Shown in pieces: positions 1 to 64,000 of a stretch of 64,000 bases of DNA. How positions within the stretch are numbered: the stretch's first letter is position 1; each line of letters starts with the position of its first letter. The translations under genes and the position numbers were made by a program. The DNA lies in NCBI GenBank assembly GCA_902765595.1, contig CACXAQ010000001.1, forward strand, positions 124,001 to 188,000. The letters run 5' to 3'. The notes beneath the pieces are model-generated. The model did no database searches, was not told the DNA's origin, and saw only the letters and a list, made by a program, of their open reading frames with translations. The stretch comes from Oscillospiraceae bacterium. Lineage in GTDB: Bacteria > Bacillota > Clostridia > Oscillospirales > Oscillospiraceae.

Positions 1-4
1 ATCA

Positions 5-33
5 TTGTCGCGGGGAAAAACATATGTTATAAT
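5..33 (+). promoter_or_regulatory. Extended -10 sigma-A promoter of the decarboxylase operon
   Basis: TTGTCG at 5-10 and TATAAT at 28-33 are separated by 17 bases, and a TG dinucleotide one base upstream of the -10 box makes it an extended -10 element. Transcription would start near 40, leaving a leader of about 35 bases before the first gene. Confidence 0.75.
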
Positions 34-74
34 TCTAACGTATAGCGCCAAAAACCAAATTGGAGGAGGCAAGC

Positions 75-1469
75 ATGAAGAAAGTACAGTTTACGGAGAC
101 CGTCCTGCGGGACGCGAACCAATCCCTCATCGCGACCCGCCTGCCCTATGATAAGTTTGAGCCGATCCTGGAGACCATCGACCAGGCCGGCTACTATTCT
201 GCCGAGGTGTGGGGCGGCGCCACCTTTGACGTATGCCTGCGGTTCCTGAACGAGGACCCCTGGGAGCGTCTGGCAAAGATCCGGGCCAAGATGCCCAACA
301 CCAAGCTCCAGATGCTGCTGCGCGGCCAGAACATCCTGGGCTACAAGCACTACAGCGACGATATCGTCCGCCGCTTTGTACGCGCGTCCGTCCGCAACGG
401 CATCGACATCATCCGCATTTTCGACGCACTGAACGACGTGAACAACCTGAAGGTCGCCATTGAGGAGACGGTGAACAGCGGGGCCATGGCCTCCGGCGCC
501 ATCTCCTACACCACCAGCCCCGTCCACACCCTGCAGAAGTATGTGGAGATCGTGAAGGAAATGAAGGAGATGGGCGTCAGCTCTGTCTGCATCAAGGACA
601 TGGCCGGCATCCTCTCTCCCAAAAACGCCTACGATCTGGTCTCCGCCATCAAGGACGCGGTGGACCTGCCGGTGGTCATGCACACCCACTGCACAACGGG
701 TCTTGCCTTCATGACCTATCTGAAGGCTGTCGAAGCCGGCGCCGACGTGCTGGATACCGCCATTTCTCCCTTCTCCGGCGGCACCTCCCAGCCCGCTACC
801 GAGACCCTGGCCTTCGCCCTGCGGGAGCTTGGCTACCAGGTGGACCTGGACGACGACAAGCTCTTCCAGATGGCCACCTACTTCAAGCCCGTCCGGGCGG
901 AGTTCCTGAAGGCCGGCACCCTGAACCCCATCTCCCTGACCACCGATACCCAGTGCCTGACCTATCAGATCCCCGGCGGCATGCTCTCGAACCTGCTCAG
1001 CCAGCTCAAGAGCCTGAACGCTCTGGACAAGTTCGACGAGGCCCTGCTGGAGACCCCGCGGGTCCGCAAGGACATGGGCTATCCGCCCCTGGTCACCCCC
1101 ACCAGCCAGCTCATCGGCACCCAGGCGGTGCAGAACGTTCTGGCAGGGGAGCGCTACAAGAACGTGGGCGCCGAGCTGAAGGCTTACTGCCGCGGCGAAT
1201 ACGGCCGTACCCCCGCCCCCATCGATCCGGAGGTCCGGGCCAAGATCCTCAACGGCGAGGAGCCCATTCAGGGCCGCTACGCCGACAGCCTGCCCACCGA
1301 CATCTATGAGAAGACCGCCGAGAAGCTCCAGGGCATTGCCAAGCGGGAAGAGGATGTGCTCAGCTACATCGCCTTCCCCCAGGTCGCCGAGAAGTTCTTT
1401 GCCGAGCGCCAGGCCCAGGAAGAGAAGAAGGTCCGCTATTCCATCCAGCCGGTAGAGCAGGAGGGTTAA
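75..1469 (+). CDS. oadA: Oxaloacetate decarboxylase alpha subunit (carboxyltransferase)
   Basis: This 464-residue protein is the carboxyltransferase of a biotin-dependent decarboxylase complex. It moves the carboxyl group of oxaloacetate to biotin in the cytoplasm. The N-terminal TETVLRDANQS motif (metal-binding Asp near 13), the MHTHCTTG motif (His near 203 and 205) and the Lys of IKDMAG (near 174, normally carbamylated) mark the HMGL-like TIM barrel. It stops before any biotinyl domain, which is a separate gene downstream. The ATG at 75 follows a strong GGAGGAGG site. It could also be called pyruvate carboxylase subunit B, but the membrane pump subunit encoded three genes later favours the decarboxylase. 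Confidence 0.9.
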   Translation: MKKVQFTETVLRDANQSLIATRLPYDKFEPILETIDQAGYYSAEVWGGATFDVCLRFLNEDPWERLAKIRAKMPNTKLQMLLRGQNILGYKHYSDDIVRRFVRASVRNGIDIIRIFDALNDVNNLKVAIEETVNSGAMASGAISYTTSPVHTLQKYVEIVKEMKEMGVSSVCIKDMAGILSPKNAYDLVSAIKDAVDLPVVMHTHCTTGLAFMTYLKAVEAGADVLDTAISPFSGGTSQPATETLAFALRELGYQVDLDDDKLFQMATYFKPVRAEFLKAGTLNPISLTTDTQCLTYQIPGGMLSNLLSQLKSLNALDKFDEALLETPRVRKDMGYPPLVTPTSQLIGTQAVQNVLAGERYKNVGAELKAYCRGEYGRTPAPIDPEVRAKILNGEEPIQGRYADSLPTDIYEKTAEKLQGIAKREEDVLSYIAFPQVAEKFFAERQAQEEKKVRYSIQPVEQEG

Positions 1470-1472
1470 GCC

Positions 1473-1835
1473 ATGATCGACCTTGTCAACATTCCCGTGG
1501 GCGCCGCCGGTGGATACGCGCTGCTGGGCTACCTGGTGGTGTTCTTTGGTCTGGTCCTGCTGATGTGCGTGCTGCTGATCATGGGCGCCATCAACACGGG
1601 CAAACAGAAACGCGCCATCGAGAAGGCCATGCCTGTTGCCGACAAGTCCGCCCCGGTGCTGACGCTGGAGAACACCATGCCAAAGGCCACCGGTACTGCG
1701 GGCGAACTGAAGCTCTACAACACCGATCCCCGGGACGCGGCCATGGTCATGGCCATCGTTGCCGATTCTCTGGGCAAGCCCATCAACGAACTGCGCTTTA
1801 TTTCCATTCGGGAGGTAACTGACGATGAAGTATAA
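1473..1835 (+). CDS. oadG: Sodium-pumping decarboxylase gamma subunit (OadG family)
   Basis: A 120-residue protein with one N-terminal membrane helix (about residues 12-38) and a soluble tail. This is the layout of OadG/MmdD subunits, which hold the carboxyltransferase to the membrane pump and assist carboxybiotin decarboxylation. The tail carries a short conserved segment (DPRDAAMVMAIVADSLGK, about residues 87-104). It begins three bases after oadA and its end overlaps the biotin carrier gene by 11 bases, so translation is probably coupled. The family diverges strongly in sequence. The call rests on topology and position as much as on motifs. Confidence 0.8.
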   Translation: MIDLVNIPVGAAGGYALLGYLVVFFGLVLLMCVLLIMGAINTGKQKRAIEKAMPVADKSAPVLTLENTMPKATGTAGELKLYNTDPRDAAMVMAIVADSLGKPINELRFISIREVTDDEV

Positions 1836-2226
1836 AGTCACGCTGAACAACCGCGTTTATGAGGTAGAGGTGGAGGAAGGCACCGCTATGCTGGTGGATG
1901 AGTACGAGCTGGCCGCCCCCGCCGCCCCGGCCCCTGCCGCCGCTCCTGTGGCCGCCCCTGCCGCCGCTCCCGCCGCGGCTCCCGCTCCGGCCCCTGCCGC
2001 CGGCCTTGCCGCCGGCGAGGTGGTGAAGAGCCCCATGCCCGGCAACGTCCTGAAGATCAACGTCAGCCAGGGCCAGCAGGTGAAGGAGGGCGATGTGCTG
2101 TTGATCCTGGAGGCCATGAAGATGGAGAACGAGGTGGTCTCCACCAAGACCGGCACGGTTGCCCAGATCGTCACCAGCAAGGGCGCTGTTGTGGAGACGG
2201 GTTCGCCCCTGGTCGTGATCGCATAA
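1825..2226 (+). CDS. Biotin carboxyl carrier protein of the decarboxylase complex
   Basis: A 133-residue carrier with three parts: a short N-terminal beta segment, an Ala/Pro-rich flexible linker (about residues 31-60) and a C-terminal biotinyl domain. The biotin site is the Lys in EAMKMEN, near residue 99, followed by the usual hairpin and a conserved Gly. It shuttles the carboxyl group between the alpha subunit and the membrane decarboxylase. In many species this domain is fused to the C terminus of OadA; here it is free-standing. The start overlaps the end of oadG, and an upstream GGGAGG supports it. Confidence 0.92.
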
Positions 2227-2236
2227 GGAGGGCCCT

Positions 2237-3457
2237 ATGGATATTATGGGTATCCTGCAAAAGCTGGCGTCTGAGTCCGGCTTTGCAGCCTTCTTCCTCG
2301 CCGAGGGCGGTTGGAAGAACCTGGTGATGATCCTCATCGCCTTCGTCCTGCTGTACCTGGGCATCGTGAAAAAGTTTGAACCCCTGCTGCTGTGCGGCAT
2401 TGCCTTCGGCTGCCTGCTCTCCAACCTGAGCTACTTCATCGGCATGGGCGATAACGCGCTGTATCACCCGGAGCTGTGGGCGCAGTTCCTGGACTCCACC
2501 AGCCCCTACTACCACAGCTACGGCCATATCATGGCAAACGCGGGTTTGCTTGACTTCTTCTATATCGGCGTGAAGGCCGGTATCTACCCCTCGCTCATCT
2601 TCCTGGGCGTGGGCGCCATGACGGACTTCGGCCCCCTGCTTGCCAATCCAAAGAGCCTGCTGCTGGGCGCCGCTGCCCAGCTGGGCGTGTTCGTGGCCTT
2701 CTTCGGCGCGGTGCTGCTGGGCTTCACCGGCCCCCAGGCCGCTTCCATCGGCATCATCGGCGGCGCGGACGGCCCCACGGCCATCTTCCTAACCACAAAG
2801 CTGGCCCCCGAGCTGCTGGGGCCCATCGCCATCGCGGCCTATTCCTACATGGCCCTGATCCCGCTGATCCAGCCGCCCATCATGAAGCTGATGACCACCG
2901 ACAAGATGCGCAAGGTCAAAATGGTCCAGAGCCGCGAGGTCTCCAAGACCGAGAAGATCGTGTTCCCCATCGTGGTGGCCACCTTCGTCATCCTGCTCCT
3001 GCCCTCCACCGCACCGCTGGTCGGCTGCCTGATGCTGGGCAACCTCTTCCGTGAGTGCGGCGTGACCGACCGCCTTTCCGACACGGCCCAGAACGCGCTG
3101 ATGAACATCGTCACCATCTTCCTGGCGACCTCCGTCGGCGCCACGATGACCGGCGATAACTTCCTCCAGCCCCAGACGCTGTATATTATCCTCCTGGGTC
3201 TGGTCGCCTTCTCCATCTCCACCGTGGGCGGGCTGCTGGGCGGCCTTGTGATGTACAAGACCTCCGGCGGCAAAATCAATCCCCTCATCGGCTCCGCCGG
3301 CGTCTCCGCGGTGCCCATGGCGGCCCGGGTGTCCCAGGACGTGGGCCGGAAGTACAACAAGAACAATTACCTGCTGATGCACGCCATGGGCCCCAATGTG
3401 GCCGGCGTCATCGGCTCCGCCATCGCGGCGGGCTTCCTGCTCTCCGTTTTCGGCTGA
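2237..3457 (+). CDS. oadB: Sodium ion-translocating decarboxylase beta subunit
   Basis: A 406-residue, very hydrophobic integral membrane protein with about ten helices and the family signature [10 protein letters not shown] (near residue 174). It decarboxylates carboxybiotin and exports Na+ across the cytoplasmic membrane, turning oxaloacetate (or methylmalonyl- or glutaconyl-CoA in sister enzymes) into a sodium gradient. It starts ten bases after the biotin carrier with an AGGAGGG site, and the operon ends after it. Beta subunits of oxaloacetate, methylmalonyl-CoA and glutaconyl-CoA decarboxylases are nearly interchangeable, so substrate is inferred from the alpha subunit. Confidence 0.92.
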
Positions 3458-3484
3458 GCCGGACATTATTCAGTACCGTCAAAA

Positions 3485-3513
3485 GGGAGGCGCTTTATCA
3501 GAAAGCGCCTCCC
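3485..3513 (+). terminator. Hairpin after the decarboxylase operon
   Basis: A 12-base perfect inverted repeat (3485-3496 with 3502-3513) closes a five-base loop. The plus-strand U-tract is weak, while the minus strand has four T after the stem, so termination on the plus strand may be partial and the peptidase gene could receive read-through. Confidence 0.6.
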
Positions 3514-3549
3514 TTGCTGGAACAGACCATGGGGAAAGGAAAAACAAAA

Positions 3550-5457
3550 ATGAGTGAAGCGAAAGTCAGGATCCAGGACGATCTCTATGAAGCGGTCAAT
3601 GGGGAATGGCTCAAAACCGCCGTGATCCCGGAGGACCGGCCCACCACAGGCGGCTTTTCCGTGCTGGATCAGGAAGTGGAGAAGATCATGATGGCGGACT
3701 TCCGGGCTTTTGCAGCGGGTGAGAAGTCCTCTGACATCCCCGAGATGAAATACGCCGTTGCCCTTTACAAAAAAGTACTGGACACCGAGAGGCGGAACAG
3801 GGAGGGAATCGACCCGGTGCTCCCGCTGCTCCGGAAGCTGCGGGCGATCAGATCCGTAGAGGAACTCAACGCTCTTGCGTGCGAGCTGCTGCTCCAGGGC
3901 GTCGATCTGCCGATCCAGATGGATGTGACTCCCGACATGGCGGACGCTACGAAGCACGCCTTCATCGTTCTGGGGCCGGACATCATTCTGCCTGATACCA
4001 GCTACTATGACGAGGACAACCCCGCCGGCAAACAGCTCCTGGGCGTCTATGGGGACATGGCGGCAAAGGTTCTGGCCTTTACCCCGCTGACGGAAGAGGA
4101 GCAGAAGCAGTATCTGGAGGACACCCTGGCCTATGACGCCCTGATCGCGAAAAAGGTCAAGAGTCAGCTGGAGTGGTCCGAATATTACAAGTGTCACAAT
4201 CCCGTGGCTGTGGACGAAGTGGCCGCCCAGGTTGCGCCCTTTGACATCCGGAAGCTGCTGGTGGACCTGTACGGTGAAAACGCGCCGAAGACGCTCATCG
4301 TGTACGATCCCAAGGCGATCCGGGAGATGAACGCTTACTTCTCCGCGGAGAATCTGGGCCTCTACCTCCACTGGGCCTATGTGAAGACCCTGCTGAAGGC
4401 GACTGCTTTCCTGTCAGAGGATCTGGCCGCTCTGGGGAAGACCTATTCCAGAGCCCTTCGCGGCGTCGACGAGGATCCCTCCCTGGAAAAGCAGGCTTAC
4501 CGGACCGCCTCCGACATGTATGAAGAGCCTGTGGGCGTCTACTACGGCCGCAGCTACTTCGGCGAAGAGGCGAAGAAGGATGTGGTCGATCTGGTCAAGA
4601 AGATCATTGAGACCTATAAACTCCGCATGCGGAAGAACACCTTCCTGGCCGAGGACACCAAGGAAAAGGCCATCAGGAAGCTCTCCACCATTGAGATCAA
4701 GATGGGCTACCCGGACGAGATCAAGGAAATCTGGTCCAAACTGGTTTTCGATGAAAACGCTTCCTATTTCGAGACCATGCAGACCCTCTGCGCCATCCGA
4801 ATCCAGGATACGCTGAAGAAGGCGCTCAAGCCGGTGGACCGTACGGAGTGGCTGATGCCCGGCCACATGGTCAACGCCTGCTACAATCCCAGCGCCAACG
4901 ACATCACCTTCCCGGCAGCCATCCTGCAAAAGCCCTTCTACGCGCTGTCCCAGAGCGTCAGCGAGAACCTGGGCGGCATCGGCGCGGTCATCGGCCATGA
5001 GATCAGCCACGCCTTCGACAACAACGGCGCCAACTTCGACGAACAGGGCAATCTGAAGAATTGGTGGAAGGAAGAGGACTTTGCGGCCTTCCAGGAACTG
5101 ACCAAGGGCATGATCGAGCAATTCGACGGGATCGAATTCCACGGCGGCAAGGTCAACGGCGAACTGACGGTCAGTGAGAACATTGCCGACAACGGGGGCA
5201 TGGGCGTGACCCTGGAGATCATGCATACCCTGCCCGACGCGGACTTCCGGGCTTATTTCATGAACTGGGCGCGGGTCTGGTGCCAGAAGGCCCGGGAAGA
5301 GTATATCCAGCTCCTGCTGAGCAATGATGTGCATTCTCCCACTGCGCTGCGGGCCAACATGATGCCGAGGAACTTCCCTGAGTGGTATGAGGCCTTCGGC
5401 GTCACGGAAAAGGACAAGATGTATATCCCCCCGGAAAAGCGCATCAGCATCTGGTAA
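3550..5457 (+). CDS. pepO: M13 family zinc endopeptidase (PepO/neprilysin type)
   Basis: A 635-residue zinc metallopeptidase of the neprilysin/PepO family, which cleaves oligopeptides. The HEISH zinc motif lies near residues 483-487 and the third zinc ligand is the Glu of ENIADNGG near 543. A NACYNP segment corresponds to the substrate-binding NAYYNP of the family. No signal peptide is visible, so it should be cytoplasmic like lactococcal PepO. The C terminus ends in ISIW rather than the usual Cys-x-x-Trp. The ATG at 3550 follows GGGAAAGGA. A clear terminator follows, and no strong promoter is seen directly upstream. Confidence 0.9.
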   Translation: MSEAKVRIQDDLYEAVNGEWLKTAVIPEDRPTTGGFSVLDQEVEKIMMADFRAFAAGEKSSDIPEMKYAVALYKKVLDTERRNREGIDPVLPLLRKLRAIRSVEELNALACELLLQGVDLPIQMDVTPDMADATKHAFIVLGPDIILPDTSYYDEDNPAGKQLLGVYGDMAAKVLAFTPLTEEEQKQYLEDTLAYDALIAKKVKSQLEWSEYYKCHNPVAVDEVAAQVAPFDIRKLLVDLYGENAPKTLIVYDPKAIREMNAYFSAENLGLYLHWAYVKTLLKATAFLSEDLAALGKTYSRALRGVDEDPSLEKQAYRTASDMYEEPVGVYYGRSYFGEEAKKDVVDLVKKIIETYKLRMRKNTFLAEDTKEKAIRKLSTIEIKMGYPDEIKEIWSKLVFDENASYFETMQTLCAIRIQDTLKKALKPVDRTEWLMPGHMVNACYNPSANDITFPAAILQKPFYALSQSVSENLGGIGAVIGHEISHAFDNNGANFDEQGNLKNWWKEEDFAAFQELTKGMIEQFDGIEFHGGKVNGELTVSENIADNGGMGVTLEIMHTLPDADFRAYFMNWARVWCQKAREEYIQLLLSNDVHSPTALRANMMPRNFPEWYEAFGVTEKDKMYIPPEKRISIW

Positions 5458-5477
5458 GCGTGCTGCTTCCCGAACAG

Positions 5478-5511
5478 AAAAGGACTGCTGCAGAATGCAG
5501 CAGTCCTTTTT
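5478..5511. terminator. Bidirectional intrinsic terminator between pepO and the DUF1015 gene
   Basis: A 14-base inverted repeat (5478-5491 with 5497-5510) has A-rich and T-rich ends, so it works as a U-tailed terminator for both converging genes. Confidence 0.9.
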
Positions 5512-5526
5512 GTTGCTTGTCTGTCT

Positions 5527-6771
5527 TTACTTGATCTTCCGACCCTCCAGGTAATAGCGCTTCTCCCGGCTGTGGCCCATGGAGAAGGTCTTTCTCGGCA
5601 GGGCGCCGTCCCGGATGACGCCGCGGAAGAGCTGGCTCTTCTCCATGGCGGGCAGCAGGAAGCCGATGGCCTTGTCCTGCCTGGCAAGCGCGATCAGCGC
5701 GTCATCGTCATGGATATAGTCGATCTCGCCGGGATTGGCCTTCAGATAAGTGTCCAGGAAGCCCTGCAGTACGCCCACGGCCAGCTCGCTCCGGGCAGGA
5801 TCCAGCGTGACAGTGCCGGTCTTCTCGCCGCTGTACCAGCGGACGGTAAAGCCTTCGGGAGCGCAGTATTCCTGCAGCGCCGCCAGCATCTTCTCCGGCT
5901 CGGTGTTCACGATGACCCGGTGGATGGGCTCAAAGACCTGGGCCTCGTCGTGGATGTTCTCCAGTTCCACCAGCGCGTAGCGGGCGGGGTGATCGCTCAG
6001 ATCCTCGCCGGGATGGGCGGCCTTCAACTCCTCATAGCAGGACTTGGCGGTAGCCAGAGAGTGGTTGCCGTCGCCCACGGCGAAGACCATGGGCACGCCC
6101 CGGAGCCCCTCATACTTCTCGTCCACATGGGCGCAGTACTCGGTGAGCGCCGCGTCAAAGGCGCGGGCGTCCTCATCGGCCACCAGCCAGCCGCGTATAC
6201 GGCCGCCGCCCTCCATCAGGTCGAAGTCGTAGAGCTTCTTCATGCCTTCCTTCTTGGCAGCAACCGGCTCGATGAGCTTCTTCTCATGGTCATCGCAGAG
6301 CATGAGGATGTGGGGCAGCTCGATGGGGGCGTTGCGGCGGACCCGCTGCCGGGGCGGGATGCGCTCGGCAACGGTCTTCTCCGTGGCCCGGATCTGGGAG
6401 GTGGAGCCAAAGTTGTAGTCATAGGCGTCCAGGTCCACCATGCCGATCAGCCCCTTGCGGATCGTGCCGTTTTCCAGCGTCCGCTCCACGTAGACGTAGC
6501 TGTCGGGATAGGTGGCGAAGATGCCCTTCTCCAGATACTCCGCCATGGTGCGGTTGATCTCCTCGATATGGGCCGCCTCGCCGGCGGAGCCCAGCTCCGC
6601 CTCCGGCAGGATCAGATGGATGGTGGAGGGGGCGTCGCCGGCCTTTTCCCGGACCCGGTCCCAGTAGGCCTGGTCAGAGGTGAACTGGTCACAGGCGATG
6701 ACCGCCCACTTTTCCATGTCGGCGTCCTTGGGCAGCAGGATATCGGCGGGCTGAAAAATGTTCTTGTTCAT
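5527..6771 (-). CDS. DUF1015 family protein of the serine operon
   Basis: A 414-residue soluble protein recognised as a DUF1015 (HTH-like metabolic) family member by the opening FQPADILLPK, the early WAVIACDQFTSD segment and the GDGNHSLATAK motif in mid-protein. No enzyme activity is firmly assigned to this family. It is the third gene of a serC-serA unit, 21 bases after serA, and neighbours of this kind recur in anaerobes, so a role linked to serine or phosphoserine metabolism is plausible but inferred. No membrane segment or signal peptide is seen. Confidence 0.85.
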   Translation of the reverse strand: MNKNIFQPADILLPKDADMEKWAVIACDQFTSDQAYWDRVREKAGDAPSTIHLILPEAELGSAGEAAHIEEINRTMAEYLEKGIFATYPDSYVYVERTLENGTIRKGLIGMVDLDAYDYNFGSTSQIRATEKTVAERIPPRQRVRRNAPIELPHILMLCDDHEKKLIEPVAAKKEGMKKLYDFDLMEGGGRIRGWLVADEDARAFDAALTEYCAHVDEKYEGLRGVPMVFAVGDGNHSLATAKSCYEELKAAHPGEDLSDHPARYALVELENIHDEAQVFEPIHRVIVNTEPEKMLAALQEYCAPEGFTVRWYSGEKTGTVTLDPARSELAVGVLQGFLDTYLKANPGEIDYIHDDDALIALARQDKAIGFLLPAMEKSQLFRGVIRDGALPRKTFSMGHSREKRYYLEGRKIK

Positions 6772-6792
6772 GGTCGATCTCCCGCTGTGCGC

Positions 6793-7701
6793 TTACTTGG
6801 TGAAGTCCTTGATGATCTCTACGATCTCCTGGCCGATGCGGGCCTGGGCCTCGCCGGTGGCGGCGCCGATGTGCGGCGTGCAGGAAACGTGGGGATGAGA
6901 GTACAGCGCGGCGTTGCCGGAAGGCTCGGTGGCCCACACGTCCAGACCGGCGGCGCGGACCTTGCCGGACTCGAGAGCGGCCAGCAGGGCGTCCTCGTCC
7001 AGGTTGGCGCCGCGGGAGGTGTTGATGATGACCACGCCGTCCTTCATCTTGGCGATGGTGTCGGCATTGATGATGGGGCCGTCGGCAGCGGGGGCGTGGA
7101 CAGAGATAAAGTCGGAGCGCTCCAGCAGCTCGTCCAGGCTCACGTAGGGGACGCCGTCCCGGGCGGTGGTGCCCGGCTCGTGGTGGGCGCCGTAGGCGAT
7201 AACGTTCATGCCAAGGGCCTTGCACATGCCGCCGAGGCAGGAGCCGATGCGGCCGTAGCCGATGATGCCCAGGGTCTTGCCGCCGATCTCAAAGCCCTTG
7301 CCGTAGGCCTTCTTCTCCCAGGCGCCGTTGCGCATGGTGTAGCCGGCGTGAGAGACGAAGCGGGCGCAGGAGAGCATGTGGGCCAGAGCCAGCTCGGCCA
7401 CGGACTGGGAAGAGGCACGGGGGGTGTTCTTCACGGTCATGCCCTTGGACTCGGCATAGGCCACGTCGATGTTGTCAACGCCCACGCCGCCGCGGATGAT
7501 GAGCTTCAGCTTACCTTTAGCGGCCTCGTCGATATGATTGGCACGGACCTTGGTCTTGGAGCGGACAACGACCGCGTCGAAATCCTTCAGGGCGGCGCCC
7601 AGCTGATCGGGCTCATAGAACTGCTCCACGACCTCATGGCCCATCTCCCGCAGGGTGGCCATGGCTTTCTTATCCATACCGTCGGTAACCAGAATTCTCA
7701 T
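6793..7701 (-). CDS. serA: D-3-phosphoglycerate dehydrogenase (short form)
   Basis: A 302-residue D-2-hydroxyacid dehydrogenase catalysing the first step of serine synthesis, 3-phosphoglycerate to 3-phosphohydroxypyruvate with NAD. The Rossmann motif GIIGYGRIG lies near the middle, and the catalytic Arg (NTSRGANLD), Glu (WATEP) and His (TPHIGA) follow in order. It lacks the C-terminal ASB and ACT domains of the roughly 530-residue enzymes, so serine feedback through ACT is not expected. Assignment to serA rather than another hydroxyacid dehydrogenase rests on its position just after serC under the same leader. Confidence 0.88.
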   Translation of the reverse strand: MRILVTDGMDKKAMATLREMGHEVVEQFYEPDQLGAALKDFDAVVVRSKTKVRANHIDEAAKGKLKLIIRGGVGVDNIDVAYAESKGMTVKNTPRASSQSVAELALAHMLSCARFVSHAGYTMRNGAWEKKAYGKGFEIGGKTLGIIGYGRIGSCLGGMCKALGMNVIAYGAHHEPGTTARDGVPYVSLDELLERSDFISVHAPAADGPIINADTIAKMKDGVVIINTSRGANLDEDALLAALESGKVRAAGLDVWATEPSGNAALYSHPHVSCTPHIGAATGEAQARIGQEIVEIIKDFTK

Positions 7702-7789
7702 TGTAAAGCCTCCTGTTATATTATGATGTGCGATCTTGCTTCCCTCTTTGGGGGAAGTGGCCCGAAGGGCCGATAGGGGGGAAATCGGT

Positions 7790-8878
7790 TCAGGCGCGCT
7801 CGGCCTCGAACTTCTTCAGGAACTCCACCAGGGCCTCGACGCCCTCCTTGGGCATGGCGTTGTAGATGCTGGCGCGCAGGCCGCCCACGCTCTTGTGGCC
7901 CTTCAGGTTGTCGTAGCCGGCGGCCTTGGTGGCCTTCACGACCTCGGCGTCCAGCTCCGCACTCTCGGTGACGAAGGGGACGTTCATCAGGCTCCGGAAC
8001 TCCTTGTCCACGGTGCCGCGGAACATCTTGGACTGGTCCAGGAAGTCGTACAGGATCTTGGCCTTCTCCTCGTTGCGGCGCGCCATCTCTTCCAGACCGC
8101 CGATGGACTTGAGGTACTTGAAGACCTTGCCGCAGCAGTAGATGGCCCAGCAGTTGGGGGTGTTGTACATGGAGCCGTTGGCTGCCTGGATATCATAGCG
8201 CATGTAGACGGGCATCTTGGGGTCCAGATCCTCGCGGATCAGATCCTCGCGGATGATGACCACGCTCATGCCGGCGGGGCCGACGTTCTTCTGCACGCCC
8301 GCGTAGATCAAGCCGTAGTCGGCCACGTTGCAGGGCTTGGAGAGGAACATGGAGCTCTGGTCGGAGACCAGGATATGGCCCTTGGTGTTGGGCAACTGCT
8401 GGTAGGTCAGGCCGTGGATGGTCTCGTTCTCGCAGATGTAGACGTAGTCGGCGTCCTCGGGGATGTCCAGATCGGAGCAGTCGGGGATGTAGCTGAAGTT
8501 GCGGTCCTTGGAGCTGGCGGCCACGATGACCTCGCCGTACTTCTTGGCCTCGGCGATGGCCTTCTTGGACCAGGCGCCGGTTTCAATGTAAACGGCCTTG
8601 CCGTTCTTCATCAGGTTCCAGGGGATGGCGGCGAACTGGAGGGTGGCGCCGCCCTGCAGGAACAGGACTTTATAATTGTCGGGGATGTTCATCAGGTCGC
8701 GGAGGTCCTGCTCGGCCTCGTCAACGATCTGCTGGAAGACCTTGGAGCGGTGGGACATTTCCATGACGCACATGCCGCTGCCGCGGTAGTTCATCATTTC
8801 GTCCCGGATCTCCTCCAGGACGGCTTCGGGCATCATAGCCGGGCCTGCGGAAAAGTTGTAGGTTCTGCCGTAATTCAT
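7790..8878 (-). CDS. serC: Phosphoserine aminotransferase
   Basis: A 362-residue fold-type I PLP enzyme converting 3-phosphohydroxypyruvate and glutamate to phosphoserine. The N terminus NYGRTYNFSAGPAMMPE is typical of SerC, the HRSKVF segment binds substrate phosphate, and the Lys in SSMFLSKP is the PLP Schiff-base residue. Start ATG at 8878 follows GGAGGAGC. It is the first gene after a tandem glycine riboswitch, so its transcription is expected to respond to glycine. About 90 bases separate it from serA. Confidence 0.94.
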   Translation of the reverse strand: MNYGRTYNFSAGPAMMPEAVLEEIRDEMMNYRGSGMCVMEMSHRSKVFQQIVDEAEQDLRDLMNIPDNYKVLFLQGGATLQFAAIPWNLMKNGKAVYIETGAWSKKAIAEAKKYGEVIVAASSKDRNFSYIPDCSDLDIPEDADYVYICENETIHGLTYQQLPNTKGHILVSDQSSMFLSKPCNVADYGLIYAGVQKNVGPAGMSVVIIREDLIREDLDPKMPVYMRYDIQAANGSMYNTPNCWAIYCCGKVFKYLKSIGGLEEMARRNEEKAKILYDFLDQSKMFRGTVDKEFRSLMNVPFVTESAELDAEVVKATKAAGYDNLKGHKSVGGLRASIYNAMPKEGVEALVEFLKKFEAERA

Positions 8879-8984
8879 GGGTGCTCCTCCTATAATAATA
8901 ATGTAATAGGGTACGGATCTATGTCGACGGCGCCAGCGCCGCGGCGTACGGGAAGGGGAGTGTGACGGGAAAACAAAAAGAGAC

Positions 8985-9003
8985 AAAAAGACCCCGCTGG
9001 TCC
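8985..9003 (-). terminator. Candidate expression-platform terminator of the glycine riboswitch
   Basis: On the minus strand a short GACC...GGTC hairpin (about five pairs) is followed by five T, then another T-rich run. Its 5' arm overlaps the last bases of the second aptamer, as expected for a ligand-switched terminator. The stem is short, so this is tentative. Confidence 0.55.
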
Positions 9004-9005
9004 TT

Positions 9006-9185
9006 TTGCCTCCGTCCCGACCTGAGAGATTCCCGGATGCCGCACAAACCGCGGCGCCCGGTTGCCCCTTTGGTGTGCGGCAGCGCCGCACTTTCCGAAG
9101 TGTCGTCCGGATCCGATCCTTTTGCCTGAGAGTTTTTGCATTCCCCTTCGGCTCCGTGCTGTCACGGCCTCTCTCGGACCCATCC
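9006..9185 (-). promoter_or_regulatory. Tandem glycine riboswitch
   Basis: Two consecutive glycine aptamers read on the minus strand. The first (about 9181-9112) has GAGAGAGGC, GCCGAAGGGG and CTCTCAGGCAAAAGGA. The second (about 9106-9006) has CACCAAAGGGGCAA and TCTCTCAGGTCGGGAC. Order and spacing match the well-known tandem arrangement of the gcvT leader. Here it precedes serC, so glycine would control serine (and thereby glycine) synthesis rather than glycine cleavage. Confidence 0.93.
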
Positions 9186-9277
9186 ATCGACCCTGATTCT
9201 GTTTTTCCGCCGGTAGACAAAAACTGTGCTGTCCTGCAAAAAAAACTGAATTCTCTCTTTGGATTTCGTACGGATCG

Positions 9278-9306
9278 AGTATAGCATTCCTTCCAAATGA
9301 TGTCAA
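9278..9306 (-). promoter_or_regulatory. Promoter of the serC-serA operon
   Basis: On the minus strand, a consensus TTGACA (9306-9301) and TATACT (9283-9278) are spaced by exactly 17 bases. The start point near 9270 leaves a leader of about 390 bases holding the riboswitch. The stretch 9307-9505 between this promoter and the next shows nothing further. Confidence 0.88.
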
Positions 9307-9505
9307 GGTCATCTTGCCCTTATTGGGCGCGGCGGTCCGGCGCCGGAGGGATCCCGGCGGGAGGGACAGCGCAGCCTGGCGATGTACCGGTTCAAACAAT
9401 TTAAGTAATCCTTGAAAAAAGTTTACATAATTATTTTTTCGGCAGTTTGGCGGAAAAAACCAGACTGGACCGGTTAAAAATCGTGATTTTCGGATGAACT
9501 TGTGC

Positions 9506-9534
9506 TTGACATTAGACTATAGAAACGATAAAAT
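9506..9534 (+). promoter_or_regulatory. Promoter of the surface protein/peptide operon
   Basis: TTGACA at 9506-9511 and TAAAAT at 9529-9534 with a 17-base spacer. It leaves a leader of roughly 115 bases before the first gene. Confidence 0.85.
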
Positions 9535-9551
9535 ATCTGTGTATGAAACTG

Positions 9552-9591
9552 GGTTGTCGGGCCTTACTGTGCCCTTCTTTGGGTGACAACC
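9552..9591 (+). other. Leader hairpin of the surface-protein mRNA
   Basis: GGTTGTC (9552-9558) and GACAACC (9585-9591) can pair over an inner region that can itself form GGGC/GCCC. No U-tract follows. It could be a stability element or a cis-regulatory fold; no known riboswitch class is recognised. Confidence 0.4.
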
Positions 9592-9656
9592 TGGAAGAGG
9601 CACAAGAAATTGTATCAGACGGGTGCCATGCACCCTGAATGTAGGAGGTAGTGATA

Positions 9657-12600
9657 GTGAACAAGAGACTGACGAGAGTCCTGTCCCTGATCATGGTCCT
9701 TGCCATGTTCCTGTCCGTCAGCGTTCCGGCCTTCGCACTGGAGGACGGCTGGGATCGTGAGATCAAGGTGATCGGCGACAGCAGCGTCTTTGCTGACGAC
9801 ACTGCCGGCGACGATGAAAACGCCGCCGACGAAGGCGAGCCCGATGAGGGCTGGGACCGGGAGATCAGCGCGGGCGAGATCCGCGAGTTTAACGCTGATC
9901 CCGACAATGACGATCCCGACCCCAAGATGGAGCTCTTTACCGAGAATGAAGAGCTCGGCTACTCCGTGACCGTGGAGGCGCCCATGGGTGCGCTGCCCAC
10001 GCTGGCGGAGCTGCGCGCTGAACCCGTGGAGATCGAAGACATCCGCGAGCCTGTGGAAGAATTGCTCAAGGGCGAGCGGGAGATCCTGATCGCGCTGGAC
10101 ATCTCCTTCTGGCTGGGCGAGGATGAGATCGAGCCGGAGGAGCCTGTGCAGGTCATCATCTCTGCCCCCGAGCTGGAGGGACGGGACGATCTGCAGATCA
10201 TCCATCTTCCCGATGAGGACGATCCGGAGACCATCGACCTGATCCCGCAGGAGGACCTGGCCTTTACCCTGGGCCCCAACGAGATCGCTTTCCGGGCGGA
10301 CAGCTTCTCGTACTATGTTGTTTCGGGTCAAACCTATAGCAACATTACGATCCATTATGTGTATTACAATGAAGAGACAGGTTCATATGATGAATTGGGA
10401 GACAGCTCCAACGGCGTTTTCCCGTCGGGGACGGTAAATGCACAGACATTCTATAGCAACTGGCCATATCAAGGATGGAATGGTAAAACTCCATACAAGT
10501 TCCTGAAATATGACTTCGCCGGGTATACCTACAAAGAAACACGCCTGAATTCTCCGGGCAGCAACGGCACCCAGATTCGTCCGATCCTGCTAGTGGAGGA
10601 CACTGACGACTCGTGGATTAGAACCAGCTATAATTGGCGATATACAACTAATGGTAGCAGTTGGGGCACGCTATCAAGAAACAGCAATGTATATGTGATC
10701 TACGAGAAAAAGACGGTCACTTCCGGCGGTTCCTCCGGTGGCGAAGGCGGACAGACTCCCGTGGATGTGCCGGACCTTCCCGCCGGGAAGAGCGTGGAGC
10801 CCAACGGGGACGGTACCTATGATATCACCCTCAGCGTGACCGGCGTGGAGGCGACCCAGCAGACGGTCACCAAAGCCAATGTGATCATCGTTTTCGACGT
10901 TTCCGGCAGTATGAACGATGATATGAACGGGAATGAAACCAATGACAATAGTCGAAGGAGAATGACGATCGCGAAGCAAGCGGTCAATTCCCTCGCCGCA
11001 ACGCTCCTGAGTGAGGACCTGCAAGACGCGAACCATCACCAGCTGGTGCAGATGGCGCTGATCCAGTTCTCCACCACGGCGTCCTATGTGTTGCAAGATT
11101 TTACGGACGACTTGGACACCTTCACCGGTGCGGTGGACAGTCTTTCGGCCGACGGCGGCACCAACTGGGAGCATGCGCTGATCCTGGCCAACAGTATGGA
11201 GGTCGATCCCAACGCGAACACCTACGTCGTCTTTGTTTCCGACGGTGACCCGACGTTCCGTTACAGCCGAATGAACCTTACGGACAGTGAGCTTTATAAC
11301 AGCAATGCCTACGGTGTTGGTGAAGATTACGGCATCACTTTCGGCAGAGGCTACGAGTTTGATGAGTACAACCTGACTGCCGCGAAGGCGGAGGCCAAGG
11401 CGATCGTGGACGCCGGGAAGAGCTTTTATACCATCGGCCTGTCGGATGACGAAGATTTGGAAGGTCATATGCAGGATCTTACGACGTCCGCCGGAAGCCC
11501 CGCAGAAAACTATTTCTCCGCCAACGACTCGGATGACCTGAACGAAGCCTTTGCTACGATCGCGTCCGACGTTACGTCCCACATCGGCTTCACAGAGGTC
11601 AAGATCAACGACGGCGTGACGGAGCTGACTACGGTGGAATCCGACGCGCTGACCGGCACTCCCACCAATTTCGTCTACCGCAAGGGAACGCATACCGGCG
11701 ATGAGATCCCTCAGAATGATGTTTGGGCGGATGCACCTAAAGCGACCATTACCGGCGACAACCACGTGATCTGGGATACCTCCACCATCGGCGCCCTGGA
11801 GCCCGGCGTGACCTATTCCGTCACCTTCACCGTCTGGCCCAGCCAGGAGTCCTATAACATCATCGCCGATATCAACAACGGCATCATCCGGGACGCCCAG
11901 GGCAACATCATCCGCACCGGCACCCCCACGGAGGCCTATAACGCCCAGCCGCAGGAGATCCGGGACCAGATCACGATCGGTACAGACGGTAAGTATACCC
12001 TGAAGACCAACACCGGCGTTACAGTCTCTTACAAATTTAACGGCGCGGACGGCGAAGAAGCTGCCACCGTGACGAAGGAAGGCTCCATGCCGCTGGACAC
12101 CACCTACTTCTCCATGACCAAGGACTGGGTGAACGTGCTGCCGGACGATACCCGTACTGCACAGGTGCTGGCCAGGGTGGACGATGAGGACGGCAAGACT
12201 TACCTGGTGGACTCCAACGACGAATGGATCCTTGACGATGAAGGCAACAGGATCGAGCGGAACTGGAGCACGTTCAACTCCTGGAAGGACAAGGCGGTCT
12301 ACTACGTGGACCTGATCGTCACCAAGGGCGATGAGGACTATACCGAGGCTCGCCTGACCAGCGACAAGAATTGGACGTGGGACCAGATGTTTGTGGCTCC
12401 CGGCGTGCTGACCCATGACAAGACGGCTACCTCCGGCGCGATCGAGGTACGCGAGAGCGGCGACGACTATACCGTGCGCGAGAAACCCAGTGAGTCCTAC
12501 TACTGGGAACTGTTCGCGGAGATCTACCACCCCATGGTCATCAACGGGACTGCATGTGTCCTCCAGAAGGTTGACGAGGATGACACCTCCATTCCCGAAG

Positions 12601-14051
12601 GTCTGGCAGACGCGGAGAACACCTTCAACGGTGACTATTACAACATCGAAGGGACCGTGTACAAGAAGCTCGGTTCTGCCAGCGATGCCGTGATCAGTGC
12701 CGTGAACGAGCGCCGCAGTTATCTCAACCTGACCAAGACGGTCACCGGCGAGAACGCACCCGCAGATGCATACTTTACCTATACAATCAAGATGGAGAAT
12801 CCCGACGGGCTGTATCAGGGAGAAACGGGTTACACAGCGAACAATGACGATTTTTGGTTCTCGATCTACGATGATTATGACACGATCGTCAAGGACAGCA
12901 CGCTTGTGACCGGGGCAGAGGCCGAGGCAGGCAACACCGGTTATTGGCACTTCGCCAACGTCGAGAATGGCATGGAAATCACCGTCAAGCTCAAGGCTGG
13001 CTGGAACCTGCGTGTCACAAACCTGCTCTCTGGAACGACTTATGAGATCACCGAGAATGAAGCCGCGATGGATGATGGCTTTGTCTTCACCAGCGTCGAG
13101 GCTACAGCCAAGCTGAATGGCGCCGTACAGACTTATGAGCCCACGATCGTCGGCGCAAACATCAGCGGTGAGATCGAGAATGCCAACACCGACTATGCCG
13201 TTACCTACACAAACAATTATCTTGGCGTGTACTACGTGTATCACTCCTCTGACAATACTGTTGAGCGCTTCCCGATGGCGGTTGACGGCGTCAGAGCTGT
13301 TGACGTCGACCTCGTTGCCATGACGAAGGATAATTTCCTCTATGGCGGTTACTATCACGATTACTCCGGCAAGAAGGTGGATCCCAAGACGCTGGAGTAT
13401 ACCAATGATAAAGCGACTGACGAGGGCGCCACGCCATACACGGGTGAGGTGATGGAGGCATGGAAAGGCGGAAACCCGTATTCGGACAGCGGCTTCGAGC
13501 TTGATCCGGAACCCAATACGGTATACTACCTCAAGGAGGTCCCGGAAGACACCTACCTGATTCCGTACCTGCACTACACCTTCTATTCGGAGTCGAAGAA
13601 GATCGGTACGGCATGGCTCGTCTCCGATACCGACGACTACTTCTACCTGGAGACCGGCTTCCTGCTCACACCGGGTAACGGTGGTTCTCCGAGGCGCATT
13701 GCCAACATGTACACGCAGTTTACGGTCACCTGCAACACCGGCGGTAAGACTCAGATCCTTAAACCCACTGAGGTCTTCGACGGTGAGCATGGTGAAGGCG
13801 TTACCTTCCACAGCCCGACTGCCGGCTACCTGACGATCGCAAGGGTCATCAACGGGAGCGAGCGGCTGATCCAGAACGGCGACAAGATCCAGCAGTACTG
13901 GGTCACCCCGGACGGACTGCTAGTCACCGGCAAGTGGGTCCGCACCATTACCCAAGGCTTTGGTGAGAACGATGTTTACACCGCGATCGCAGACAATAAG
14001 ACGGACGAAGCTGAGACCTCCGTCATCTGTTTGAATAGCGACATCGCTTAA
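9657..14051 (+). CDS. Large secreted VWA and pilin-like isopeptide-domain protein
   Basis: A protein of 1464 residues with an N-terminal signal peptide ending near AFA. An acidic segment repeats GWDREI twice. A von Willebrand A domain (about 405-625) has the MIDAS motif DVSGS near residue 414, and a Spy0128/FctA-like domain (about 1020-1190) has LTKTV, YEITE and TYTNNY segments suited to a Lys-Asn isopeptide bond. No LPxTG motif or C-terminal anchor helix is present, so its attachment is unclear. GTG at 9657 is preferred because AGGAGG ends eight bases upstream; an in-frame GTG at 9651 is too close. It probably acts as an adhesin or surface filament component. It is the first gene of the peptide operon. 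Confidence 0.85.
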   Translation: MNKRLTRVLSLIMVLAMFLSVSVPAFALEDGWDREIKVIGDSSVFADDTAGDDENAADEGEPDEGWDREISAGEIREFNADPDNDDPDPKMELFTENEELGYSVTVEAPMGALPTLAELRAEPVEIEDIREPVEELLKGEREILIALDISFWLGEDEIEPEEPVQVIISAPELEGRDDLQIIHLPDEDDPETIDLIPQEDLAFTLGPNEIAFRADSFSYYVVSGQTYSNITIHYVYYNEETGSYDELGDSSNGVFPSGTVNAQTFYSNWPYQGWNGKTPYKFLKYDFAGYTYKETRLNSPGSNGTQIRPILLVEDTDDSWIRTSYNWRYTTNGSSWGTLSRNSNVYVIYEKKTVTSGGSSGGEGGQTPVDVPDLPAGKSVEPNGDGTYDITLSVTGVEATQQTVTKANVIIVFDVSGSMNDDMNGNETNDNSRRRMTIAKQAVNSLAATLLSEDLQDANHHQLVQMALIQFSTTASYVLQDFTDDLDTFTGAVDSLSADGGTNWEHALILANSMEVDPNANTYVVFVSDGDPTFRYSRMNLTDSELYNSNAYGVGEDYGITFGRGYEFDEYNLTAAKAEAKAIVDAGKSFYTIGLSDDEDLEGHMQDLTTSAGSPAENYFSANDSDDLNEAFATIASDVTSHIGFTEVKINDGVTELTTVESDALTGTPTNFVYRKGTHTGDEIPQNDVWADAPKATITGDNHVIWDTSTIGALEPGVTYSVTFTVWPSQESYNIIADINNGIIRDAQGNIIRTGTPTEAYNAQPQEIRDQITIGTDGKYTLKTNTGVTVSYKFNGADGEEAATVTKEGSMPLDTTYFSMTKDWVNVLPDDTRTAQVLARVDDEDGKTYLVDSNDEWILDDEGNRIERNWSTFNSWKDKAVYYVDLIVTKGDEDYTEARLTSDKNWTWDQMFVAPGVLTHDKTATSGAIEVRESGDDYTVREKPSESYYWELFAEIYHPMVINGTACVLQKVDEDDTSIPEGLADAENTFNGDYYNIEGTVYKKLGSASDAVISAVNERRSYLNLTKTVTGENAPADAYFTYTIKMENPDGLYQGETGYTANNDDFWFSIYDDYDTIVKDSTLVTGAEAEAGNTGYWHFANVENGMEITVKLKAGWNLRVTNLLSGTTYEITENEAAMDDGFVFTSVEATAKLNGAVQTYEPTIVGANISGEIENANTDYAVTYTNNYLGVYYVYHSSDNTVERFPMAVDGVRAVDVDLVAMTKDNFLYGGYYHDYSGKKVDPKTLEYTNDKATDEGATPYTGEVMEAWKGGNPYSDSGFELDPEPNTVYYLKEVPEDTYLIPYLHYTFYSESKKIGTAWLVSDTDDYFYLETGFLLTPGNGGSPRRIANMYTQFTVTCNTGGKTQILKPTEVFDGEHGEGVTFHSPTAGYLTIARVINGSERLIQNGDKIQQYWVTPDGLLVTGKWVRTITQGFGENDVYTAIADNKTDEAETSVICLNSDIA

Positions 14052-14074
14052 TATGAGAAAATGAGGTGATTAAA

Positions 14075-14368
14075 ATGTCGAAAAAGAAAGCATTTACTCC
14101 TTCCATTTTTCTCGGGGGCTTTAACCCTCCCGGCCCCGGCGGCGGCGGCGGCTACGGCAGCGACCAGAGCGGCAACGACCCGGTAGGTGGGAACGCTGTC
14201 GGTCCTGTGCCTTACGCCGACTGGGCAAAGAGCCTTGGCCCTGACGCCGGATCCGGCAGTTTCGAGGCCTATGGTCAGTGGTGGGCTGATAACGGATTCA
14301 GCATGGACGCTTGGAACGAGTTCAACCCCAACACCTCCTTTACCTGGGGCCCCGAAAACGACGAATAA
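14075..14368 (+). CDS. Small Gly/Pro/Trp-rich peptide, candidate modified-peptide precursor
   Basis: A 97-residue protein without signal peptide or membrane segment. It has a basic start (MSKKKAFTPSIFLGGF), a Pro/Gly-rich stretch with five Gly in a row, and a C-terminal part rich in Trp, Asn, Phe and acidic residues, ending TWGPENDE. No family is recognised. A near-perfect Shine-Dalgarno (GAGGTGAT) before ATG 14075 points to high expression. A hairpin just downstream would favour this transcript over the genes behind it. The next genes encode an HPr-kinase-like protein and a PqqD-like protein, so it may be the substrate of a peptide-modifying system. This role is inference. Confidence 0.7.
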   Translation: MSKKKAFTPSIFLGGFNPPGPGGGGGYGSDQSGNDPVGGNAVGPVPYADWAKSLGPDAGSGSFEAYGQWWADNGFSMDAWNEFNPNTSFTWGPENDE

Positions 14369-14377
14369 ACCAAGAAA

Positions 14378-14419
14378 AAGAATAGCGTGGGGGAAAATAC
14401 TCCACGCTATTCTTCTTTA
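14378..14419 (+). terminator. Attenuating terminator between the peptide gene and the kinase gene
   Basis: A 13-base inverted repeat (14378-14390 with 14402-14414) is followed by CTTT. It lies six bases before the ATG of the next gene, so expression of that gene requires read-through. Confidence 0.8.
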
Positions 14420-14425
14420 AAACGC

Positions 14426-15163
14426 ATGAGCAATGGAATTTATGAGCTGAATCTGGCTGGCCACACGCTGCGTTATGCCTTCCGCCGTGTCAGGACCAAG
14501 TATTTTTTCCTGCCCCTGCTGCACCGTTCTGCTTCGGAGGGCTGGGACATTAAGATGACGGCGGAGGATCTGGCGCGTGCGAGGATCGCCTCCCCGCCGC
14601 AGTACACGGAGGCCTATGCGGAATATCGCGGCCTTCTGGCCCCAACCGCCCGGGCTCTCCAGGCCTTTGACTGCTGCATCTTTCATGCTGCCGCCATCGT
14701 TACGCAGGGGGGCTGCTGGCTTCTCGCTGCCCCAAGCGGTACCGGGAAGACTACCCAATATCGCAACTGGCTGCGTCTGCATCCCGGCGAGTTGGGGATC
14801 ATCTCCGGCGATATGCCGGTGCTGGAGCTGCGGCAGGACGGCGTTTGGGTGCACCCCAGCCCTTGGAACGGGAAGGAGCGATACCGCGGTTTCGAGCCGG
14901 CAAAGCTTGCTGGGGTGGTGCTGCTCCGGCAGGGCAGTGAGAATTGTATAGAGTTTTTGGAGCCGCGCCAGGCGATCCCGCCGCTTTTTGGGCAGCTTGC
15001 CGCCCTTCCCGATACCGAAGCGCAGACACGCGCCGTGTGCCGCATTATGGATGGTGTCCTGCGATCTGCGGCCTGCTGGCAGTATACGAATCGCGGAGAC
15101 GACGACTCTACAGAACTCTTGCGTGAGAAGATCCGAAGGGAGGATGAACGGCGTGGTGTATAA
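14426..15163 (+). CDS. HPr-kinase-like P-loop protein (peptide kinase type)
   Basis: A 245-residue protein with a Walker A loop APSGTGKTT near residues 103-111 and a following GIISGDMPVL segment. It resembles the C-terminal half of HPr kinase as found in lasso-peptide tailoring kinases. In the paeninodin cluster a homologue phosphorylates a serine of the peptide. Here it follows the 97-residue peptide gene and precedes a PqqD-like protein, so phosphorylation of that peptide is a fair hypothesis. ATG 14426 is chosen because the upstream GTG at 14387 lies inside the terminator stem; no good ribosome-binding site is visible. It is too short and off-context for true HprK. Confidence 0.75.
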   Translation: MSNGIYELNLAGHTLRYAFRRVRTKYFFLPLLHRSASEGWDIKMTAEDLARARIASPPQYTEAYAEYRGLLAPTARALQAFDCCIFHAAAIVTQGGCWLLAAPSGTGKTTQYRNWLRLHPGELGIISGDMPVLELRQDGVWVHPSPWNGKERYRGFEPAKLAGVVLLRQGSENCIEFLEPRQAIPPLFGQLAALPDTEAQTRAVCRIMDGVLRSAACWQYTNRGDDDSTELLREKIRREDERRGV

Positions 15164-15455
15164 AGCCAGGAGCGGTGTGCTGCTGACAGAGGTCTGCGGC
15201 GAATATATTTTAGTCGCCGCCAGATCTGCACGCCAGTTTTGCCCCTTTGTGACGGTCCTGAATGAAAGCTCGGCGTTCATTTGGAAGTATTTGGTCGACG
15301 GTGCATCCCTTGCGGACCTGGAGTCTGCCGTCTCTGAAGAGTATGAGATCGATGAGCCGGTAAAAGTTCGTTCGCTTTTGATGGACTTGCTCGAGAAACT
15401 GGAAACCAATGGTTATTTGCTTCGCATGGAGCAAGGAGGAGAGCATGAAGAATAA
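15153..15455 (+). CDS. PqqD family peptide-binding protein (RRE)
   Basis: A protein of about 100 residues with the PqqD pattern: an N-terminal beta hairpin, a central NESSAFIWKYLVDG segment like the family's LN..a..iW.l.dG, and a helical C terminus with YEID and a Leu-rich end. PqqD-type RiPP recognition elements bind leader peptides and present them to tailoring enzymes. It overlaps the kinase gene by 11 bases. GTG 15153 sits nine bases after GGGAGG; the ATG at 15144 directly abuts that site and is less likely, though possible. Its partner is presumably the 97-residue peptide. Confidence 0.82.
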   Translation: MVYKARSGVLLTEVCGEYILVAARSARQFCPFVTVLNESSAFIWKYLVDGASLADLESAVSEEYEIDEPVKVRSLLMDLLEKLETNGYLLRMEQGGEHEE

Positions 15456-15729
15456 AAAACTGTGGGCTGTTGTTGCAATCATGCTTATAGTGCTGGGCGC
15501 TCTGCTGATCTGGCAGCCCTGGAATACGAATACGCCTGCGTCTGACACGGTTAATGAGCCTCTTGCAGAGACAGCCACGGAGACCGCTGCCCCGTCTGAG
15601 AATGGAGAAATCGACTCTTCCGCGGAAATCGGCGAGATCATCCCCGAGCCTACTCCCGAATTTGTGGACCCTGCTGATTTTGAGGACGCGACCGAGGAGG
15701 CCGAAGGCGACGAGCAGGGCGGGCTGTGA
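15445..15729 (+). CDS. Small membrane-anchored acidic protein
   Basis: A 94-residue protein with one N-terminal hydrophobic helix (about residues 6-24) preceded by MKNKK, then a long acidic, Thr/Pro-containing tail that contains no Cys. It may be a single-pass membrane protein with an external tail or have an uncleaved signal sequence. No family is recognised. AAGGAGGA lies just upstream, the start overlaps the PqqD-like gene by 11 bases, and its stop overlaps the start of the next gene, so it is part of the same translationally coupled cassette. It may be an export partner or a second substrate. Confidence 0.7.
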   Translation: MKNKKLWAVVAIMLIVLGALLIWQPWNTNTPASDTVNEPLAETATETAAPSENGEIDSSAEIGEIIPEPTPEFVDPADFEDATEEAEGDEQGGL

Positions 15730-16952
15730 TGCCGGAGCTCACTACGGGCGAGCGTCTGTTTTTGCAGGCGCTCAGCTGTGCGATCCGGGGTGACCGGCTG
15801 ACGCTTGGAGCGGAGCTGCAGGTTTCTGAATGGCTTGAGCTGCGCACGCTTGCCTATCAACACCGCGTGCTGCCCCTTTTGGCGGAGGCGATGGTTCCCG
15901 GCACGGCCTTTTCTCGGCTGCCCGGGGAGTGGCCCCGTCTGCAGGAACTCGCCCGGTCGCGGACAGTGTCTCAGGCAGCACGAACGGCGGAGTTCCTGGA
16001 TTTGTTGGATCAGCTTTCCCAACGCGGTCTGAATCCGGTCGTGATGAAGGGAATCGTGTGTCGCTCCCTCTATCCCCACCCTGAGCAGCGTCTATCCAGC
16101 GATGAGGACCTGCTGATCTCGCCGGAGGAAAGGAGCGTCTACCATGAGGCTTTCCTTGCCTGCGGACTGAGGCTTGCGGAAGCGTCCTCGGTGCTGCTTT
16201 CTGCGGACGAGATCACCTATGAGGATCCTGAACGCGAACTGTGCATTGAGCTGCATTTGAAGCCCTTTCCCGGTGAGGACAGTATGTGGGGGGACTTTAA
16301 TCACGCCTTTCAGAACGTGTTTGAGCGGAGCACCTGCGTGAATATTTACGGCCGTATGGTTCGAACTATGGAGCCCACGGATCATTTGCTGTACTTGCTC
16401 TGCCATGCGTATAAGCATTTGATCCACAGCGGCGTCGGCTTGCGCCAGATCTGCGACCTGTGCCTGTTTGCCCAACGCTTCGGGGGCGTGATCGACTGGC
16501 ACCGCTTACAAAGCGAGTGCTCCGCGCTGGGGATCGAGTACCTGGCTTCGGCCATGTTTCTTATCGGGCAGCGTTGGCTGGAAATCCCCGCGCCCACATC
16601 TTTTACGGCTCCGGCCCCGGATGAGATCCCATTGCTGAAGGATTGCCTCAGCGGCGGACTGTACGGCGCGGAGGACAAGGACCGCGTGCACAGCCGTGCG
16701 TATACGCTGGACGAGATCCGTGCGAGCAGGGAAGGAAGGCGGCCACACGGTACCGCACGCTCTCTCTTTCCCGGAAGAAGCTCCCTTGCCGGACGCTATC
16801 CCTATCTGAGGAAGCGGCCCTGGCTGCTTCCAGCGGCGTGGGTACAGCGCCTTTGGGGGTACGTGATACGGGAAAGAGCGAATCCCGGAAAAAGCATTCA
16901 GATCGGCAGGGAGCGAATTGCGCTACTAAAACAGTACCAGATCCTTCCCTGA
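15729..16952 (+). CDS. PF14907-type nucleotidyltransferase
   Basis: A 407-residue protein with the signature of the uncharacterised nucleotidyltransferase family NTP_transf_5: MKGIVCRSLYPHPEQR followed by SSDEDLLI near residues 105-130, where the acidic pair would bind metal. Members occur in lasso-peptide and other RiPP clusters next to HPr-kinase-like and PqqD-like proteins, as here, and also in polysaccharide loci. It may transfer a nucleotide to, or otherwise modify, the phosphorylated peptide; the reaction is unknown. The TGATG overlap with the previous gene couples translation. A terminator follows and closes the unit. Confidence 0.78.
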   Translation: MPELTTGERLFLQALSCAIRGDRLTLGAELQVSEWLELRTLAYQHRVLPLLAEAMVPGTAFSRLPGEWPRLQELARSRTVSQAARTAEFLDLLDQLSQRGLNPVVMKGIVCRSLYPHPEQRLSSDEDLLISPEERSVYHEAFLACGLRLAEASSVLLSADEITYEDPERELCIELHLKPFPGEDSMWGDFNHAFQNVFERSTCVNIYGRMVRTMEPTDHLLYLLCHAYKHLIHSGVGLRQICDLCLFAQRFGGVIDWHRLQSECSALGIEYLASAMFLIGQRWLEIPAPTSFTAPAPDEIPLLKDCLSGGLYGAEDKDRVHSRAYTLDEIRASREGRRPHGTARSLFPGRSSLAGRYPYLRKRPWLLPAAWVQRLWGYVIRERANPGKSIQIGRERIALLKQYQILP

Positions 16953-16962
16953 CGGGGAATTC

Positions 16963-16998
16963 AAAAGACGGACGCCGCAAGAGCAGCGCCCGTCTTTT
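16963..16998 (+). terminator. Intrinsic terminator closing the peptide cassette
   Basis: AAAAGACGG (16963-16971) pairs with CCGTCTTTT (16990-16998), with further GC pairing inside the loop and a T-rich tail. It separates the peptide genes from the polysaccharide operon. Confidence 0.8.
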
Positions 16999-17065
16999 CT
17001 GTTGCCTGAAGTGGAATACAAGTCCGGAATAAGGCCGCAGGATACGCTCTTTTTTGCAAAAAACC

Positions 17066-17094
17066 TTGTGCTCGCAAGGAAACAATGATATACT
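17066..17094 (+). promoter_or_regulatory. Promoter of the exopolysaccharide operon
   Basis: TTGTGC at 17066-17071 and TATACT at 17089-17094 with 17 bases between. Start near 17101 fits the chosen ATG at 17133 and rules out the upstream in-frame ATG at 17085. Confidence 0.75.
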
Positions 17095-17132
17095 TTAATA
17101 TTGAGATTGTACGTATTCGGGACGGGAGAGCC

Positions 17133-18917
17133 ATGGAGAATCCGCTGGAAGAAAAACGGGCGTTGTTCAATTCGCTCCATACGCTCCGGGGACGCTGGAA
17201 GGAAGGGACCTTTCGCGAGATCCTGGATGACTGGCGCTGGATCTTTACGTACAGCAAGCGTTATAAGCTGGCGATCCTGTTTTATACCCTTTTGGGTATC
17301 GTGAGCACCAGCTTCGGTTTGGCTGCCAGCGTGGCCGGGAAAATCACCATCGATATCATCACCGGACATGACAGCAGCCGCCTGGGCCTGATGATTGCCA
17401 TTATGGTGGGCAGCGCCGCCTTCAGCCTGCTCTTTTCCAGCGCGATCAACCGCATCTCCACCAAGCTGAGCATCGACATCAACAACGATATCCAGGCGGA
17501 TATTTTTGATCAGATCATCGATGTGGACTGGCAGGCCATCAACAGATACAGCAGTGGGGATCTGCTGAATCGCTTCAACAGCGATGTGAGCACCGTCAGC
17601 AAAAATGCCATCAGCTGGCTGCCGTCCATCGTGATCGCACTTTATAACTTTATTGCCACCTTTGCCCTGATCTGGCACTATAACAAGGTGATGTCCCTGC
17701 TGTCCTTTGCCAGCGCGCCTGTGATGCTGCTCCTTTCCAAGTACCTGATCCGCAAGCAGCGGGAATATGCCAATCGGATGAAACAGACCGGCAGCGAAAT
17801 GATGGGCTTTGAGGTGGAGACCTTTTATAATTTTGATACCATCAAGTCCTTCGGCATCATGGGGAACTACGGCAAGAAGCTGCGGGACTGGCAGAAGAGG
17901 CTGAAAGCCATCAGCCTGGAGTATAATCTCTTTTCCATCAAGACCAACGTTTTCCTGTCTGTCCTGGGGCTGATCGTGCAGTATGCCGCTTTCGGATACT
18001 GCCTGTTCCTGCTCTGGAAGGACCGGATCACTTACGGTACGATGACGCTGTTTCTGGAACAGCGGGTCCGCCTGTCCAATGCGTTTAACAGCGTGGTGGG
18101 GATCGTCCCTGCCTTCCTGTCCAGCTCTGTTTCGGCCCACCGCATCCGGGAGTTGATTGAACTCCCCAGGGAGAAGCATCTTCCGGAAACACAGCAGCTC
18201 CAGGCAATGGCGGAGCAGGGGGTGGAGGTCCGGATGGACGACCTGAGCTTTGCCTATACGGAGAACAAGCAGGTTATAGTATCCTCCTCTTTCCGGGCTT
18301 CTCCCGGAGAGATCGTGGCGCTGGTTGGCCCTTCCGGCGAAGGGAAAACCACGATGATCCGCCTTGCGCTGGGCCTGATCCATCCCGATGAAGGTACCGC
18401 CTATCTGCAGACCGGAGATGGGACGCAAGTTGCCTGCAATGCGGACAGCAGGGCGCTGTTTTCGTATGTCCCCCAGGGAAATGCCATTTTGTCCGGAACC
18501 ATTGCGGAGAATCTGCGCATGGTGAAGGAAGATGCCGACGACGAGGAGATCATCGAGGCCCTGAAGATCGCCTGCGCCTGGGACTTTGTATCCCAAATGC
18601 CGGAGACGATCCACAGCAAGCTGGGGGAACGGGGCCGCGGCCTGTCGGAGGGCCAGGCACAGCGGATCGCTATTGCCCGTGCCGTCCTGCGGGATGCGCC
18701 GATCCTGCTGCTGGATGAGGCCACCTCTGCCCTGGATGTGACCACGGAGCGGCGGGTACTGCGGAATATCATCCGTCAGCGGCCCAATAAAACCTGCATC
18801 GTTACGACCCACCGGCCCACCGTGCTGAGCATGTGTCAGCGAGTATATCGCGTGATTGACAAGCGCGTGACGGAACTGAGCGAAGAAGAATCCAGCCGGA
18901 TGGCAATGGACTTTTGA
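17133..18917 (+). CDS. ABC exporter, fused permease and ATPase
   Basis: A 594-residue half-transporter with six membrane helices (about residues 45-320) and a C-terminal ATPase with Walker A GPSGEGKTT near 400, signature LSEGQ near 503, Walker B ILLLDEATS and the switch His in THRPT. The signature has Glu in place of the usual second Gly. Such exporters secrete peptides, lipids or polysaccharide intermediates. No C39 peptidase domain is present. It follows the peptide cassette and could export its product, as in lasso-peptide clusters. However, it has its own promoter and is the first gene of the polysaccharide operon. GGGAGAG supports ATG 17133. Confidence 0.9.
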   Translation: MENPLEEKRALFNSLHTLRGRWKEGTFREILDDWRWIFTYSKRYKLAILFYTLLGIVSTSFGLAASVAGKITIDIITGHDSSRLGLMIAIMVGSAAFSLLFSSAINRISTKLSIDINNDIQADIFDQIIDVDWQAINRYSSGDLLNRFNSDVSTVSKNAISWLPSIVIALYNFIATFALIWHYNKVMSLLSFASAPVMLLLSKYLIRKQREYANRMKQTGSEMMGFEVETFYNFDTIKSFGIMGNYGKKLRDWQKRLKAISLEYNLFSIKTNVFLSVLGLIVQYAAFGYCLFLLWKDRITYGTMTLFLEQRVRLSNAFNSVVGIVPAFLSSSVSAHRIRELIELPREKHLPETQQLQAMAEQGVEVRMDDLSFAYTENKQVIVSSSFRASPGEIVALVGPSGEGKTTMIRLALGLIHPDEGTAYLQTGDGTQVACNADSRALFSYVPQGNAILSGTIAENLRMVKEDADDEEIIEALKIACAWDFVSQMPETIHSKLGERGRGLSEGQAQRIAIARAVLRDAPILLLDEATSALDVTTERRVLRNIIRQRPNKTCIVTTHRPTVLSMCQRVYRVIDKRVTELSEEESSRMAMDF

Positions 18918-18932
18918 GAGGGGGTGCAGACC

Positions 18933-19682
18933 ATGATCGATTTGCATACCCATGTACTTCCCGGCGTGGATGACGGCTCCCGGAGCATGAAAGAGTCTCT
19001 GGAGCTGCTTACCATGGCGGCAGACAGCGGGGTGGAGATTCTGGTAGCGACGCCCCATTGCAATATTCCGGACGAATTTGATAATTACGTGAGCCCAGAG
19101 CTGGAGGATCTCTTTCGAAAACTGGATGAGGCGCGAAAAAATGCCGGTATCCCGATCCGACTCCTGCGGGGGATGGAGATTTTCGCAACGCCGGAGCTGC
19201 CGCAGCTTCTGCGGGACGGAAAAGTCTGGACCTTGAACGGAACGAAATACTTTTTGATGGAATTCGCCTTCGACGAAGACCCGGATTATTGCAGCCGCAT
19301 ACTGCGCCGCTGCAGGGAACTGGGCTTTTGGCCCATCGTCGCCCATCCGGAACGCTACTATTTCCTTCAGGAGGATCTGCAGCTCGCCTTCGAATGGTGT
19401 GTGGAAGGATACGGACTGCAGTTAAACAAGGGGAGCCTTTTGGGCCGCTTCGGATCTGCTCCGCAGCGGACAGCGGAGCTGCTGCTGCAGCACGGCCTCG
19501 CCGCCTGCGTCGCCAGTGACGCCCATAACCCCAAGCGGCGCAGCACCAATATGCTGGATGTGCGCGGGCTCCTGCTGGAGGAATACGGAGAAGCTTACAT
19601 GAGGCTCCTTTTGGAAGAAAACCCGAAACGCATCCTGGACGGGAGAGCGCTGCTTGGCTATGAGCCCATCCCGTTCCGCTGA
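18933..19682 (+). CDS. CpsB/YwqE-type PHP-domain tyrosine phosphatase
   Basis: A 249-residue manganese-dependent phosphatase with the PHP opening MIDLHTHVLPGVDDGS, a TPHCN motif, a central HPERY motif and SDAHN near the C terminus, all metal-binding positions of CpsB/YwqE. It removes phosphate from the tyrosine-rich tails of capsule tyrosine kinases and so tunes polymer length and output. Two matching kinases lie 0.9 kb downstream. ATG 18933 is nine bases from GAGAGGGGG; the upstream GTG at 18924 abuts it. Confidence 0.92.
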   Translation: MIDLHTHVLPGVDDGSRSMKESLELLTMAADSGVEILVATPHCNIPDEFDNYVSPELEDLFRKLDEARKNAGIPIRLLRGMEIFATPELPQLLRDGKVWTLNGTKYFLMEFAFDEDPDYCSRILRRCRELGFWPIVAHPERYYFLQEDLQLAFEWCVEGYGLQLNKGSLLGRFGSAPQRTAELLLQHGLAACVASDAHNPKRRSTNMLDVRGLLLEEYGEAYMRLLLEENPKRILDGRALLGYEPIPFR

Positions 19683-19715
19683 AAAACTGTGTTACGCTGA
19701 GGAGGACAATGACTT

Positions 19716-20606
19716 GTGAGAAAGCTCAGATTATTGCTCCTGGTCTTTTTCCTGGTGGTGTTTGTGATCTTTATGGCCACCAATATACACGAGTACCTGA
19801 CGTCGGATTATACTGCGCCGGTCATTGCCGCAGATACGGATGTGCTGCATGTCAGTGTCTCCGCCAATGAGGCGGATCTGCTGGTGGGCATGTCGGCGTC
19901 TGACAATCTGGACGGCGACGTTTCTGACAGCCTGGTAGTGGTGTCCCAATCCAAGTTTATCGCCCCAAACACCCGGCATATCAACTATGCTGCCTTCGAT
20001 GGGAACAACAATGTGGGGACCTATTCCCGGGACGTAGTCTATACGGATTATCATCCGCCCCGCTTTGTGCTTTCCGAGCCGCTGCGTTTTGTTGCCGGCA
20101 ATACAAGCTATGATTATCTGCGCAGCCTGCGCGCCATGGATGTGCTGGATGGGGATATTTCCTCTCAGATCAAGATCACGTACGGAGATTTCAATACGGC
20201 CAGCGATTCTGTCAGCGTTCAAAAGATCATTCTTCAGGTCACCAACAGCGCAGGTGACACGGTCGCACTGGAGCTCAACGCCTCATTTGAGGATTTTGAA
20301 AGCTTTTCGAAAGTGTCTCCGGCCTTGACGGACTATATCATTTACGTCCAGAAAGGGGAGAAGCCCAATCTTCGCGCCTATCTGGACGGAATCTGGACGG
20401 CGGGGAACCACCGAAAGTTCTCGGATCTGGACTTTGATCCGGATACAGATATTTCAATCATTGACAACCGGGTCAATTACGGAGTCCCCGGCGTGTATAC
20501 GGTGACCTACCGCCTCTCCAAGGGCATTGCGAACGGCGGCGGCGGTGTGACCCGTACAGATTTCGGTACGACGACCCTGTACGTTGTTGTGGAGGACGCA
20601 TCATGA
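19716..20606 (+). CDS. Membrane-anchored Ig-like (DUF5011-type) protein of the polysaccharide locus
   Basis: A 296-residue protein with one N-terminal membrane helix (about residues 3-22) and an extracellular part carrying Ig-like segments. Their pattern is LLVGMSASDNLDGDVSDSL, then a second AMDVLDGDISSQI, typical of DUF5011/cadherin-like repeats. No catalytic motif is seen. It sits between the phosphatase and the kinases and overlaps the first kinase by four bases, so it probably belongs to the assembly complex, perhaps as an extracellular scaffold. The GTG start is supported by GAGGAGG nine bases upstream. Confidence 0.75.
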   Translation: MRKLRLLLLVFFLVVFVIFMATNIHEYLTSDYTAPVIAADTDVLHVSVSANEADLLVGMSASDNLDGDVSDSLVVVSQSKFIAPNTRHINYAAFDGNNNVGTYSRDVVYTDYHPPRFVLSEPLRFVAGNTSYDYLRSLRAMDVLDGDISSQIKITYGDFNTASDSVSVQKIILQVTNSAGDTVALELNASFEDFESFSKVSPALTDYIIYVQKGEKPNLRAYLDGIWTAGNHRKFSDLDFDPDTDISIIDNRVNYGVPGVYTVTYRLSKGIANGGGGVTRTDFGTTTLYVVVEDAS

Positions 20607-22078
20607 ATGAAACCAAACAAGATTTTTCCTCCCTGCTGGACAAACTTGACCTGTACAGCATCCTGCGGGATACGCTGAGAAATCTGTGGGCGATCCTGCT
20701 GGGAGCCATCGCAGTGGCGATGATCGTGAATATGGTGGTCCGCGCGGATTTTCGCAACACCTATTCCACAACGGCCACCTTTGTGGTTACGGCCAAGTCC
20801 TCCAGCAACTACACCTACAGCAACCTGTCCGCCGCATCCACCATGGCCAACAGCTTTACCAATATCCTCAACAGCAATCTGCTGAAAAAGAAGGTCTGCC
20901 AGGACCTGGGAACGGACAGCTTCCGCGCCGCTGCCAGTGCAGAGGTCATCAACGGCACCAATCTGATGACGCTTCGGGTGACGGCAGATACGCCCAATAA
21001 CACCTATCGGACGATCCGATCCATCATGTACAATATGGTAGACCTGACGCAGTATGTGTCCACGGACATGGTGCTGGAAGTGCTGCAGGACCCTGCGGTC
21101 CCTACCAGGGCCGACGCGTCCTTTTCTGCCCGGACCCAGACACAGAGGGCGTTTCTGGTCAGCGTCCTTGTGTTTTCTTTGGGCTTTATGTATCTGTCGT
21201 ATCGGAAAGAGACAATCAAGAGCGAAAAGGATCTGGAAAATAAGCTGGACGCAAAGTCTTTGGGCATGCTCCATCACGAAAGCCTCTACAGAAATCTGGG
21301 CGACAGGATTCGCCGCAAGAAGAAAAAGCACCTGGTGACGGAGCTTACTGCCCAGTTTGAGTTTGTAGAGCGATATAAGAAGATTGCCGCGCACATTTCC
21401 GCCCAGGCGCACAAGAGCGGCGCCAAGACGATCCTTGTCACCAGCGTTCAGGAGCATGAGGGCAAGTCCACCGTCAGCGCAAACCTGGCACTGACGCTGG
21501 TGCAGCAGTCCTATAAGGTGCTCCTGATCGACGGCGATCTGCGCAGACCCTCTCAAAACGGACTGTTTCTGGGACCGGATGACAAACTGAAGGCAAGTCT
21601 CGGCGCGCTGCTCATGGGGCAGGCGACGCTGGGCGATGCCATGTACCACGACACGGAGCGAAACCTGGATCTGCTGCTCAACAAGCGGAATATCTCCAAC
21701 TCCACGGATATCGTGTCTTCGGAATACATGTCCAGGCTTATTGCCGTGGTGCGCAACTACTACGACTTTATCATTATTGACTCGCCTCCCATGTCTCTGA
21801 TGGCGGACGCCGAGGTCCAGGCGGACCTGGCGGACATGAGTATTCTCGTGGTCAAGTACGACACGGTCCTGGCCCAGGATCTGAACGATGCCATTGATTC
21901 TCTGCGGGACTGCCATGCGCAGTTTGCCGGCTGTATCCTGAACCAGGTACGTACACTGCCCGGTTCCCGCCGGACGGTGGGCGGCTATGGCGGCTATGGG
22001 CGCTACGGCCACTATGGCCGCTATGGACGTTACGGCCACTATGGGGAGTACGGCCGCTATGGAAAAGCGGAAAACTGA
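20603..22078 (+). CDS. Fused Wzz/CpsC and BY-kinase, first copy
   Basis: A 491-residue protein with two membrane helices (about 28-47 and 183-200) flanking an extracellular Wzz-like domain, then a cytoplasmic BY-kinase domain. Walker A is atypical, HEGKST near residue 288 where kinases usually have GEGKS. Walker A' LLIDGDLRRP and Walker B FIIIDSPP follow. The tail (from about 460) repeats Tyr-Gly with Arg, His or Glu at three-residue spacing, an unusually regular phosphotyrosine cluster. CpsC and CpsD are separate proteins in many Firmicutes but fused here, as in Gram-negative Wzc. It controls chain length and assembly. Confidence 0.9.
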   Translation: MNETKQDFSSLLDKLDLYSILRDTLRNLWAILLGAIAVAMIVNMVVRADFRNTYSTTATFVVTAKSSSNYTYSNLSAASTMANSFTNILNSNLLKKKVCQDLGTDSFRAAASAEVINGTNLMTLRVTADTPNNTYRTIRSIMYNMVDLTQYVSTDMVLEVLQDPAVPTRADASFSARTQTQRAFLVSVLVFSLGFMYLSYRKETIKSEKDLENKLDAKSLGMLHHESLYRNLGDRIRRKKKKHLVTELTAQFEFVERYKKIAAHISAQAHKSGAKTILVTSVQEHEGKSTVSANLALTLVQQSYKVLLIDGDLRRPSQNGLFLGPDDKLKASLGALLMGQATLGDAMYHDTERNLDLLLNKRNISNSTDIVSSEYMSRLIAVVRNYYDFIIIDSPPMSLMADAEVQADLADMSILVVKYDTVLAQDLNDAIDSLRDCHAQFAGCILNQVRTLPGSRRTVGGYGGYGRYGHYGRYGRYGHYGEYGRYGKAEN

Positions 22079-22087
22079 GGTGCTGCC

Positions 22088-23611
22088 ATGAGTGAAAATG
22101 TTGCTAAGAAGAAAACGGAGTATGAGAAGATCGACGTGATCTCTTTCGTCAATGATTTTCTCCATCGCCTCCGCAGACTGTGGCTGCTTGTCCTGGCGTT
22201 GACTGTGGCGGTCGCCGCGCTGTTTTATTATCGAGTCAGCAGCAGCTATACCCCAACCTACGTGGCTGAGGCCACCGTTACCGTGGAAATCGTCAACGGC
22301 GGCAGCTTTTCCAATAAGAACACGGCCGAGCAGATGGGGCTGATTTTTCCCTATATTCTGACCAGCGGCGCCCTCTCTGACGTGATTGCCCAGGACCTGG
22401 GTATGACCAGTGTTCCGGGTACGATCAATGTTACCTGCATCCGGGGCACCAATCTTCTGACCATCACCGTCAGTTCCTGGGACGCCAACTACGCCTATGA
22501 TACGCTTCAGTCCGTGCTGCGGAATTATCCGTCGGTCGCACAGTTCGTCGTGGGACAGACGGAGCTGAAGGTCATCGATGATAACGGGATCCCCACCGAC
22601 AGCGGGCGGGAATCGGTGATCCGCGGCTCTGTGAAAAAGGGCGCAGCCATCGGTTTCGCGCTGGGCATGCTGTTTGTCGCTTTCCACGTGGCGGCCTTCC
22701 GCACCGTGCGGAGCGAGTCGGAACTGCGTTCTCTGCTGAATATCCCGTTTCTTGGGACGCTGCCCTTCTATCGGAAAAAACAGCGGCGCAATGCCGCCCG
22801 TACGGAGATCAATATCCTGAAGGACGGGGAAAACTCCGATTACGTGGAATCGGTGCGCCTGATCCGTACTCGCCTGGAGCGTCAGATGGAGGACAGGAAG
22901 GTCCTGATGGTAACCAGCTCCATTTCCGGCGAGGGCAAATCCACAGTTGCGGCGAACCTTGCCATTTCCATGGCACGAAAGGGGAAGCGCGTGATTCTGG
23001 TGGACTGTGATCTGCGTAATCCTACCGTGAGCAAGATCTTCGGCCTGCAGGAAAAATACCCGGGACTGGTTTCGATCCTGCGCGGGACCAGCAGACTGGA
23101 GGACTCTCTCTGCGAGGTTCAGGACCACGGCACGCCCATTGGGCTGACGCTGCTGCCCGGCGGCGAACGGGAATCCCGCCTGGTAGAGATCCTCAGCAGC
23201 GAAGATATGAAAAAGCTGATCGATACTCTGCAGGCCCGGGCGGACATCGTGATCCTGGATACGCCTCCATCCGCCGTTCTGGTGGACGCCATGATGCTGG
23301 TGCGCTATGTAGACGCGGTGGCCTATGTGATCATGAGCGATTATGCACGCCGCCGGTACATCTACGAGGGTGTAGAGGAACTGACAAGCGCAGGCGCGCA
23401 TATTGCAGGCTGCATCCTGAACGGCGGCAAAACCCGCGGAGGCCGCTACGGCTACTATGGCTACAAAGGAAAGTACGGCTACGGAAGCTACGGTTATGGA
23501 GCCAGGGCCTACGGCGCGGAAAAGAAGTCGGCCCCTTCGGATCAGAAAAAATCCGGCTCTGAGAGGAAGGCTTCCGGCAAAAAGCCTTCAAAAACGGATG
23601 ATGAATCATAA
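22088..23611 (+). CDS. Fused Wzz/CpsC and BY-kinase, second copy
   Basis: A 507-residue paralogue of the preceding gene, nine bases downstream. It has the same two-helix Wzz domain and BY-kinase, but with canonical Walker A SGEGKST near residue 282, Walker A' ILVDCDLRNP and Walker B VILDTPP. Its tail (about 447-480) is also Tyr/Gly-rich but less regular, and ends in a Lys/Ser-rich extension of about 30 residues. The two kinases may form a mixed octamer or have split into active and regulatory partners. The nearby CpsB-type phosphatase would reverse phosphorylation. Confidence 0.9.
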   Translation: MSENVAKKKTEYEKIDVISFVNDFLHRLRRLWLLVLALTVAVAALFYYRVSSSYTPTYVAEATVTVEIVNGGSFSNKNTAEQMGLIFPYILTSGALSDVIAQDLGMTSVPGTINVTCIRGTNLLTITVSSWDANYAYDTLQSVLRNYPSVAQFVVGQTELKVIDDNGIPTDSGRESVIRGSVKKGAAIGFALGMLFVAFHVAAFRTVRSESELRSLLNIPFLGTLPFYRKKQRRNAARTEINILKDGENSDYVESVRLIRTRLERQMEDRKVLMVTSSISGEGKSTVAANLAISMARKGKRVILVDCDLRNPTVSKIFGLQEKYPGLVSILRGTSRLEDSLCEVQDHGTPIGLTLLPGGERESRLVEILSSEDMKKLIDTLQARADIVILDTPPSAVLVDAMMLVRYVDAVAYVIMSDYARRRYIYEGVEELTSAGAHIAGCILNGGKTRGGRYGYYGYKGKYGYGSYGYGARAYGAEKKSAPSDQKKSGSERKASGKKPSKTDDES

Positions 23612-23651
23612 GGATTGATGTTCCGCCTTTCCGGCGGGACTTGGAGTGCGC

Positions 23652-24749
23652 ATGGAACTGAGAAACTACTGGTGGCTGCTGATCTGGCTATTTCTGTTTG
23701 GCGGTGTGAGCCTTGCGTTCTTCCCCAAGCGGGAGGAGATCGTCCTGGGCAAGCCTGTCCAACGCTGGGGCAAGTTCTCCGCCGCCGCCCTTGCCCTGCC
23801 CTATGTCATCTGGGCCGGGTGGAGGAAAAATATCGGGGATACAGAAGTATACCGAGCGTGGTTTTTAAATGTGCAGAAGGGCTTTACCAATCTGTGGGCA
23901 TACTTGGCTGAACAGAGCAAGGATCGAGGCTTTTCTCTGTTGGCGAACCTGTTTAAAACGCTTGTTGTCGATTCGGACATCGGGTTTTTCCTGCTGATTG
24001 CAGCGATACAGCTGTTTTTCCTCGTGAAGATCTACAGGAAGTATTCAGAAGACTATTGGCTCAGTATGTTTCTGTTTATCGCGTCTACGGACTATTTGTC
24101 CTGGATGCACAACGGAATGCGGCAGTTTTTGGCGGCGACCATCATTTTCGGCGCGCTTCCTTTGCTGCTGAACAAGCGTTATATCCCGATGATCCTGGTC
24201 GTGATCTTGGCCGCGCAGATCCATTTGTCGGCGCTGCTGTTTCTGCCCTTTATCTTTATTGTGAACGGGAAAGCATGGAATTTCCGAACGATTCTGTTTA
24301 TTGCGGGAATCCTTGTGGCCGTGTTTTTTGTGGATGAAATCACAGGATTTATCACGGATTCTCTTCGGGAGACGGCATATGAGGGCAATATTGAGATCCT
24401 GGAGTCTGACGACGGGACCAATATTTTCCGTGTGCTGTTCTATTCGATACCGGCTGTTATCGCCTTTGCGTTTCGAGACCGGATCGAAGCAGTAGATGAT
24501 CCACTGATCAATCTCTGCGTGAACTTGGCCGTTGTGACGGCCGGTGTGTATGTTTTCAGCTTTTTTACCAGCGGGATTCTGGTGGGCCGGCTGCCCATTT
24601 TCTTCAGCCTTTCCAATTATATCCTGATCCCCTGGCTGATCAAGGAACTGTTCACAAGAGAATCTGCCTTGCTGCTTAAAGGCGGTTTTATCGCAGTCTA
24701 TACGGCCTTTTTCTATTATCAGGTCGGCGTGACCTGGCACTACATTTGA
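23652..24749 (+). CDS. EpsG-like polysaccharide polymerase (Wzy role)
   Basis: A 365-residue multi-pass membrane protein with about ten helices, a YRAWFLN motif after the first helices and the WMHNGMRQFLAATI segment typical of EpsG family members. These proteins polymerise undecaprenol-linked repeat units outside the membrane. Its place after the kinases and before the glycosyltransferases fits the Wzy role, and no other polymerase candidate is seen in the locus. ATG 23652 is preferred over the GTG at 23646, which lies on the GGAG site. Confidence 0.85.
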   Translation: MELRNYWWLLIWLFLFGGVSLAFFPKREEIVLGKPVQRWGKFSAAALALPYVIWAGWRKNIGDTEVYRAWFLNVQKGFTNLWAYLAEQSKDRGFSLLANLFKTLVVDSDIGFFLLIAAIQLFFLVKIYRKYSEDYWLSMFLFIASTDYLSWMHNGMRQFLAATIIFGALPLLLNKRYIPMILVVILAAQIHLSALLFLPFIFIVNGKAWNFRTILFIAGILVAVFFVDEITGFITDSLRETAYEGNIEILESDDGTNIFRVLFYSIPAVIAFAFRDRIEAVDDPLINLCVNLAVVTAGVYVFSFFTSGILVGRLPIFFSLSNYILIPWLIKELFTRESALLLKGGFIAVYTAFFYYQVGVTWHYI

Positions 24750-24782
24750 GTCAAGGTCAGGCCGCACGTTTGAGGTGATGAC

Positions 24783-25946
24783 ATGCCTGTTCATGTGCTG
24801 CAGGTTTTTTCTACGCTGAATAATGGCGGAGCGGAAAACAGAATCATGGATGTGTTCCGGCATGTTGATCAGGAACGGGTAATTATTGATTTTGCCGTGG
24901 TGCATGGGGGCGAGCAGTTTTTCACCCGGGAGATCCTGCAGACCAAGAGCAAGATCTATACGCTTCCAGATCCCAGGAAGGGCTTGATCAGGAATTATCA
25001 GGCCTGGAGAAAGTTTTTCGCAGAACACCCCTTTCAGGCGGTGCATACCCACGTGTCCTGGTATGGGGGGATCGTTCTTCTGGCGGCCAAGCGGGCCGGG
25101 ATCCCGCACAGGGTCGCTCACGCGAGAAGCTCAGAAGAACCGTCCATGTCTTTTCCGCGGAAAGCGGCAAGGACCTTTGGGAGGCTTCTCTTTGCGTGGA
25201 CTGCCACGGAGAGATTGGCAATTTCGGAGGATGCGGCCAGGAATATCTTTGGCCCTGCCTGTGTAAAAAGGCACAGGTATCAATACGTCCCCAATTCCAT
25301 AGACCAGACGAAGTATTCCACCCTGGAAGGGGAGGACAGAGCGCGGCTGCGTAAAAGCCTTGGGATTCCTGCCGGCGTTCACGCATACGTAACGGTCGCG
25401 AGCTTCAGGCGGCCGAAAAATCACGTGTTCCTGCTGGAAATCGCCAAGGCGCTCCGGGAAAAGGGAGATCCTTTCCTCCTGTTCCTGGTGGGAGACGGCG
25501 CTCTCCGGCAGGAGATCGAGGCGCGGATCCAGGCGCTGGGCCTTGGCGAGCAGCTGCGCTTGCTGGGCGTGCGAGGGGACGTGCCGCAGATCCTATGCGC
25601 TTTTGACGCATTGATCCTTCCTTCTTTGTATGAGGGACTGGGCGGCGTGGTCCTGGAGGCACAGATGGTGGGAGTTCCTGCGATCGTGTCCACAGGCGTC
25701 CCGGAAGAGGCGGACGTAGGGATCCGTATGGTGGAATATGTTTCCCTGCAGGAACCGCCCTCAAAGTGGGCGGATGTTATCCTCGGGAAGATCGAGAGCT
25801 TTTCCTGGAACAGGGAGAGCGCGGTTCAGGCCTTCCGGGAAAAAGGCTTTACCATTGAGAAAACGGCAAAGCAGTATCTGCTTGCCTATGGAATATCTGA
25901 GACGACCGCCATAGATGCGATTGTCGATCTCCGGGAGACGGAATAG
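24783..25946 (+). CDS. GT4 family glycosyltransferase (EpsF-like)
   Basis: A 387-residue GT-B fold retaining glycosyltransferase. The N-terminal VFSTLNNGGAENRIMD segment, the HTHVSWYGGI motif and the C-terminal PSLYEGLGGVVLEAQ (the E-x7-E nucleotide-sugar site) mark family GT4. It closely resembles EpsF-type enzymes that add a sugar to the lipid-linked repeat unit in the cytoplasm. The donor cannot be read from sequence. A GAGGTGAT site precedes the ATG. Confidence 0.88.
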   Translation: MPVHVLQVFSTLNNGGAENRIMDVFRHVDQERVIIDFAVVHGGEQFFTREILQTKSKIYTLPDPRKGLIRNYQAWRKFFAEHPFQAVHTHVSWYGGIVLLAAKRAGIPHRVAHARSSEEPSMSFPRKAARTFGRLLFAWTATERLAISEDAARNIFGPACVKRHRYQYVPNSIDQTKYSTLEGEDRARLRKSLGIPAGVHAYVTVASFRRPKNHVFLLEIAKALREKGDPFLLFLVGDGALRQEIEARIQALGLGEQLRLLGVRGDVPQILCAFDALILPSLYEGLGGVVLEAQMVGVPAIVSTGVPEEADVGIRMVEYVSLQEPPSKWADVILGKIESFSWNRESAVQAFREKGFTIEKTAKQYLLAYGISETTAIDAIVDLRETE

Positions 25947-25956
25947 GAGTAGCTAT

Positions 25957-27855
25957 ATGTGCGGAATCTGCGGCTTCATAACGGAAAAAGCGACCGATCT
26001 TTCCGCCCTCCGTACGATGAACAACACCATGGAGCACAGAGGACCCGATGATTCGGGAGAGGAGATTTTTCCCTTCTCCGAAAAGGCAAGGATCGGCTTG
26101 GCCCATCGAAGGCTGTCCATTCTGGACTTGAGCGAAAACGGCCATCAGCCCTTTCATTCCGCCAATGACGATGTGATCCTTGTTTTCAATGGAGAGATTT
26201 ATAATTATCGGATCTTGAAAAAAGAGCTGGGGCACTATCCTTTCCGAAGCGAATGCGACACGGAAGTGATCCTTGCCGCCTACCTGGAATGGGGAGAGGA
26301 GTTCCTGGAACACCTGGATGGGATGTTTGCGATCGCTCTGTGGGACCGCAAAAAGCAAACGCTGCTTCTGGCGCGGGATCGCATCGGGAAAAAGCCGCTG
26401 TATTACTACTATGATGGGAAACAGCTGGCTTTCGGGTCTACCCTGCAGCCGATCATGGCATTTCCCGGGATCCGGCGGGAGCTGAACCGGGATGTTCTTC
26501 CGCGATACCTGTTTAACAGTTACATTACCGGGGATCAGACGATCCTGAAAAATACATTTCGTGTTCAGCCCGGCGAGTGTGTGGTATACGCTTCCTCCGG
26601 GTTGAGAAAAAAACAATACTGGGATCTGATATCAGAGTATGAGCGGATGTGCCGGGAACCCTTCGAGGATTATTCCGAGGCGAAGGAGGCGCTCTGCGCC
26701 GCGCTGAGGGAATCCGTTTCACGCCGCCTGGCGGCGGACGTACCGGTGGGGACCTTTCTGAGCGGAGGCTACGATTCTTCTCTCGTTACCGCGGTCGCAC
26801 AGAAACTTTGCGATAAACCGATCAAGACCTTTTCCATCGGGTTCGAAGAGAAGGAGTATGACGAGGCTCCCTATGCCGAGGCCGTGGCGAAATACCTGGG
26901 AACGGAGCATGTCACCCACTATGTTTCGGAAGCGGACATGGTGAGACTGGTTGGAGAGATTCCCCAATACTATGATGAGCCTTTTGCGGATTCCTCGCAG
27001 CTCCCATCCATGCTGGTGGCAGAGCTGGCCGCAAAAGAGGTTAAAGTCGTACTCACCGGCGACGGGGGGGACGAACTGTTCTGTGGCTATCGGATGTACG
27101 AAAAACTGCAGCAGGCGCAGCGGATCGAGCCGGCTGCCGTTGTGATCAGAAAAGTGCTGGGCGAGAGGGGAGCTGTGCTCGAAAAGCTTCCGTTCCCCGT
27201 TCGGGCGATCCTGCAAAACAGGGACGACAGGTTCAGAACCCAGCTGGGCAGAGAGAGCTATAAGGAGAGCATTGCCAGGATGCTTGGCTGCGACCCTGCG
27301 TCCCTGCCCTATGATGAGAGACGGATCCCCGAAAAGAACTGGCAGAAACGCAGAATGCTGCTGGATTCCGTCACCTATCTCCCGGACAACAATCTTTGTA
27401 AGGTGGACCGCGCCAGCATGCGATCCTCGCTGGAGGCCCGCAGCCCGCTTCTGGATCTGGGCTTCGCAGAGTGTTCCTTCCGCGTCCCCCAGGGGATGAA
27501 GTACAGGAACGGGGACAAGAAGCATATTCTGAAAGATCTGGCCTATGATCAGATCCCCCGGGAGCTTCTCGACCGCCCCAAAAAGGGCTTTTCCGTTCCG
27601 GTCGACAAATGGCTGCGCGGCGTGCTGAAGGAGGATCTCCTTTCTGTTACAGATCGAGCCTATTTATCGGAACAAGGGATATTTGAACCCGAGTTTACGT
27701 CGGCTTATGTCCGGGAATACCTCTTTATGGGGGATCAGGGTTCCTTCTCCGGACAGAACCGCTCCCACATCGTCTGGCCCTTGTATATGTTCCAGAAATG
27801 GTATCAGTTTTATTGGACCTCTCATACGCATTGCGGTCAAAGTCAAGATAACTAA
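25957..27855 (+). CDS. asnB: Glutamine-dependent asparagine synthetase family amidotransferase
   Basis: A 632-residue two-domain enzyme. The N-terminal class II glutaminase starts MCGICGF with catalytic Cys2, and the synthetase domain carries the PP-loop LSGGYDSS near residue 268 plus VLTGDGGDELF. It moves ammonia from glutamine to an adenylated carboxylate. Inside a polysaccharide operon with a uronic-acid pathway, it may amidate a uronic acid instead of aspartate, as the AsnB-like WbpS does for O-antigen sugars. Ordinary asparagine synthesis is also possible. The start is fixed by Cys2, which follows only the initiator Met. Confidence 0.88.
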   Translation: MCGICGFITEKATDLSALRTMNNTMEHRGPDDSGEEIFPFSEKARIGLAHRRLSILDLSENGHQPFHSANDDVILVFNGEIYNYRILKKELGHYPFRSECDTEVILAAYLEWGEEFLEHLDGMFAIALWDRKKQTLLLARDRIGKKPLYYYYDGKQLAFGSTLQPIMAFPGIRRELNRDVLPRYLFNSYITGDQTILKNTFRVQPGECVVYASSGLRKKQYWDLISEYERMCREPFEDYSEAKEALCAALRESVSRRLAADVPVGTFLSGGYDSSLVTAVAQKLCDKPIKTFSIGFEEKEYDEAPYAEAVAKYLGTEHVTHYVSEADMVRLVGEIPQYYDEPFADSSQLPSMLVAELAAKEVKVVLTGDGGDELFCGYRMYEKLQQAQRIEPAAVVIRKVLGERGAVLEKLPFPVRAILQNRDDRFRTQLGRESYKESIARMLGCDPASLPYDERRIPEKNWQKRRMLLDSVTYLPDNNLCKVDRASMRSSLEARSPLLDLGFAECSFRVPQGMKYRNGDKKHILKDLAYDQIPRELLDRPKKGFSVPVDKWLRGVLKEDLLSVTDRAYLSEQGIFEPEFTSAYVREYLFMGDQGSFSGQNRSHIVWPLYMFQKWYQFYWTSHTHCGQSQDN

Positions 27856-27957
27856 CCATGAAGCGGAGCCCGTCTTGCTGGGAATGCGTTTGCTTGGATA
27901 CGACAAGATGCACCGGCGAGGCGGGAAGAAGAATACCATGAAGAGAGCTTTCGGGAA

Positions 27958-28860
27958 ATGAAGCAGGACGCGTTTATTACGGTTTTTACACCGGCCTATA
28001 ATCGGGCGCATACGCTCCCGAGAACGTATGAATCTCTGAAAAAACAGAGCATGAAGTCGTTTGAATGGCTGATCGTTGACGACGGCTCCACAGACGGCAC
28101 GAGGGAGCTTGTTAAAAGCTGGATTGATGCGGAAAGGGATTTTCGGATCCGATACCTCTACAAAGAGAATGGCGGCATGCATACTGCATACAACGCGGCG
28201 TACGAAAACATTCATACTGAGTTGAGCATCTGCATCGACTCGGATGATTGCCTGGCAGAGGAAGCAATTCGAAAAATCTTCGATTTCTGGAATAGCGTGA
28301 AAAAAGAAGACTACGCCGGCATCATTGGACTTGACGCGGACTTCTCCGGGAATGTGATCGGGAAGGGCTTTGAAGAAGGGATCCGGGATACCACGTTCCT
28401 GGAATACTATCGGCGAGGCGGGCAGGGGGATAAAAAGTTCGTTTACCGGACCGAGGTGGTAAAGCAGTATCCGCCCTATCCGGAGTTCGAGGGAGAGCAC
28501 TATGTGGGCCTCTCCTGCAAATATGCCTTGATCGACCAGGATTATCGTCTGGCTGTGCTGAACGATGTTCTGTGCAATGTGGAATATCAGGCAGATGGTC
28601 ATTCCCGATCGATGTATGCCGAATACCTCAAGAACCCCAAAGGCTTCTCCTATTATAGAAAAATCTTCATGCAATACCCGATCTCCAACACGAAACTGAT
28701 CACGTACACCATCCACTATATCTCTTCTTCCGTGATCGGCAAAAACCGACATTATATTGCCGAATCTCCGAGAAAACTGCTGACGATCCTTTTGACCCCG
28801 TTGGGGTTGGTTCTCTCCCTGTATATTCGATTGAAAGCAAAACCACAAATGAAAGCATGA
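27958..28860 (+). CDS. GT2 family glycosyltransferase
   Basis: A 300-residue GT-A fold enzyme with FTPAYNRAHTLPRTYESL at the N terminus, VDDGSTDGT near residue 40 and the DxD-like IDSDDC near residue 96. These are the nucleotide-sugar and metal sites of family GT2. It probably adds one sugar of the repeat unit. The C-terminal 25 residues are hydrophobic and may associate with the membrane. About 100 bases separate it from asnB with no promoter seen, and its stop overlaps the next start by four bases. Confidence 0.87.
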   Translation: MKQDAFITVFTPAYNRAHTLPRTYESLKKQSMKSFEWLIVDDGSTDGTRELVKSWIDAERDFRIRYLYKENGGMHTAYNAAYENIHTELSICIDSDDCLAEEAIRKIFDFWNSVKKEDYAGIIGLDADFSGNVIGKGFEEGIRDTTFLEYYRRGGQGDKKFVYRTEVVKQYPPYPEFEGEHYVGLSCKYALIDQDYRLAVLNDVLCNVEYQADGHSRSMYAEYLKNPKGFSYYRKIFMQYPISNTKLITYTIHYISSSVIGKNRHYIAESPRKLLTILLTPLGLVLSLYIRLKAKPQMKA

Positions 28861-29591
28861 ATCGCGGTGATCGTATGTATTTGCTGCGGCTGGACGATGC
28901 CAGCCCCTATATGAACGGTCCGAACTGGGCGCGAATGGAGCGACTGCTGGACCGCTATTCGATAAAGCCCATCGTCGGCATCATTCCGGATAACCGGGAC
29001 CCGAATCTGCTGCAGTACGGCAGGGTAGATTCATTTTGGCAAAACGCTGCACTTCTTGAGCGCAAAGGCTGGACCATGGCTCTGCATGGCTGCACCCATG
29101 TTTATGAAACGGAAGACGGGGGGATCAACCCGGTCAATAAACGAAGTGAGTTTGCCGGCCTGCCTTTGGAAAGACAGAAAGAAAAAATTAGAGAAGGATA
29201 CGGAATCCTCCTTCAGCACGGGATCCAAGCAAAGATCTTTTACGCACCGTCCCATACTTACGACCGAAACACGCTTCAGGCGCTGAAAGAGGAAACAGAT
29301 ATTCGGGTCGTCAGCGACACAGTTGCCAATGATGTGTATTATGAGGGCGGCTTTTTCTTTATCCCGCAGCAATCGGGACGGGTAAGAAGTCTGCCGTTCA
29401 GGCTGGCAACCTTTTGCTATCATCCAAATACTATGGCGGAAAGGGATTTTGAGGTGCTGGAGGCATTCCTTTCTGCCAATCAAAATCGTTTTGCAGCGTT
29501 TGACGAGACGCTGCTAAAGGAAAGAAACAGGGGAGCATACGACCGCCTGCTCCAGAAAATCTATTTCTTGAGAAGAAGGAATGGGAATTGA
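28857..29591 (+). CDS. DUF2334 polysaccharide deacetylase-like protein
   Basis: A 244-residue protein starting with YLLRLDDASPYMNG and continuing with KPIVGIIPDN, MALHGCTH and YAPSHTYD. This is the beta/alpha-barrel pattern of DUF2334, a relative of carbohydrate esterase 4. The Asp pair and the HGCTH His would hold the metal. It may N-deacetylate an amino sugar of the polymer or a precursor. No signal peptide is seen, so it would act in the cytoplasm, unlike most polysaccharide deacetylases. An alternative ATG at 28875 has a better GGTGAT site. Confidence 0.8.
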   Translation: MNRGDRMYLLRLDDASPYMNGPNWARMERLLDRYSIKPIVGIIPDNRDPNLLQYGRVDSFWQNAALLERKGWTMALHGCTHVYETEDGGINPVNKRSEFAGLPLERQKEKIREGYGILLQHGIQAKIFYAPSHTYDRNTLQALKEETDIRVVSDTVANDVYYEGGFFFIPQQSGRVRSLPFRLATFCYHPNTMAERDFEVLEAFLSANQNRFAAFDETLLKERNRGAYDRLLQKIYFLRRRNGN

Positions 29592-29592
29592 T

Positions 29593-30747
29593 ATGGATCG
29601 GGACTTGAATAAAGTCATCATTATCGGGACGGATCATCACAATGTGCTGGGCACAGTCAGGTGCTTTGGCGTAAACGGGATCAAACCCTATGGGATCATT
29701 GTGAAGAACGACGACAGCCCTTTGTGGGTGACCAAGTCCCGATATTGGCGGCAGACTATTGTGATCGGCGATGATTCTGAGATCTATGATGCGCTGGTCA
29801 AAAACTTCGGGAACGAAATGAAGAAGCCGGTGGTCATCTGCTGCTCGGACGGGGCCATGTGCTTCATCGACAGGAATCTCGATCGATTAAAAGATCGTTT
29901 TATTCTCCCGTCTCTCAACGGAGAGCAGGGCGCGATCACACGCCTGATGAACAAAGAGACCCAGCAGGAGTTCTTGGAACAGCAAGGGATCCATATGCTG
30001 GAATCCCGGATCATTGACCTGACGGCCGAAAGTTCCTGCCATGATCTCGATTATCCCGTGATCCTGAAGCCGGTCGCAAGCGTAGAGGGAGACAAGAAAG
30101 ATATCGTCATATGTGACAGTGAAGAGAGCGCTTTGCGTGATCTGGCGGAATTCGGGCGTTTGGGCTATAAAAGGATCCTGTGCCAACACTATTTGAGGAA
30201 TGTAGAAGAATACCTGTTAACGGGCGCCGTTTCCAAACGAACAGTCTCTTATGTGATCTGCAAGATCATTCGTCAGTGGCCTGTCAAAACCGGTTCGGGC
30301 AGTTACTCTGTGTTTTCGCATGACGAAACTACGCTTTGCTATATCGATTCCGTCATGAAGCAGCTTCAGAAGCTGGGATTCAGCGGAACGATCGACATCG
30401 AGTTTTTCAAAACAGATGAGGGTTACTGCATCAATGAAATAAACTGGCGAACGAGTGGCTTTAACCATGTTAGCCTGTTCACAAAGGAATACTCTTCGTA
30501 CTACTATTACTTATCTGTTACAGATCAGGATTTCCGTCATGATGATCATTTCGTGAAAAACGGATTTATTATGAACGAGGGTGCAGACCTGCGGAACGCG
30601 CTGATCGCAAAAAATGTCAGCATTTTGACGTGGTTCGCGCAACTGTTTACAGTCAAAACCTTTGCGTTTTGGTTCTGGAAAGATTTAAGACCGGCTTTTT
30701 CCAGGTATTTGTACTACTTCAGAAAATATGTGTCAGGGAACGAGTGA
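29593..30747 (+). CDS. ATP-grasp ligase
   Basis: A 384-residue ATP-grasp enzyme. It has an N-terminal Rossmann-like part (VIIIGTDHHNVLGTVRCFG), the ATP-binding VILKPVASVEGDKK in mid-protein and a C-terminal INEINWR metal motif. These enzymes join a carboxylate to an amine with ATP. In a capsule locus it could attach an amino acid to a uronic acid or amino sugar, or make a small amide decoration. The substrate is not readable. ATG 29593 follows GGAATGGGA just past the previous stop; ATG 29581 lacks spacing. Confidence 0.83.
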   Translation: MDRDLNKVIIIGTDHHNVLGTVRCFGVNGIKPYGIIVKNDDSPLWVTKSRYWRQTIVIGDDSEIYDALVKNFGNEMKKPVVICCSDGAMCFIDRNLDRLKDRFILPSLNGEQGAITRLMNKETQQEFLEQQGIHMLESRIIDLTAESSCHDLDYPVILKPVASVEGDKKDIVICDSEESALRDLAEFGRLGYKRILCQHYLRNVEEYLLTGAVSKRTVSYVICKIIRQWPVKTGSGSYSVFSHDETTLCYIDSVMKQLQKLGFSGTIDIEFFKTDEGYCINEINWRTSGFNHVSLFTKEYSSYYYYLSVTDQDFRHDDHFVKNGFIMNEGADLRNALIAKNVSILTWFAQLFTVKTFAFWFWKDLRPAFSRYLYYFRKYVSGNE

Positions 30748-30750
30748 ACT

Positions 30751-31449
30751 ATGATTCCTAAGCGCATCCACTACTGCTGGTTCGGGCGCGGCAAAAAACC
30801 GAAGCTTGCACAAAAATGCATCGCCAGTTGGCAGAAGCTGCTTCCGGACTATGAGCTCATCGAGTGGAATGAGGACAATTACGACGTGAATGCCACGCCC
30901 TATACCAGGTACTGCTATGAGAACAGGAAGTGGGCATTCCTGAGCGACTATGTGCGCCTTGACGTGGTATACCGGTACGGCGGGCTGTACTTTGATACGG
31001 ACGTGGAAGTGATCGCGCCCTTTGATGACCTCCTGGAGCGGGAAGCCTTTTTCGCCTTTGAAAACGATGAACATGTGGCCACGGGCCTTGGCTTCGGCGC
31101 GGAGCAAAACAGCCCCTATGTCCGGGCAATGATGGAGCAATACAACTTTTCCGACGGGAATGACGTCGTGATCACAGGGTGCCCTGTTTTGAACACCAGA
31201 GCTCTGCTCCCTTACGGACTGAAGCTGGACGGGAAAACGCAGCAGCTGGACGGCCTGCTGATCCTGTCGGCGGAAGCGATGAACCCCTACGACGATCCCA
31301 CCGGTCGGCTGCGTGTCACGGAGAATACCCGGAGCATCCACTGGTATTCCAAGAGCGCGCAGAGCAAACGCGCCATCCTGCGCAGCAGACTGACAAGACC
31401 TTTTCACAGGATCTTCGGAACCGATTGTTTTGAGTGGTTGAAACGATGA
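30751..31449 (+). CDS. GT32 family glycosyltransferase (Gly-DxD)
   Basis: A 232-residue enzyme opening IPKRIHYCWFGRGKKP, with WKF-like SDYVRLDVVYRYGGLYFDTDVE near residues 68-90. That segment is the Gly-sugar/DxD motif of GT32 (OCH1-like) enzymes common in capsule loci. It would transfer a hexose to the growing repeat unit on the inner membrane face. It is spaced three bases after the ATP-grasp gene and overlaps the next gene by four bases (ATGA). Confidence 0.88.
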   Translation: MIPKRIHYCWFGRGKKPKLAQKCIASWQKLLPDYELIEWNEDNYDVNATPYTRYCYENRKWAFLSDYVRLDVVYRYGGLYFDTDVEVIAPFDDLLEREAFFAFENDEHVATGLGFGAEQNSPYVRAMMEQYNFSDGNDVVITGCPVLNTRALLPYGLKLDGKTQQLDGLLILSAEAMNPYDDPTGRLRVTENTRSIHWYSKSAQSKRAILRSRLTRPFHRIFGTDCFEWLKR

Positions 31450-32639
31450 AAAGCATTTTGATTTGTTCCCACGCTATGGAGCTGGGCGGGGCGGAGCGCG
31501 TTCTGCTGGGCCTTCTGGAAGCCCTGGACAAGGATCGCTATGAGGTCGACCTGTTCCTGATGCGCCACCGGGGCGAGCTTTTGAAGGATATCCCGGAAGG
31601 GGTACGCCTTTTGCCGGAGATCTCCCAGTATGCCTGCCTTGCGGTCCCGATCCGGGAAGTGCTGCAAAAAGGCCGCCTCGATATGGCCTATGGGCGTTTC
31701 ATTGCGAAACGAAAGGCAAAACGAACCCGCAGAGCGCTGGGGATCACAGGCGAGAACGACGTCGAACTCGAATACAGCCACAAGTTCACAAAAAAATATA
31801 TGCCCCCTGTCAGCGGCAAGACCTATGACCTGGCCGTCAGCTTTCTGACCCCGCACTACTATGTGGCGGAAAAAGTTCGGGCGAAGAAAAAAATCGCCTG
31901 GATCCACACGGACTACTCGGTCGTTGCAGTAGATCGGGAGTCCGAGCTGAAGATGTGGGCGGCCTATGACAAGATCGTCTCCATCTCCGATCAGGTGACA
32001 GACGCTTTTGTTCAGACTTTTCCCGAACTGAAGGAGAAAGTCATCATGCTGCCCCACTTCATTCCTGTGGAATACATCAAGCGCTTGAGCGAGGCGGGGA
32101 ACGCGCCCGAGATGGAAAAACGCGGAGACGAGATCCGCTTGCTGTCCATTGGCAGGTTTTGCGTTCAGAAGAATTTTGACAATGTCCCGGATATCTGCAG
32201 AAGGCTCCGTGAGAGAGGCCTGCATGTCAAATGGTATTTGATCGGCTATGGCGCCGAGGAGATCATCCGGCAAAAGATCAAAGAGGCGGGGATGCAGGAG
32301 CACGTTGTGATCCTGGGGAAAAAGGAAAACCCCTACCCGTACATCAAAGCCTGCGACCTGTACGTACAGCCAAGCCGTTATGAGGGCAGGAGCGTGTGTG
32401 TCATCGAGGCCCAGATCCTGGGGAAGCCGGTGGTGATCACGCGGTACCCCACCTCTGGAAGCCAGCTGAGGGATGGCGTGGACGGCGTGATCGTCCCGCT
32501 GGATAACGCCGGCTGCGCGGAAGGAATCGCGGGATTGATCATGGATGAATCCATGCAGGAAAGGCTTCGGACAAATTGCTGTACTGAGTCCTTTGATGGA
32601 GCGTCAGGGCTATGTCAGCTCTACGCGATGATGGAATGA
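31446..32639 (+). CDS. GT4 family glycosyltransferase
   Basis: A 397-residue GT-B enzyme. The N terminus (ICSHAMELGGAERVLLGLL) is the acceptor-side loop of GT4, and the C terminus has PSRYEGRSVCVIEAQ with the E-x7-E site and GKPVVITRYPTSGSQL. Its architecture matches a second enzyme in this operon (34480-35634), including the GG(A/V)E motif and the KMHTDY/WWHHGE-like histidine site, suggesting related acceptors. The start is set by an ATGA overlap with the previous gene. Confidence 0.88.
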   Translation: MKSILICSHAMELGGAERVLLGLLEALDKDRYEVDLFLMRHRGELLKDIPEGVRLLPEISQYACLAVPIREVLQKGRLDMAYGRFIAKRKAKRTRRALGITGENDVELEYSHKFTKKYMPPVSGKTYDLAVSFLTPHYYVAEKVRAKKKIAWIHTDYSVVAVDRESELKMWAAYDKIVSISDQVTDAFVQTFPELKEKVIMLPHFIPVEYIKRLSEAGNAPEMEKRGDEIRLLSIGRFCVQKNFDNVPDICRRLRERGLHVKWYLIGYGAEEIIRQKIKEAGMQEHVVILGKKENPYPYIKACDLYVQPSRYEGRSVCVIEAQILGKPVVITRYPTSGSQLRDGVDGVIVPLDNAGCAEGIAGLIMDESMQERLRTNCCTESFDGASGLCQLYAMME

Positions 32640-32641
32640 CG

Positions 32642-33175
32642 ATGAGACAGAATTTAAAGCAAATCATGGAGCGGGAAAGAACGCTCTATATCCCGCACGT
32701 CCGGAGCCTGAAAAACCGGATCATGACATGGTATACTCACGCCGAGGAATACCGGATCTTTCGCTTCATCTGCGCATTGCGGAAGGCAGAGTATTATCAG
32801 GGACGGAACAAACTTCTCTATGTGTTTTGGCTCAGAAGGGCCAATATTCGGGGTGAGGCCTTGGGTTTTTCCATCCCCCCCGGGGTTCTTGGTCCCGGAG
32901 TGTGGATCTACCACAGCGGTAATATCATCATCAATCTGCACAGTACGGTGGGGGAGGGCTGCCGTTTCCACGGCGATAACTGTATCGGCAACAATGGAAA
33001 GGACAACCGCTGCCCCGTTCTCGGAAAACGTGTTGATCTCGGCGTCGGTGCGCGGGTGATCGGCGGCGTGACCCTGGCCGATGATATTATTGTCGGCGCA
33101 AACGCGGTGGTAACAAAGTCCTTTCTGGAGCCGGGGATCACCATCGCCGGCGTCCCGGCGAGAAGGATCCGGTGA
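32642..33175 (+). CDS. Serine O-acetyltransferase-like hexapeptide acetyltransferase
   Basis: A 177-residue left-handed beta-helix acetyltransferase. A helical N-terminal region is followed by hexapeptide repeats from about residue 85 (GPGVWIYHSGNIIIN, then the HGDNCIGNNG segment and ADDIIVGANAVVT), ending IAGVPARRIR. The pattern is that of CysE/EpsC-like proteins. In this operon it more likely O-acetylates a sugar than makes O-acetylserine, though true serine acetyltransferase cannot be excluded. It starts two bases after the previous stop. Confidence 0.83.
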   Translation: MRQNLKQIMERERTLYIPHVRSLKNRIMTWYTHAEEYRIFRFICALRKAEYYQGRNKLLYVFWLRRANIRGEALGFSIPPGVLGPGVWIYHSGNIIINLHSTVGEGCRFHGDNCIGNNGKDNRCPVLGKRVDLGVGARVIGGVTLADDIIVGANAVVTKSFLEPGITIAGVPARRIR

Positions 33176-33259
33176 TCCCTTTGCAAAGCTGCCGCTTTCG
33201 CCGATACGCTTGAATAAATAGACAGGGTGAAACAACACTCTTCGTTTGGATGCGTGAAA

Positions 33260-34483
33260 ATGAAAGTATTGTACATTACCGGCTCCTGCCTGACCCGAAA
33301 TACCTCTGCGAACATGAGCCACAATGCGTTTGTGCAGGGCTTGCTGGAAAACGGCTGTGATGTTGAAATATTGATGTCCAGTGACAGCTGGGGAGCAGAG
33401 GATAAAGGGCTGCCCCGCTGGGAGCAGGCGCATTACCACAGCTTCTCTTCGGCGTCTTTTCCCGATCGGATCCTTCAAAAGCTGCGCGGAAGCATGCCTG
33501 CTGCGGAAGCAGTTGCCGCTCCACGAGAGATGTCGTCCGATCTGACCGCTCAGCGCCATGGCCTGGGCGAATGGGTCAAGGCAGTGTTTAAAAAGCTTTT
33601 TCATGTGTGCTTTCCCCGAGATCCTCTTTATCCGTTGGATAAAGCCTGGCTGAAGAGGGCCTCTGCATTTCAGAGCGATACGAAATACGATCTTGTGATC
33701 TCCAATTCCTCCCCGGCGGCAAGCCACCGCCTGGTTTTGGAATTGAAGGAGAAAAAACGGATCCGCTTCGATCGATGGATCCAGGTCTGGGAAGATCCCT
33801 GGTACCATGATCTGTACGGCGGTCACTCCGAGCTGGTGGAACGGGAGGAGCATAAACTCCTTCAGGCGGCGTCGGAGGTCGTTTATGTGAGTCCGCTCAC
33901 GCTGATGTATCAGAAACGCTATTACCCGGACTGCGCGGAGAAAATGAGATGTATCCCGCTCCCGGCTCTCCGTTTGGGATCCGAAGGAGCGAGCAAGAGT
34001 CCCGGCACAGATCCGGTCTTCGGCTATTTTGGTGACTATTACTCCCATACCAGGGACTTGAAGCCATTTTATGAAGCTCTTGTGGCCTCCGGATATCGTG
34101 GATCCATCGTGGGAGACAGCGACCTCCACCTCCCTGGGACGGACAGGATCTGCGCCTCTCCCCGGGTCACCCTGGACAAGCTGCAGGCCATCCAGGAGAA
34201 TACGGATATCCTCGTCCACCTGAGCAATCTCAAGGGCGGGCAGATCCCCGGAAAGATCTATCATTATTCGGTGACAGACAAGCCCATTCTGTTCATCCTG
34301 GACGGGACTGAAGAAGAGCAGAATGAGCTGCGGCGCTTCTTTGAACCACTTGATCGGTACTGCTTTTGCGCGAACGAGTCGATTTCTATCCAATCCGCAT
34401 TATCATCCATCGTGCGAGAAAACAGAAACAATCAACCTGTAGCTTCATTCCTGCCGGAACAGGTCGTCAAAAAATTGTTATGA
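33260..34483 (+). CDS. GT-B type glycosyltransferase, divergent
   Basis: A 407-residue protein with an N-terminal VLYITGSCLTRNTSANMSHNAF segment and an overall two-Rossmann layout. The C-terminal half (FGYFGDYY, ILVHLSNLKGGQIPGKIYHY) resembles GT4-like enzymes whose GGQIPGKIYEY-type loop binds the nucleotide sugar. No clear E-x7-E motif is seen. It probably adds a repeat-unit sugar. The chosen ATG begins a natural beta strand; a GTG start at 33227 is possible. It overlaps the next gene by four bases. Confidence 0.75.
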   Translation: MKVLYITGSCLTRNTSANMSHNAFVQGLLENGCDVEILMSSDSWGAEDKGLPRWEQAHYHSFSSASFPDRILQKLRGSMPAAEAVAAPREMSSDLTAQRHGLGEWVKAVFKKLFHVCFPRDPLYPLDKAWLKRASAFQSDTKYDLVISNSSPAASHRLVLELKEKKRIRFDRWIQVWEDPWYHDLYGGHSELVEREEHKLLQAASEVVYVSPLTLMYQKRYYPDCAEKMRCIPLPALRLGSEGASKSPGTDPVFGYFGDYYSHTRDLKPFYEALVASGYRGSIVGDSDLHLPGTDRICASPRVTLDKLQAIQENTDILVHLSNLKGGQIPGKIYHYSVTDKPILFILDGTEEEQNELRRFFEPLDRYCFCANESISIQSALSSIVRENRNNQPVASFLPEQVVKKLL

Positions 34484-35634
34484 AGAAACTTTTATTTATC
34501 AATGGCCACATGAATTGCGGGGGAGTTGAAAAGGCTCTGCTGAATGTACTCGGGCACATTGATTACAATGAGTATGAAGTCGATTTGCTTTTGCTTGAGG
34601 AAATCGGGGACTATAGGGAAGAGATCCCGAAACAGGTAAATGTCCGGCTCATGTCCCTTCAAAACACATATGGCGCATGGTGGAAATGTTTGGCTTCATG
34701 TGCTGTTCGGCGCGACTGGTTCAGCTTTGGTATGCGCGTGGTTTTCCTGGCCTGTCGCCTTTTCGGACAAACAAAGATGAAGCTTGCAAAGAAAATCCTC
34801 GATTTGCCGCACTATGATACTGTTGTGGCATTTCGAAGCGGCATTTGCACACAGATTGCAGCTTACGCAATTGATGGGGAGAAAAAGCTGACGTGGTGGC
34901 ATCATGGCGAGATAGTAATCGACAAAAAGGAGTATGAAGAATCAGCAAAAGAATTTGATCGAATCGTCGTAGTTACAGAATCTTGCATGAGAATGCTTAA
35001 GGAAGCTTTTCCGGCAATCAGGGACAAAATGATTGTTGTTCCCAATATGCTGGATCCTGTCGAGATTGAAAGGATGTCTTGTGCGGATGAAGCTCCGCAA
35101 GGACTGAAAACCGCTGGCGAAACCTTCCAGATTACGACCGTATGCAGGCTTTCCCCGGAAAAACACGTGGAAAACGTTATTTCTTCCGCAGCACAGTTAA
35201 AACAACAAGGCATTCAATTTTGCTGGACCATTGTCGGAGATGGACAAGTTCGGCATGAACTGGAGGAAGAGGCTGCAAAACAATCTCTGGGGGATGTCAT
35301 TGTTTTTGCCGGAATATTAAAGAATCCCTATCCATTGTTAAAAAAGTCGAATATCTATGTCCATCCTTCTTATGTCGAATCACAGGGCATTTCTGTATTA
35401 GAGGCGCTTTCGCTCCATATCCCTTGCGTGGTTACTGAATCTCTTGGCCCGAAAGAATACCTTGTGAACGAAGAGAATGCGCTCCTTGTGGAGCGGGGCA
35501 GCAAAGCCTTAACCAATGCAATCTTACGATTATACTATGATAACAACTTGTATCATACCATTCAGAGGAACAGTTACTGCCCGGAGGAGTTCTTGCCGGA
35601 AAACGTCATGAGAATCATTGTGAAAATTTTGTGA
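34480..35634 (+). CDS. GT4 family glycosyltransferase in a lower-GC segment
   Basis: A 384-residue GT-B enzyme starting LLFINGHMNCGGVEKALLNVL, with LTWWHHGE in the middle and the C-terminal HPSYVESQGISVLEA site (E-x7-E). It resembles the enzyme at 31446-32639 in order of motifs. Its DNA is clearly poorer in GC than the flanks: three 60-base lines counted by hand gave about 38-48 percent, against 73 percent for a line of wecB. Recent horizontal exchange of this part of the operon is likely. The start is fixed by an ATGA overlap. Confidence 0.87.
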   Translation: MKKLLFINGHMNCGGVEKALLNVLGHIDYNEYEVDLLLLEEIGDYREEIPKQVNVRLMSLQNTYGAWWKCLASCAVRRDWFSFGMRVVFLACRLFGQTKMKLAKKILDLPHYDTVVAFRSGICTQIAAYAIDGEKKLTWWHHGEIVIDKKEYEESAKEFDRIVVVTESCMRMLKEAFPAIRDKMIVVPNMLDPVEIERMSCADEAPQGLKTAGETFQITTVCRLSPEKHVENVISSAAQLKQQGIQFCWTIVGDGQVRHELEEEAAKQSLGDVIVFAGILKNPYPLLKKSNIYVHPSYVESQGISVLEALSLHIPCVVTESLGPKEYLVNEENALLVERGSKALTNAILRLYYDNNLYHTIQRNSYCPEEFLPENVMRIIVKIL

Positions 35635-35643
35635 AGGTGAAGC

Positions 35644-36183
35644 ATGGGGCTTAGAAAACAAATCAGAGAGTTCTTCTACCTGAAAATTAGGAAACTGACA
35701 TTGAGTGATGTTCGGATTCTCCAATTAAAGCGAAATGGCACAATTGTAGGGGAGAATTGTTTCCTTTTCTCGGATGAGCTGGAAACCACGGAGCCGTATC
35801 TGGTGTCGATCGGAGACGGTGTTACGATCGCGGCCGGCGTGCGTTTTGCTACCCATGATGATTCTTCCGAGTATTATTTGGGGAGAGGAAATCTGGCGAC
35901 AGGGAGGATCACGATAGGAAACGATGTCTTTATCGGAATGGGAAGCTTGATCCTTCCGGGCGTAAGCATCGCGGATCGCTGCATCATTGGCGCGGGAAGC
36001 GTCGTAACCCACAGCGTCAGGGAAGAGGGAACCGTGATTGCCGGAAATCCTGCCCGACCGATCGGAACGGTGGAAGCATTAAAAGAAAAGAATAAAGAGA
36101 AGGCTATTTATGTGGGGGACCTGCCGTTCCAGGAAAAGAAAGAACTGCTTCTCAGACAGGAGCATCAATTCATCATTCGGTAG
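35644..36183 (+). CDS. Hexapeptide-repeat O-acetyltransferase (maltose acetyltransferase type)
   Basis: A 179-residue left-handed beta-helix enzyme with GDGVTIAAGVRFATHDD, IGNDVFIGMGSLILPG and IIGAGSVVTHSV repeats and the closing IAGNPARPIG. The His in ATHDD is the usual catalytic base. It would O-acetylate a sugar of the repeat unit from acetyl-CoA. It shares the lower-GC composition of the glycosyltransferase ten bases upstream. A GAAGGTGAAG site precedes the ATG. Confidence 0.86.
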   Translation: MGLRKQIREFFYLKIRKLTLSDVRILQLKRNGTIVGENCFLFSDELETTEPYLVSIGDGVTIAAGVRFATHDDSSEYYLGRGNLATGRITIGNDVFIGMGSLILPGVSIADRCIIGAGSVVTHSVREEGTVIAGNPARPIGTVEALKEKNKEKAIYVGDLPFQEKKELLLRQEHQFIIR

Positions 36184-36216
36184 GAAAGTCTATAGAACAG
36201 GAATCGATGTGATTAA

Positions 36217-37311
36217 ATGAAAACGATCATGCTCGTCTTCGGCACCAGGCCGGAGGCCATCAAAATGTGCCCGCTGGTGAATGAACTGAAAAGCAGGGAA
36301 GGGATCCGGACGCTGGTCTGCGTCACCGGGCAGCATCGTCGGATGCTGGATCAGGTGCTGGAGGCCTTTCACGTCGTCCCGGATTACGACCTCTCCATTA
36401 TGAAGGAAAAGCAGGATCTGTTCGATATTACGACGAACGTGCTGAACGGGATCCGCTCGGTCCTGGAAAAAGAACGCCCGGACGTGGTGTTGGTGCATGG
36501 GGATACTTCCACGACCTTTGCCGCGGCGCTGTCCTGTTTTTATCTGCAGATCCCGGTGGGGCACGTGGAGGCAGGACTCCGCACCTATGATCTGATGGCC
36601 CCTTATCCCGAGGAGTTCAACCGCCAGGCGGTCAGCATCGTGAGCCGGTACAATTTCGCCCCCACGGAACGAGCACGGCAGAATCTGCTGCAGGAAGGAA
36701 AGAATCCGGATACGATCTACGTCACGGGCAATACCGCCATTGACGCACTGAAGACCACCGTGCGTTCGGATTACACGCATCCGGAGCTGGACTGGGCCGC
36801 CGGGAGCCGGCTTGTGCTGATGACGGCACATCGCCGGGAGAACCTGGGGAAACCCATGGAATCCATGTTCCGCGGGATCCGGCGAGCGGTGGAGGAGCAC
36901 CCGGACGTGAAGCTGCTGTACCCGATCCACATGAATCCGCTTGTCCGTCAAACGGCAGAGGCGGTTCTGGGCGGCTGCGACAGGATCCGGATGATCGAGC
37001 CGCTGGACGTGCTGGACTTTCACAATTTTATGAGCCGCTGCCACATGATCCTGACAGATTCCGGCGGGATCCAGGAGGAGGCGCCTTCCCTTGGAAAGCC
37101 GGTCCTCGTGATGCGGGATACCACCGAGCGGCCGGAAGGGGTCGCGGCCGGAACCCTGCGCCTGGTGGGGACGGAGGAAGAGCGGGTGTATCGGAGCTTC
37201 TCCGAACTCCTGGATGATCAGGCAGTATATGAGAGCATGAGCAGGGCCTCCAATCCCTACGGGGACGGCTTTGCCTGCAGAAGAATCGCGGACGTGCTGA
37301 CCAGAGAATGA
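36217..37311 (+). CDS. wecB: UDP-N-acetylglucosamine 2-epimerase (non-hydrolysing)
   Basis: A 364-residue GT-B-like epimerase that interconverts UDP-GlcNAc and UDP-ManNAc. It has the standard opening FGTRPEAIKMCPLV, GDTSTTFAAALSCFY, HVEAGLRTYDLMAPYPEEFNRQ (split over about residues 108-130), TAHRRENLG and the C-terminal DSGGIQEEAPSLGKPV. All conserved sites are intact. It supplies UDP-ManNAc for the polymer or for wall teichoic acid-type linkage units. Its GC content is back to the local norm. It overlaps the acyltransferase gene by four bases. Confidence 0.94.
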   Translation: MKTIMLVFGTRPEAIKMCPLVNELKSREGIRTLVCVTGQHRRMLDQVLEAFHVVPDYDLSIMKEKQDLFDITTNVLNGIRSVLEKERPDVVLVHGDTSTTFAAALSCFYLQIPVGHVEAGLRTYDLMAPYPEEFNRQAVSIVSRYNFAPTERARQNLLQEGKNPDTIYVTGNTAIDALKTTVRSDYTHPELDWAAGSRLVLMTAHRRENLGKPMESMFRGIRRAVEEHPDVKLLYPIHMNPLVRQTAEAVLGGCDRIRMIEPLDVLDFHNFMSRCHMILTDSGGIQEEAPSLGKPVLVMRDTTERPEGVAAGTLRLVGTEEERVYRSFSELLDDQAVYESMSRASNPYGDGFACRRIADVLTRE

Positions 37312-38345
37312 ATACTACCGCAGAATTGAGGCCAATGAGGAACTACACCATCGACTTGGTGAAGTTTTTGGCCTCGTTTGGGATCATTGCGATCCATACC
37401 GAGTTGTTCCGCGACGTAAATGAAACGCTGTACTTTTTCGCAGTGCAGATCGTTGCACGCTTATCGGTCCCCTTCTTTGCAGTATGTTCGGGTTTCTATG
37501 CTGCAGCTGCCGTGACGAGAAAACAAAGCGGACCGAGCGTTCAGAAAACGAGGTATTGGAAGCAATGGTCCAGCTTGATTGTGCTATACTTGGTCTGGAC
37601 GGTTCTATATCTGCTGTACTCGATCCCGGCCTGGATGAAGATCGATTGGACGGCGAAAGCGGCTGTTGCCGATTATTGTTACGCCACGCTCTTCAGCGGC
37701 TCTTATTACCATCTTTGGTATCTGTTGAGTCTGATCTATGCCTGGCCGTTGTACTATCTGTGCCGTCGGTTTCTTTCGACGAAAGCGGCTCTTCCGGTTG
37801 CCGCATTGCTTTGGATGATCGAGGTCTGGCTCTACGCGTATTCCCTCTTTTTCCCAGGCGTTTCTTTCCCGCTTTTTGCCATTATTCAGAAAGTGCCGGC
37901 GCTGCGCGACGCGGTATTTCGCATTTTGCCGCTGCTTCTGTTAGGCGGCATGATCCGGGATCGAAGCCAAGAGATGAGGAGAGGCGTTTTGTATGCAGGG
38001 CTTCTCGTATCCATCGTTTTGTTGATCGTTGAGGCTGCGATTCTGAATCATTTTGGACAGGACAAGCTCTCCTATCTGATCATGACGTTTCCAACAGCGT
38101 TTTTCCTCTTTTCAACGCTCATATCAGCAAAAGCGTTACGAATGCACAGACTTCGTTCGCTCGGAGCGATCAGCACGATCGTATACTGTGTTCACCCGAT
38201 GCTTTCGGATTATTTGAGAACCAAAGAGCTTAATAGTGTTTTGGCTTTCGTGGTGACGACCGCGGTTTCTTCTGCGGCTGCCGTCGTCTGTATATCGATA
38301 AAGGAACGAAAGAAGCATCAACAGATTGTCCGACAGACTGAGTGA
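37308..38345 (+). CDS. Acyltransferase 3 family membrane protein
   Basis: A 345-residue protein with about ten membrane helices, beginning RNYTIDLVKFLASFGIIAIHTELF, which contains the conserved early Asp and the catalytic-type His of the acyltransferase 3 (OafA/WecH) family. Such proteins acetylate or otherwise acylate sugars of surface polymers using a cytoplasmic acyl donor. This is the third potential acylating enzyme of the operon. The start lies within the last codons of wecB. Confidence 0.87.
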   Translation: MNTTAELRPMRNYTIDLVKFLASFGIIAIHTELFRDVNETLYFFAVQIVARLSVPFFAVCSGFYAAAAVTRKQSGPSVQKTRYWKQWSSLIVLYLVWTVLYLLYSIPAWMKIDWTAKAAVADYCYATLFSGSYYHLWYLLSLIYAWPLYYLCRRFLSTKAALPVAALLWMIEVWLYAYSLFFPGVSFPLFAIIQKVPALRDAVFRILPLLLLGGMIRDRSQEMRRGVLYAGLLVSIVLLIVEAAILNHFGQDKLSYLIMTFPTAFFLFSTLISAKALRMHRLRSLGAISTIVYCVHPMLSDYLRTKELNSVLAFVVTTAVSSAAAVVCISIKERKKHQQIVRQTE

Positions 38346-38420
38346 CCAAGGTCAATTGTTTTTGCTTATTTGACGAAATATACCATCTTTTCCCGTGCCG
38401 TTTTGGCATGGAGAGGGAGC

Positions 38421-39596
38421 ATGAATATGCGATATACTTTATTCGGCAACGGCAGCAGCGGGAACCACGGCTGCGAGGCCATTACCCGGGGGACGGTTGA
38501 GATCCTGGTGCGGGAGAATAATCATTATCTGGTCCTTTCCCAGCAGCTGGAGCAGGATCGATCCTATGGGATCGGAGAGATCGCAGAACTCCTGAGCGCA
38601 AAAACGGAACTGCGAAGGGACGCCCGTTTTCTCCTGGCCTACGCGAGAATGAAACTGCAAAAAGATTATGCCGCCATGGACGTGCTCCCGTATCTGGACC
38701 GCATCCGTGAGCAAAAAGGGAAAACGGATCTGGCGCTGGCTGTCGGCGGCGACAACTACTGCTATGACGGGACGGATTTCTACCGCTACCTGAACAAGGC
38801 CTACCATGACGCGGGGATCCCCACGGTGCTGTGGGGCTGCTCGATCGAACCGACTGTGGTCGATGATCCGCGGATCCGGGAGGACTTGCGCCGGTATGAC
38901 GCGGTCGTCGCCCGGGAGAGCATCACCTATGAGGCGGTGCGCGAAGTCCAGCCCAATACGATCATGGCTCCCGACCCGGCCTTCCGCATGCCTGCCGCGG
39001 CCTGCAAACTGGATGCGCGCTTTGCATCGGGGAACGTGATCGGCGTCAATATCAGCCCCATGATCGTCTCCAACGAGAAAAAGCAGGGAATGACCCGCGC
39101 AAACTACGAGGAATTGCTCCGCTTTTTGCTGGAGGAGACAGACTGCACTGTGGCGCTGATCCCTCATGTGGTCTGGCCCCAGAACGACGACAGGGCTGAG
39201 CTTCGCCGGCTCTATGAGCTGTTCCCTCAAAAGGACCGTATGATCCTGGTGGAAGACCACACGGCGCCGGAGCTGAAATACCTGATCGGGCATTGCCGCT
39301 TTTTCATCGGCGCACGCACCCATGCCACCATTGCGGCCTACAGCTCCTGCGTTCCCACACTGGTTGTCGGCTATTCCGTAAAGGCCCGCGGCATCGCGAG
39401 AGATCTGTTCGGCTCAGAGGAAGGGTATGTGATCCCCGTTCAGGGCCTTGCGTATGGAGAGGACCTCCGGAAAGCCTTCCAGACGCTGTTCGCCCGGGAA
39501 GACAAGATCCGGGGCCACCTGCAGACCATGATGCCCTCCTATATCGCGCAGACCGATGCTGCCCGCGAGATGGTCGGGAGAATTGTGAAAGAATAA
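38421..39596 (+). CDS. Polysaccharide pyruvyl transferase family protein
   Basis: A 391-residue protein with the family opening YTLFGNGSSGNHGCEAITRG, a central VLWGCSIEP segment and the C-terminal RTHATIAAYSSCVPTLVVGYSVK motif. These CsaB/EpsO/WcaK-like enzymes add ketal-linked pyruvate from phosphoenolpyruvate to sugars, giving acidic polymers. ATG 38421 has GAGAGGGAG upstream. The next gene encodes an FrhB-like iron-sulfur protein that starts within the stop codon (TAATG), a pairing found repeatedly in polysaccharide loci. Confidence 0.9.
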   Translation: MNMRYTLFGNGSSGNHGCEAITRGTVEILVRENNHYLVLSQQLEQDRSYGIGEIAELLSAKTELRRDARFLLAYARMKLQKDYAAMDVLPYLDRIREQKGKTDLALAVGGDNYCYDGTDFYRYLNKAYHDAGIPTVLWGCSIEPTVVDDPRIREDLRRYDAVVARESITYEAVREVQPNTIMAPDPAFRMPAAACKLDARFASGNVIGVNISPMIVSNEKKQGMTRANYEELLRFLLEETDCTVALIPHVVWPQNDDRAELRRLYELFPQKDRMILVEDHTAPELKYLIGHCRFFIGARTHATIAAYSSCVPTLVVGYSVKARGIARDLFGSEEGYVIPVQGLAYGEDLRKAFQTLFAREDKIRGHLQTMMPSYIAQTDAAREMVGRIVKE

Positions 39597-40753
39597 TGGA
39601 AACAGTCATCGAAAAACAGCTATGTACAGGCTGCCACGCCTGTTTTAATGCCTGCCCTGTCCGGGCGATCCGGATGGAGGAGGACGAAGAGGGCTTTCTA
39701 TATCCGCTGATCGATCCCCAACTCTGCGTGGACTGCGGGAAATGTCAAGCGGTTTGCCCGGTTTGGCATCGTCCGGAATGTAATGAAAAAGAGGACACCT
39801 ATGCCTGCGCGGCGGTGGAGAGAGAACTGCGCCTTTCCGGGAGCTCGGGTGCGGTTTTTACACTTCTGGCGGAGGAAACGCTCCGGGAAGGCGGCCTGGT
39901 CTGCGGCGCGGCCTATAACGGGCCGGGGAAGGTCCGGCACATTTTGATCGACGACGTGTCCAAGCTGTCTCAAATCCGGGGAACAAAATACGTGCAGAGC
40001 GAGATCGGCGATGTGTATCAACACATCAAAGCCGCATTGGGAAAGGGCCGCCGGGTCCTCTTTTCGGGAACGGGCTGCCAAGTAGCCGGATTGAAGAGCT
40101 ATCTGGGTGAGGATCCGCCGGAGTTGACGACCGTGGATTTGATTTGCCATGGAGTGCCTTCGCCCGCAGTTTGGAGAGACTACCTGCTGGAGCTGGGAGA
40201 GGACTCCCCGGTGGCGGAAGTGGGATTCAGAGCCAGGGGCACGACGGGAAAGAAAGACAGCTTTCGATACCGGCTTCAAAACGGTAAAGAGCTCCTCCGT
40301 GAACAGAAGGAGGATCTCTATGTCAAAGGCTTCCTTCAGAATCTGTATTTGCGCAGCTCCTGCTTCTCCTGCGCATTTAAGGGAACCAAGCGCTGCAGCG
40401 ACCTGACGATCGGAGATTTTTGGAGCGCGAAAGAGTTTCACCCTGAGCTGGAAGACGGCCTCGGCGTCTCCGCGGTGCTGATCCACAGTGAAAAGGGAGC
40501 TTCTGCGCTGCGGAAGATCCAGCCGAGACTGAAATGGGAGCAGGCCAGCCCTGCGGAGGCCGCCTGCTGGAACGAATGTCTGGTTAGATCCGTCGATCAG
40601 ACCGATAAAAGGGCAGAGTTCTATTCCCGCTGGAGGAAAGAGAACCTGATGCAAGTGCTGCAGGATCTGACGGCTGCCGAACCGGGGCAGGCTCAGGAGA
40701 AGAGCAGCATCGCCAAAAGAGCACTTCGAAAGCTCAAGAAACTGTTTTCGTAA
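39596..40753 (+). CDS. FrhB-like (F420 hydrogenase beta family) iron-sulfur oxidoreductase
   Basis: A 385-residue protein with two N-terminal 4Fe-4S motifs (CTGCHACFNACP near residue 9 and CVDCGKCQAVCP near 46). A Coenzyme F420 hydrogenase/dehydrogenase beta-subunit domain follows with GTKYVQSEIGDVY, FSGTGCQVAGLKSYL and later Cys residues (CFSCAFKGTKRCSD). Homologues recur in polysaccharide clusters beside pyruvyl transferases, but their reaction there is not established. It may act on a sugar nucleotide or lipid-linked intermediate using flavin and FeS centres. Confidence 0.88.
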   Translation: METVIEKQLCTGCHACFNACPVRAIRMEEDEEGFLYPLIDPQLCVDCGKCQAVCPVWHRPECNEKEDTYACAAVERELRLSGSSGAVFTLLAEETLREGGLVCGAAYNGPGKVRHILIDDVSKLSQIRGTKYVQSEIGDVYQHIKAALGKGRRVLFSGTGCQVAGLKSYLGEDPPELTTVDLICHGVPSPAVWRDYLLELGEDSPVAEVGFRARGTTGKKDSFRYRLQNGKELLREQKEDLYVKGFLQNLYLRSSCFSCAFKGTKRCSDLTIGDFWSAKEFHPELEDGLGVSAVLIHSEKGASALRKIQPRLKWEQASPAEAACWNECLVRSVDQTDKRAEFYSRWRKENLMQVLQDLTAAEPGQAQEKSSIAKRALRKLKKLFS

Positions 40754-40770
40754 AACGATTGGAGCATGGA

Positions 40771-42297
40771 ATGGGGCAGAATAAAGATCAATTTAAGAGC
40801 GGAGTACTGCTGTCATACCTGACTTTAGCGATCAGCAGCCTTCTTCCGTTCCTGTATACCCCGATCGTGCTCAGAATCTTGGGGCAGAATGAATATGGCC
40901 TGTATTCTCTGGCCAATACGGCGATCGGGTATCTCTCGCTGCTTACCTTTGGCTTTGGCAGTACCATCCTGCGGTATCTTTCGATCTATCGTGCTAGAGG
41001 GGAAAAGGAACAGGAGCAAAAGGCCCTTGGCTTTTTCCTTCTCCTGTACGGAGCCATCGCAGTCCTTACACTCCTCGGCGGGTTGGTGATCGCAACGCAT
41101 GCCGAGACGATCTTCAAGAGGAGTCTCTCCGCTGCGGAACTGGAAAAGATCCGCATCCTGCTGCTTTTGATCACGGCCAATGCGGCGGTCACTCTTCCGA
41201 TTGGCGTTTTGTCATCCGTGGTGATGGCGCATGAGCGGTATCTGTTCCGGAAAATGTTGGATCTGGGGACAACGCTTCTTCTGCCCTGTGCTAATCTCAC
41301 TGCCCTGTTTCTGGGATACGCATCGGTGGGAATGGCGGTCGCGAGTATGATCGTTCAGATCGCGCTGCTTCCGATCTATGGCTTCTACTGCCGTCGGATC
41401 CTGAGGATCCGACCGATTTTCGCGCGGATTCCGGGACCGCTGCTGCGGGAGATGGTGGGCATCTCCGCGTTCGTGTTTCTCGGCGCCGTGGTGGACATGC
41501 TGTTTTGGTCTACGGACAAGCTTCTCCTGGGAATGCTGCTGGGCACTGCAGCCGTGGCAGTCTATAACATCGGCGCTACGTTCAACTCCGTGGTGATGAA
41601 CCTTTCGGGAGTCATCGTGAACCTTCTTTCTCCGCGGATCACCGGCTTGGTTGCGAAAGACGCGGACGAGCACGAATTGACGGAGCATTTTATCCGGGTC
41701 GGACGCCTCCAGTTCCTGATCGTTGCGCTGATCGTTTCAGGCTTTGCGGTATTTGGCCGCTCTTTCGTTCGGCTTTGGGCGGGGGATGAATATGGTGATG
41801 CCTATTGGATCGCTATCTTGACGATGTTTCCCCTGTGCATTCCCTTGATCGAGAATACCGGGATCACCATTTTGATCGCCCAGAACAAACATGCATTTCG
41901 CTCAATCGTGTACTTCGTGATTGCGGTGGTGAACGTGATCTCTACCATTCTGATCATCCCGTACATGGGGGGGATCGGCGCCGCCCTTTGTTCCGGCATC
42001 TCCTATCTTTTGGGGCAGGGGCTGATCATGAACTGGTATTACTGGAAGAAGATCCGGCTGGATATCCCGCGCTTTTGGAAAAACATTTTGGGAATGTCGC
42101 CGGTCCCTGCCCTTATGCTGGGTTCCGGCCTCCTGCTGAGACGCGTGATCCATGTCAATAGTTGGGTGGAATTCTTTGGCTGGGTACTCCTTTATTCCGC
42201 AGTCTATGTGCTGGGAATGGTATTCCTGGCATTGAATGAAGAGGAAAAACAGCTTTTGAGGTCGGCAATTCAAAGATTGAAACGCAAAAAAGCATAG
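40771..42297 (+). CDS. Wzx-type polysaccharide flippase
   Basis: A 508-residue membrane protein with about fourteen helices in the MOP/PST superfamily, opening FKSGVLLSYLTLAISSLLPFLY and containing the family's early NEYGLYSLANT segment. It flips undecaprenol-linked repeat units to the outer face, where the EpsG-like protein polymerises them. ATG 40771 has GGAG seven bases upstream; an in-frame TTG at 40759 precedes that site. It completes a Wzx/Wzy-type pathway with the tyrosine kinases. Confidence 0.93.
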   Translation: MGQNKDQFKSGVLLSYLTLAISSLLPFLYTPIVLRILGQNEYGLYSLANTAIGYLSLLTFGFGSTILRYLSIYRARGEKEQEQKALGFFLLLYGAIAVLTLLGGLVIATHAETIFKRSLSAAELEKIRILLLLITANAAVTLPIGVLSSVVMAHERYLFRKMLDLGTTLLLPCANLTALFLGYASVGMAVASMIVQIALLPIYGFYCRRILRIRPIFARIPGPLLREMVGISAFVFLGAVVDMLFWSTDKLLLGMLLGTAAVAVYNIGATFNSVVMNLSGVIVNLLSPRITGLVAKDADEHELTEHFIRVGRLQFLIVALIVSGFAVFGRSFVRLWAGDEYGDAYWIAILTMFPLCIPLIENTGITILIAQNKHAFRSIVYFVIAVVNVISTILIIPYMGGIGAALCSGISYLLGQGLIMNWYYWKKIRLDIPRFWKNILGMSPVPALMLGSGLLLRRVIHVNSWVEFFGWVLLYSAVYVLGMVFLALNEEEKQLLRSAIQRLKRKKA

Positions 42298-42353
42298 CGG
42301 CGTTTTCAACGGATTGCTTGGATGGATGCAGGGGCCAAAAGGCTTGCCCGGTC

Positions 42354-43232
42354 ATGAAAGAAAGCACAAACATGAGAACTGGTTGGAAAAAGATCATATG
42401 CCTGGTTTTGTCGCTTCTGTTGGTGTCGGGCCTGCTATCGATCACGCTCTCCCGCACTGCCCTGACAGTCAGCCGGTACCAGTTGACAGCGTCGAAGCTG
42501 ACGGGGCCTATTCGCATTGTCCAGCTCACGGATCTGCATAACAGCGAATTCGGAGAGGATAATGAACGTTTGGCGGCTCGGGTGGCGGAGCAGGAGCCGG
42601 ACCTGATCCTGGTGACCGGGGACCTGCTCAACGAAAACGAGGAACGAACGGATATCGCAGTGACGCTGATCCGGAAGCTGGCGGAGATCGCCCCGGTGTA
42701 TGTCTCCTTCGGCAACCACGAGGTGGGACATGAGCGGCGTTTCGGGACAGATCTGCGAGCGCTTTATACCCAGGCCGGGGCACGCGTGCTGAACGATGAC
42801 TGGGTGGACCTTACGCTGAAGGACCAGGAGCTGCGTATCGGCGGGATCTACGGCTACTGTCTGCCTTCAAAATATCGGGAATCCCGGAAAAGCGAGAGCG
42901 CTTTTCTGGAGGAGTTCCAGAATACGGAGAGAACAACGCTGCTCCTGTGCCATATGCCGGTGTGCTGGATCATCAACGGCAGCCTGGACGGCTGGGACGT
43001 GGACGTGGTGCTGTCCGGACACATCCATGGCGGGCAGGTGCGCCTGCCGTTGATCGGAGGCCTGTGGGCGCCGGATCAGGGCTGGTTTCCCGGGAAAAGT
43101 GCCGGATTGTACTTCTCCGGGGACGGCGAGCGGGTGATGGTCCTGAGCCGCGGCCTCGGCAACACGGACAATGTTCCGAGAGTAAACAATATCCCGGAGA
43201 TCCTGGTGCTGGATATCCTTCCCCGGGAATAA
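42354..43232 (+). CDS. Membrane-anchored metallophosphoesterase (YkuE/YaeI-like)
   Basis: A calcineurin-like phosphoesterase of about 292 residues with one N-terminal membrane helix and the metal motifs TDLHN (early), GDLL, GNHE, CHMP and SGHIHGGQ in the right order. YkuE-like enzymes cleave lipid-linked phosphodiesters or pyrophosphates at the membrane. As last gene of the polysaccharide operon it may recycle or trim lipid carriers. The start is uncertain; ATG 42318 or 42372 are alternatives and none has a strong ribosome site. Confidence 0.83.
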   Translation: MKESTNMRTGWKKIICLVLSLLLVSGLLSITLSRTALTVSRYQLTASKLTGPIRIVQLTDLHNSEFGEDNERLAARVAEQEPDLILVTGDLLNENEERTDIAVTLIRKLAEIAPVYVSFGNHEVGHERRFGTDLRALYTQAGARVLNDDWVDLTLKDQELRIGGIYGYCLPSKYRESRKSESAFLEEFQNTERTTLLLCHMPVCWIINGSLDGWDVDVVLSGHIHGGQVRLPLIGGLWAPDQGWFPGKSAGLYFSGDGERVMVLSRGLGNTDNVPRVNNIPEILVLDILPRE

Positions 43233-43234
43233 AA

Positions 43235-43278
43235 AACCGAAAGGGAGCCCCGACATTTGTCGGGGCTCCCTTTCGGTT
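43235..43278. terminator. Perfect 21-base-pair bidirectional terminator
   Basis: Bases 43235-43255 and 43258-43278 are exact inverted repeats with a two-base centre, flanked by A-rich and T-containing ends. It separates the plus-strand polysaccharide operon from the convergent minus-strand genes. Confidence 0.9.
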
Positions 43279-43313
43279 CGCTCATTTTTGCGCGCTCTGG
43301 CTATCTGGCTGCG

Positions 43314-44621
43314 TCAAAGCCGCCAGTACCGATAATCGGGGTACTGCTTCGGATCCAGGATCCCTTTCACATCCAGCAGGACACGGGCGCCGCTGCCATA
43401 TACATTTTCCAGATCCAGGTTCCTGAATTCGTCATGGGCGACGGCGATAATAACTGCGTCCATGTCGTGAAGCTCGTCGAGCGCGGTAAAGGCCAGCCCA
43501 TAGATCCGTTTCACTTCATCCTTGTCCGCGACCGGATCTGCAACATAGGGCTCGATTCCATACTCACGCAGCTCGTTAACGATATCGATCACGCGGGTAT
43601 TCCTGGCGTCCGGGCAGTTCTCCTTAAAGGTAAATCCGAGGACAGCCACCTTGGCGTTTCTGACGGGCTTGTCTGCGGCGATCAACTGCTTTATGCAGTT
43701 CTCGGCAACGTATTTGCCCATCCCGTCATTGATGTAGCGCCCGGACAGGATCACCTGACTGTGATAGCCCAGACTGTCCGCCTTGTAGGTCAGATAATAG
43801 GGGTCCACGCCGATGCAATGCCCGCCGACCAGGCCGGGGGTAAAGGGGAGGAAATTCCACTTGGTTCCGGCGGCTTCCAGCACGGCCTTGGTGTCGATGC
43901 CCATCTTGTGAAAAATGATAGACAGCTCGTTCATGAAGGCGATGTTGATGTCGCGCTGGGAGTTCTCGATCACTTTCGCGGCCTCAGCGACCTTGATACT
44001 GGGCGCTCTGTGAATGCCGGCGTCTACCACCAAGCCGTATACGCGGGCAACGGTGTCCAGCGTCTCCTCGTCCATTCCGCTGACGATCTTCTTGATCGTC
44101 CGCAGCCGGTGGACCTTGTCGCCGGGATTGATGCGCTCCGGACTGTAGCCGATTTTCCAGTCCACGCCGCATTTGAGCCCGGACTCTTTTTCGATGATCG
44201 GAATGCAAATCTCTTCCGTGACCCCGGGATAAACGGTGCTCTCGTACACAACGACCGAACCTTTGGAGAGGTTCCTGCCGACGATCCGGGATGCGTTCTC
44301 AACAGGCTCCAGATCCGGCGTCTTGTCGTCCTTGAGAGGGGTGGGCACAGCCACGATCAGGAATCTGGCCTCGCGCAGCCGCTTCTCATCGCTGGTAAAA
44401 TCCACAGTCGTCTCCCGGATGGCATCGTCACCGACCTCGTGGGTCGGATCGATCCCGGCTTTATATTGTTGAATGCGCTTTTCACTGTGATTGAATCCAA
44501 TGACCTTAACATGATTGGCAAATTCTACGGCAATGGGCATGCCAACGTAGCCCAAACCGATGAGTGCCAGCTTTTCTTCGCCGGCAACGAGCCGGTCATA
44601 CAAAGAATTGATCGTGTCCAA
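43314..44621 (-). CDS. UDP-N-acetylglucosamine/galactosamine 6-dehydrogenase (WbpA/TviB type)
   Basis: A 435-residue nucleotide-sugar dehydrogenase that oxidises C6 of UDP-GlcNAc-type sugars to uronic acids with NAD. Seen are the Rossmann motif GLGYVGMP, the substrate segment STVYPGVTEE, the active-site Cys in GGHCIGVDPYYLTYKA and the C-terminal GFTFKENCPDARNTRV. These features fit the WbpA/TviB/VipA group rather than UDP-glucose dehydrogenase. A TTG start at 44621 is chosen: AAAGGAAA lies about eight bases upstream and no ATG fits. The 4-epimerase two genes upstream completes a Vi-antigen-like pair for UDP-GalNAcA. Confidence 0.9.
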   Translation of the reverse strand: MDTINSLYDRLVAGEEKLALIGLGYVGMPIAVEFANHVKVIGFNHSEKRIQQYKAGIDPTHEVGDDAIRETTVDFTSDEKRLREARFLIVAVPTPLKDDKTPDLEPVENASRIVGRNLSKGSVVVYESTVYPGVTEEICIPIIEKESGLKCGVDWKIGYSPERINPGDKVHRLRTIKKIVSGMDEETLDTVARVYGLVVDAGIHRAPSIKVAEAAKVIENSQRDINIAFMNELSIIFHKMGIDTKAVLEAAGTKWNFLPFTPGLVGGHCIGVDPYYLTYKADSLGYHSQVILSGRYINDGMGKYVAENCIKQLIAADKPVRNAKVAVLGFTFKENCPDARNTRVIDIVNELREYGIEPYVADPVADKDEVKRIYGLAFTALDELHDMDAVIIAVAHDEFRNLDLENVYGSGARVLLDVKGILDPKQYPDYRYWRL

Positions 44622-44676
44622 ATGGCATTTCCTTTCACTGCTGTGTATTCGAGGAAGAAAAATAGGATAACGGGAG

Positions 44677-45804
44677 TCAGATTCCCATGGCTCGACAGAT
44701 CTCTTCATCGACTTTCTTGACGTCGAAAGACTCTTCGGCAAGTTTTCTGCCCTTGAGACCCATCCCGGCGATCTCTTCGGGATGATCGACGGACCAAAGC
44801 ATTTTTTCAAATACGGCCCTGCTGTCCTTCACCGGGACCAGAAAACCGTTTTCTCCATCCACAACGGTTTCTTTGCATCCGGGGGCGTCTGTGGTGATGA
44901 CCGGACGGCCGCAGGCCATGGCTTCCAGATTCGTCTTGGGCGTCCCTTCGCGATAAGAGGGGAGGACAAAGACGGAGGCTTGCGCAAAATATGGGCGGAC
45001 GTCGTCGGCTGCTCCCAGATACTCTACGCTGCCGTCTCTTATGTATGGTTCCAGATCTTCCGCTTTGACAGCACTCGGGTTCGTATCATAAGGCCCAACA
45101 AGCATGCACCGGACCTCCGGATGAATGCCGTGAATCATCCGACAGGCATCCAAATACTCGATAACACCCTTGTCTCGAATGAGCCGGGCAATACAGAGAA
45201 ACGCCGGCTGTGCGGGAAGGGGAGTGGGCTGAAACCGCTCAATACTCACACCGGAGCCGTGAAGCATCACGACCTTTTGCCCCCGAATGATCCGATTGTC
45301 CCGAAACAGAGCCTCATCATCGCGGTTTTGAAAAAAAACCGCGGGACAATGACGCAGGGCGAGGCGATACTCCGTGCTGACGATGCCTCGCACAAGCCGG
45401 GTCCGCAGATCGTCGTTGAGAAAGATAGAGCCCATTCCCGCAATCAGCGGGTAGAATTCCTGGACGCCGAGACTGCGGGCGGCAATGCCCCCGTAAATGA
45501 TCGTCTTCGCCTGGAAGGCAAAGATCTTGTCAGGGCGGATGTCAGCAAGCTCCTTTCGGATGGAGAGGAAAGCCTTGAGATCCTGAAAGGGATTCATGCC
45601 GTTGCGCTGTACATGGATCTGTCGGTAGACAATCCCGTGCGCCTCAAATTTATCCCGCCAGGAGCTTTCGTCTTCATTCGCCAGGGCATATACCCTCCAG
45701 CCCCTTGCGAGAAACTCTTCCATCATGTCCATTCGGAACCAAAACAGAGACGGCGTGTGGCTGGAAAGGACGACAACTATTTTATTCGTTTGCACTTTGG
45801 CCAC
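44677..45804 (-). CDS. GT4 family glycosyltransferase
   Basis: A 375-residue GT-B enzyme with SSHTPSLFWFRMDMMEEFLARG at the N terminus, the PLIAGMGSIF segment and the C-terminal PSYREGTPKTNLEAMACGRPVI with the nucleotide-sugar-binding Glu pair. It resembles transferases such as WbpL-neighbour/Cap-type enzymes that act on the first lipid-linked sugar. The GTG at 45804 has GGAGGGAGAG just upstream; longer in-frame starts lack such a site. It lies between the dehydrogenase and epimerase genes. Confidence 0.87.
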   Translation of the reverse strand: MAKVQTNKIVVVLSSHTPSLFWFRMDMMEEFLARGWRVYALANEDESSWRDKFEAHGIVYRQIHVQRNGMNPFQDLKAFLSIRKELADIRPDKIFAFQAKTIIYGGIAARSLGVQEFYPLIAGMGSIFLNDDLRTRLVRGIVSTEYRLALRHCPAVFFQNRDDEALFRDNRIIRGQKVVMLHGSGVSIERFQPTPLPAQPAFLCIARLIRDKGVIEYLDACRMIHGIHPEVRCMLVGPYDTNPSAVKAEDLEPYIRDGSVEYLGAADDVRPYFAQASVFVLPSYREGTPKTNLEAMACGRPVITTDAPGCKETVVDGENGFLVPVKDSRAVFEKMLWSVDHPEEIAGMGLKGRKLAEESFDVKKVDEEICRAMGI

Positions 45805-45872
45805 AATGCTCTCCCTCCGACGGAATACCGGAATAGAATGATTCATGCAAAAACGCAGCAGCGGGCAGCTTG

Positions 45873-46847
45873 TTACAGGTTCTCCCGATACCACTGGATC
45901 GCGGCATTGATCCCGCGTTCAAAGCTCCAGTCCGGATCGTAACCGAGATTTTCTCTGGCTTTGCTGATATCGGCATTGCTGTGCTTGATGTCACCGGCGC
46001 GCTCCGGCCCGAATACAGGCTCCCGATGGATCTCCAGTGCGTTTGCGAGTCCATAGTAGATGTCGATCAGACGCTCCCGGCCGCCGAATGCGATATTATA
46101 GGCCTCACCTGCAGCGTCTGACCCGGCCAAACAGGCTTTCAGATTGGCCTCAATCACGTTTTCAATATAGGTAAAATCACGGCTCTGCGTTCCGTCACCG
46201 TTGATCACACACGGCTCCCCGCGGAGCAGCTGCATAATGAACTTCGGGATCACAGCGGCGTAAGGACCGTTGGGGTCCTGCCTGCGGCCGAAAACGTTGA
46301 AATACCGCAGGCTATAGGTATCCAGACCGTAATGAAGATGGTACTGCCGTCCCCACTCCTCGTTGCACATCTTTGAGACGGCGTAAGGGGACAAGAGCTT
46401 GCCTTCCCGCCCCTCGTGCTTGGGCAGATTCGGCTCGTCGCCATAGACCGACGAGGAACTGGCGTATACAAATTTCCGCACGCCGCTCTGCCTTGCTGCC
46501 TCCATCATGTTCAGGGTGCCCATGATGTTGTTGGAACAATAGTACAGCGGCATCTCAATGCTTCGCGGCACGGAACCCCAGGCGGCCTGGTTGAGAACAT
46601 AATCGACCCCGTCGCAGGCGGAAAGACAGGTGTCCAGATCCTTGATGTCGCCTTGAATAAACCGAAAGCGGCTGTTATCCAGAAACGGTGCAATGTTTTC
46701 ATAGTGCCCGGTGGACAGGTCGTCAAGGCAGCGGACTTTATACCCGAGCTTCAGGATCGCCTCACATAAATTGGAGCCGATAAACCCTGCGCCGCCGGTA
46801 ACCAAAAAAGTGGAATCCTGAGGAAATAACAAATGCTGATAACCCAT
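45873..46847 (-). CDS. UDP-N-acetylglucosamine 4-epimerase (WbpP/TviC type)
   Basis: A 324-residue extended short-chain dehydrogenase with TGGAGFIGSNL near residue 17, the catalytic SSSSVYGDEP and YAVSK (Tyr/Lys pair), and the DLSTG and RYFNVFGRRQDPNG segments typical of WbpP/TviC. It interconverts the gluco and galacto forms of UDP-HexNAc or its uronic acid. With the WbpA/TviB-type dehydrogenase it should yield UDP-GalNAcA. ATG 46847 is preceded by GGAAGGG. First gene of a three-gene minus-strand operon. Confidence 0.9.
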   Translation of the reverse strand: MGYQHLLFPQDSTFLVTGGAGFIGSNLCEAILKLGYKVRCLDDLSTGHYENIAPFLDNSRFRFIQGDIKDLDTCLSACDGVDYVLNQAAWGSVPRSIEMPLYYCSNNIMGTLNMMEAARQSGVRKFVYASSSSVYGDEPNLPKHEGREGKLLSPYAVSKMCNEEWGRQYHLHYGLDTYSLRYFNVFGRRQDPNGPYAAVIPKFIMQLLRGEPCVINGDGTQSRDFTYIENVIEANLKACLAGSDAAGEAYNIAFGGRERLIDIYYGLANALEIHREPVFGPERAGDIKHSNADISKARENLGYDPDWSFERGINAAIQWYRENL

Positions 46848-46951
46848 TTTGCCCTTCCTTTGCCCAAGGGAGCCTGACATGCGATCGTTCAAGCTGCTTT
46901 TGCGGCCCCGAGACGCGTAAGGCCACACTTCCCATCAAACATGATAAGAAT

Positions 46952-46980
46952 AATCTAACATATTTCATCCTGAAAATCAA
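46952..46980 (-). promoter_or_regulatory. Promoter of the epimerase-GT-dehydrogenase operon
   Basis: On the minus strand TTGATT (46980-46975) and TAGATT (46957-46952) with a 17-base spacer, about 100 bases upstream of the epimerase start. Confidence 0.6.
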
Positions 46981-47173
46981 TTGGATTGCAGGATTTTTAG
47001 TTTATGCAGAACAAGATCCTTTTCGGTCGAAAATGACAGGACGCTCCAGGCAAACTTGAGAATCGATCCGACGTTTGGATGCGCACTTTTGTGCTTGCTC
47101 CGGAACAGCAGAGCCGAATCCTGCGCATCCCGCCTGAAAAGGGTGATTGAGCGATGACACTGATATGAAATAA

Positions 47174-47201
47174 GCTCTGCCCGGATCAATCCGGACAGAG
47201 C
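47174..47201 (-). terminator. Terminator of the phosphoglycosyl transferase gene
   Basis: A 13-base near-perfect inverted repeat (47174-47186 with 47189-47201, one mismatch) is followed on the minus strand by TTATTTC, about 60 bases after the stop codon. Confidence 0.75.
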
Positions 47202-47261
47202 CAAGTGATCGATTTGCCAGAGGGCAGCCATCGCACATTGCGAATGTGCAGCACAAGCAGT

Positions 47262-47897
47262 TCATTTCGTATCTTTCTTGCGCGTCTGCGGATCTGCTGT
47301 TCCGCCTTCTGCATAGCCCTTGTGGCTGACTACAGCGGAGATAGTGCCGAGAAAGCACTTGAGATCCATGGAAAAGCTGAGATTCTTCGCGTATTCGCCG
47401 TCAAGCTGCGCCTTTACGGGGATCGGAAGCTCGTCCCGACCGTTGATCTGTGCCCAGCCGGTGAGCCCGGGACGCAGGCTGTTGGCCCCATAGGGTTCCC
47501 GCGCCTCGATCAGATCATCCTGATTCCAGAGAGCGGGGCGGGGGCCGACGATGCTCATGTTGCCGACAAGAATGTCCCAGATCTGCGGCAGCTCGTCAAG
47601 GCTGTACTTCCGAATAAAGCCGCCCACCCGGGTAATATGCTGTTCGGGGTTTTCCATAAGGTGCGTAGGAATATCTTGGGGAGTGTCGGTCTTCATGCTG
47701 CGGAACTTGTGCAGCATGAAGAACCGTTTATTTTGTCCAAAACGCTTCTGCGTGAACACCACCGGGCCGGGGTCGTCAAAATAGATGGCGAGAGCGACGA
47801 GCAGGAAAAGGGGAGAGAGCAGCACCAAGCCGACCAGGGAAAGCACAATATCCAGAAAGCGCTTGATAAAACCGCCGTATAGTCCCTGGTTTCTCAT
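47262..47897 (-). CDS. Initiating phosphoglycosyl transferase (WecP/PglC-like)
   Basis: A 211-residue monotopic membrane enzyme that moves a sugar-1-phosphate from UDP-sugar to undecaprenyl phosphate, starting each repeat unit. An N-terminal re-entrant helix (about 11-38) is followed by the conserved DDPGPVVFTQKRFG, FRSMKTD, LDELPQ (catalytic Asp-Glu) and VGPRPA, with PGLTGWAQINGRD near the end. It lacks the extra helices of full-length CpsE/WbaP. ATG 47897 is preferred; ATG 47912 is possible. It has its own promoter and terminator. Confidence 0.93.
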   Translation of the reverse strand: MRNQGLYGGFIKRFLDIVLSLVGLVLLSPLFLLVALAIYFDDPGPVVFTQKRFGQNKRFFMLHKFRSMKTDTPQDIPTHLMENPEQHITRVGGFIRKYSLDELPQIWDILVGNMSIVGPRPALWNQDDLIEAREPYGANSLRPGLTGWAQINGRDELPIPVKAQLDGEYAKNLSFSMDLKCFLGTISAVVSHKGYAEGGTADPQTRKKDTK

Positions 47898-47988
47898 GAA
47901 CAACACCTGCATCTTCCCGATAGAATGCGAGCTCGCAATTCGAGCATGAACGGAAACAATTCGACAAAAAGCCGATTGTCTTACATTT

Positions 47989-48017
47989 AATATAGCACAT
48001 ATGGATACAAAATGCAA
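47989..48017 (-). promoter_or_regulatory. Promoter of the phosphoglycosyl transferase gene
   Basis: Minus-strand TTGCAT (48017-48012) and TATATT (47994-47989) with 17 bases between. The surrounding 47950-48200 is markedly AT-rich and otherwise shows no gene. Confidence 0.72.
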
Positions 48018-48173
48018 TTCATCAGGAGAAAAATGATAAACAATCTACATTTTGAAAGAGAAATTCGTGAAAGGTCAAGAGCACTGAAAAACAGCAAATA
48101 ACACGTGTTTTAACAGACAGCATTCCACGAGATTTACTAAATATAGAAATAGAAAAAGGATTCACTCGATATA

Positions 48174-48202
48174 TTGAAGTTTGGCGACAAGACTGTTATA
48201 AT
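48174..48202 (+). promoter_or_regulatory. Extended -10 promoter of the 5'-nucleotidase gene
   Basis: TTGAAG at 48174-48179, 17-base spacer, TATAAT at 48197-48202 with an upstream TG dinucleotide. The start codon is about 30 bases downstream. Confidence 0.8.
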
Positions 48203-48233
48203 GGAAACATCCTAAAGAAATGAGGTCGTTTCC

Positions 48234-50024
48234 ATGAACAAGAAACTCCTTGCACTGCTCCTGGCTTTGGCCATGCTGCTCCTGATGGGCTGCAGCGCGG
48301 CTCCCGCCCAGACATCCGCCGAGACGCCAGAGACCCGCACGGCGGAGCTTCCCGCGGAACCCGCTGCCGAAGCACCCGCGGAAGAACCCGCAGCGGAAGA
48401 ACCCGCAGCGGAAGAACCTGCCGAGGTTCCCGAGGTCGAGCCCTCCGGCGAGGCCGTGATCCTCTTCACCAGCGACGTCCACTGCGGCGTTGACCAGGGC
48501 TTTGGCTATGTCGGCCTGCAGCAGGTCCGTGACGGCCTGCTCGCCAAGGGCGACGCGGTCATCCTGGTGGACGACGGCGACAGCATCCAGGGCGAGCCCA
48601 TCGGCACCATGACCAAGGGCGAGGCGCTGGTGGACCTGATGAATGCCGCCGGCTACGAGGTCGCCATCCCCGGCAACCACGAGTTCGACTACGGCATGGA
48701 TCAGTTCCTGGCCCTGGCCGAGAAGGCTGAGTACGAGTACATCAGCTGCAACTTCAACCACAACGGCGAGCTGGTCTTCAAGCCCTATGTCATCAAAGAG
48801 CTGGCCGGCCACAAGATCGCCTTCGTGGGCGTGACCACCCCCAAGACCCTGACCTCCTCCACTCCCCGCTACTTTATGGATGAGGACGGCAACTTTGTCT
48901 ACGGCTTCTTCCAGGACGAGACCGGTGAGGGCGTCTACAACGCTGTGCAGACCGCGGTCGACAGCGCCCGCGCCGAAGGCGCCGAGTACGTGATCGTCAT
49001 GGGTCACATGGGCAACGAGGAGACCTGCCGCCCCTGGACCTACGCCGACGTGATCGAGAACACCAACGGCATCGACGTTTTCCTGGACGGCCACAGCCAT
49101 GACACCGACCAGGTCGTCGTGAAGAACAAGGACGGCGAGGACGTGATCCGCTCCGCCTGCGGCACCAAGCTTGCCTGCATCGGCTGGTGCCGGATCGACG
49201 TGGAGGGCAAGATCTCCGCCGGCATCTACACTTGGAACAACAAGGTCTCCGCACCCGAACTGCTGGGCATTCAGAACGATATGTCCACTGCCGTGGCCGA
49301 CGCCACCGCGACTCTCAATGAGAAACTCAACGAGGTCGTGGCCACCACCCAGGTGAACCTGACCATCAACGATCCTGAGGCCGTGGACGAAAACGGCGCG
49401 CCCATCCGCATGGTCCGCCGCGCCGAGACCAACCTGGGCGACCTGTGCGCTGACGCGTACCTGGCCCAGTCCGGCGCCCAGATCGCCTTCGTCAACGGCG
49501 GCGGTGTCCGCAAGAACATTGACGCGGGCGACATCACCCTGAACAACATCCTGAGCGTGCATCCCTTCGGCAATGCCATGTGCGTCATCGAAGTCACCGG
49601 TCAGCAGATCCTGGATGCCCTGGAGTGGGGCTCCCGCAACGTTCCCGGCGAGAACGGCGGCTTCCTGCAGGTTGCCGGCCTGACTTACGAGATCCACAGC
49701 TACATCGAGAGCGGCTGCGTGTCCGATGAGGACGGCATGTTCGTCAAGGTCGAGGGCGAGCGCCGCGTGAAGAACGTTCTCGTCAACGGCGAACCCATCG
49801 ATCCCAACGCCACCTACACCCTGGCCAGCCACAACTACATGCTGCTCAACAAGGGCGACGGCTACGCCATGTTCGAGGGCTGCAAGGTCCTGCAGGATTC
49901 CGTGAAGCTGGATAACCAGGTCCTGATCGACTACATCACCGAGAACCTGAACGGCGTCGTGGGCGAGGAGTACGACAATCCCTTCGGCCAGGGCCGCATC
50001 GTGATCGTGGAAGAGGCTCCCTGA
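48234..50024 (+). CDS. Lipoprotein 5'-nucleotidase/metallophosphatase
   Basis: A 596-residue extracellular enzyme anchored as a lipoprotein: signal helix with lipobox LLMGC (Cys near residue 20), then an Ala/Glu/Pro-rich spacer with a short repeat (EEPAAEEPAAEEP). The N-terminal calcineurin-like domain has FTSDVHC, DDGDSIQG, GNHEFDYG, MGHMG and GHSHD. The C-terminal 5'-nucleotidase domain has AETNLGDLCADAY and NGGGVRKNID. It hydrolyses external nucleotides or other phosphoesters for uptake. It has its own promoter and terminator, and a strong bias to GC-rich codons suggests good expression. Confidence 0.93.
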   Translation: MNKKLLALLLALAMLLLMGCSAAPAQTSAETPETRTAELPAEPAAEAPAEEPAAEEPAAEEPAEVPEVEPSGEAVILFTSDVHCGVDQGFGYVGLQQVRDGLLAKGDAVILVDDGDSIQGEPIGTMTKGEALVDLMNAAGYEVAIPGNHEFDYGMDQFLALAEKAEYEYISCNFNHNGELVFKPYVIKELAGHKIAFVGVTTPKTLTSSTPRYFMDEDGNFVYGFFQDETGEGVYNAVQTAVDSARAEGAEYVIVMGHMGNEETCRPWTYADVIENTNGIDVFLDGHSHDTDQVVVKNKDGEDVIRSACGTKLACIGWCRIDVEGKISAGIYTWNNKVSAPELLGIQNDMSTAVADATATLNEKLNEVVATTQVNLTINDPEAVDENGAPIRMVRRAETNLGDLCADAYLAQSGAQIAFVNGGGVRKNIDAGDITLNNILSVHPFGNAMCVIEVTGQQILDALEWGSRNVPGENGGFLQVAGLTYEIHSYIESGCVSDEDGMFVKVEGERRVKNVLVNGEPIDPNATYTLASHNYMLLNKGDGYAMFEGCKVLQDSVKLDNQVLIDYITENLNGVVGEEYDNPFGQGRIVIVEEAP

Positions 50025-50061
50025 GCTTCCGAAAGGTCACCGTAAAACCGCATAAAACATT

Positions 50062-50092
50062 CAAGGCCGCCTGAAAGGGCGGCCTTGTTGTA
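50062..50092 (+). terminator. Terminator of the 5'-nucleotidase gene
   Basis: CAAGGCCGCC (50062-50071) pairs with GGCGGCCTTG (50078-50087), followed by TTGTAT. Confidence 0.8.
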
Positions 50093-50101
50093 TCATCAAG
50101 A

Positions 50102-50131
50102 AAGATCGGCTCCCAAGAGGGGGCCGATCTT
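50102..50131 (-). terminator. Terminator of the membrane glycosyltransferase gene
   Basis: A 13-base inverted repeat (50102-50114 with 50119-50131, one mismatch), followed on the minus strand by TTTCTTG, just beyond the stop at 50139. Confidence 0.75.
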
Positions 50132-50138
50132 ACGTTTT

Positions 50139-51377
50139 CTATGTTGTTTTTCGCCGGGAAGCTTTCTTCTTTGCCGGAGTGCTGAGACTCATGGCAAAGC
50201 CCAGGGCGCTCAGCGCGAGAGCCAGGATCAGGGCGTAGGAGCCGTAGTACATATACAGCAGATAACGCATCTTCAAATAGGCGTGGTAGCCCAGGAAGGA
50301 GGCAAACTCCACCAGCGGCGCCACGAGAAACAGCGGCCGGAAGGAGAAGGCCAGCACCAGGGCCAGGATATCCGCCCCGAAGAAGTACCGGTCATGCATG
50401 TGGGGCAGCAGGAAGGGGATGCCGATGGCAAAGAGCAGGGCCAGTGCCAGGATCGAGCGGTCCGTCAGCCGCTTCCGCTTCTGGTAGGCGATGGCGATCA
50501 GGTTCAGCATATAGAGCGCCGCCGCCACGATGGCAAAGGTGGAGGCCTGTCCCTGTCGCTCCTGGGGGACCCGCCAGAAGATGGCGAAGATTGAAGGGGA
50601 GTTGTAGTTGAGTCCGCTGCCAACAGAGCCGGTCTGGTGGAAGTAGAGCGTGACGGTGTCCCAGAAGGGCCGACCCAGCAGCACCGCCGGCAGCACCAGC
50701 AGCACATAGGTCAGGGGGAAAACGAGAAAGTGTTTCCAGTTATACTTTCCGTAGATCCAGAGTACCGCGCAGATAGGCAGGAGGAAAACCGCCTGGAGCT
50801 TGAAGCCGAAGGAGACGGCCATCATCACCATGGAGAGAACGGGCTTATCCTCCAGGGCAAGCCAGATCCCCAGCAGGGCAAAGGCCACGTAAATGCTGTC
50901 GCACTGGGCCCAGAGGGCGCCGTTGAGAAAGACAGTGGGCCAGAAGAGCACCGCCAGAAAGCAGCCGGCCCGCATCAAAGCGTTCTGGGTGGCCCGGCCC
51001 ACCAGCTTCATGGCGGCCCAGGCCAGCAGCACGTCGAACAGAATGCTCAGCAGCTTGATCAGGTACAGGTCCCGGGTGGGGAGGTAGGAAAACAGCGCCA
51101 GGAAATACAGATAGGGGATATTATAGTTGCCGACCGATTGGCTTAGAGCCTTGAAGCCGCCGTTTTGCCGGAAAAAGTCCACCCAGCGGGTCAGAAAATC
51201 CTGATAGTCCAGGGTCTCGTAATCCAGCACGGCGGCCCGGGCGGCAAAGGCCAGGGCAATCAGCACCGTGCACAGGATCGCCGCCCAGCGCTTTTTCAGC
51301 AGCCCCTCCGCGTACAGCAGGGACAGAGCCAGCGCGCCTTCCAGGATCAGCAGGATGAAAACCAGCGCATCTTTCAT
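50139..51377 (-). CDS. Multi-pass membrane glycosyltransferase (GT-C, GT87-like)
   Basis: A 412-residue membrane protein with about eleven helices. After the second helix comes the luminal-type loop DYETLDYQDFLTRWVDFF, whose acidic residues match the catalytic loop of GT-C enzymes, and later NGALWAQCDSIYVAF, common in DUF2029/GT87-like polyprenol-phosphate sugar transferases. It would add a sugar from an isoprenoid-phosphate donor to an external acceptor, for instance a glycolipid or polymer. It ends in a Lys/Arg-rich tail (KKKASRRKTT). It lies alone, divergent from rpoB. Confidence 0.8.
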   Translation of the reverse strand: MKDALVFILLILEGALALSLLYAEGLLKKRWAAILCTVLIALAFAARAAVLDYETLDYQDFLTRWVDFFRQNGGFKALSQSVGNYNIPYLYFLALFSYLPTRDLYLIKLLSILFDVLLAWAAMKLVGRATQNALMRAGCFLAVLFWPTVFLNGALWAQCDSIYVAFALLGIWLALEDKPVLSMVMMAVSFGFKLQAVFLLPICAVLWIYGKYNWKHFLVFPLTYVLLVLPAVLLGRPFWDTVTLYFHQTGSVGSGLNYNSPSIFAIFWRVPQERQGQASTFAIVAAALYMLNLIAIAYQKRKRLTDRSILALALLFAIGIPFLLPHMHDRYFFGADILALVLAFSFRPLFLVAPLVEFASFLGYHAYLKMRYLLYMYYGSYALILALALSALGFAMSLSTPAKKKASRRKTT

Positions 51378-51397
51378 AAAACAACCTCAATAAGGAA

Positions 51398-51425
51398 AGC
51401 GGGAGTTAAAAACTCCCGCTGTTTT
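51398..51425. terminator. Terminator-like hairpin between divergent genes
   Basis: AGCGGGAGTT (51398-51407) and AACTCCCGCT (51411-51420) with a three-base loop, followed on the plus strand by GTTTTT. No plus-strand gene ends here, and on the minus strand it would lie in the leader of the membrane glycosyltransferase, where it could attenuate. Confidence 0.6.
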
Positions 51426-51448
51426 TACATAAATTTATAATTTCGTTC

Positions 51449-51478
51449 TTGACAAGCACACAACCAAAATGGTAGAAT
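51449..51478 (+). promoter_or_regulatory. Promoter of rpoB-rpoC
   Basis: TTGACA at 51449-51454 and TAGAAT at 51473-51478, spacer 18. The leader to the rpoB start is about 140 bases and shows no recognised regulatory motif. Confidence 0.8.
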
Positions 51479-51625
51479 GTCTTGCTCTATGTGCAGGGGA
51501 GGGGCCTGGTGCCCCATATTCCATCTGCTCTTAGTATACCAGCCTGAACTGCGTAAATCAATGCCGGGGGAGTTAAAAGTGGCAACAACCCCGGGCGTTC
51601 GAAAAAGGATAAGGAGAGTGCACCA

Positions 51626-58854
<7,229 letters not shown>

Positions 58855-58868
58855 TCCGGTCAAGGATC

Positions 58869-58902
58869 AAAACTCCCGCATCTTTGGATGCGGGAGTTTT
58901 TC
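58869..58902 (+). terminator. Terminator of rpoB-rpoC
   Basis: A 14-base inverted repeat (58869-58882 with 58887-58900) of AAAACTCCCGCATC type with T-rich tail, 15 bases after the rpoC stop. Confidence 0.92.
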
Positions 58903-58945
58903 CTGTCTGGGAGGAGTATTCGGGAGGAAAAAGCAGGGAATGCGA

Positions 58946-58974
58946 TTGCCATAGATCGAAAAAACGATTATAAT
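58946..58974 (+). promoter_or_regulatory. Promoter of the L,D-transpeptidase gene
   Basis: TTGCCA at 58946-58951 and TATAAT at 58969-58974 with a 17-base spacer, about 30 bases before the ATG. Confidence 0.78.
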
Positions 58975-59005
58975 GTCGTCAGCATGAAATAAAGGAGCCC
59001 CTGCC

Positions 59006-60106
59006 ATGAAACGCCTGGTCGCCATTGGGATCCTGCTGGTGCTGATCTTTACGCCTGTTGCGGGATTGGATCGTGCCCCTGCGGTCCCCGAAGCTGAACT
59101 TCCAATTCCGGAAGTCCCTGCAGACGAAGGGGAGACGGCCTTCGAGCCGACGCCGGAGCCGACGCTCGAACCGACGCCCGAGCCGACGCCGGAGCCAACA
59201 CCGGAAGCCACACCCGAGCCTGCGTCCGAACCGAGCCCTGAGCCCACAGAAGAGCCCGATCCCCAGCCACAGCCGGAAGGGGAGGGAAACGCGGAGGGCA
59301 ATCCGGTTTCCGCTTCCACGGACGGATATGACTATTACATCAAGGTCAATTATCTTGCCAATACCGTCACAGTATACGGAAAAGGCGAAAGCGGAGAATT
59401 CGATACGCCGGTCAAGGCCATGATCTGCTCCACCGGCTCCGCCACGCCTCGATCCGGCGTGTACACGCTGGGCTGGCGGCTGGAGTGGCAGGACCTGTTC
59501 TTCGGCGTCTATGGGCACTATGTTACCCAAATCACCGGCAATATCCTGTTCCATTCCGTGCCCTATCAGGTGAAGTATGACAGCGGATCCCTGGAATACT
59601 GGGAATTTGACAAGCTGGGGACCAGCGCCTCCGCTGGCTGCGTCCGGCTGCAGATCAAGGACGCCAAGTGGATCTTTGACAATTATTTCGGCATCTACGC
59701 GGTGGAGTTCTACGGGGACGAAGACCCCGGTCCGCTGGGAAGACCCTCCGCGCCCCAGATCTCCGATGATGAACTGCGCCGGGGCTGGGACCCCACCGAT
59801 CCGGACAGCCGGAACCTGTGGTTCAAGACGGATGAGGAGATCTACGAGCTTTTCCCCTGGCTGGATCAGGAACCTGATACGACTCCGGAGCCGACCCCAG
59901 AGCCCACTCCGGAACCGACACCGGAACCCACGCCTGAGCCGACCCCAGAGCCGACCCCAGAGCCAACTCCGGAACCAACTCCGGAACCGACACCGGAACC
60001 CACGCCTGAGCCGACCCCAGAGCCGACCCCAGAGCCAACTCCGGAATCCACGCCGGAGCCCACGCCGGAACCATCTCCGGAGCCTACCCCGGGAGTCGAG
60101 CCCTGA
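59006..60106 (+). CDS. Secreted L,D-transpeptidase (YkuD) with Pro-Glu-Thr repeats
   Basis: A 366-residue exported protein with a signal peptide (about residues 1-20). A first Pro/Glu/Thr repeat region (about 45-90) is followed by a YkuD domain (about 107-240) with HSVPY and the catalytic Ser-x-Gly-Cys in SAGCVRL near residue 213. A second, longer repeat region (about 292-364) reaches the C terminus. YkuD enzymes form 3-3 cross-links in peptidoglycan or attach proteins to it. The acidic repeats probably span the wall. A perfect-spaced promoter and a GGAG site support the start; a strong terminator follows. Confidence 0.9.
59141..59262 (+). repeat. Pro-Glu-Thr coding minisatellite, N-terminal block
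   Basis: Tandem 12-base units of the type CCGACGCCGGAG encode repeated PEPT with drift ([12 protein letters not shown]) toward the end. Part of the L,D-transpeptidase gene. Confidence 0.85.
59878..60095 (+). repeat. Pro-Glu-Thr coding minisatellite, C-terminal block
   Basis: About eighteen 12-base units encode PEPT repeats. Longer identical stretches of about 70 bases occur twice inside the block (near 59910 and 59985), a sign of recent duplication by slippage or recombination. Confidence 0.85.
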
Positions 60107-60130
60107 GACCGAAACCGGAGAAGAAGAGGG

Positions 60131-60172
60131 CCTCTGTTGGGCGCCGAAGGGCGCCCAACAGAGGCTCTCTTC
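60131..60172 (+). terminator. Terminator of the L,D-transpeptidase gene
   Basis: A 15-base perfect inverted repeat (60131-60145 with 60150-60164) followed by CTCTCTTCTCTC. Confidence 0.85.
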
Positions 60173-60320
60173 TCTCATCTTCCGGAGAAAAAGGAAAGCG
60201 GTCGTCCTGCGAGGATTAAGCAGACCCCGGAATGGGTAAACTATCCATCCGGGGCTGGATAATCCGGTAAAATGACGGCGGGAGGGGCAAGTTTTTCCTA
60301 AATTTTTTTCACAAATTTTC

Positions 60321-60349
60321 TTGACTTAATTTGGCTAATATGCTAATAT
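60321..60349 (+). promoter_or_regulatory. Promoter of the rpsL-rpsG-fusA-tuf operon
   Basis: TTGACT at 60321-60326 and TAATAT at 60344-60349 with a 17-base spacer, inside an AT-rich patch. The leader is about 108 bases. The rest of 60107-60464 holds only the preceding terminator. Confidence 0.85.
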
Positions 60350-60464
60350 TCAGTAGTTCGTGGCATGGCGCGCCCGAAGTGCGCCCATTTTCCCGAACAA
60401 AGGAGAAAAGCCCCGAAAAATCAGGCTTTCCCCGAATTTCATTATTGAAGAAAGGAGGAACAAA

Positions 60465-60890
60465 ATGCCAACTTTTAACCAGCTCGTCAGAAAGGGCAGA
60501 GAAAAGGTCACCTACAAGTCCACTTCTCCCGCTATGCAGAAGGGTATGAACACCCTGAAGAACAAGGAGACCAACCTGAGCTCCCCCCAGAAGAGAGGCG
60601 TCTGCACCGCAGTCCGTACCTCTACTCCCAAGAAGCCCAACTCCGCTCTGCGTAAGATCGCGCGTGTCCGTCTGACCAATGGTTACGAGGTCACTGCTTA
60701 CATCCCCGGTATCGGCCACAACCTGCAGGAGCACTCTGTCGTGATGATTCGCGGCGGTCGTGTCAAGGACCTGCCTGGTGTGCGTTACCACATCATCCGC
60801 GGCACTCTGGATGCCCAGGGCGTCAACGGTCGTATGCAGGCTCGTTCCAAGTACGGCGCCAAGAGACCCAAAGCTGCGAAGAAGAAGTAA
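60465..60890 (+). CDS. rpsL: 30S ribosomal protein S12
   Basis: A 141-residue S12 with the universal segments [33 protein letters not shown] and [13 protein letters not shown]. It contributes to decoding accuracy in the small subunit. The Lys positions of the [10 protein letters not shown] and GRVKDLPG loops are unchanged, so no streptomycin-resistance substitution is visible. It has a somewhat longer segment after residue 20 than Bacillus S12. AAAGGAGG precedes the ATG. First gene of the str operon; RNA polymerase genes are 1.6 kb upstream. Confidence 0.97.
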
Positions 60891-61186
60891 TTTCCCGACG
60901 CGGCAAAGCTTGGGAAACGCCGCATCAGACTCCAGCGGCATCTTGCGGACGATCCGCACTCTGGCTTCATCGCTTTTCCTCGAAATCCACAAAGGATTCC
61001 GTCGGAAAACCGCTATCGCCAGACTGCAGAGCCTCTCGCAATCCGCTCTTGCAGCCTGATCCGCCGTTCCCCATCTGCCCTGTCGTTTATCTATATTTTC
61101 ATGTGGATAGACCTCGGGGCGCAACGGGTACCCAAAGGGTATTCGAGTACCTGTGAATCCATTTTTTAATGAAGGAGGGAAGCAAC
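60891..61186 (+). other. rpsL-rpsG spacer
   Basis: Nearly 300 bases without a gene. In other bacteria this spacer carries an S7-binding autoregulatory fold; a GGGTACC...GGGTAT...GTACC segment near 61128-61152 could pair, but no motif is clear. Confidence 0.4.
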
Positions 61187-61657
61187 GTGCCCAGAAGAGG
61201 TAATGTTCCCAAAAGAGAAATCTTGCCGGATCCTATGTATAACAGCGTTCTGGTGACCAAGCTCATCAATGGCGTTATGCTCGACGGCAAGAAAGGTGTT
61301 GCTCAGAAGGTCGTCTACGACGCTTTTGACATCATCAAGGAGAAGACCGGTAAGGAGCCCCTTGATGCTTTCACCGAAGCCATGAACAACATTATGCCCG
61401 CTCTGGAGGTCAAGGCTCGCCGTGTCGGTGGTGCAACCTATCAGGTTCCTATCGAAGTCCGGCCCGCCCGCCGTCAGACCCTGGCTCTGCGCTGGCTGGT
61501 CGACTACAGCCGCAAGCGCAGCGAAAAGACCATGAAAGAGCGCCTGGCAGGCGAGATCATGGATGCCTGCAATAACCTCGGCAACTCCGTGAAGAAGCGC
61601 GAGGATATGCACAAAAACGCCGAGGCCAACAAGGCCTTCGCGCACTTCCGCTGGTAA
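61187..61657 (+). CDS. rpsG: 30S ribosomal protein S7
   Basis: A 156-residue S7, the exact usual length, starting with [19 protein letters not shown] and containing [29 protein letters not shown] and the C-terminal FAHFRW. It nucleates assembly of the 30S head. The GTG start at 61187 lies seven bases after GGAGGG and matches the known N terminus; the upstream in-frame ATG at 61169 overlaps that site. fusA follows after 21 bases. Confidence 0.96.
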
Positions 61658-61678
61658 GGCGCACAGGAGTTATTTCCC

Positions 61679-63772
61679 ATGCCCAGAAAATATTCACTCG
61701 AAAGAACCAGAAATATCGGCATTATGGCCCATATTGACGCGGGCAAGACCACGACAACGGAACGCATTCTGTTTTACACCGGCGTCAATTACAAGCTCGG
61801 CGAGACCCATGAGGGTACTGCGACCATGGACTGGATGGAGCAGGAGCAGGAGAGGGGTATCACCATCACCTCCGCCGCTACCACCTGCTTTTGGCGCGAC
61901 ACCCGCATCAACATCATCGATACTCCGGGCCATGTGGACTTCACCGTGGAGGTCGAGCGCTCCCTGCGTGTGCTGGACGGCTGTGTGACGGTCCTCTGTG
62001 CAAAGGGCGGCGTGGAGCCCCAGTCCGAAACGGTCTGGAGACAGGCGGACCACTATCATGTCCCCCGGATGATCTACGTGAACAAGATGGACATCATGGG
62101 CGCGGACTTCTATCATGTGCTGGATATGGTGCATGATCGGCTCAAGTGCAACGCCGTCCCCATCCAGCTCCCCATCGGCAAAGAGGAGAGCTTTGTGGGG
62201 ATCATCGATCTGGTGGATATGAATGCGCGCATCTATCACGACGACCTGGGTAAGGACATGTCCACCGAGGAGATCCCCGCGGACATGCAGGACCTGGCAC
62301 AGGAATATCATGAGAAGCTCCTGGAAGCGGTTTCCGACTTTGACGACGAGATCATGGAATTGTATCTCGACGGCGAAGAAGTCCCCGCGGACAAGATCCG
62401 CGCGGCGATCCGGAGAGCCACGGTCTCGGTGAAGATGGTTCCCGTGACCTGCGGCACTTCCTACAAAAACAAAGGCGTGCAGAAGCTCCTCGACGCCATC
62501 GTGGACTACATGCCCTCCCCGCTGGATGTACCTCCGGTGGAAGGCAAGCATCCCAAGACGGACGCTGTGGAGACCCGGGAGGCAAGCGACGACGCCCCCT
62601 TCTCCGCCCTTGCGTTTAAGATCATGACCGACCCCTACGTGGGAAGGCTTGGTTTCTTCCGTGTCTATTCGGGCACCCTGGAGACCGGCAAAACGGTCCT
62701 GAACTCCACCAAGGGACAACGGGAGCGCCTCGGCCGCATCCTGCAGATGCACGCCAATCACAGAGAAGACATCGACCAGGTCTGGTCCGGTGACATCGCC
62801 GCGGCGGTGGGGCTGAAAAACACCACCACCGGCGACACGCTCTGTGATGAAAAACACCCCATTATTTTGGAATCCATGGAATTCCCCGAACCGGTCATCC
62901 GTGTGGCCATTGAGCCCAAGACGAAGGCCGGCCAGGAGAAAATGGCCATCGCCCTGCAAAAGCTGGCGGATGAGGACCCCACCTTCAAGACCTATACGGA
63001 CGAGGAGACGGGCCAGACCATCATCGCCGGCATGGGCGAGCTTCACCTGGAGATCATCGTGGACAGACTTCTGCGCGAGTTCAAGGTGGAGGCCAACGTG
63101 GGCAAGCCGCAGGTCTCTTATAAGGAGACGATCCGGCGCGCCGCAACGGCCGATACCCGCTACGTGCGTCAGACCGGCGGCAAGGGCCAGTTTGCCCATG
63201 TGAAGCTGATGATCGAGCCGAACGAGCCCGGCAAGGGTTACGAATTCGTCAATAAGGTCACCGGCGGCGCGATCCCCAAGGAATTTATCCCCTGCGTGGA
63301 TCAAGGCATCCAGGGAGCGATGCTCTCCGGCGTTCTGGCGGGCTATCAGGTGGTGGACGTGAAGGCAACTTTGCTGGATGGTTCCTTCCACGAGGTAGAC
63401 TCTTCGGAGCTGGCCTTTAAGATCTGCGGCAGCATGGCTTTTAAGGAAGCCTGCCAGAAGGCGGAACCCACCCTGCTTGAACCGATCATGAAGGTCGTTG
63501 TGACCGCGCCCGAGGAATACATGGGCGACGTGATGGGCGACCTGAACGCACGGCGCGGGCAGATCCAGGGCTCCGATATTCGAAACGGCGCCGCCGTGAT
63601 CGAGAGCATGGTACCGCTCTCCACAATGTTCGGTTACGCGACCGATCTGCGCAGCAAGACCCAGGGCCGGGCCACCTATGTGATGGAACCCAGCCACTTC
63701 GTCGAGCTGCCCCGTAATTTGCAGGAATCCCTTGTGAACAGCCGCATGGGTTTCTCAAATGCTAAATGGTAA
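61679..63772 (+). CDS. fusA: Elongation factor G
   Basis: A 697-residue translational GTPase with G1 [15 protein letters not shown] near residue 18, the switch motif [12 protein letters not shown]3 DTPGHVDFT and G4 NKMD, then domains II-V intact to the C-terminal region. It drives ribosomal translocation. It lacks the additional insertions of EF-G2-like paralogues, and its position after rpsG marks it as the main fusA. The reading frame is uninterrupted, unlike rpoB and rpoC upstream. Confidence 0.97.
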
Positions 63773-63821
63773 GTTTTTAGGCAAAACAAATCAGTTCTAA
63801 ATTTATTAGGAGGATTTTACA

Positions 63822-64000
63822 ATGGCAAAACAGATGTACAATCGCGCTAAGCCCCACGTCAACATCGGCACCATCGGCCACATCGACCATGGCAAGACCA
63901 CTCTGACCGCTGCCATCACCAAGTACCTGTCCCTCCAGGGCAAGGCTGAGTACACTGACTACTCTTCCATCGACAAGGCTCCCGAAGAGCGCGAGCGTGG
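63822..64000 (+). CDS. tuf: Elongation factor Tu, 5' part (cut by the window end)
   Basis: The first 59 residues of EF-Tu are visible: [20 protein letters not shown], the P-loop [13 protein letters not shown] near residue 20 and the switch I start KAPEERERG. It delivers aminoacyl-tRNA to the ribosome. AGGAGG lies at 63808-63814, eight bases before the ATG. The gene continues beyond the window. Confidence 0.97.

Follow-up and report, generated by a model that had tools for sequence, protein, structure and literature searches.

Which molecule is acted on by an HPr kinase (HprK)-like protein, a PqqD-like RRE and a nucleotidyltransferase that are encoded next to a short peptide, with no lasso cyclase beside them? 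This question is raised by a gene set in the 64,000-nucleotide stretch of Oscillospiraceae DNA analysed here (the window). A kinase, an RRE, an NTP transferase and an exporter occur together in paeninodin clusters (PMC9266682, PMC13381572), and Popov et al. described in May 2026 the Linear Polyphosphorylated Peptides (LPPs; lppAKBSDN of Paenibacillus alginolyticus), in which polyphosphorylation of a linear peptide depends on LppK, the product carries polyphosphate on Ser and LppN was without effect in the heterologous host (PMC13381572). Our analysis suggests that a short linear peptide, encoded beside a large surface protein, is the probable target of this gene set, which would recognise, phosphorylate and export it, and we give a probability of about 0.65 to the set being an LPP-like linear-peptide modification cassette without the LPP leader peptidase.

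Results

A conserved gene arrangement that begins with a surface protein

The initial annotation had listed six ORFs, coding for a peptide, an HprK-like kinase, a PqqD-like RRE, a membrane protein, an NTP_transf_5 protein and an exporter, and these were found in that order on the forward strand (14075–18917), which carries all features given below between 9651 and 19682. The span was widened to 9651, because the gene upstream of the peptide is part of the conserved arrangement. This gene (9651–14051) codes for a large secreted surface protein of 1466 aa with a signal-peptide-like N-terminus, a VWA domain, DUF7604 and DUF7601 (Pfam PF13519, PF24558 and PF24547), in which no sortase signal was seen by eye. 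A related surface protein lies upstream of the peptide in 8/8 cassettes, and a leave-one-out C-terminal profile found the window protein at 6e-18. That the strongest matches of a surface-protein profile fall in the peptide-bearing genomes was discarded as a circular argument, since these genomes contributed rows to the profiles (three of four for the peptide, all four for the surface protein). The surface protein, the fixed-sequence hairpin, the [FY]xxP motif and the conserved stalk tail described below were absent from the first description of the locus.

The 97-residue peptide is probably a real gene with a degenerate [FY]xxP-type leader

The putative substrate peptide (14075–14368, ATG start) has a basic N-terminus with a degenerate [FY]xxP motif (AFTP), a Gly/Pro-rich linker and a Trp-rich end. 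Searching 21,628 ORFs, a leave-one-out profile recovered the window peptide with an E-value of 7.6e-11, and seven of the eight peptides (window, L034, L035, L161, L039, L122 and L162) were found again in this way, all upstream of a kinase of the same clade, which makes a chance ORF an unlikely origin. The exception was the L040 peptide, in which the core is absent and which was counted as a cassette peptide by its place and leader motif only. Weak matches inside long unrelated ORFs (G148, G1059) or with stops within (G074, G107) were rejected.

In eight cassettes the peptide gene is located directly 5' of the clade kinase, and the co-occurrence of the peptide with the kinase and RRE genes, whose lack would have refuted the first proposal, was seen in several genomes, with some departures. 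No peptide was recognised in the DNA examined of the subclade L037/L038/L041 (L041 lies near a contig end); in L121 the surface protein, kinase and RRE are present, but neither a recognisable peptide nor a nearby NTP transferase gene; in L152 a divergent small ORF (YLIP) is all that stands in the place of the peptide, and the RRE residue discussed below is a Gly; and L162 has the peptide, the hairpin and two kinases, with no RRE or NTP transferase gene in the stretch examined.

The leader part [FY]xxPx[VI] was present in 7/8 cassette peptides, the AFTP of the window being the weakest motif of the set, and the rest of the LPP precursor motif (YxxPxVLxHQxIxFETxxS) was found in none of the eight, nor was WxxP at the leader position. 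A leader-end motif occurred in 7/8 SpI-type peptides versus 0/8 cassette peptides, its pattern having been written after viewing the sequences. No Ser/Thr position was invariant across the eight aligned peptides, and the AlphaFold2 model of the peptide was uninformative (pLDDT 53). A near-perfect EF-hand-like loop was visible by eye in the peptides of L161 and L122. Of seven small proteins tested with a strict EF-hand loop pattern (L161 and L162 not included), L122 matched, as did L040 in a stretch that probably fits by chance, and the window peptide did not; 3–10% of shuffled sequences also matched. Pfam gave no EF-hand or dockerin in the 7/8 cassette peptides scanned. An EF-hand core was dropped as a firm claim on these grounds.

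The RRE covaries with the leader

The PqqD-like protein (15144–15455) was confirmed as a discrete RRE by its match to PF05402 (36.1 bits, cut-off 23.4) and by PDB-profile matches to TfuB1 (6jx3, 24.0 bits), LppB (9x8z, 23.3), TbiB1 (5v1u, 22.9) and PbaB1 (9x90, 21.2), scores that do not separate LppB from the lasso B1 proteins. An RRE-profile match was found beside 12/12 clade kinases. In the HPr-rel-A system, too, a PqqD-like chaperone is paired with an HPr-kinase-like protein; the window RRE scores 18.7 bits with the corresponding NCBIfam family TIGR04353 (PqqD_rel_X, cut-off 35).

In the published structure of LppB, residue D70 bonds the leader Tyr (PMC13381572). At the column chosen from this residue, a leader Tyr went with an RRE Asp in 11/11 pairs and a leader Phe with a non-Asp residue in 7/7 (p = 3e-5; best of 84 columns), L152 (YLIP, RRE Gly) being left out, which would count against the rule if included. 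Synteny and this covariation thus support, at the sequence level, a pairing of peptide and RRE via the basic [FY]xxP N-terminus, and suggest that leader recognition follows a single residue, Asp going with a leader Tyr and other residues with a leader Phe.

An HprK-like kinase with an altered catalytic motif

The kinase gene ends at 15163 and starts at GTG 14387 or ATG 14426; the latter is more likely, since residues 1–14 of the AlphaFold2 model (mean pLDDT 88.0) have a pLDDT below 50. No Pfam or NCBIfam family exceeded its cut-off for this protein. Its proposed HPr-kinase-like identity was borne out by a Foldseek search against the PDB, in which Lactobacillus casei HprK/P ranked first (E = 2.5e-5, probability 1.00) and PEPCKs second, with modest TM-scores (HprK/P 0.27 by query and 0.41 by target; PEPCK at most ~0.53 by query). 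It falls inside a kinase clade that is well supported and diverges from the LPPs, and whose named records are labelled Oscillospiraceae (L034, L035), Lachnospiraceae (L036), Clostridia (L037) and Clostridiales (L038). His100, the P-loop Lys121 and Asp142 were invariant among ten aligned kinases, and the catalytic DD motif is GD in 12/12 clade kinases and in many relatives. According to a review, none of the four His-Lys-Asp-Asp residues could be spared in lasso kinases, and GD in place of DD counts against the LPP-like reading.

Stalk protein, NTP transferase and the question of the substrate

The small membrane protein was as first described (15445–15729, 94 aa). It is a membrane-anchored, low-complexity acidic protein, here called the stalk, which occupies the same position between the RRE and NTP transferase genes in eight cassettes (window, L034, L035 twice, L036, L039, L040 and L122) and mostly ends in a tail like [IV][IV].[IV]P...G[GE], degenerate in the window. 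The following gene (15729–16952) was upheld as a PF14907 (NTP_transf_5) nucleotidyltransferase (143.5 bits); its SSDEDLLI motif was kept in 11/11 clade NTP transferase genes, the L040 gene being split.

These neighbours raise the alternative that the surface protein or the stalk is the modified substrate and that the small peptide is an adaptor through which RRE and kinase are recruited. In favour of this, the surface protein accompanies the cassette as constantly as the peptide does, L121 and L152 retain it with kinase and RRE although a standard peptide is lacking, and the C-terminal tail of the stalk is conserved in most relatives. However, RREs bind leader motifs, and of the three proteins only the peptide showed the N-terminal motif (the long proteins having been partly scanned); moreover, the covariation ties the RRE to the peptide, and the Sec-type N-terminus of the surface protein implies a different exit route. 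We therefore consider this alternative unlikely and retain the peptide as the probable substrate.

Hairpins, exporter and the adjoining capsule locus

Between peptide and kinase lies an attenuator-like hairpin (14378–14414; −25.1 kcal/mol, z = −6.9) with a stem of fixed sequence, AATAGCGTGGGG...TCCACGCTATT, followed by a T-rich stretch. It was present in 7/8 cassettes, and the exact pattern occurred once per genome in G000, G004, G367 and G150 and twice in G151. Five half-site matches (up to two mismatches) were found in the window, two of them the hairpin itself, versus 1.65 expected by chance, and an Rfam scan of 13900–17200 gave only sraA, below its cut-off (27.7 bits, cut-off 56). A second, terminator-like hairpin (16963–16998; 63-nt segment, −28 kcal/mol, z = −3.7) stands 3' of the NTP transferase gene, between the exporter gene and the rest of the cassette.

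The MsbA-like ABC exporter (17085–18917) had the ABC_membrane and ABC_tran matches expected from its first description and no peptidase-domain match. Of the 12 clade kinases, six have an exporter gene on their own strand no more than 5 kb away, and the exporter adjoins CpsB in the window, L034, L039 and L122, so that it may be a capsule-locus gene as much as a cassette gene. In the window, genes for CpsB/CapC (18933–19682), a Wzz-type kinase, EpsG and glycosyltransferases come directly after; CpsB/CapC is the first gene of a capsule/EPS locus and here context outside the cassette. This proximity would fit a set of capsule-locus accessories to which the peptide is incidental, but the peptide–hairpin–kinase unit is conserved despite saturated synonymous divergence and a DNA search with the hairpin alone led to one further cassette, peptide included, which makes such a role for the genes very improbable.

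Lasso enzymes and a nearby leader peptidase were not found

The reported lack of a lasso cyclase was substantiated: NF033535 was below its cut-off or absent in 7/7 genomes searched, with no match whatever in four (G004, G367 and those of L034 and L035), and the sole relative in the cassette's own genome was the window AsnB (25915–27855; 228 bits, cut-off 525). Genome G000 is only 84% complete; the other genomes agree on the missing cyclase. Likewise, no lasso B2 protease (PF13471, Transglut_core3) exceeded the cut-off in the own genome, where the best match (21.1 bits, cut-off 26) lies inside a 733-aa ORF; among eight genomes only G123 had a match above it (27.4 bits), inside a 755-aa ORF. The HprK-like kinase, PqqD-like B1, NTP_transf_5 and exporter are shared with the paeninodin/pseudomycoidin lasso clusters (PadeK, PsmK, PsmN), yet the cassette has neither cyclase nor B2 protease nor WxxP leader, and we give next to no credence to a paeninodin-type cluster with these two enzymes elsewhere in the genome.

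No SpI leader peptidase was found within 2 kb of the clade kinases (0/12), compared with 27/54 relatives, which suggests that this peptidase is dispensable in the whole clade. The own genome has one below-cut-off SpI match ~67 kb away. Of eight genomes checked, two (L034 and L035) have archaeal-type SpI genes elsewhere, which may cut the leader in trans.

Discussion

The proposal that a kinase/nucleotidyltransferase system acts on a linear peptide without a lasso cyclase is well supported by these data, while the expectation that this would be new does not stand, as LPPs with the same enzymes have been published (PMC13381572). The kind of system is thus already known, and the cassette differs from it in peptidase, leader and extra parts. 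Both have a [Y/F]xxP-type leader, an HprK-like kinase, a discrete RRE, an NTP transferase and an MsbA-like exporter, lack a macrolactam cyclase and lie inside a polysaccharide locus; unlike the LPP systems, the cassette has no nearby SpI-like peptidase LppS and no HQxIxFETxxS leader part, and it adds the stalk, the surface protein and the fixed-sequence hairpin. The terms clostridi, oscillospir, surface, membrane, calcium and lipoprotein do not occur in the main text of PMC13381572, whose discussion calls the roles of LPPs and paeninodins unknown.

Under the LPP-like reading, surface protein and peptide would be co-transcribed and the hairpin would limit read-through into the enzyme genes, so that the peptide would be in excess over the enzymes. 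The RRE would capture the basic [FY]xxP N-terminus and hand the peptide to the HprK-like kinase, which, by analogy with LppK, PadeK and ThcoK, may add one or more phosphates to Ser/Thr; the NTP_transf_5 protein, by analogy with PsmN, may then add a sugar or nucleotide cap to this phosphate. The product would leave through the MsbA-like exporter, probably with its leader retained, since neither a nearby SpI gene nor a lasso B2 was detected. From synteny, its possible place of action is the cell surface, with the co-encoded surface protein, and perhaps also the capsule, as partners. Weighing against this reading are the AFTP of the window peptide, the lack of an invariant Ser/Thr, the aberrant L040 peptide, the incomplete gene sets of L162, L121 and L152, the GD motif, the ineffective LppN, the SpI genes in two genomes, the terminator-like hairpin before the exporter and the low HprK TM-scores.

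More speculatively, the product might be an uncleaved mini-domain peptide that is capped with phosphate or sugar and, in some relatives, has an EF-hand-like acidic loop; it might link surface protein, stalk and capsule in a structural role such as that of an anchor or cross-link, and the hairpin might be a dedicated regulatory or recombination element, more than a terminator. We regard this extension as doubtful; if true, a RiPP would serve as a component of the cell surface architecture and not as a diffusible product. As a cassette marker, the hairpin allows further loci of this sort to be located by searching DNA, and the surface protein, present beside the peptide in each of the eight cassettes, offers a concrete candidate partner and thereby a testable role for such peptides.

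Gene content and clade of the kinase cassette

The six ORFs that the initial annotation had put forward as a candidate peptide-modification system were all located as described: a peptide (14075–14368), an HprK-like kinase (start 14387 or 14426, end 15163), a PqqD-like RRE (15144–15455), a membrane protein (15445–15729), an NTP_transf_5 nucleotidyltransferase (15729–16952) and an MsbA-like ABC exporter (17085–18917). Upstream of the peptide, a gene at 9651–14051 codes for a protein of secreted type (1466 aa) that carries a VWA domain, and is preceded by a strong promoter-like site (9506–9534, 11/12 matches; 13 sites of that kind were found in 11 kb vs 5.5 in shuffles). Downstream of the cassette a capsule/EPS locus starts, with CpsB; the 10 further downstream proteins scanned included a Wzz-type kinase, EpsG, glycosyltransferases, a pyruvyl transferase and a flippase-type protein, and two of the 10 had no family match.

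The window kinase showed no family match above a cut-off. Its structure model (pLDDT 88) matched HprK/P best (E 2.5e-5), followed by PEPCKs, with modest TM-scores (0.27/0.41 for HprK/P, the top match). Used as a query, the kinase found a match at E 1e-3 in 30 of 150 family genomes, and a kinase profile did so at 1e-30 in 80 of 394 order genomes. The query search gave 42 places outside the own genome, of which 39 were taken together with one peptide match; the order search contributed 19 places, part of its matches, and one peptide genome. Pooled with loci from genome contigs, these gave a set of 66 kinases. In the tree of this set, twelve kinases (the window, L034, L035 twice, L036, L037, L038, L039, L040, L041, L121 and L122) formed one clade with support 100/100, in a bootstrap not fully settled. 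Two later loci outside the tree, L152 (252 bits) and L162 (286/332 bits), scored far higher with the clade profile than the other 54 kinases (≤158). The L162 stretch (6726–8736) holds a peptide, a hairpin and two tandem clade kinases followed by housekeeping-type genes, with no RRE or NTP gene in the DNA fetched. One genome (G151, loci L161 and L035) carries the cassette, including surface protein and hairpin, twice in tandem, with kinases 78% identical, and in G104 (L040:7814–9076, minus strand) the NTP_transf_5 gene is split into two adjoining ORFs, the kinase and RRE ORFs being whole. A neighbouring kind of locus (L056, L063–L075, L078) has mostly Cys-containing YxxP peptides adjoining HprK-like kinases, which fall in a 15-row tree group (support 100/99); four of these loci (L065, L069, L071, L072) have an additional ORF with a CxxC-rich end, resembling by eye a SPASM/radical-SAM type protein.

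The peptide and the surface protein are linked to the kinase

The peptide is a real gene linked to the kinase cassette. With the window peptide as query, phmmer retrieved those of L035 (1e-6) and L039 (3e-5), and the L034 and L040 peptides were identified from place and N-terminus. Over 400 family genomes, the peptide profile found L122 (genome G367) at 2.5e-22; G000 (the own genome), G004 and G104 also matched, being rows of the profile, and two weaker matches were dismissed because of internal stops. The peptides of L161 and L162 came from the hairpin search described below. Leave-one-out profiles recovered seven of the eight peptides (E between 6e-8 and 2e-20, against 0.84 for the best unrelated ORF); the eighth, L040, was missed, so that only place and leader identify it. 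Among 391 class genomes the profile matched the own genome and one other, the latter spuriously. As for the remaining clade loci, L121 has no recognisable peptide, none was seen in L037 and L038, L036 and L041 lie near contig ends, and L152 has a divergent small ORF.

Synteny extends to the surface protein, a relative of which (~1470–2550 residues) lies upstream of all eight peptides and, in L121 and L152, precedes the kinase. The N-terminal parts differ, with VWA in the window's protein and Listeria-Bacteroides repeats in those of L034, L121 and L122, and the pattern YW.T.D...V.G is common to the C-terminal ends of seven aligned proteins. Pairwise links among these C-termini are chain-like rather than all-to-all; a leave-one-out profile recovered 10/10 proteins (1.6e-6 to 9e-26). 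Of the eight matches of the surface-protein profile over the 400 family genomes, four were its own rows; in G199 and G178 a clade kinase lies beside the match, the G178 cassette having first been discovered in this way, and in G221 (19 kb) and G282 (18 kb) the fetched DNA around the match held no such kinase. Since the G282 protein scores in the same range as the cassette proteins, the C-terminal module is not confined to the cassette.

A stem of fixed sequence separates peptide and kinase

Between the peptide stop and the kinase start, the window contains a stem-loop (14378–14414; −25.1 kcal/mol, z −6.9) whose stem sequence, AATAGCGTGGGG...TCCACGCTATT, is identical at the equivalent place in L034, L035, L161, L039, L122 and L162. 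This fixed stem is present in 5/6 peptide cassettes known before, or 7/8 counting the two found through it; L040 and L152 have hairpins of different sequence at the same place. G000, G004, G367 and G150 each contain a single exact copy of the pattern and G151, with its two cassettes, contains two; the pattern is absent from the clade-kinase genomes G178, G104 and G199 and from G109 and G228. Four of 81 genus genomes carry it, one of them new (G1167), at a locus with surface protein, peptide, hairpin and two clade kinases. Fourfold-degenerate sites of the kinases of the hairpin loci are only 21–46% identical in 19 of 21 pairs (the exceptions being L034/L161, 61%, and L035/L161, 76%), so the stem has been kept far beyond neutral expectation. 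The stem is fixed in sequence and not only in pairing, which a generic terminator would not require.

Leader and RRE residues covary

In the LppB structure, as described in PMC13381572, D70 hydrogen-bonds the leader Tyr of YxxP, and the matching RRE column was therefore chosen for a test. A mechanical rule (leader peptides ≤1 kb upstream of the kinase), written in its final form after the alignment had been inspected, gave 18 loci with both peptide and RRE. Leader Tyr pairs with RRE Asp in 11/11 and leader Phe with non-Asp in 7/7 (Fisher p 3e-5, a guide only, since related loci are not independent). This column was the best of 84 (runner-up p 0.011), and the pairing persisted with the clade removed (10/10 vs 0/3, p 0.0035). 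Within the clade, Tyr and Asp go together in L040, and Phe occurs without Asp in L034, L035, L039 and L122; L161, found later, agrees (Phe with Ala). Excluded from the count were L065 and L068 (RRE not found) and the window, which has AFTP and Leu. The small ORF of L152 (YLIP with Gly) falls outside the rule and, if counted, would speak against the pairing.

The cassette differs from LPP clusters

Linear Polyphosphorylated Peptide (LPP) clusters, which in Bacilli often lie within or close to capsular loci, are described as encoding a precursor, the HprK-like LppK, the RRE LppB, the SpI-like LppS, the MsbA-like LppD and the NTP transferase LppN (Popov et al. 2026, PMC13381572). By that account LppK attaches polyphosphate to Ser3 of the linear core, LppS cleaves the leader, and no effect of LppN was visible in the heterologous host. 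In the open-access literature, searched at the level of titles and abstract openings, we found no account of the present variant. LPP-type clusters with the leader peptidase SpI ≤2 kb from an HprK-like kinase are frequent in the order (e.g. L042, L045, L047, L059, L136, L138), several with an RRE.

In contrast, SpI lay within 2 kb of 0/12 clade kinases vs 27/54 non-clade kinases (Fisher p 0.0009; profile built from order loci, with some stretches cut short in both groups compared). It was also absent near the L152, L161 and L162 kinases, and archaeal-type SpI genes above the cut-off occurred elsewhere in the genomes of L034 and L035, two of eight checked. A leader end like [FL]xxE[DE], a pattern made post hoc, is found in 7/8 peptides adjoining SpI vs 0/8 cassette peptides. 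No lasso macrolactam cyclase was found above the cut-off in the seven genomes searched, nor, in the own genome, the cysteine protease B2.

Eight clade cassettes encode, between RRE and NTP gene, a membrane-anchored acidic low-complexity protein (stalk) with a tail conserved in most of them; in L152 it follows the NTP gene. Proteins of this type are also encoded next to some kinases outside the clade (L042, L055, L124, L126, L136, L138), and the density of such ORFs is ~4x higher in the vicinity of kinases (17 in 378 kb, including the clade's 8, vs 15 in 1364 kb elsewhere).

Proposed function

Several weak points bear on a mechanism: no acceptor Ser/Thr is conserved across the cassette peptides, the DD motif of the kinase is replaced by GD, the window leader motif is more degenerate than any other in the set, and the exporter is placed behind a terminator-like hairpin, adjoins CpsB in four loci and lies on the same strand ≤5 kb away for only 6/12 clade kinases. 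Among relatives, a lasso peptide is phosphorylated by PsmK and receives a hexose in a PsmN-dependent manner, according to a review (PMC9266682). By analogy with such systems, the kinase would phosphorylate the peptide, which may then be capped with a sugar or nucleotide and would probably be exported.
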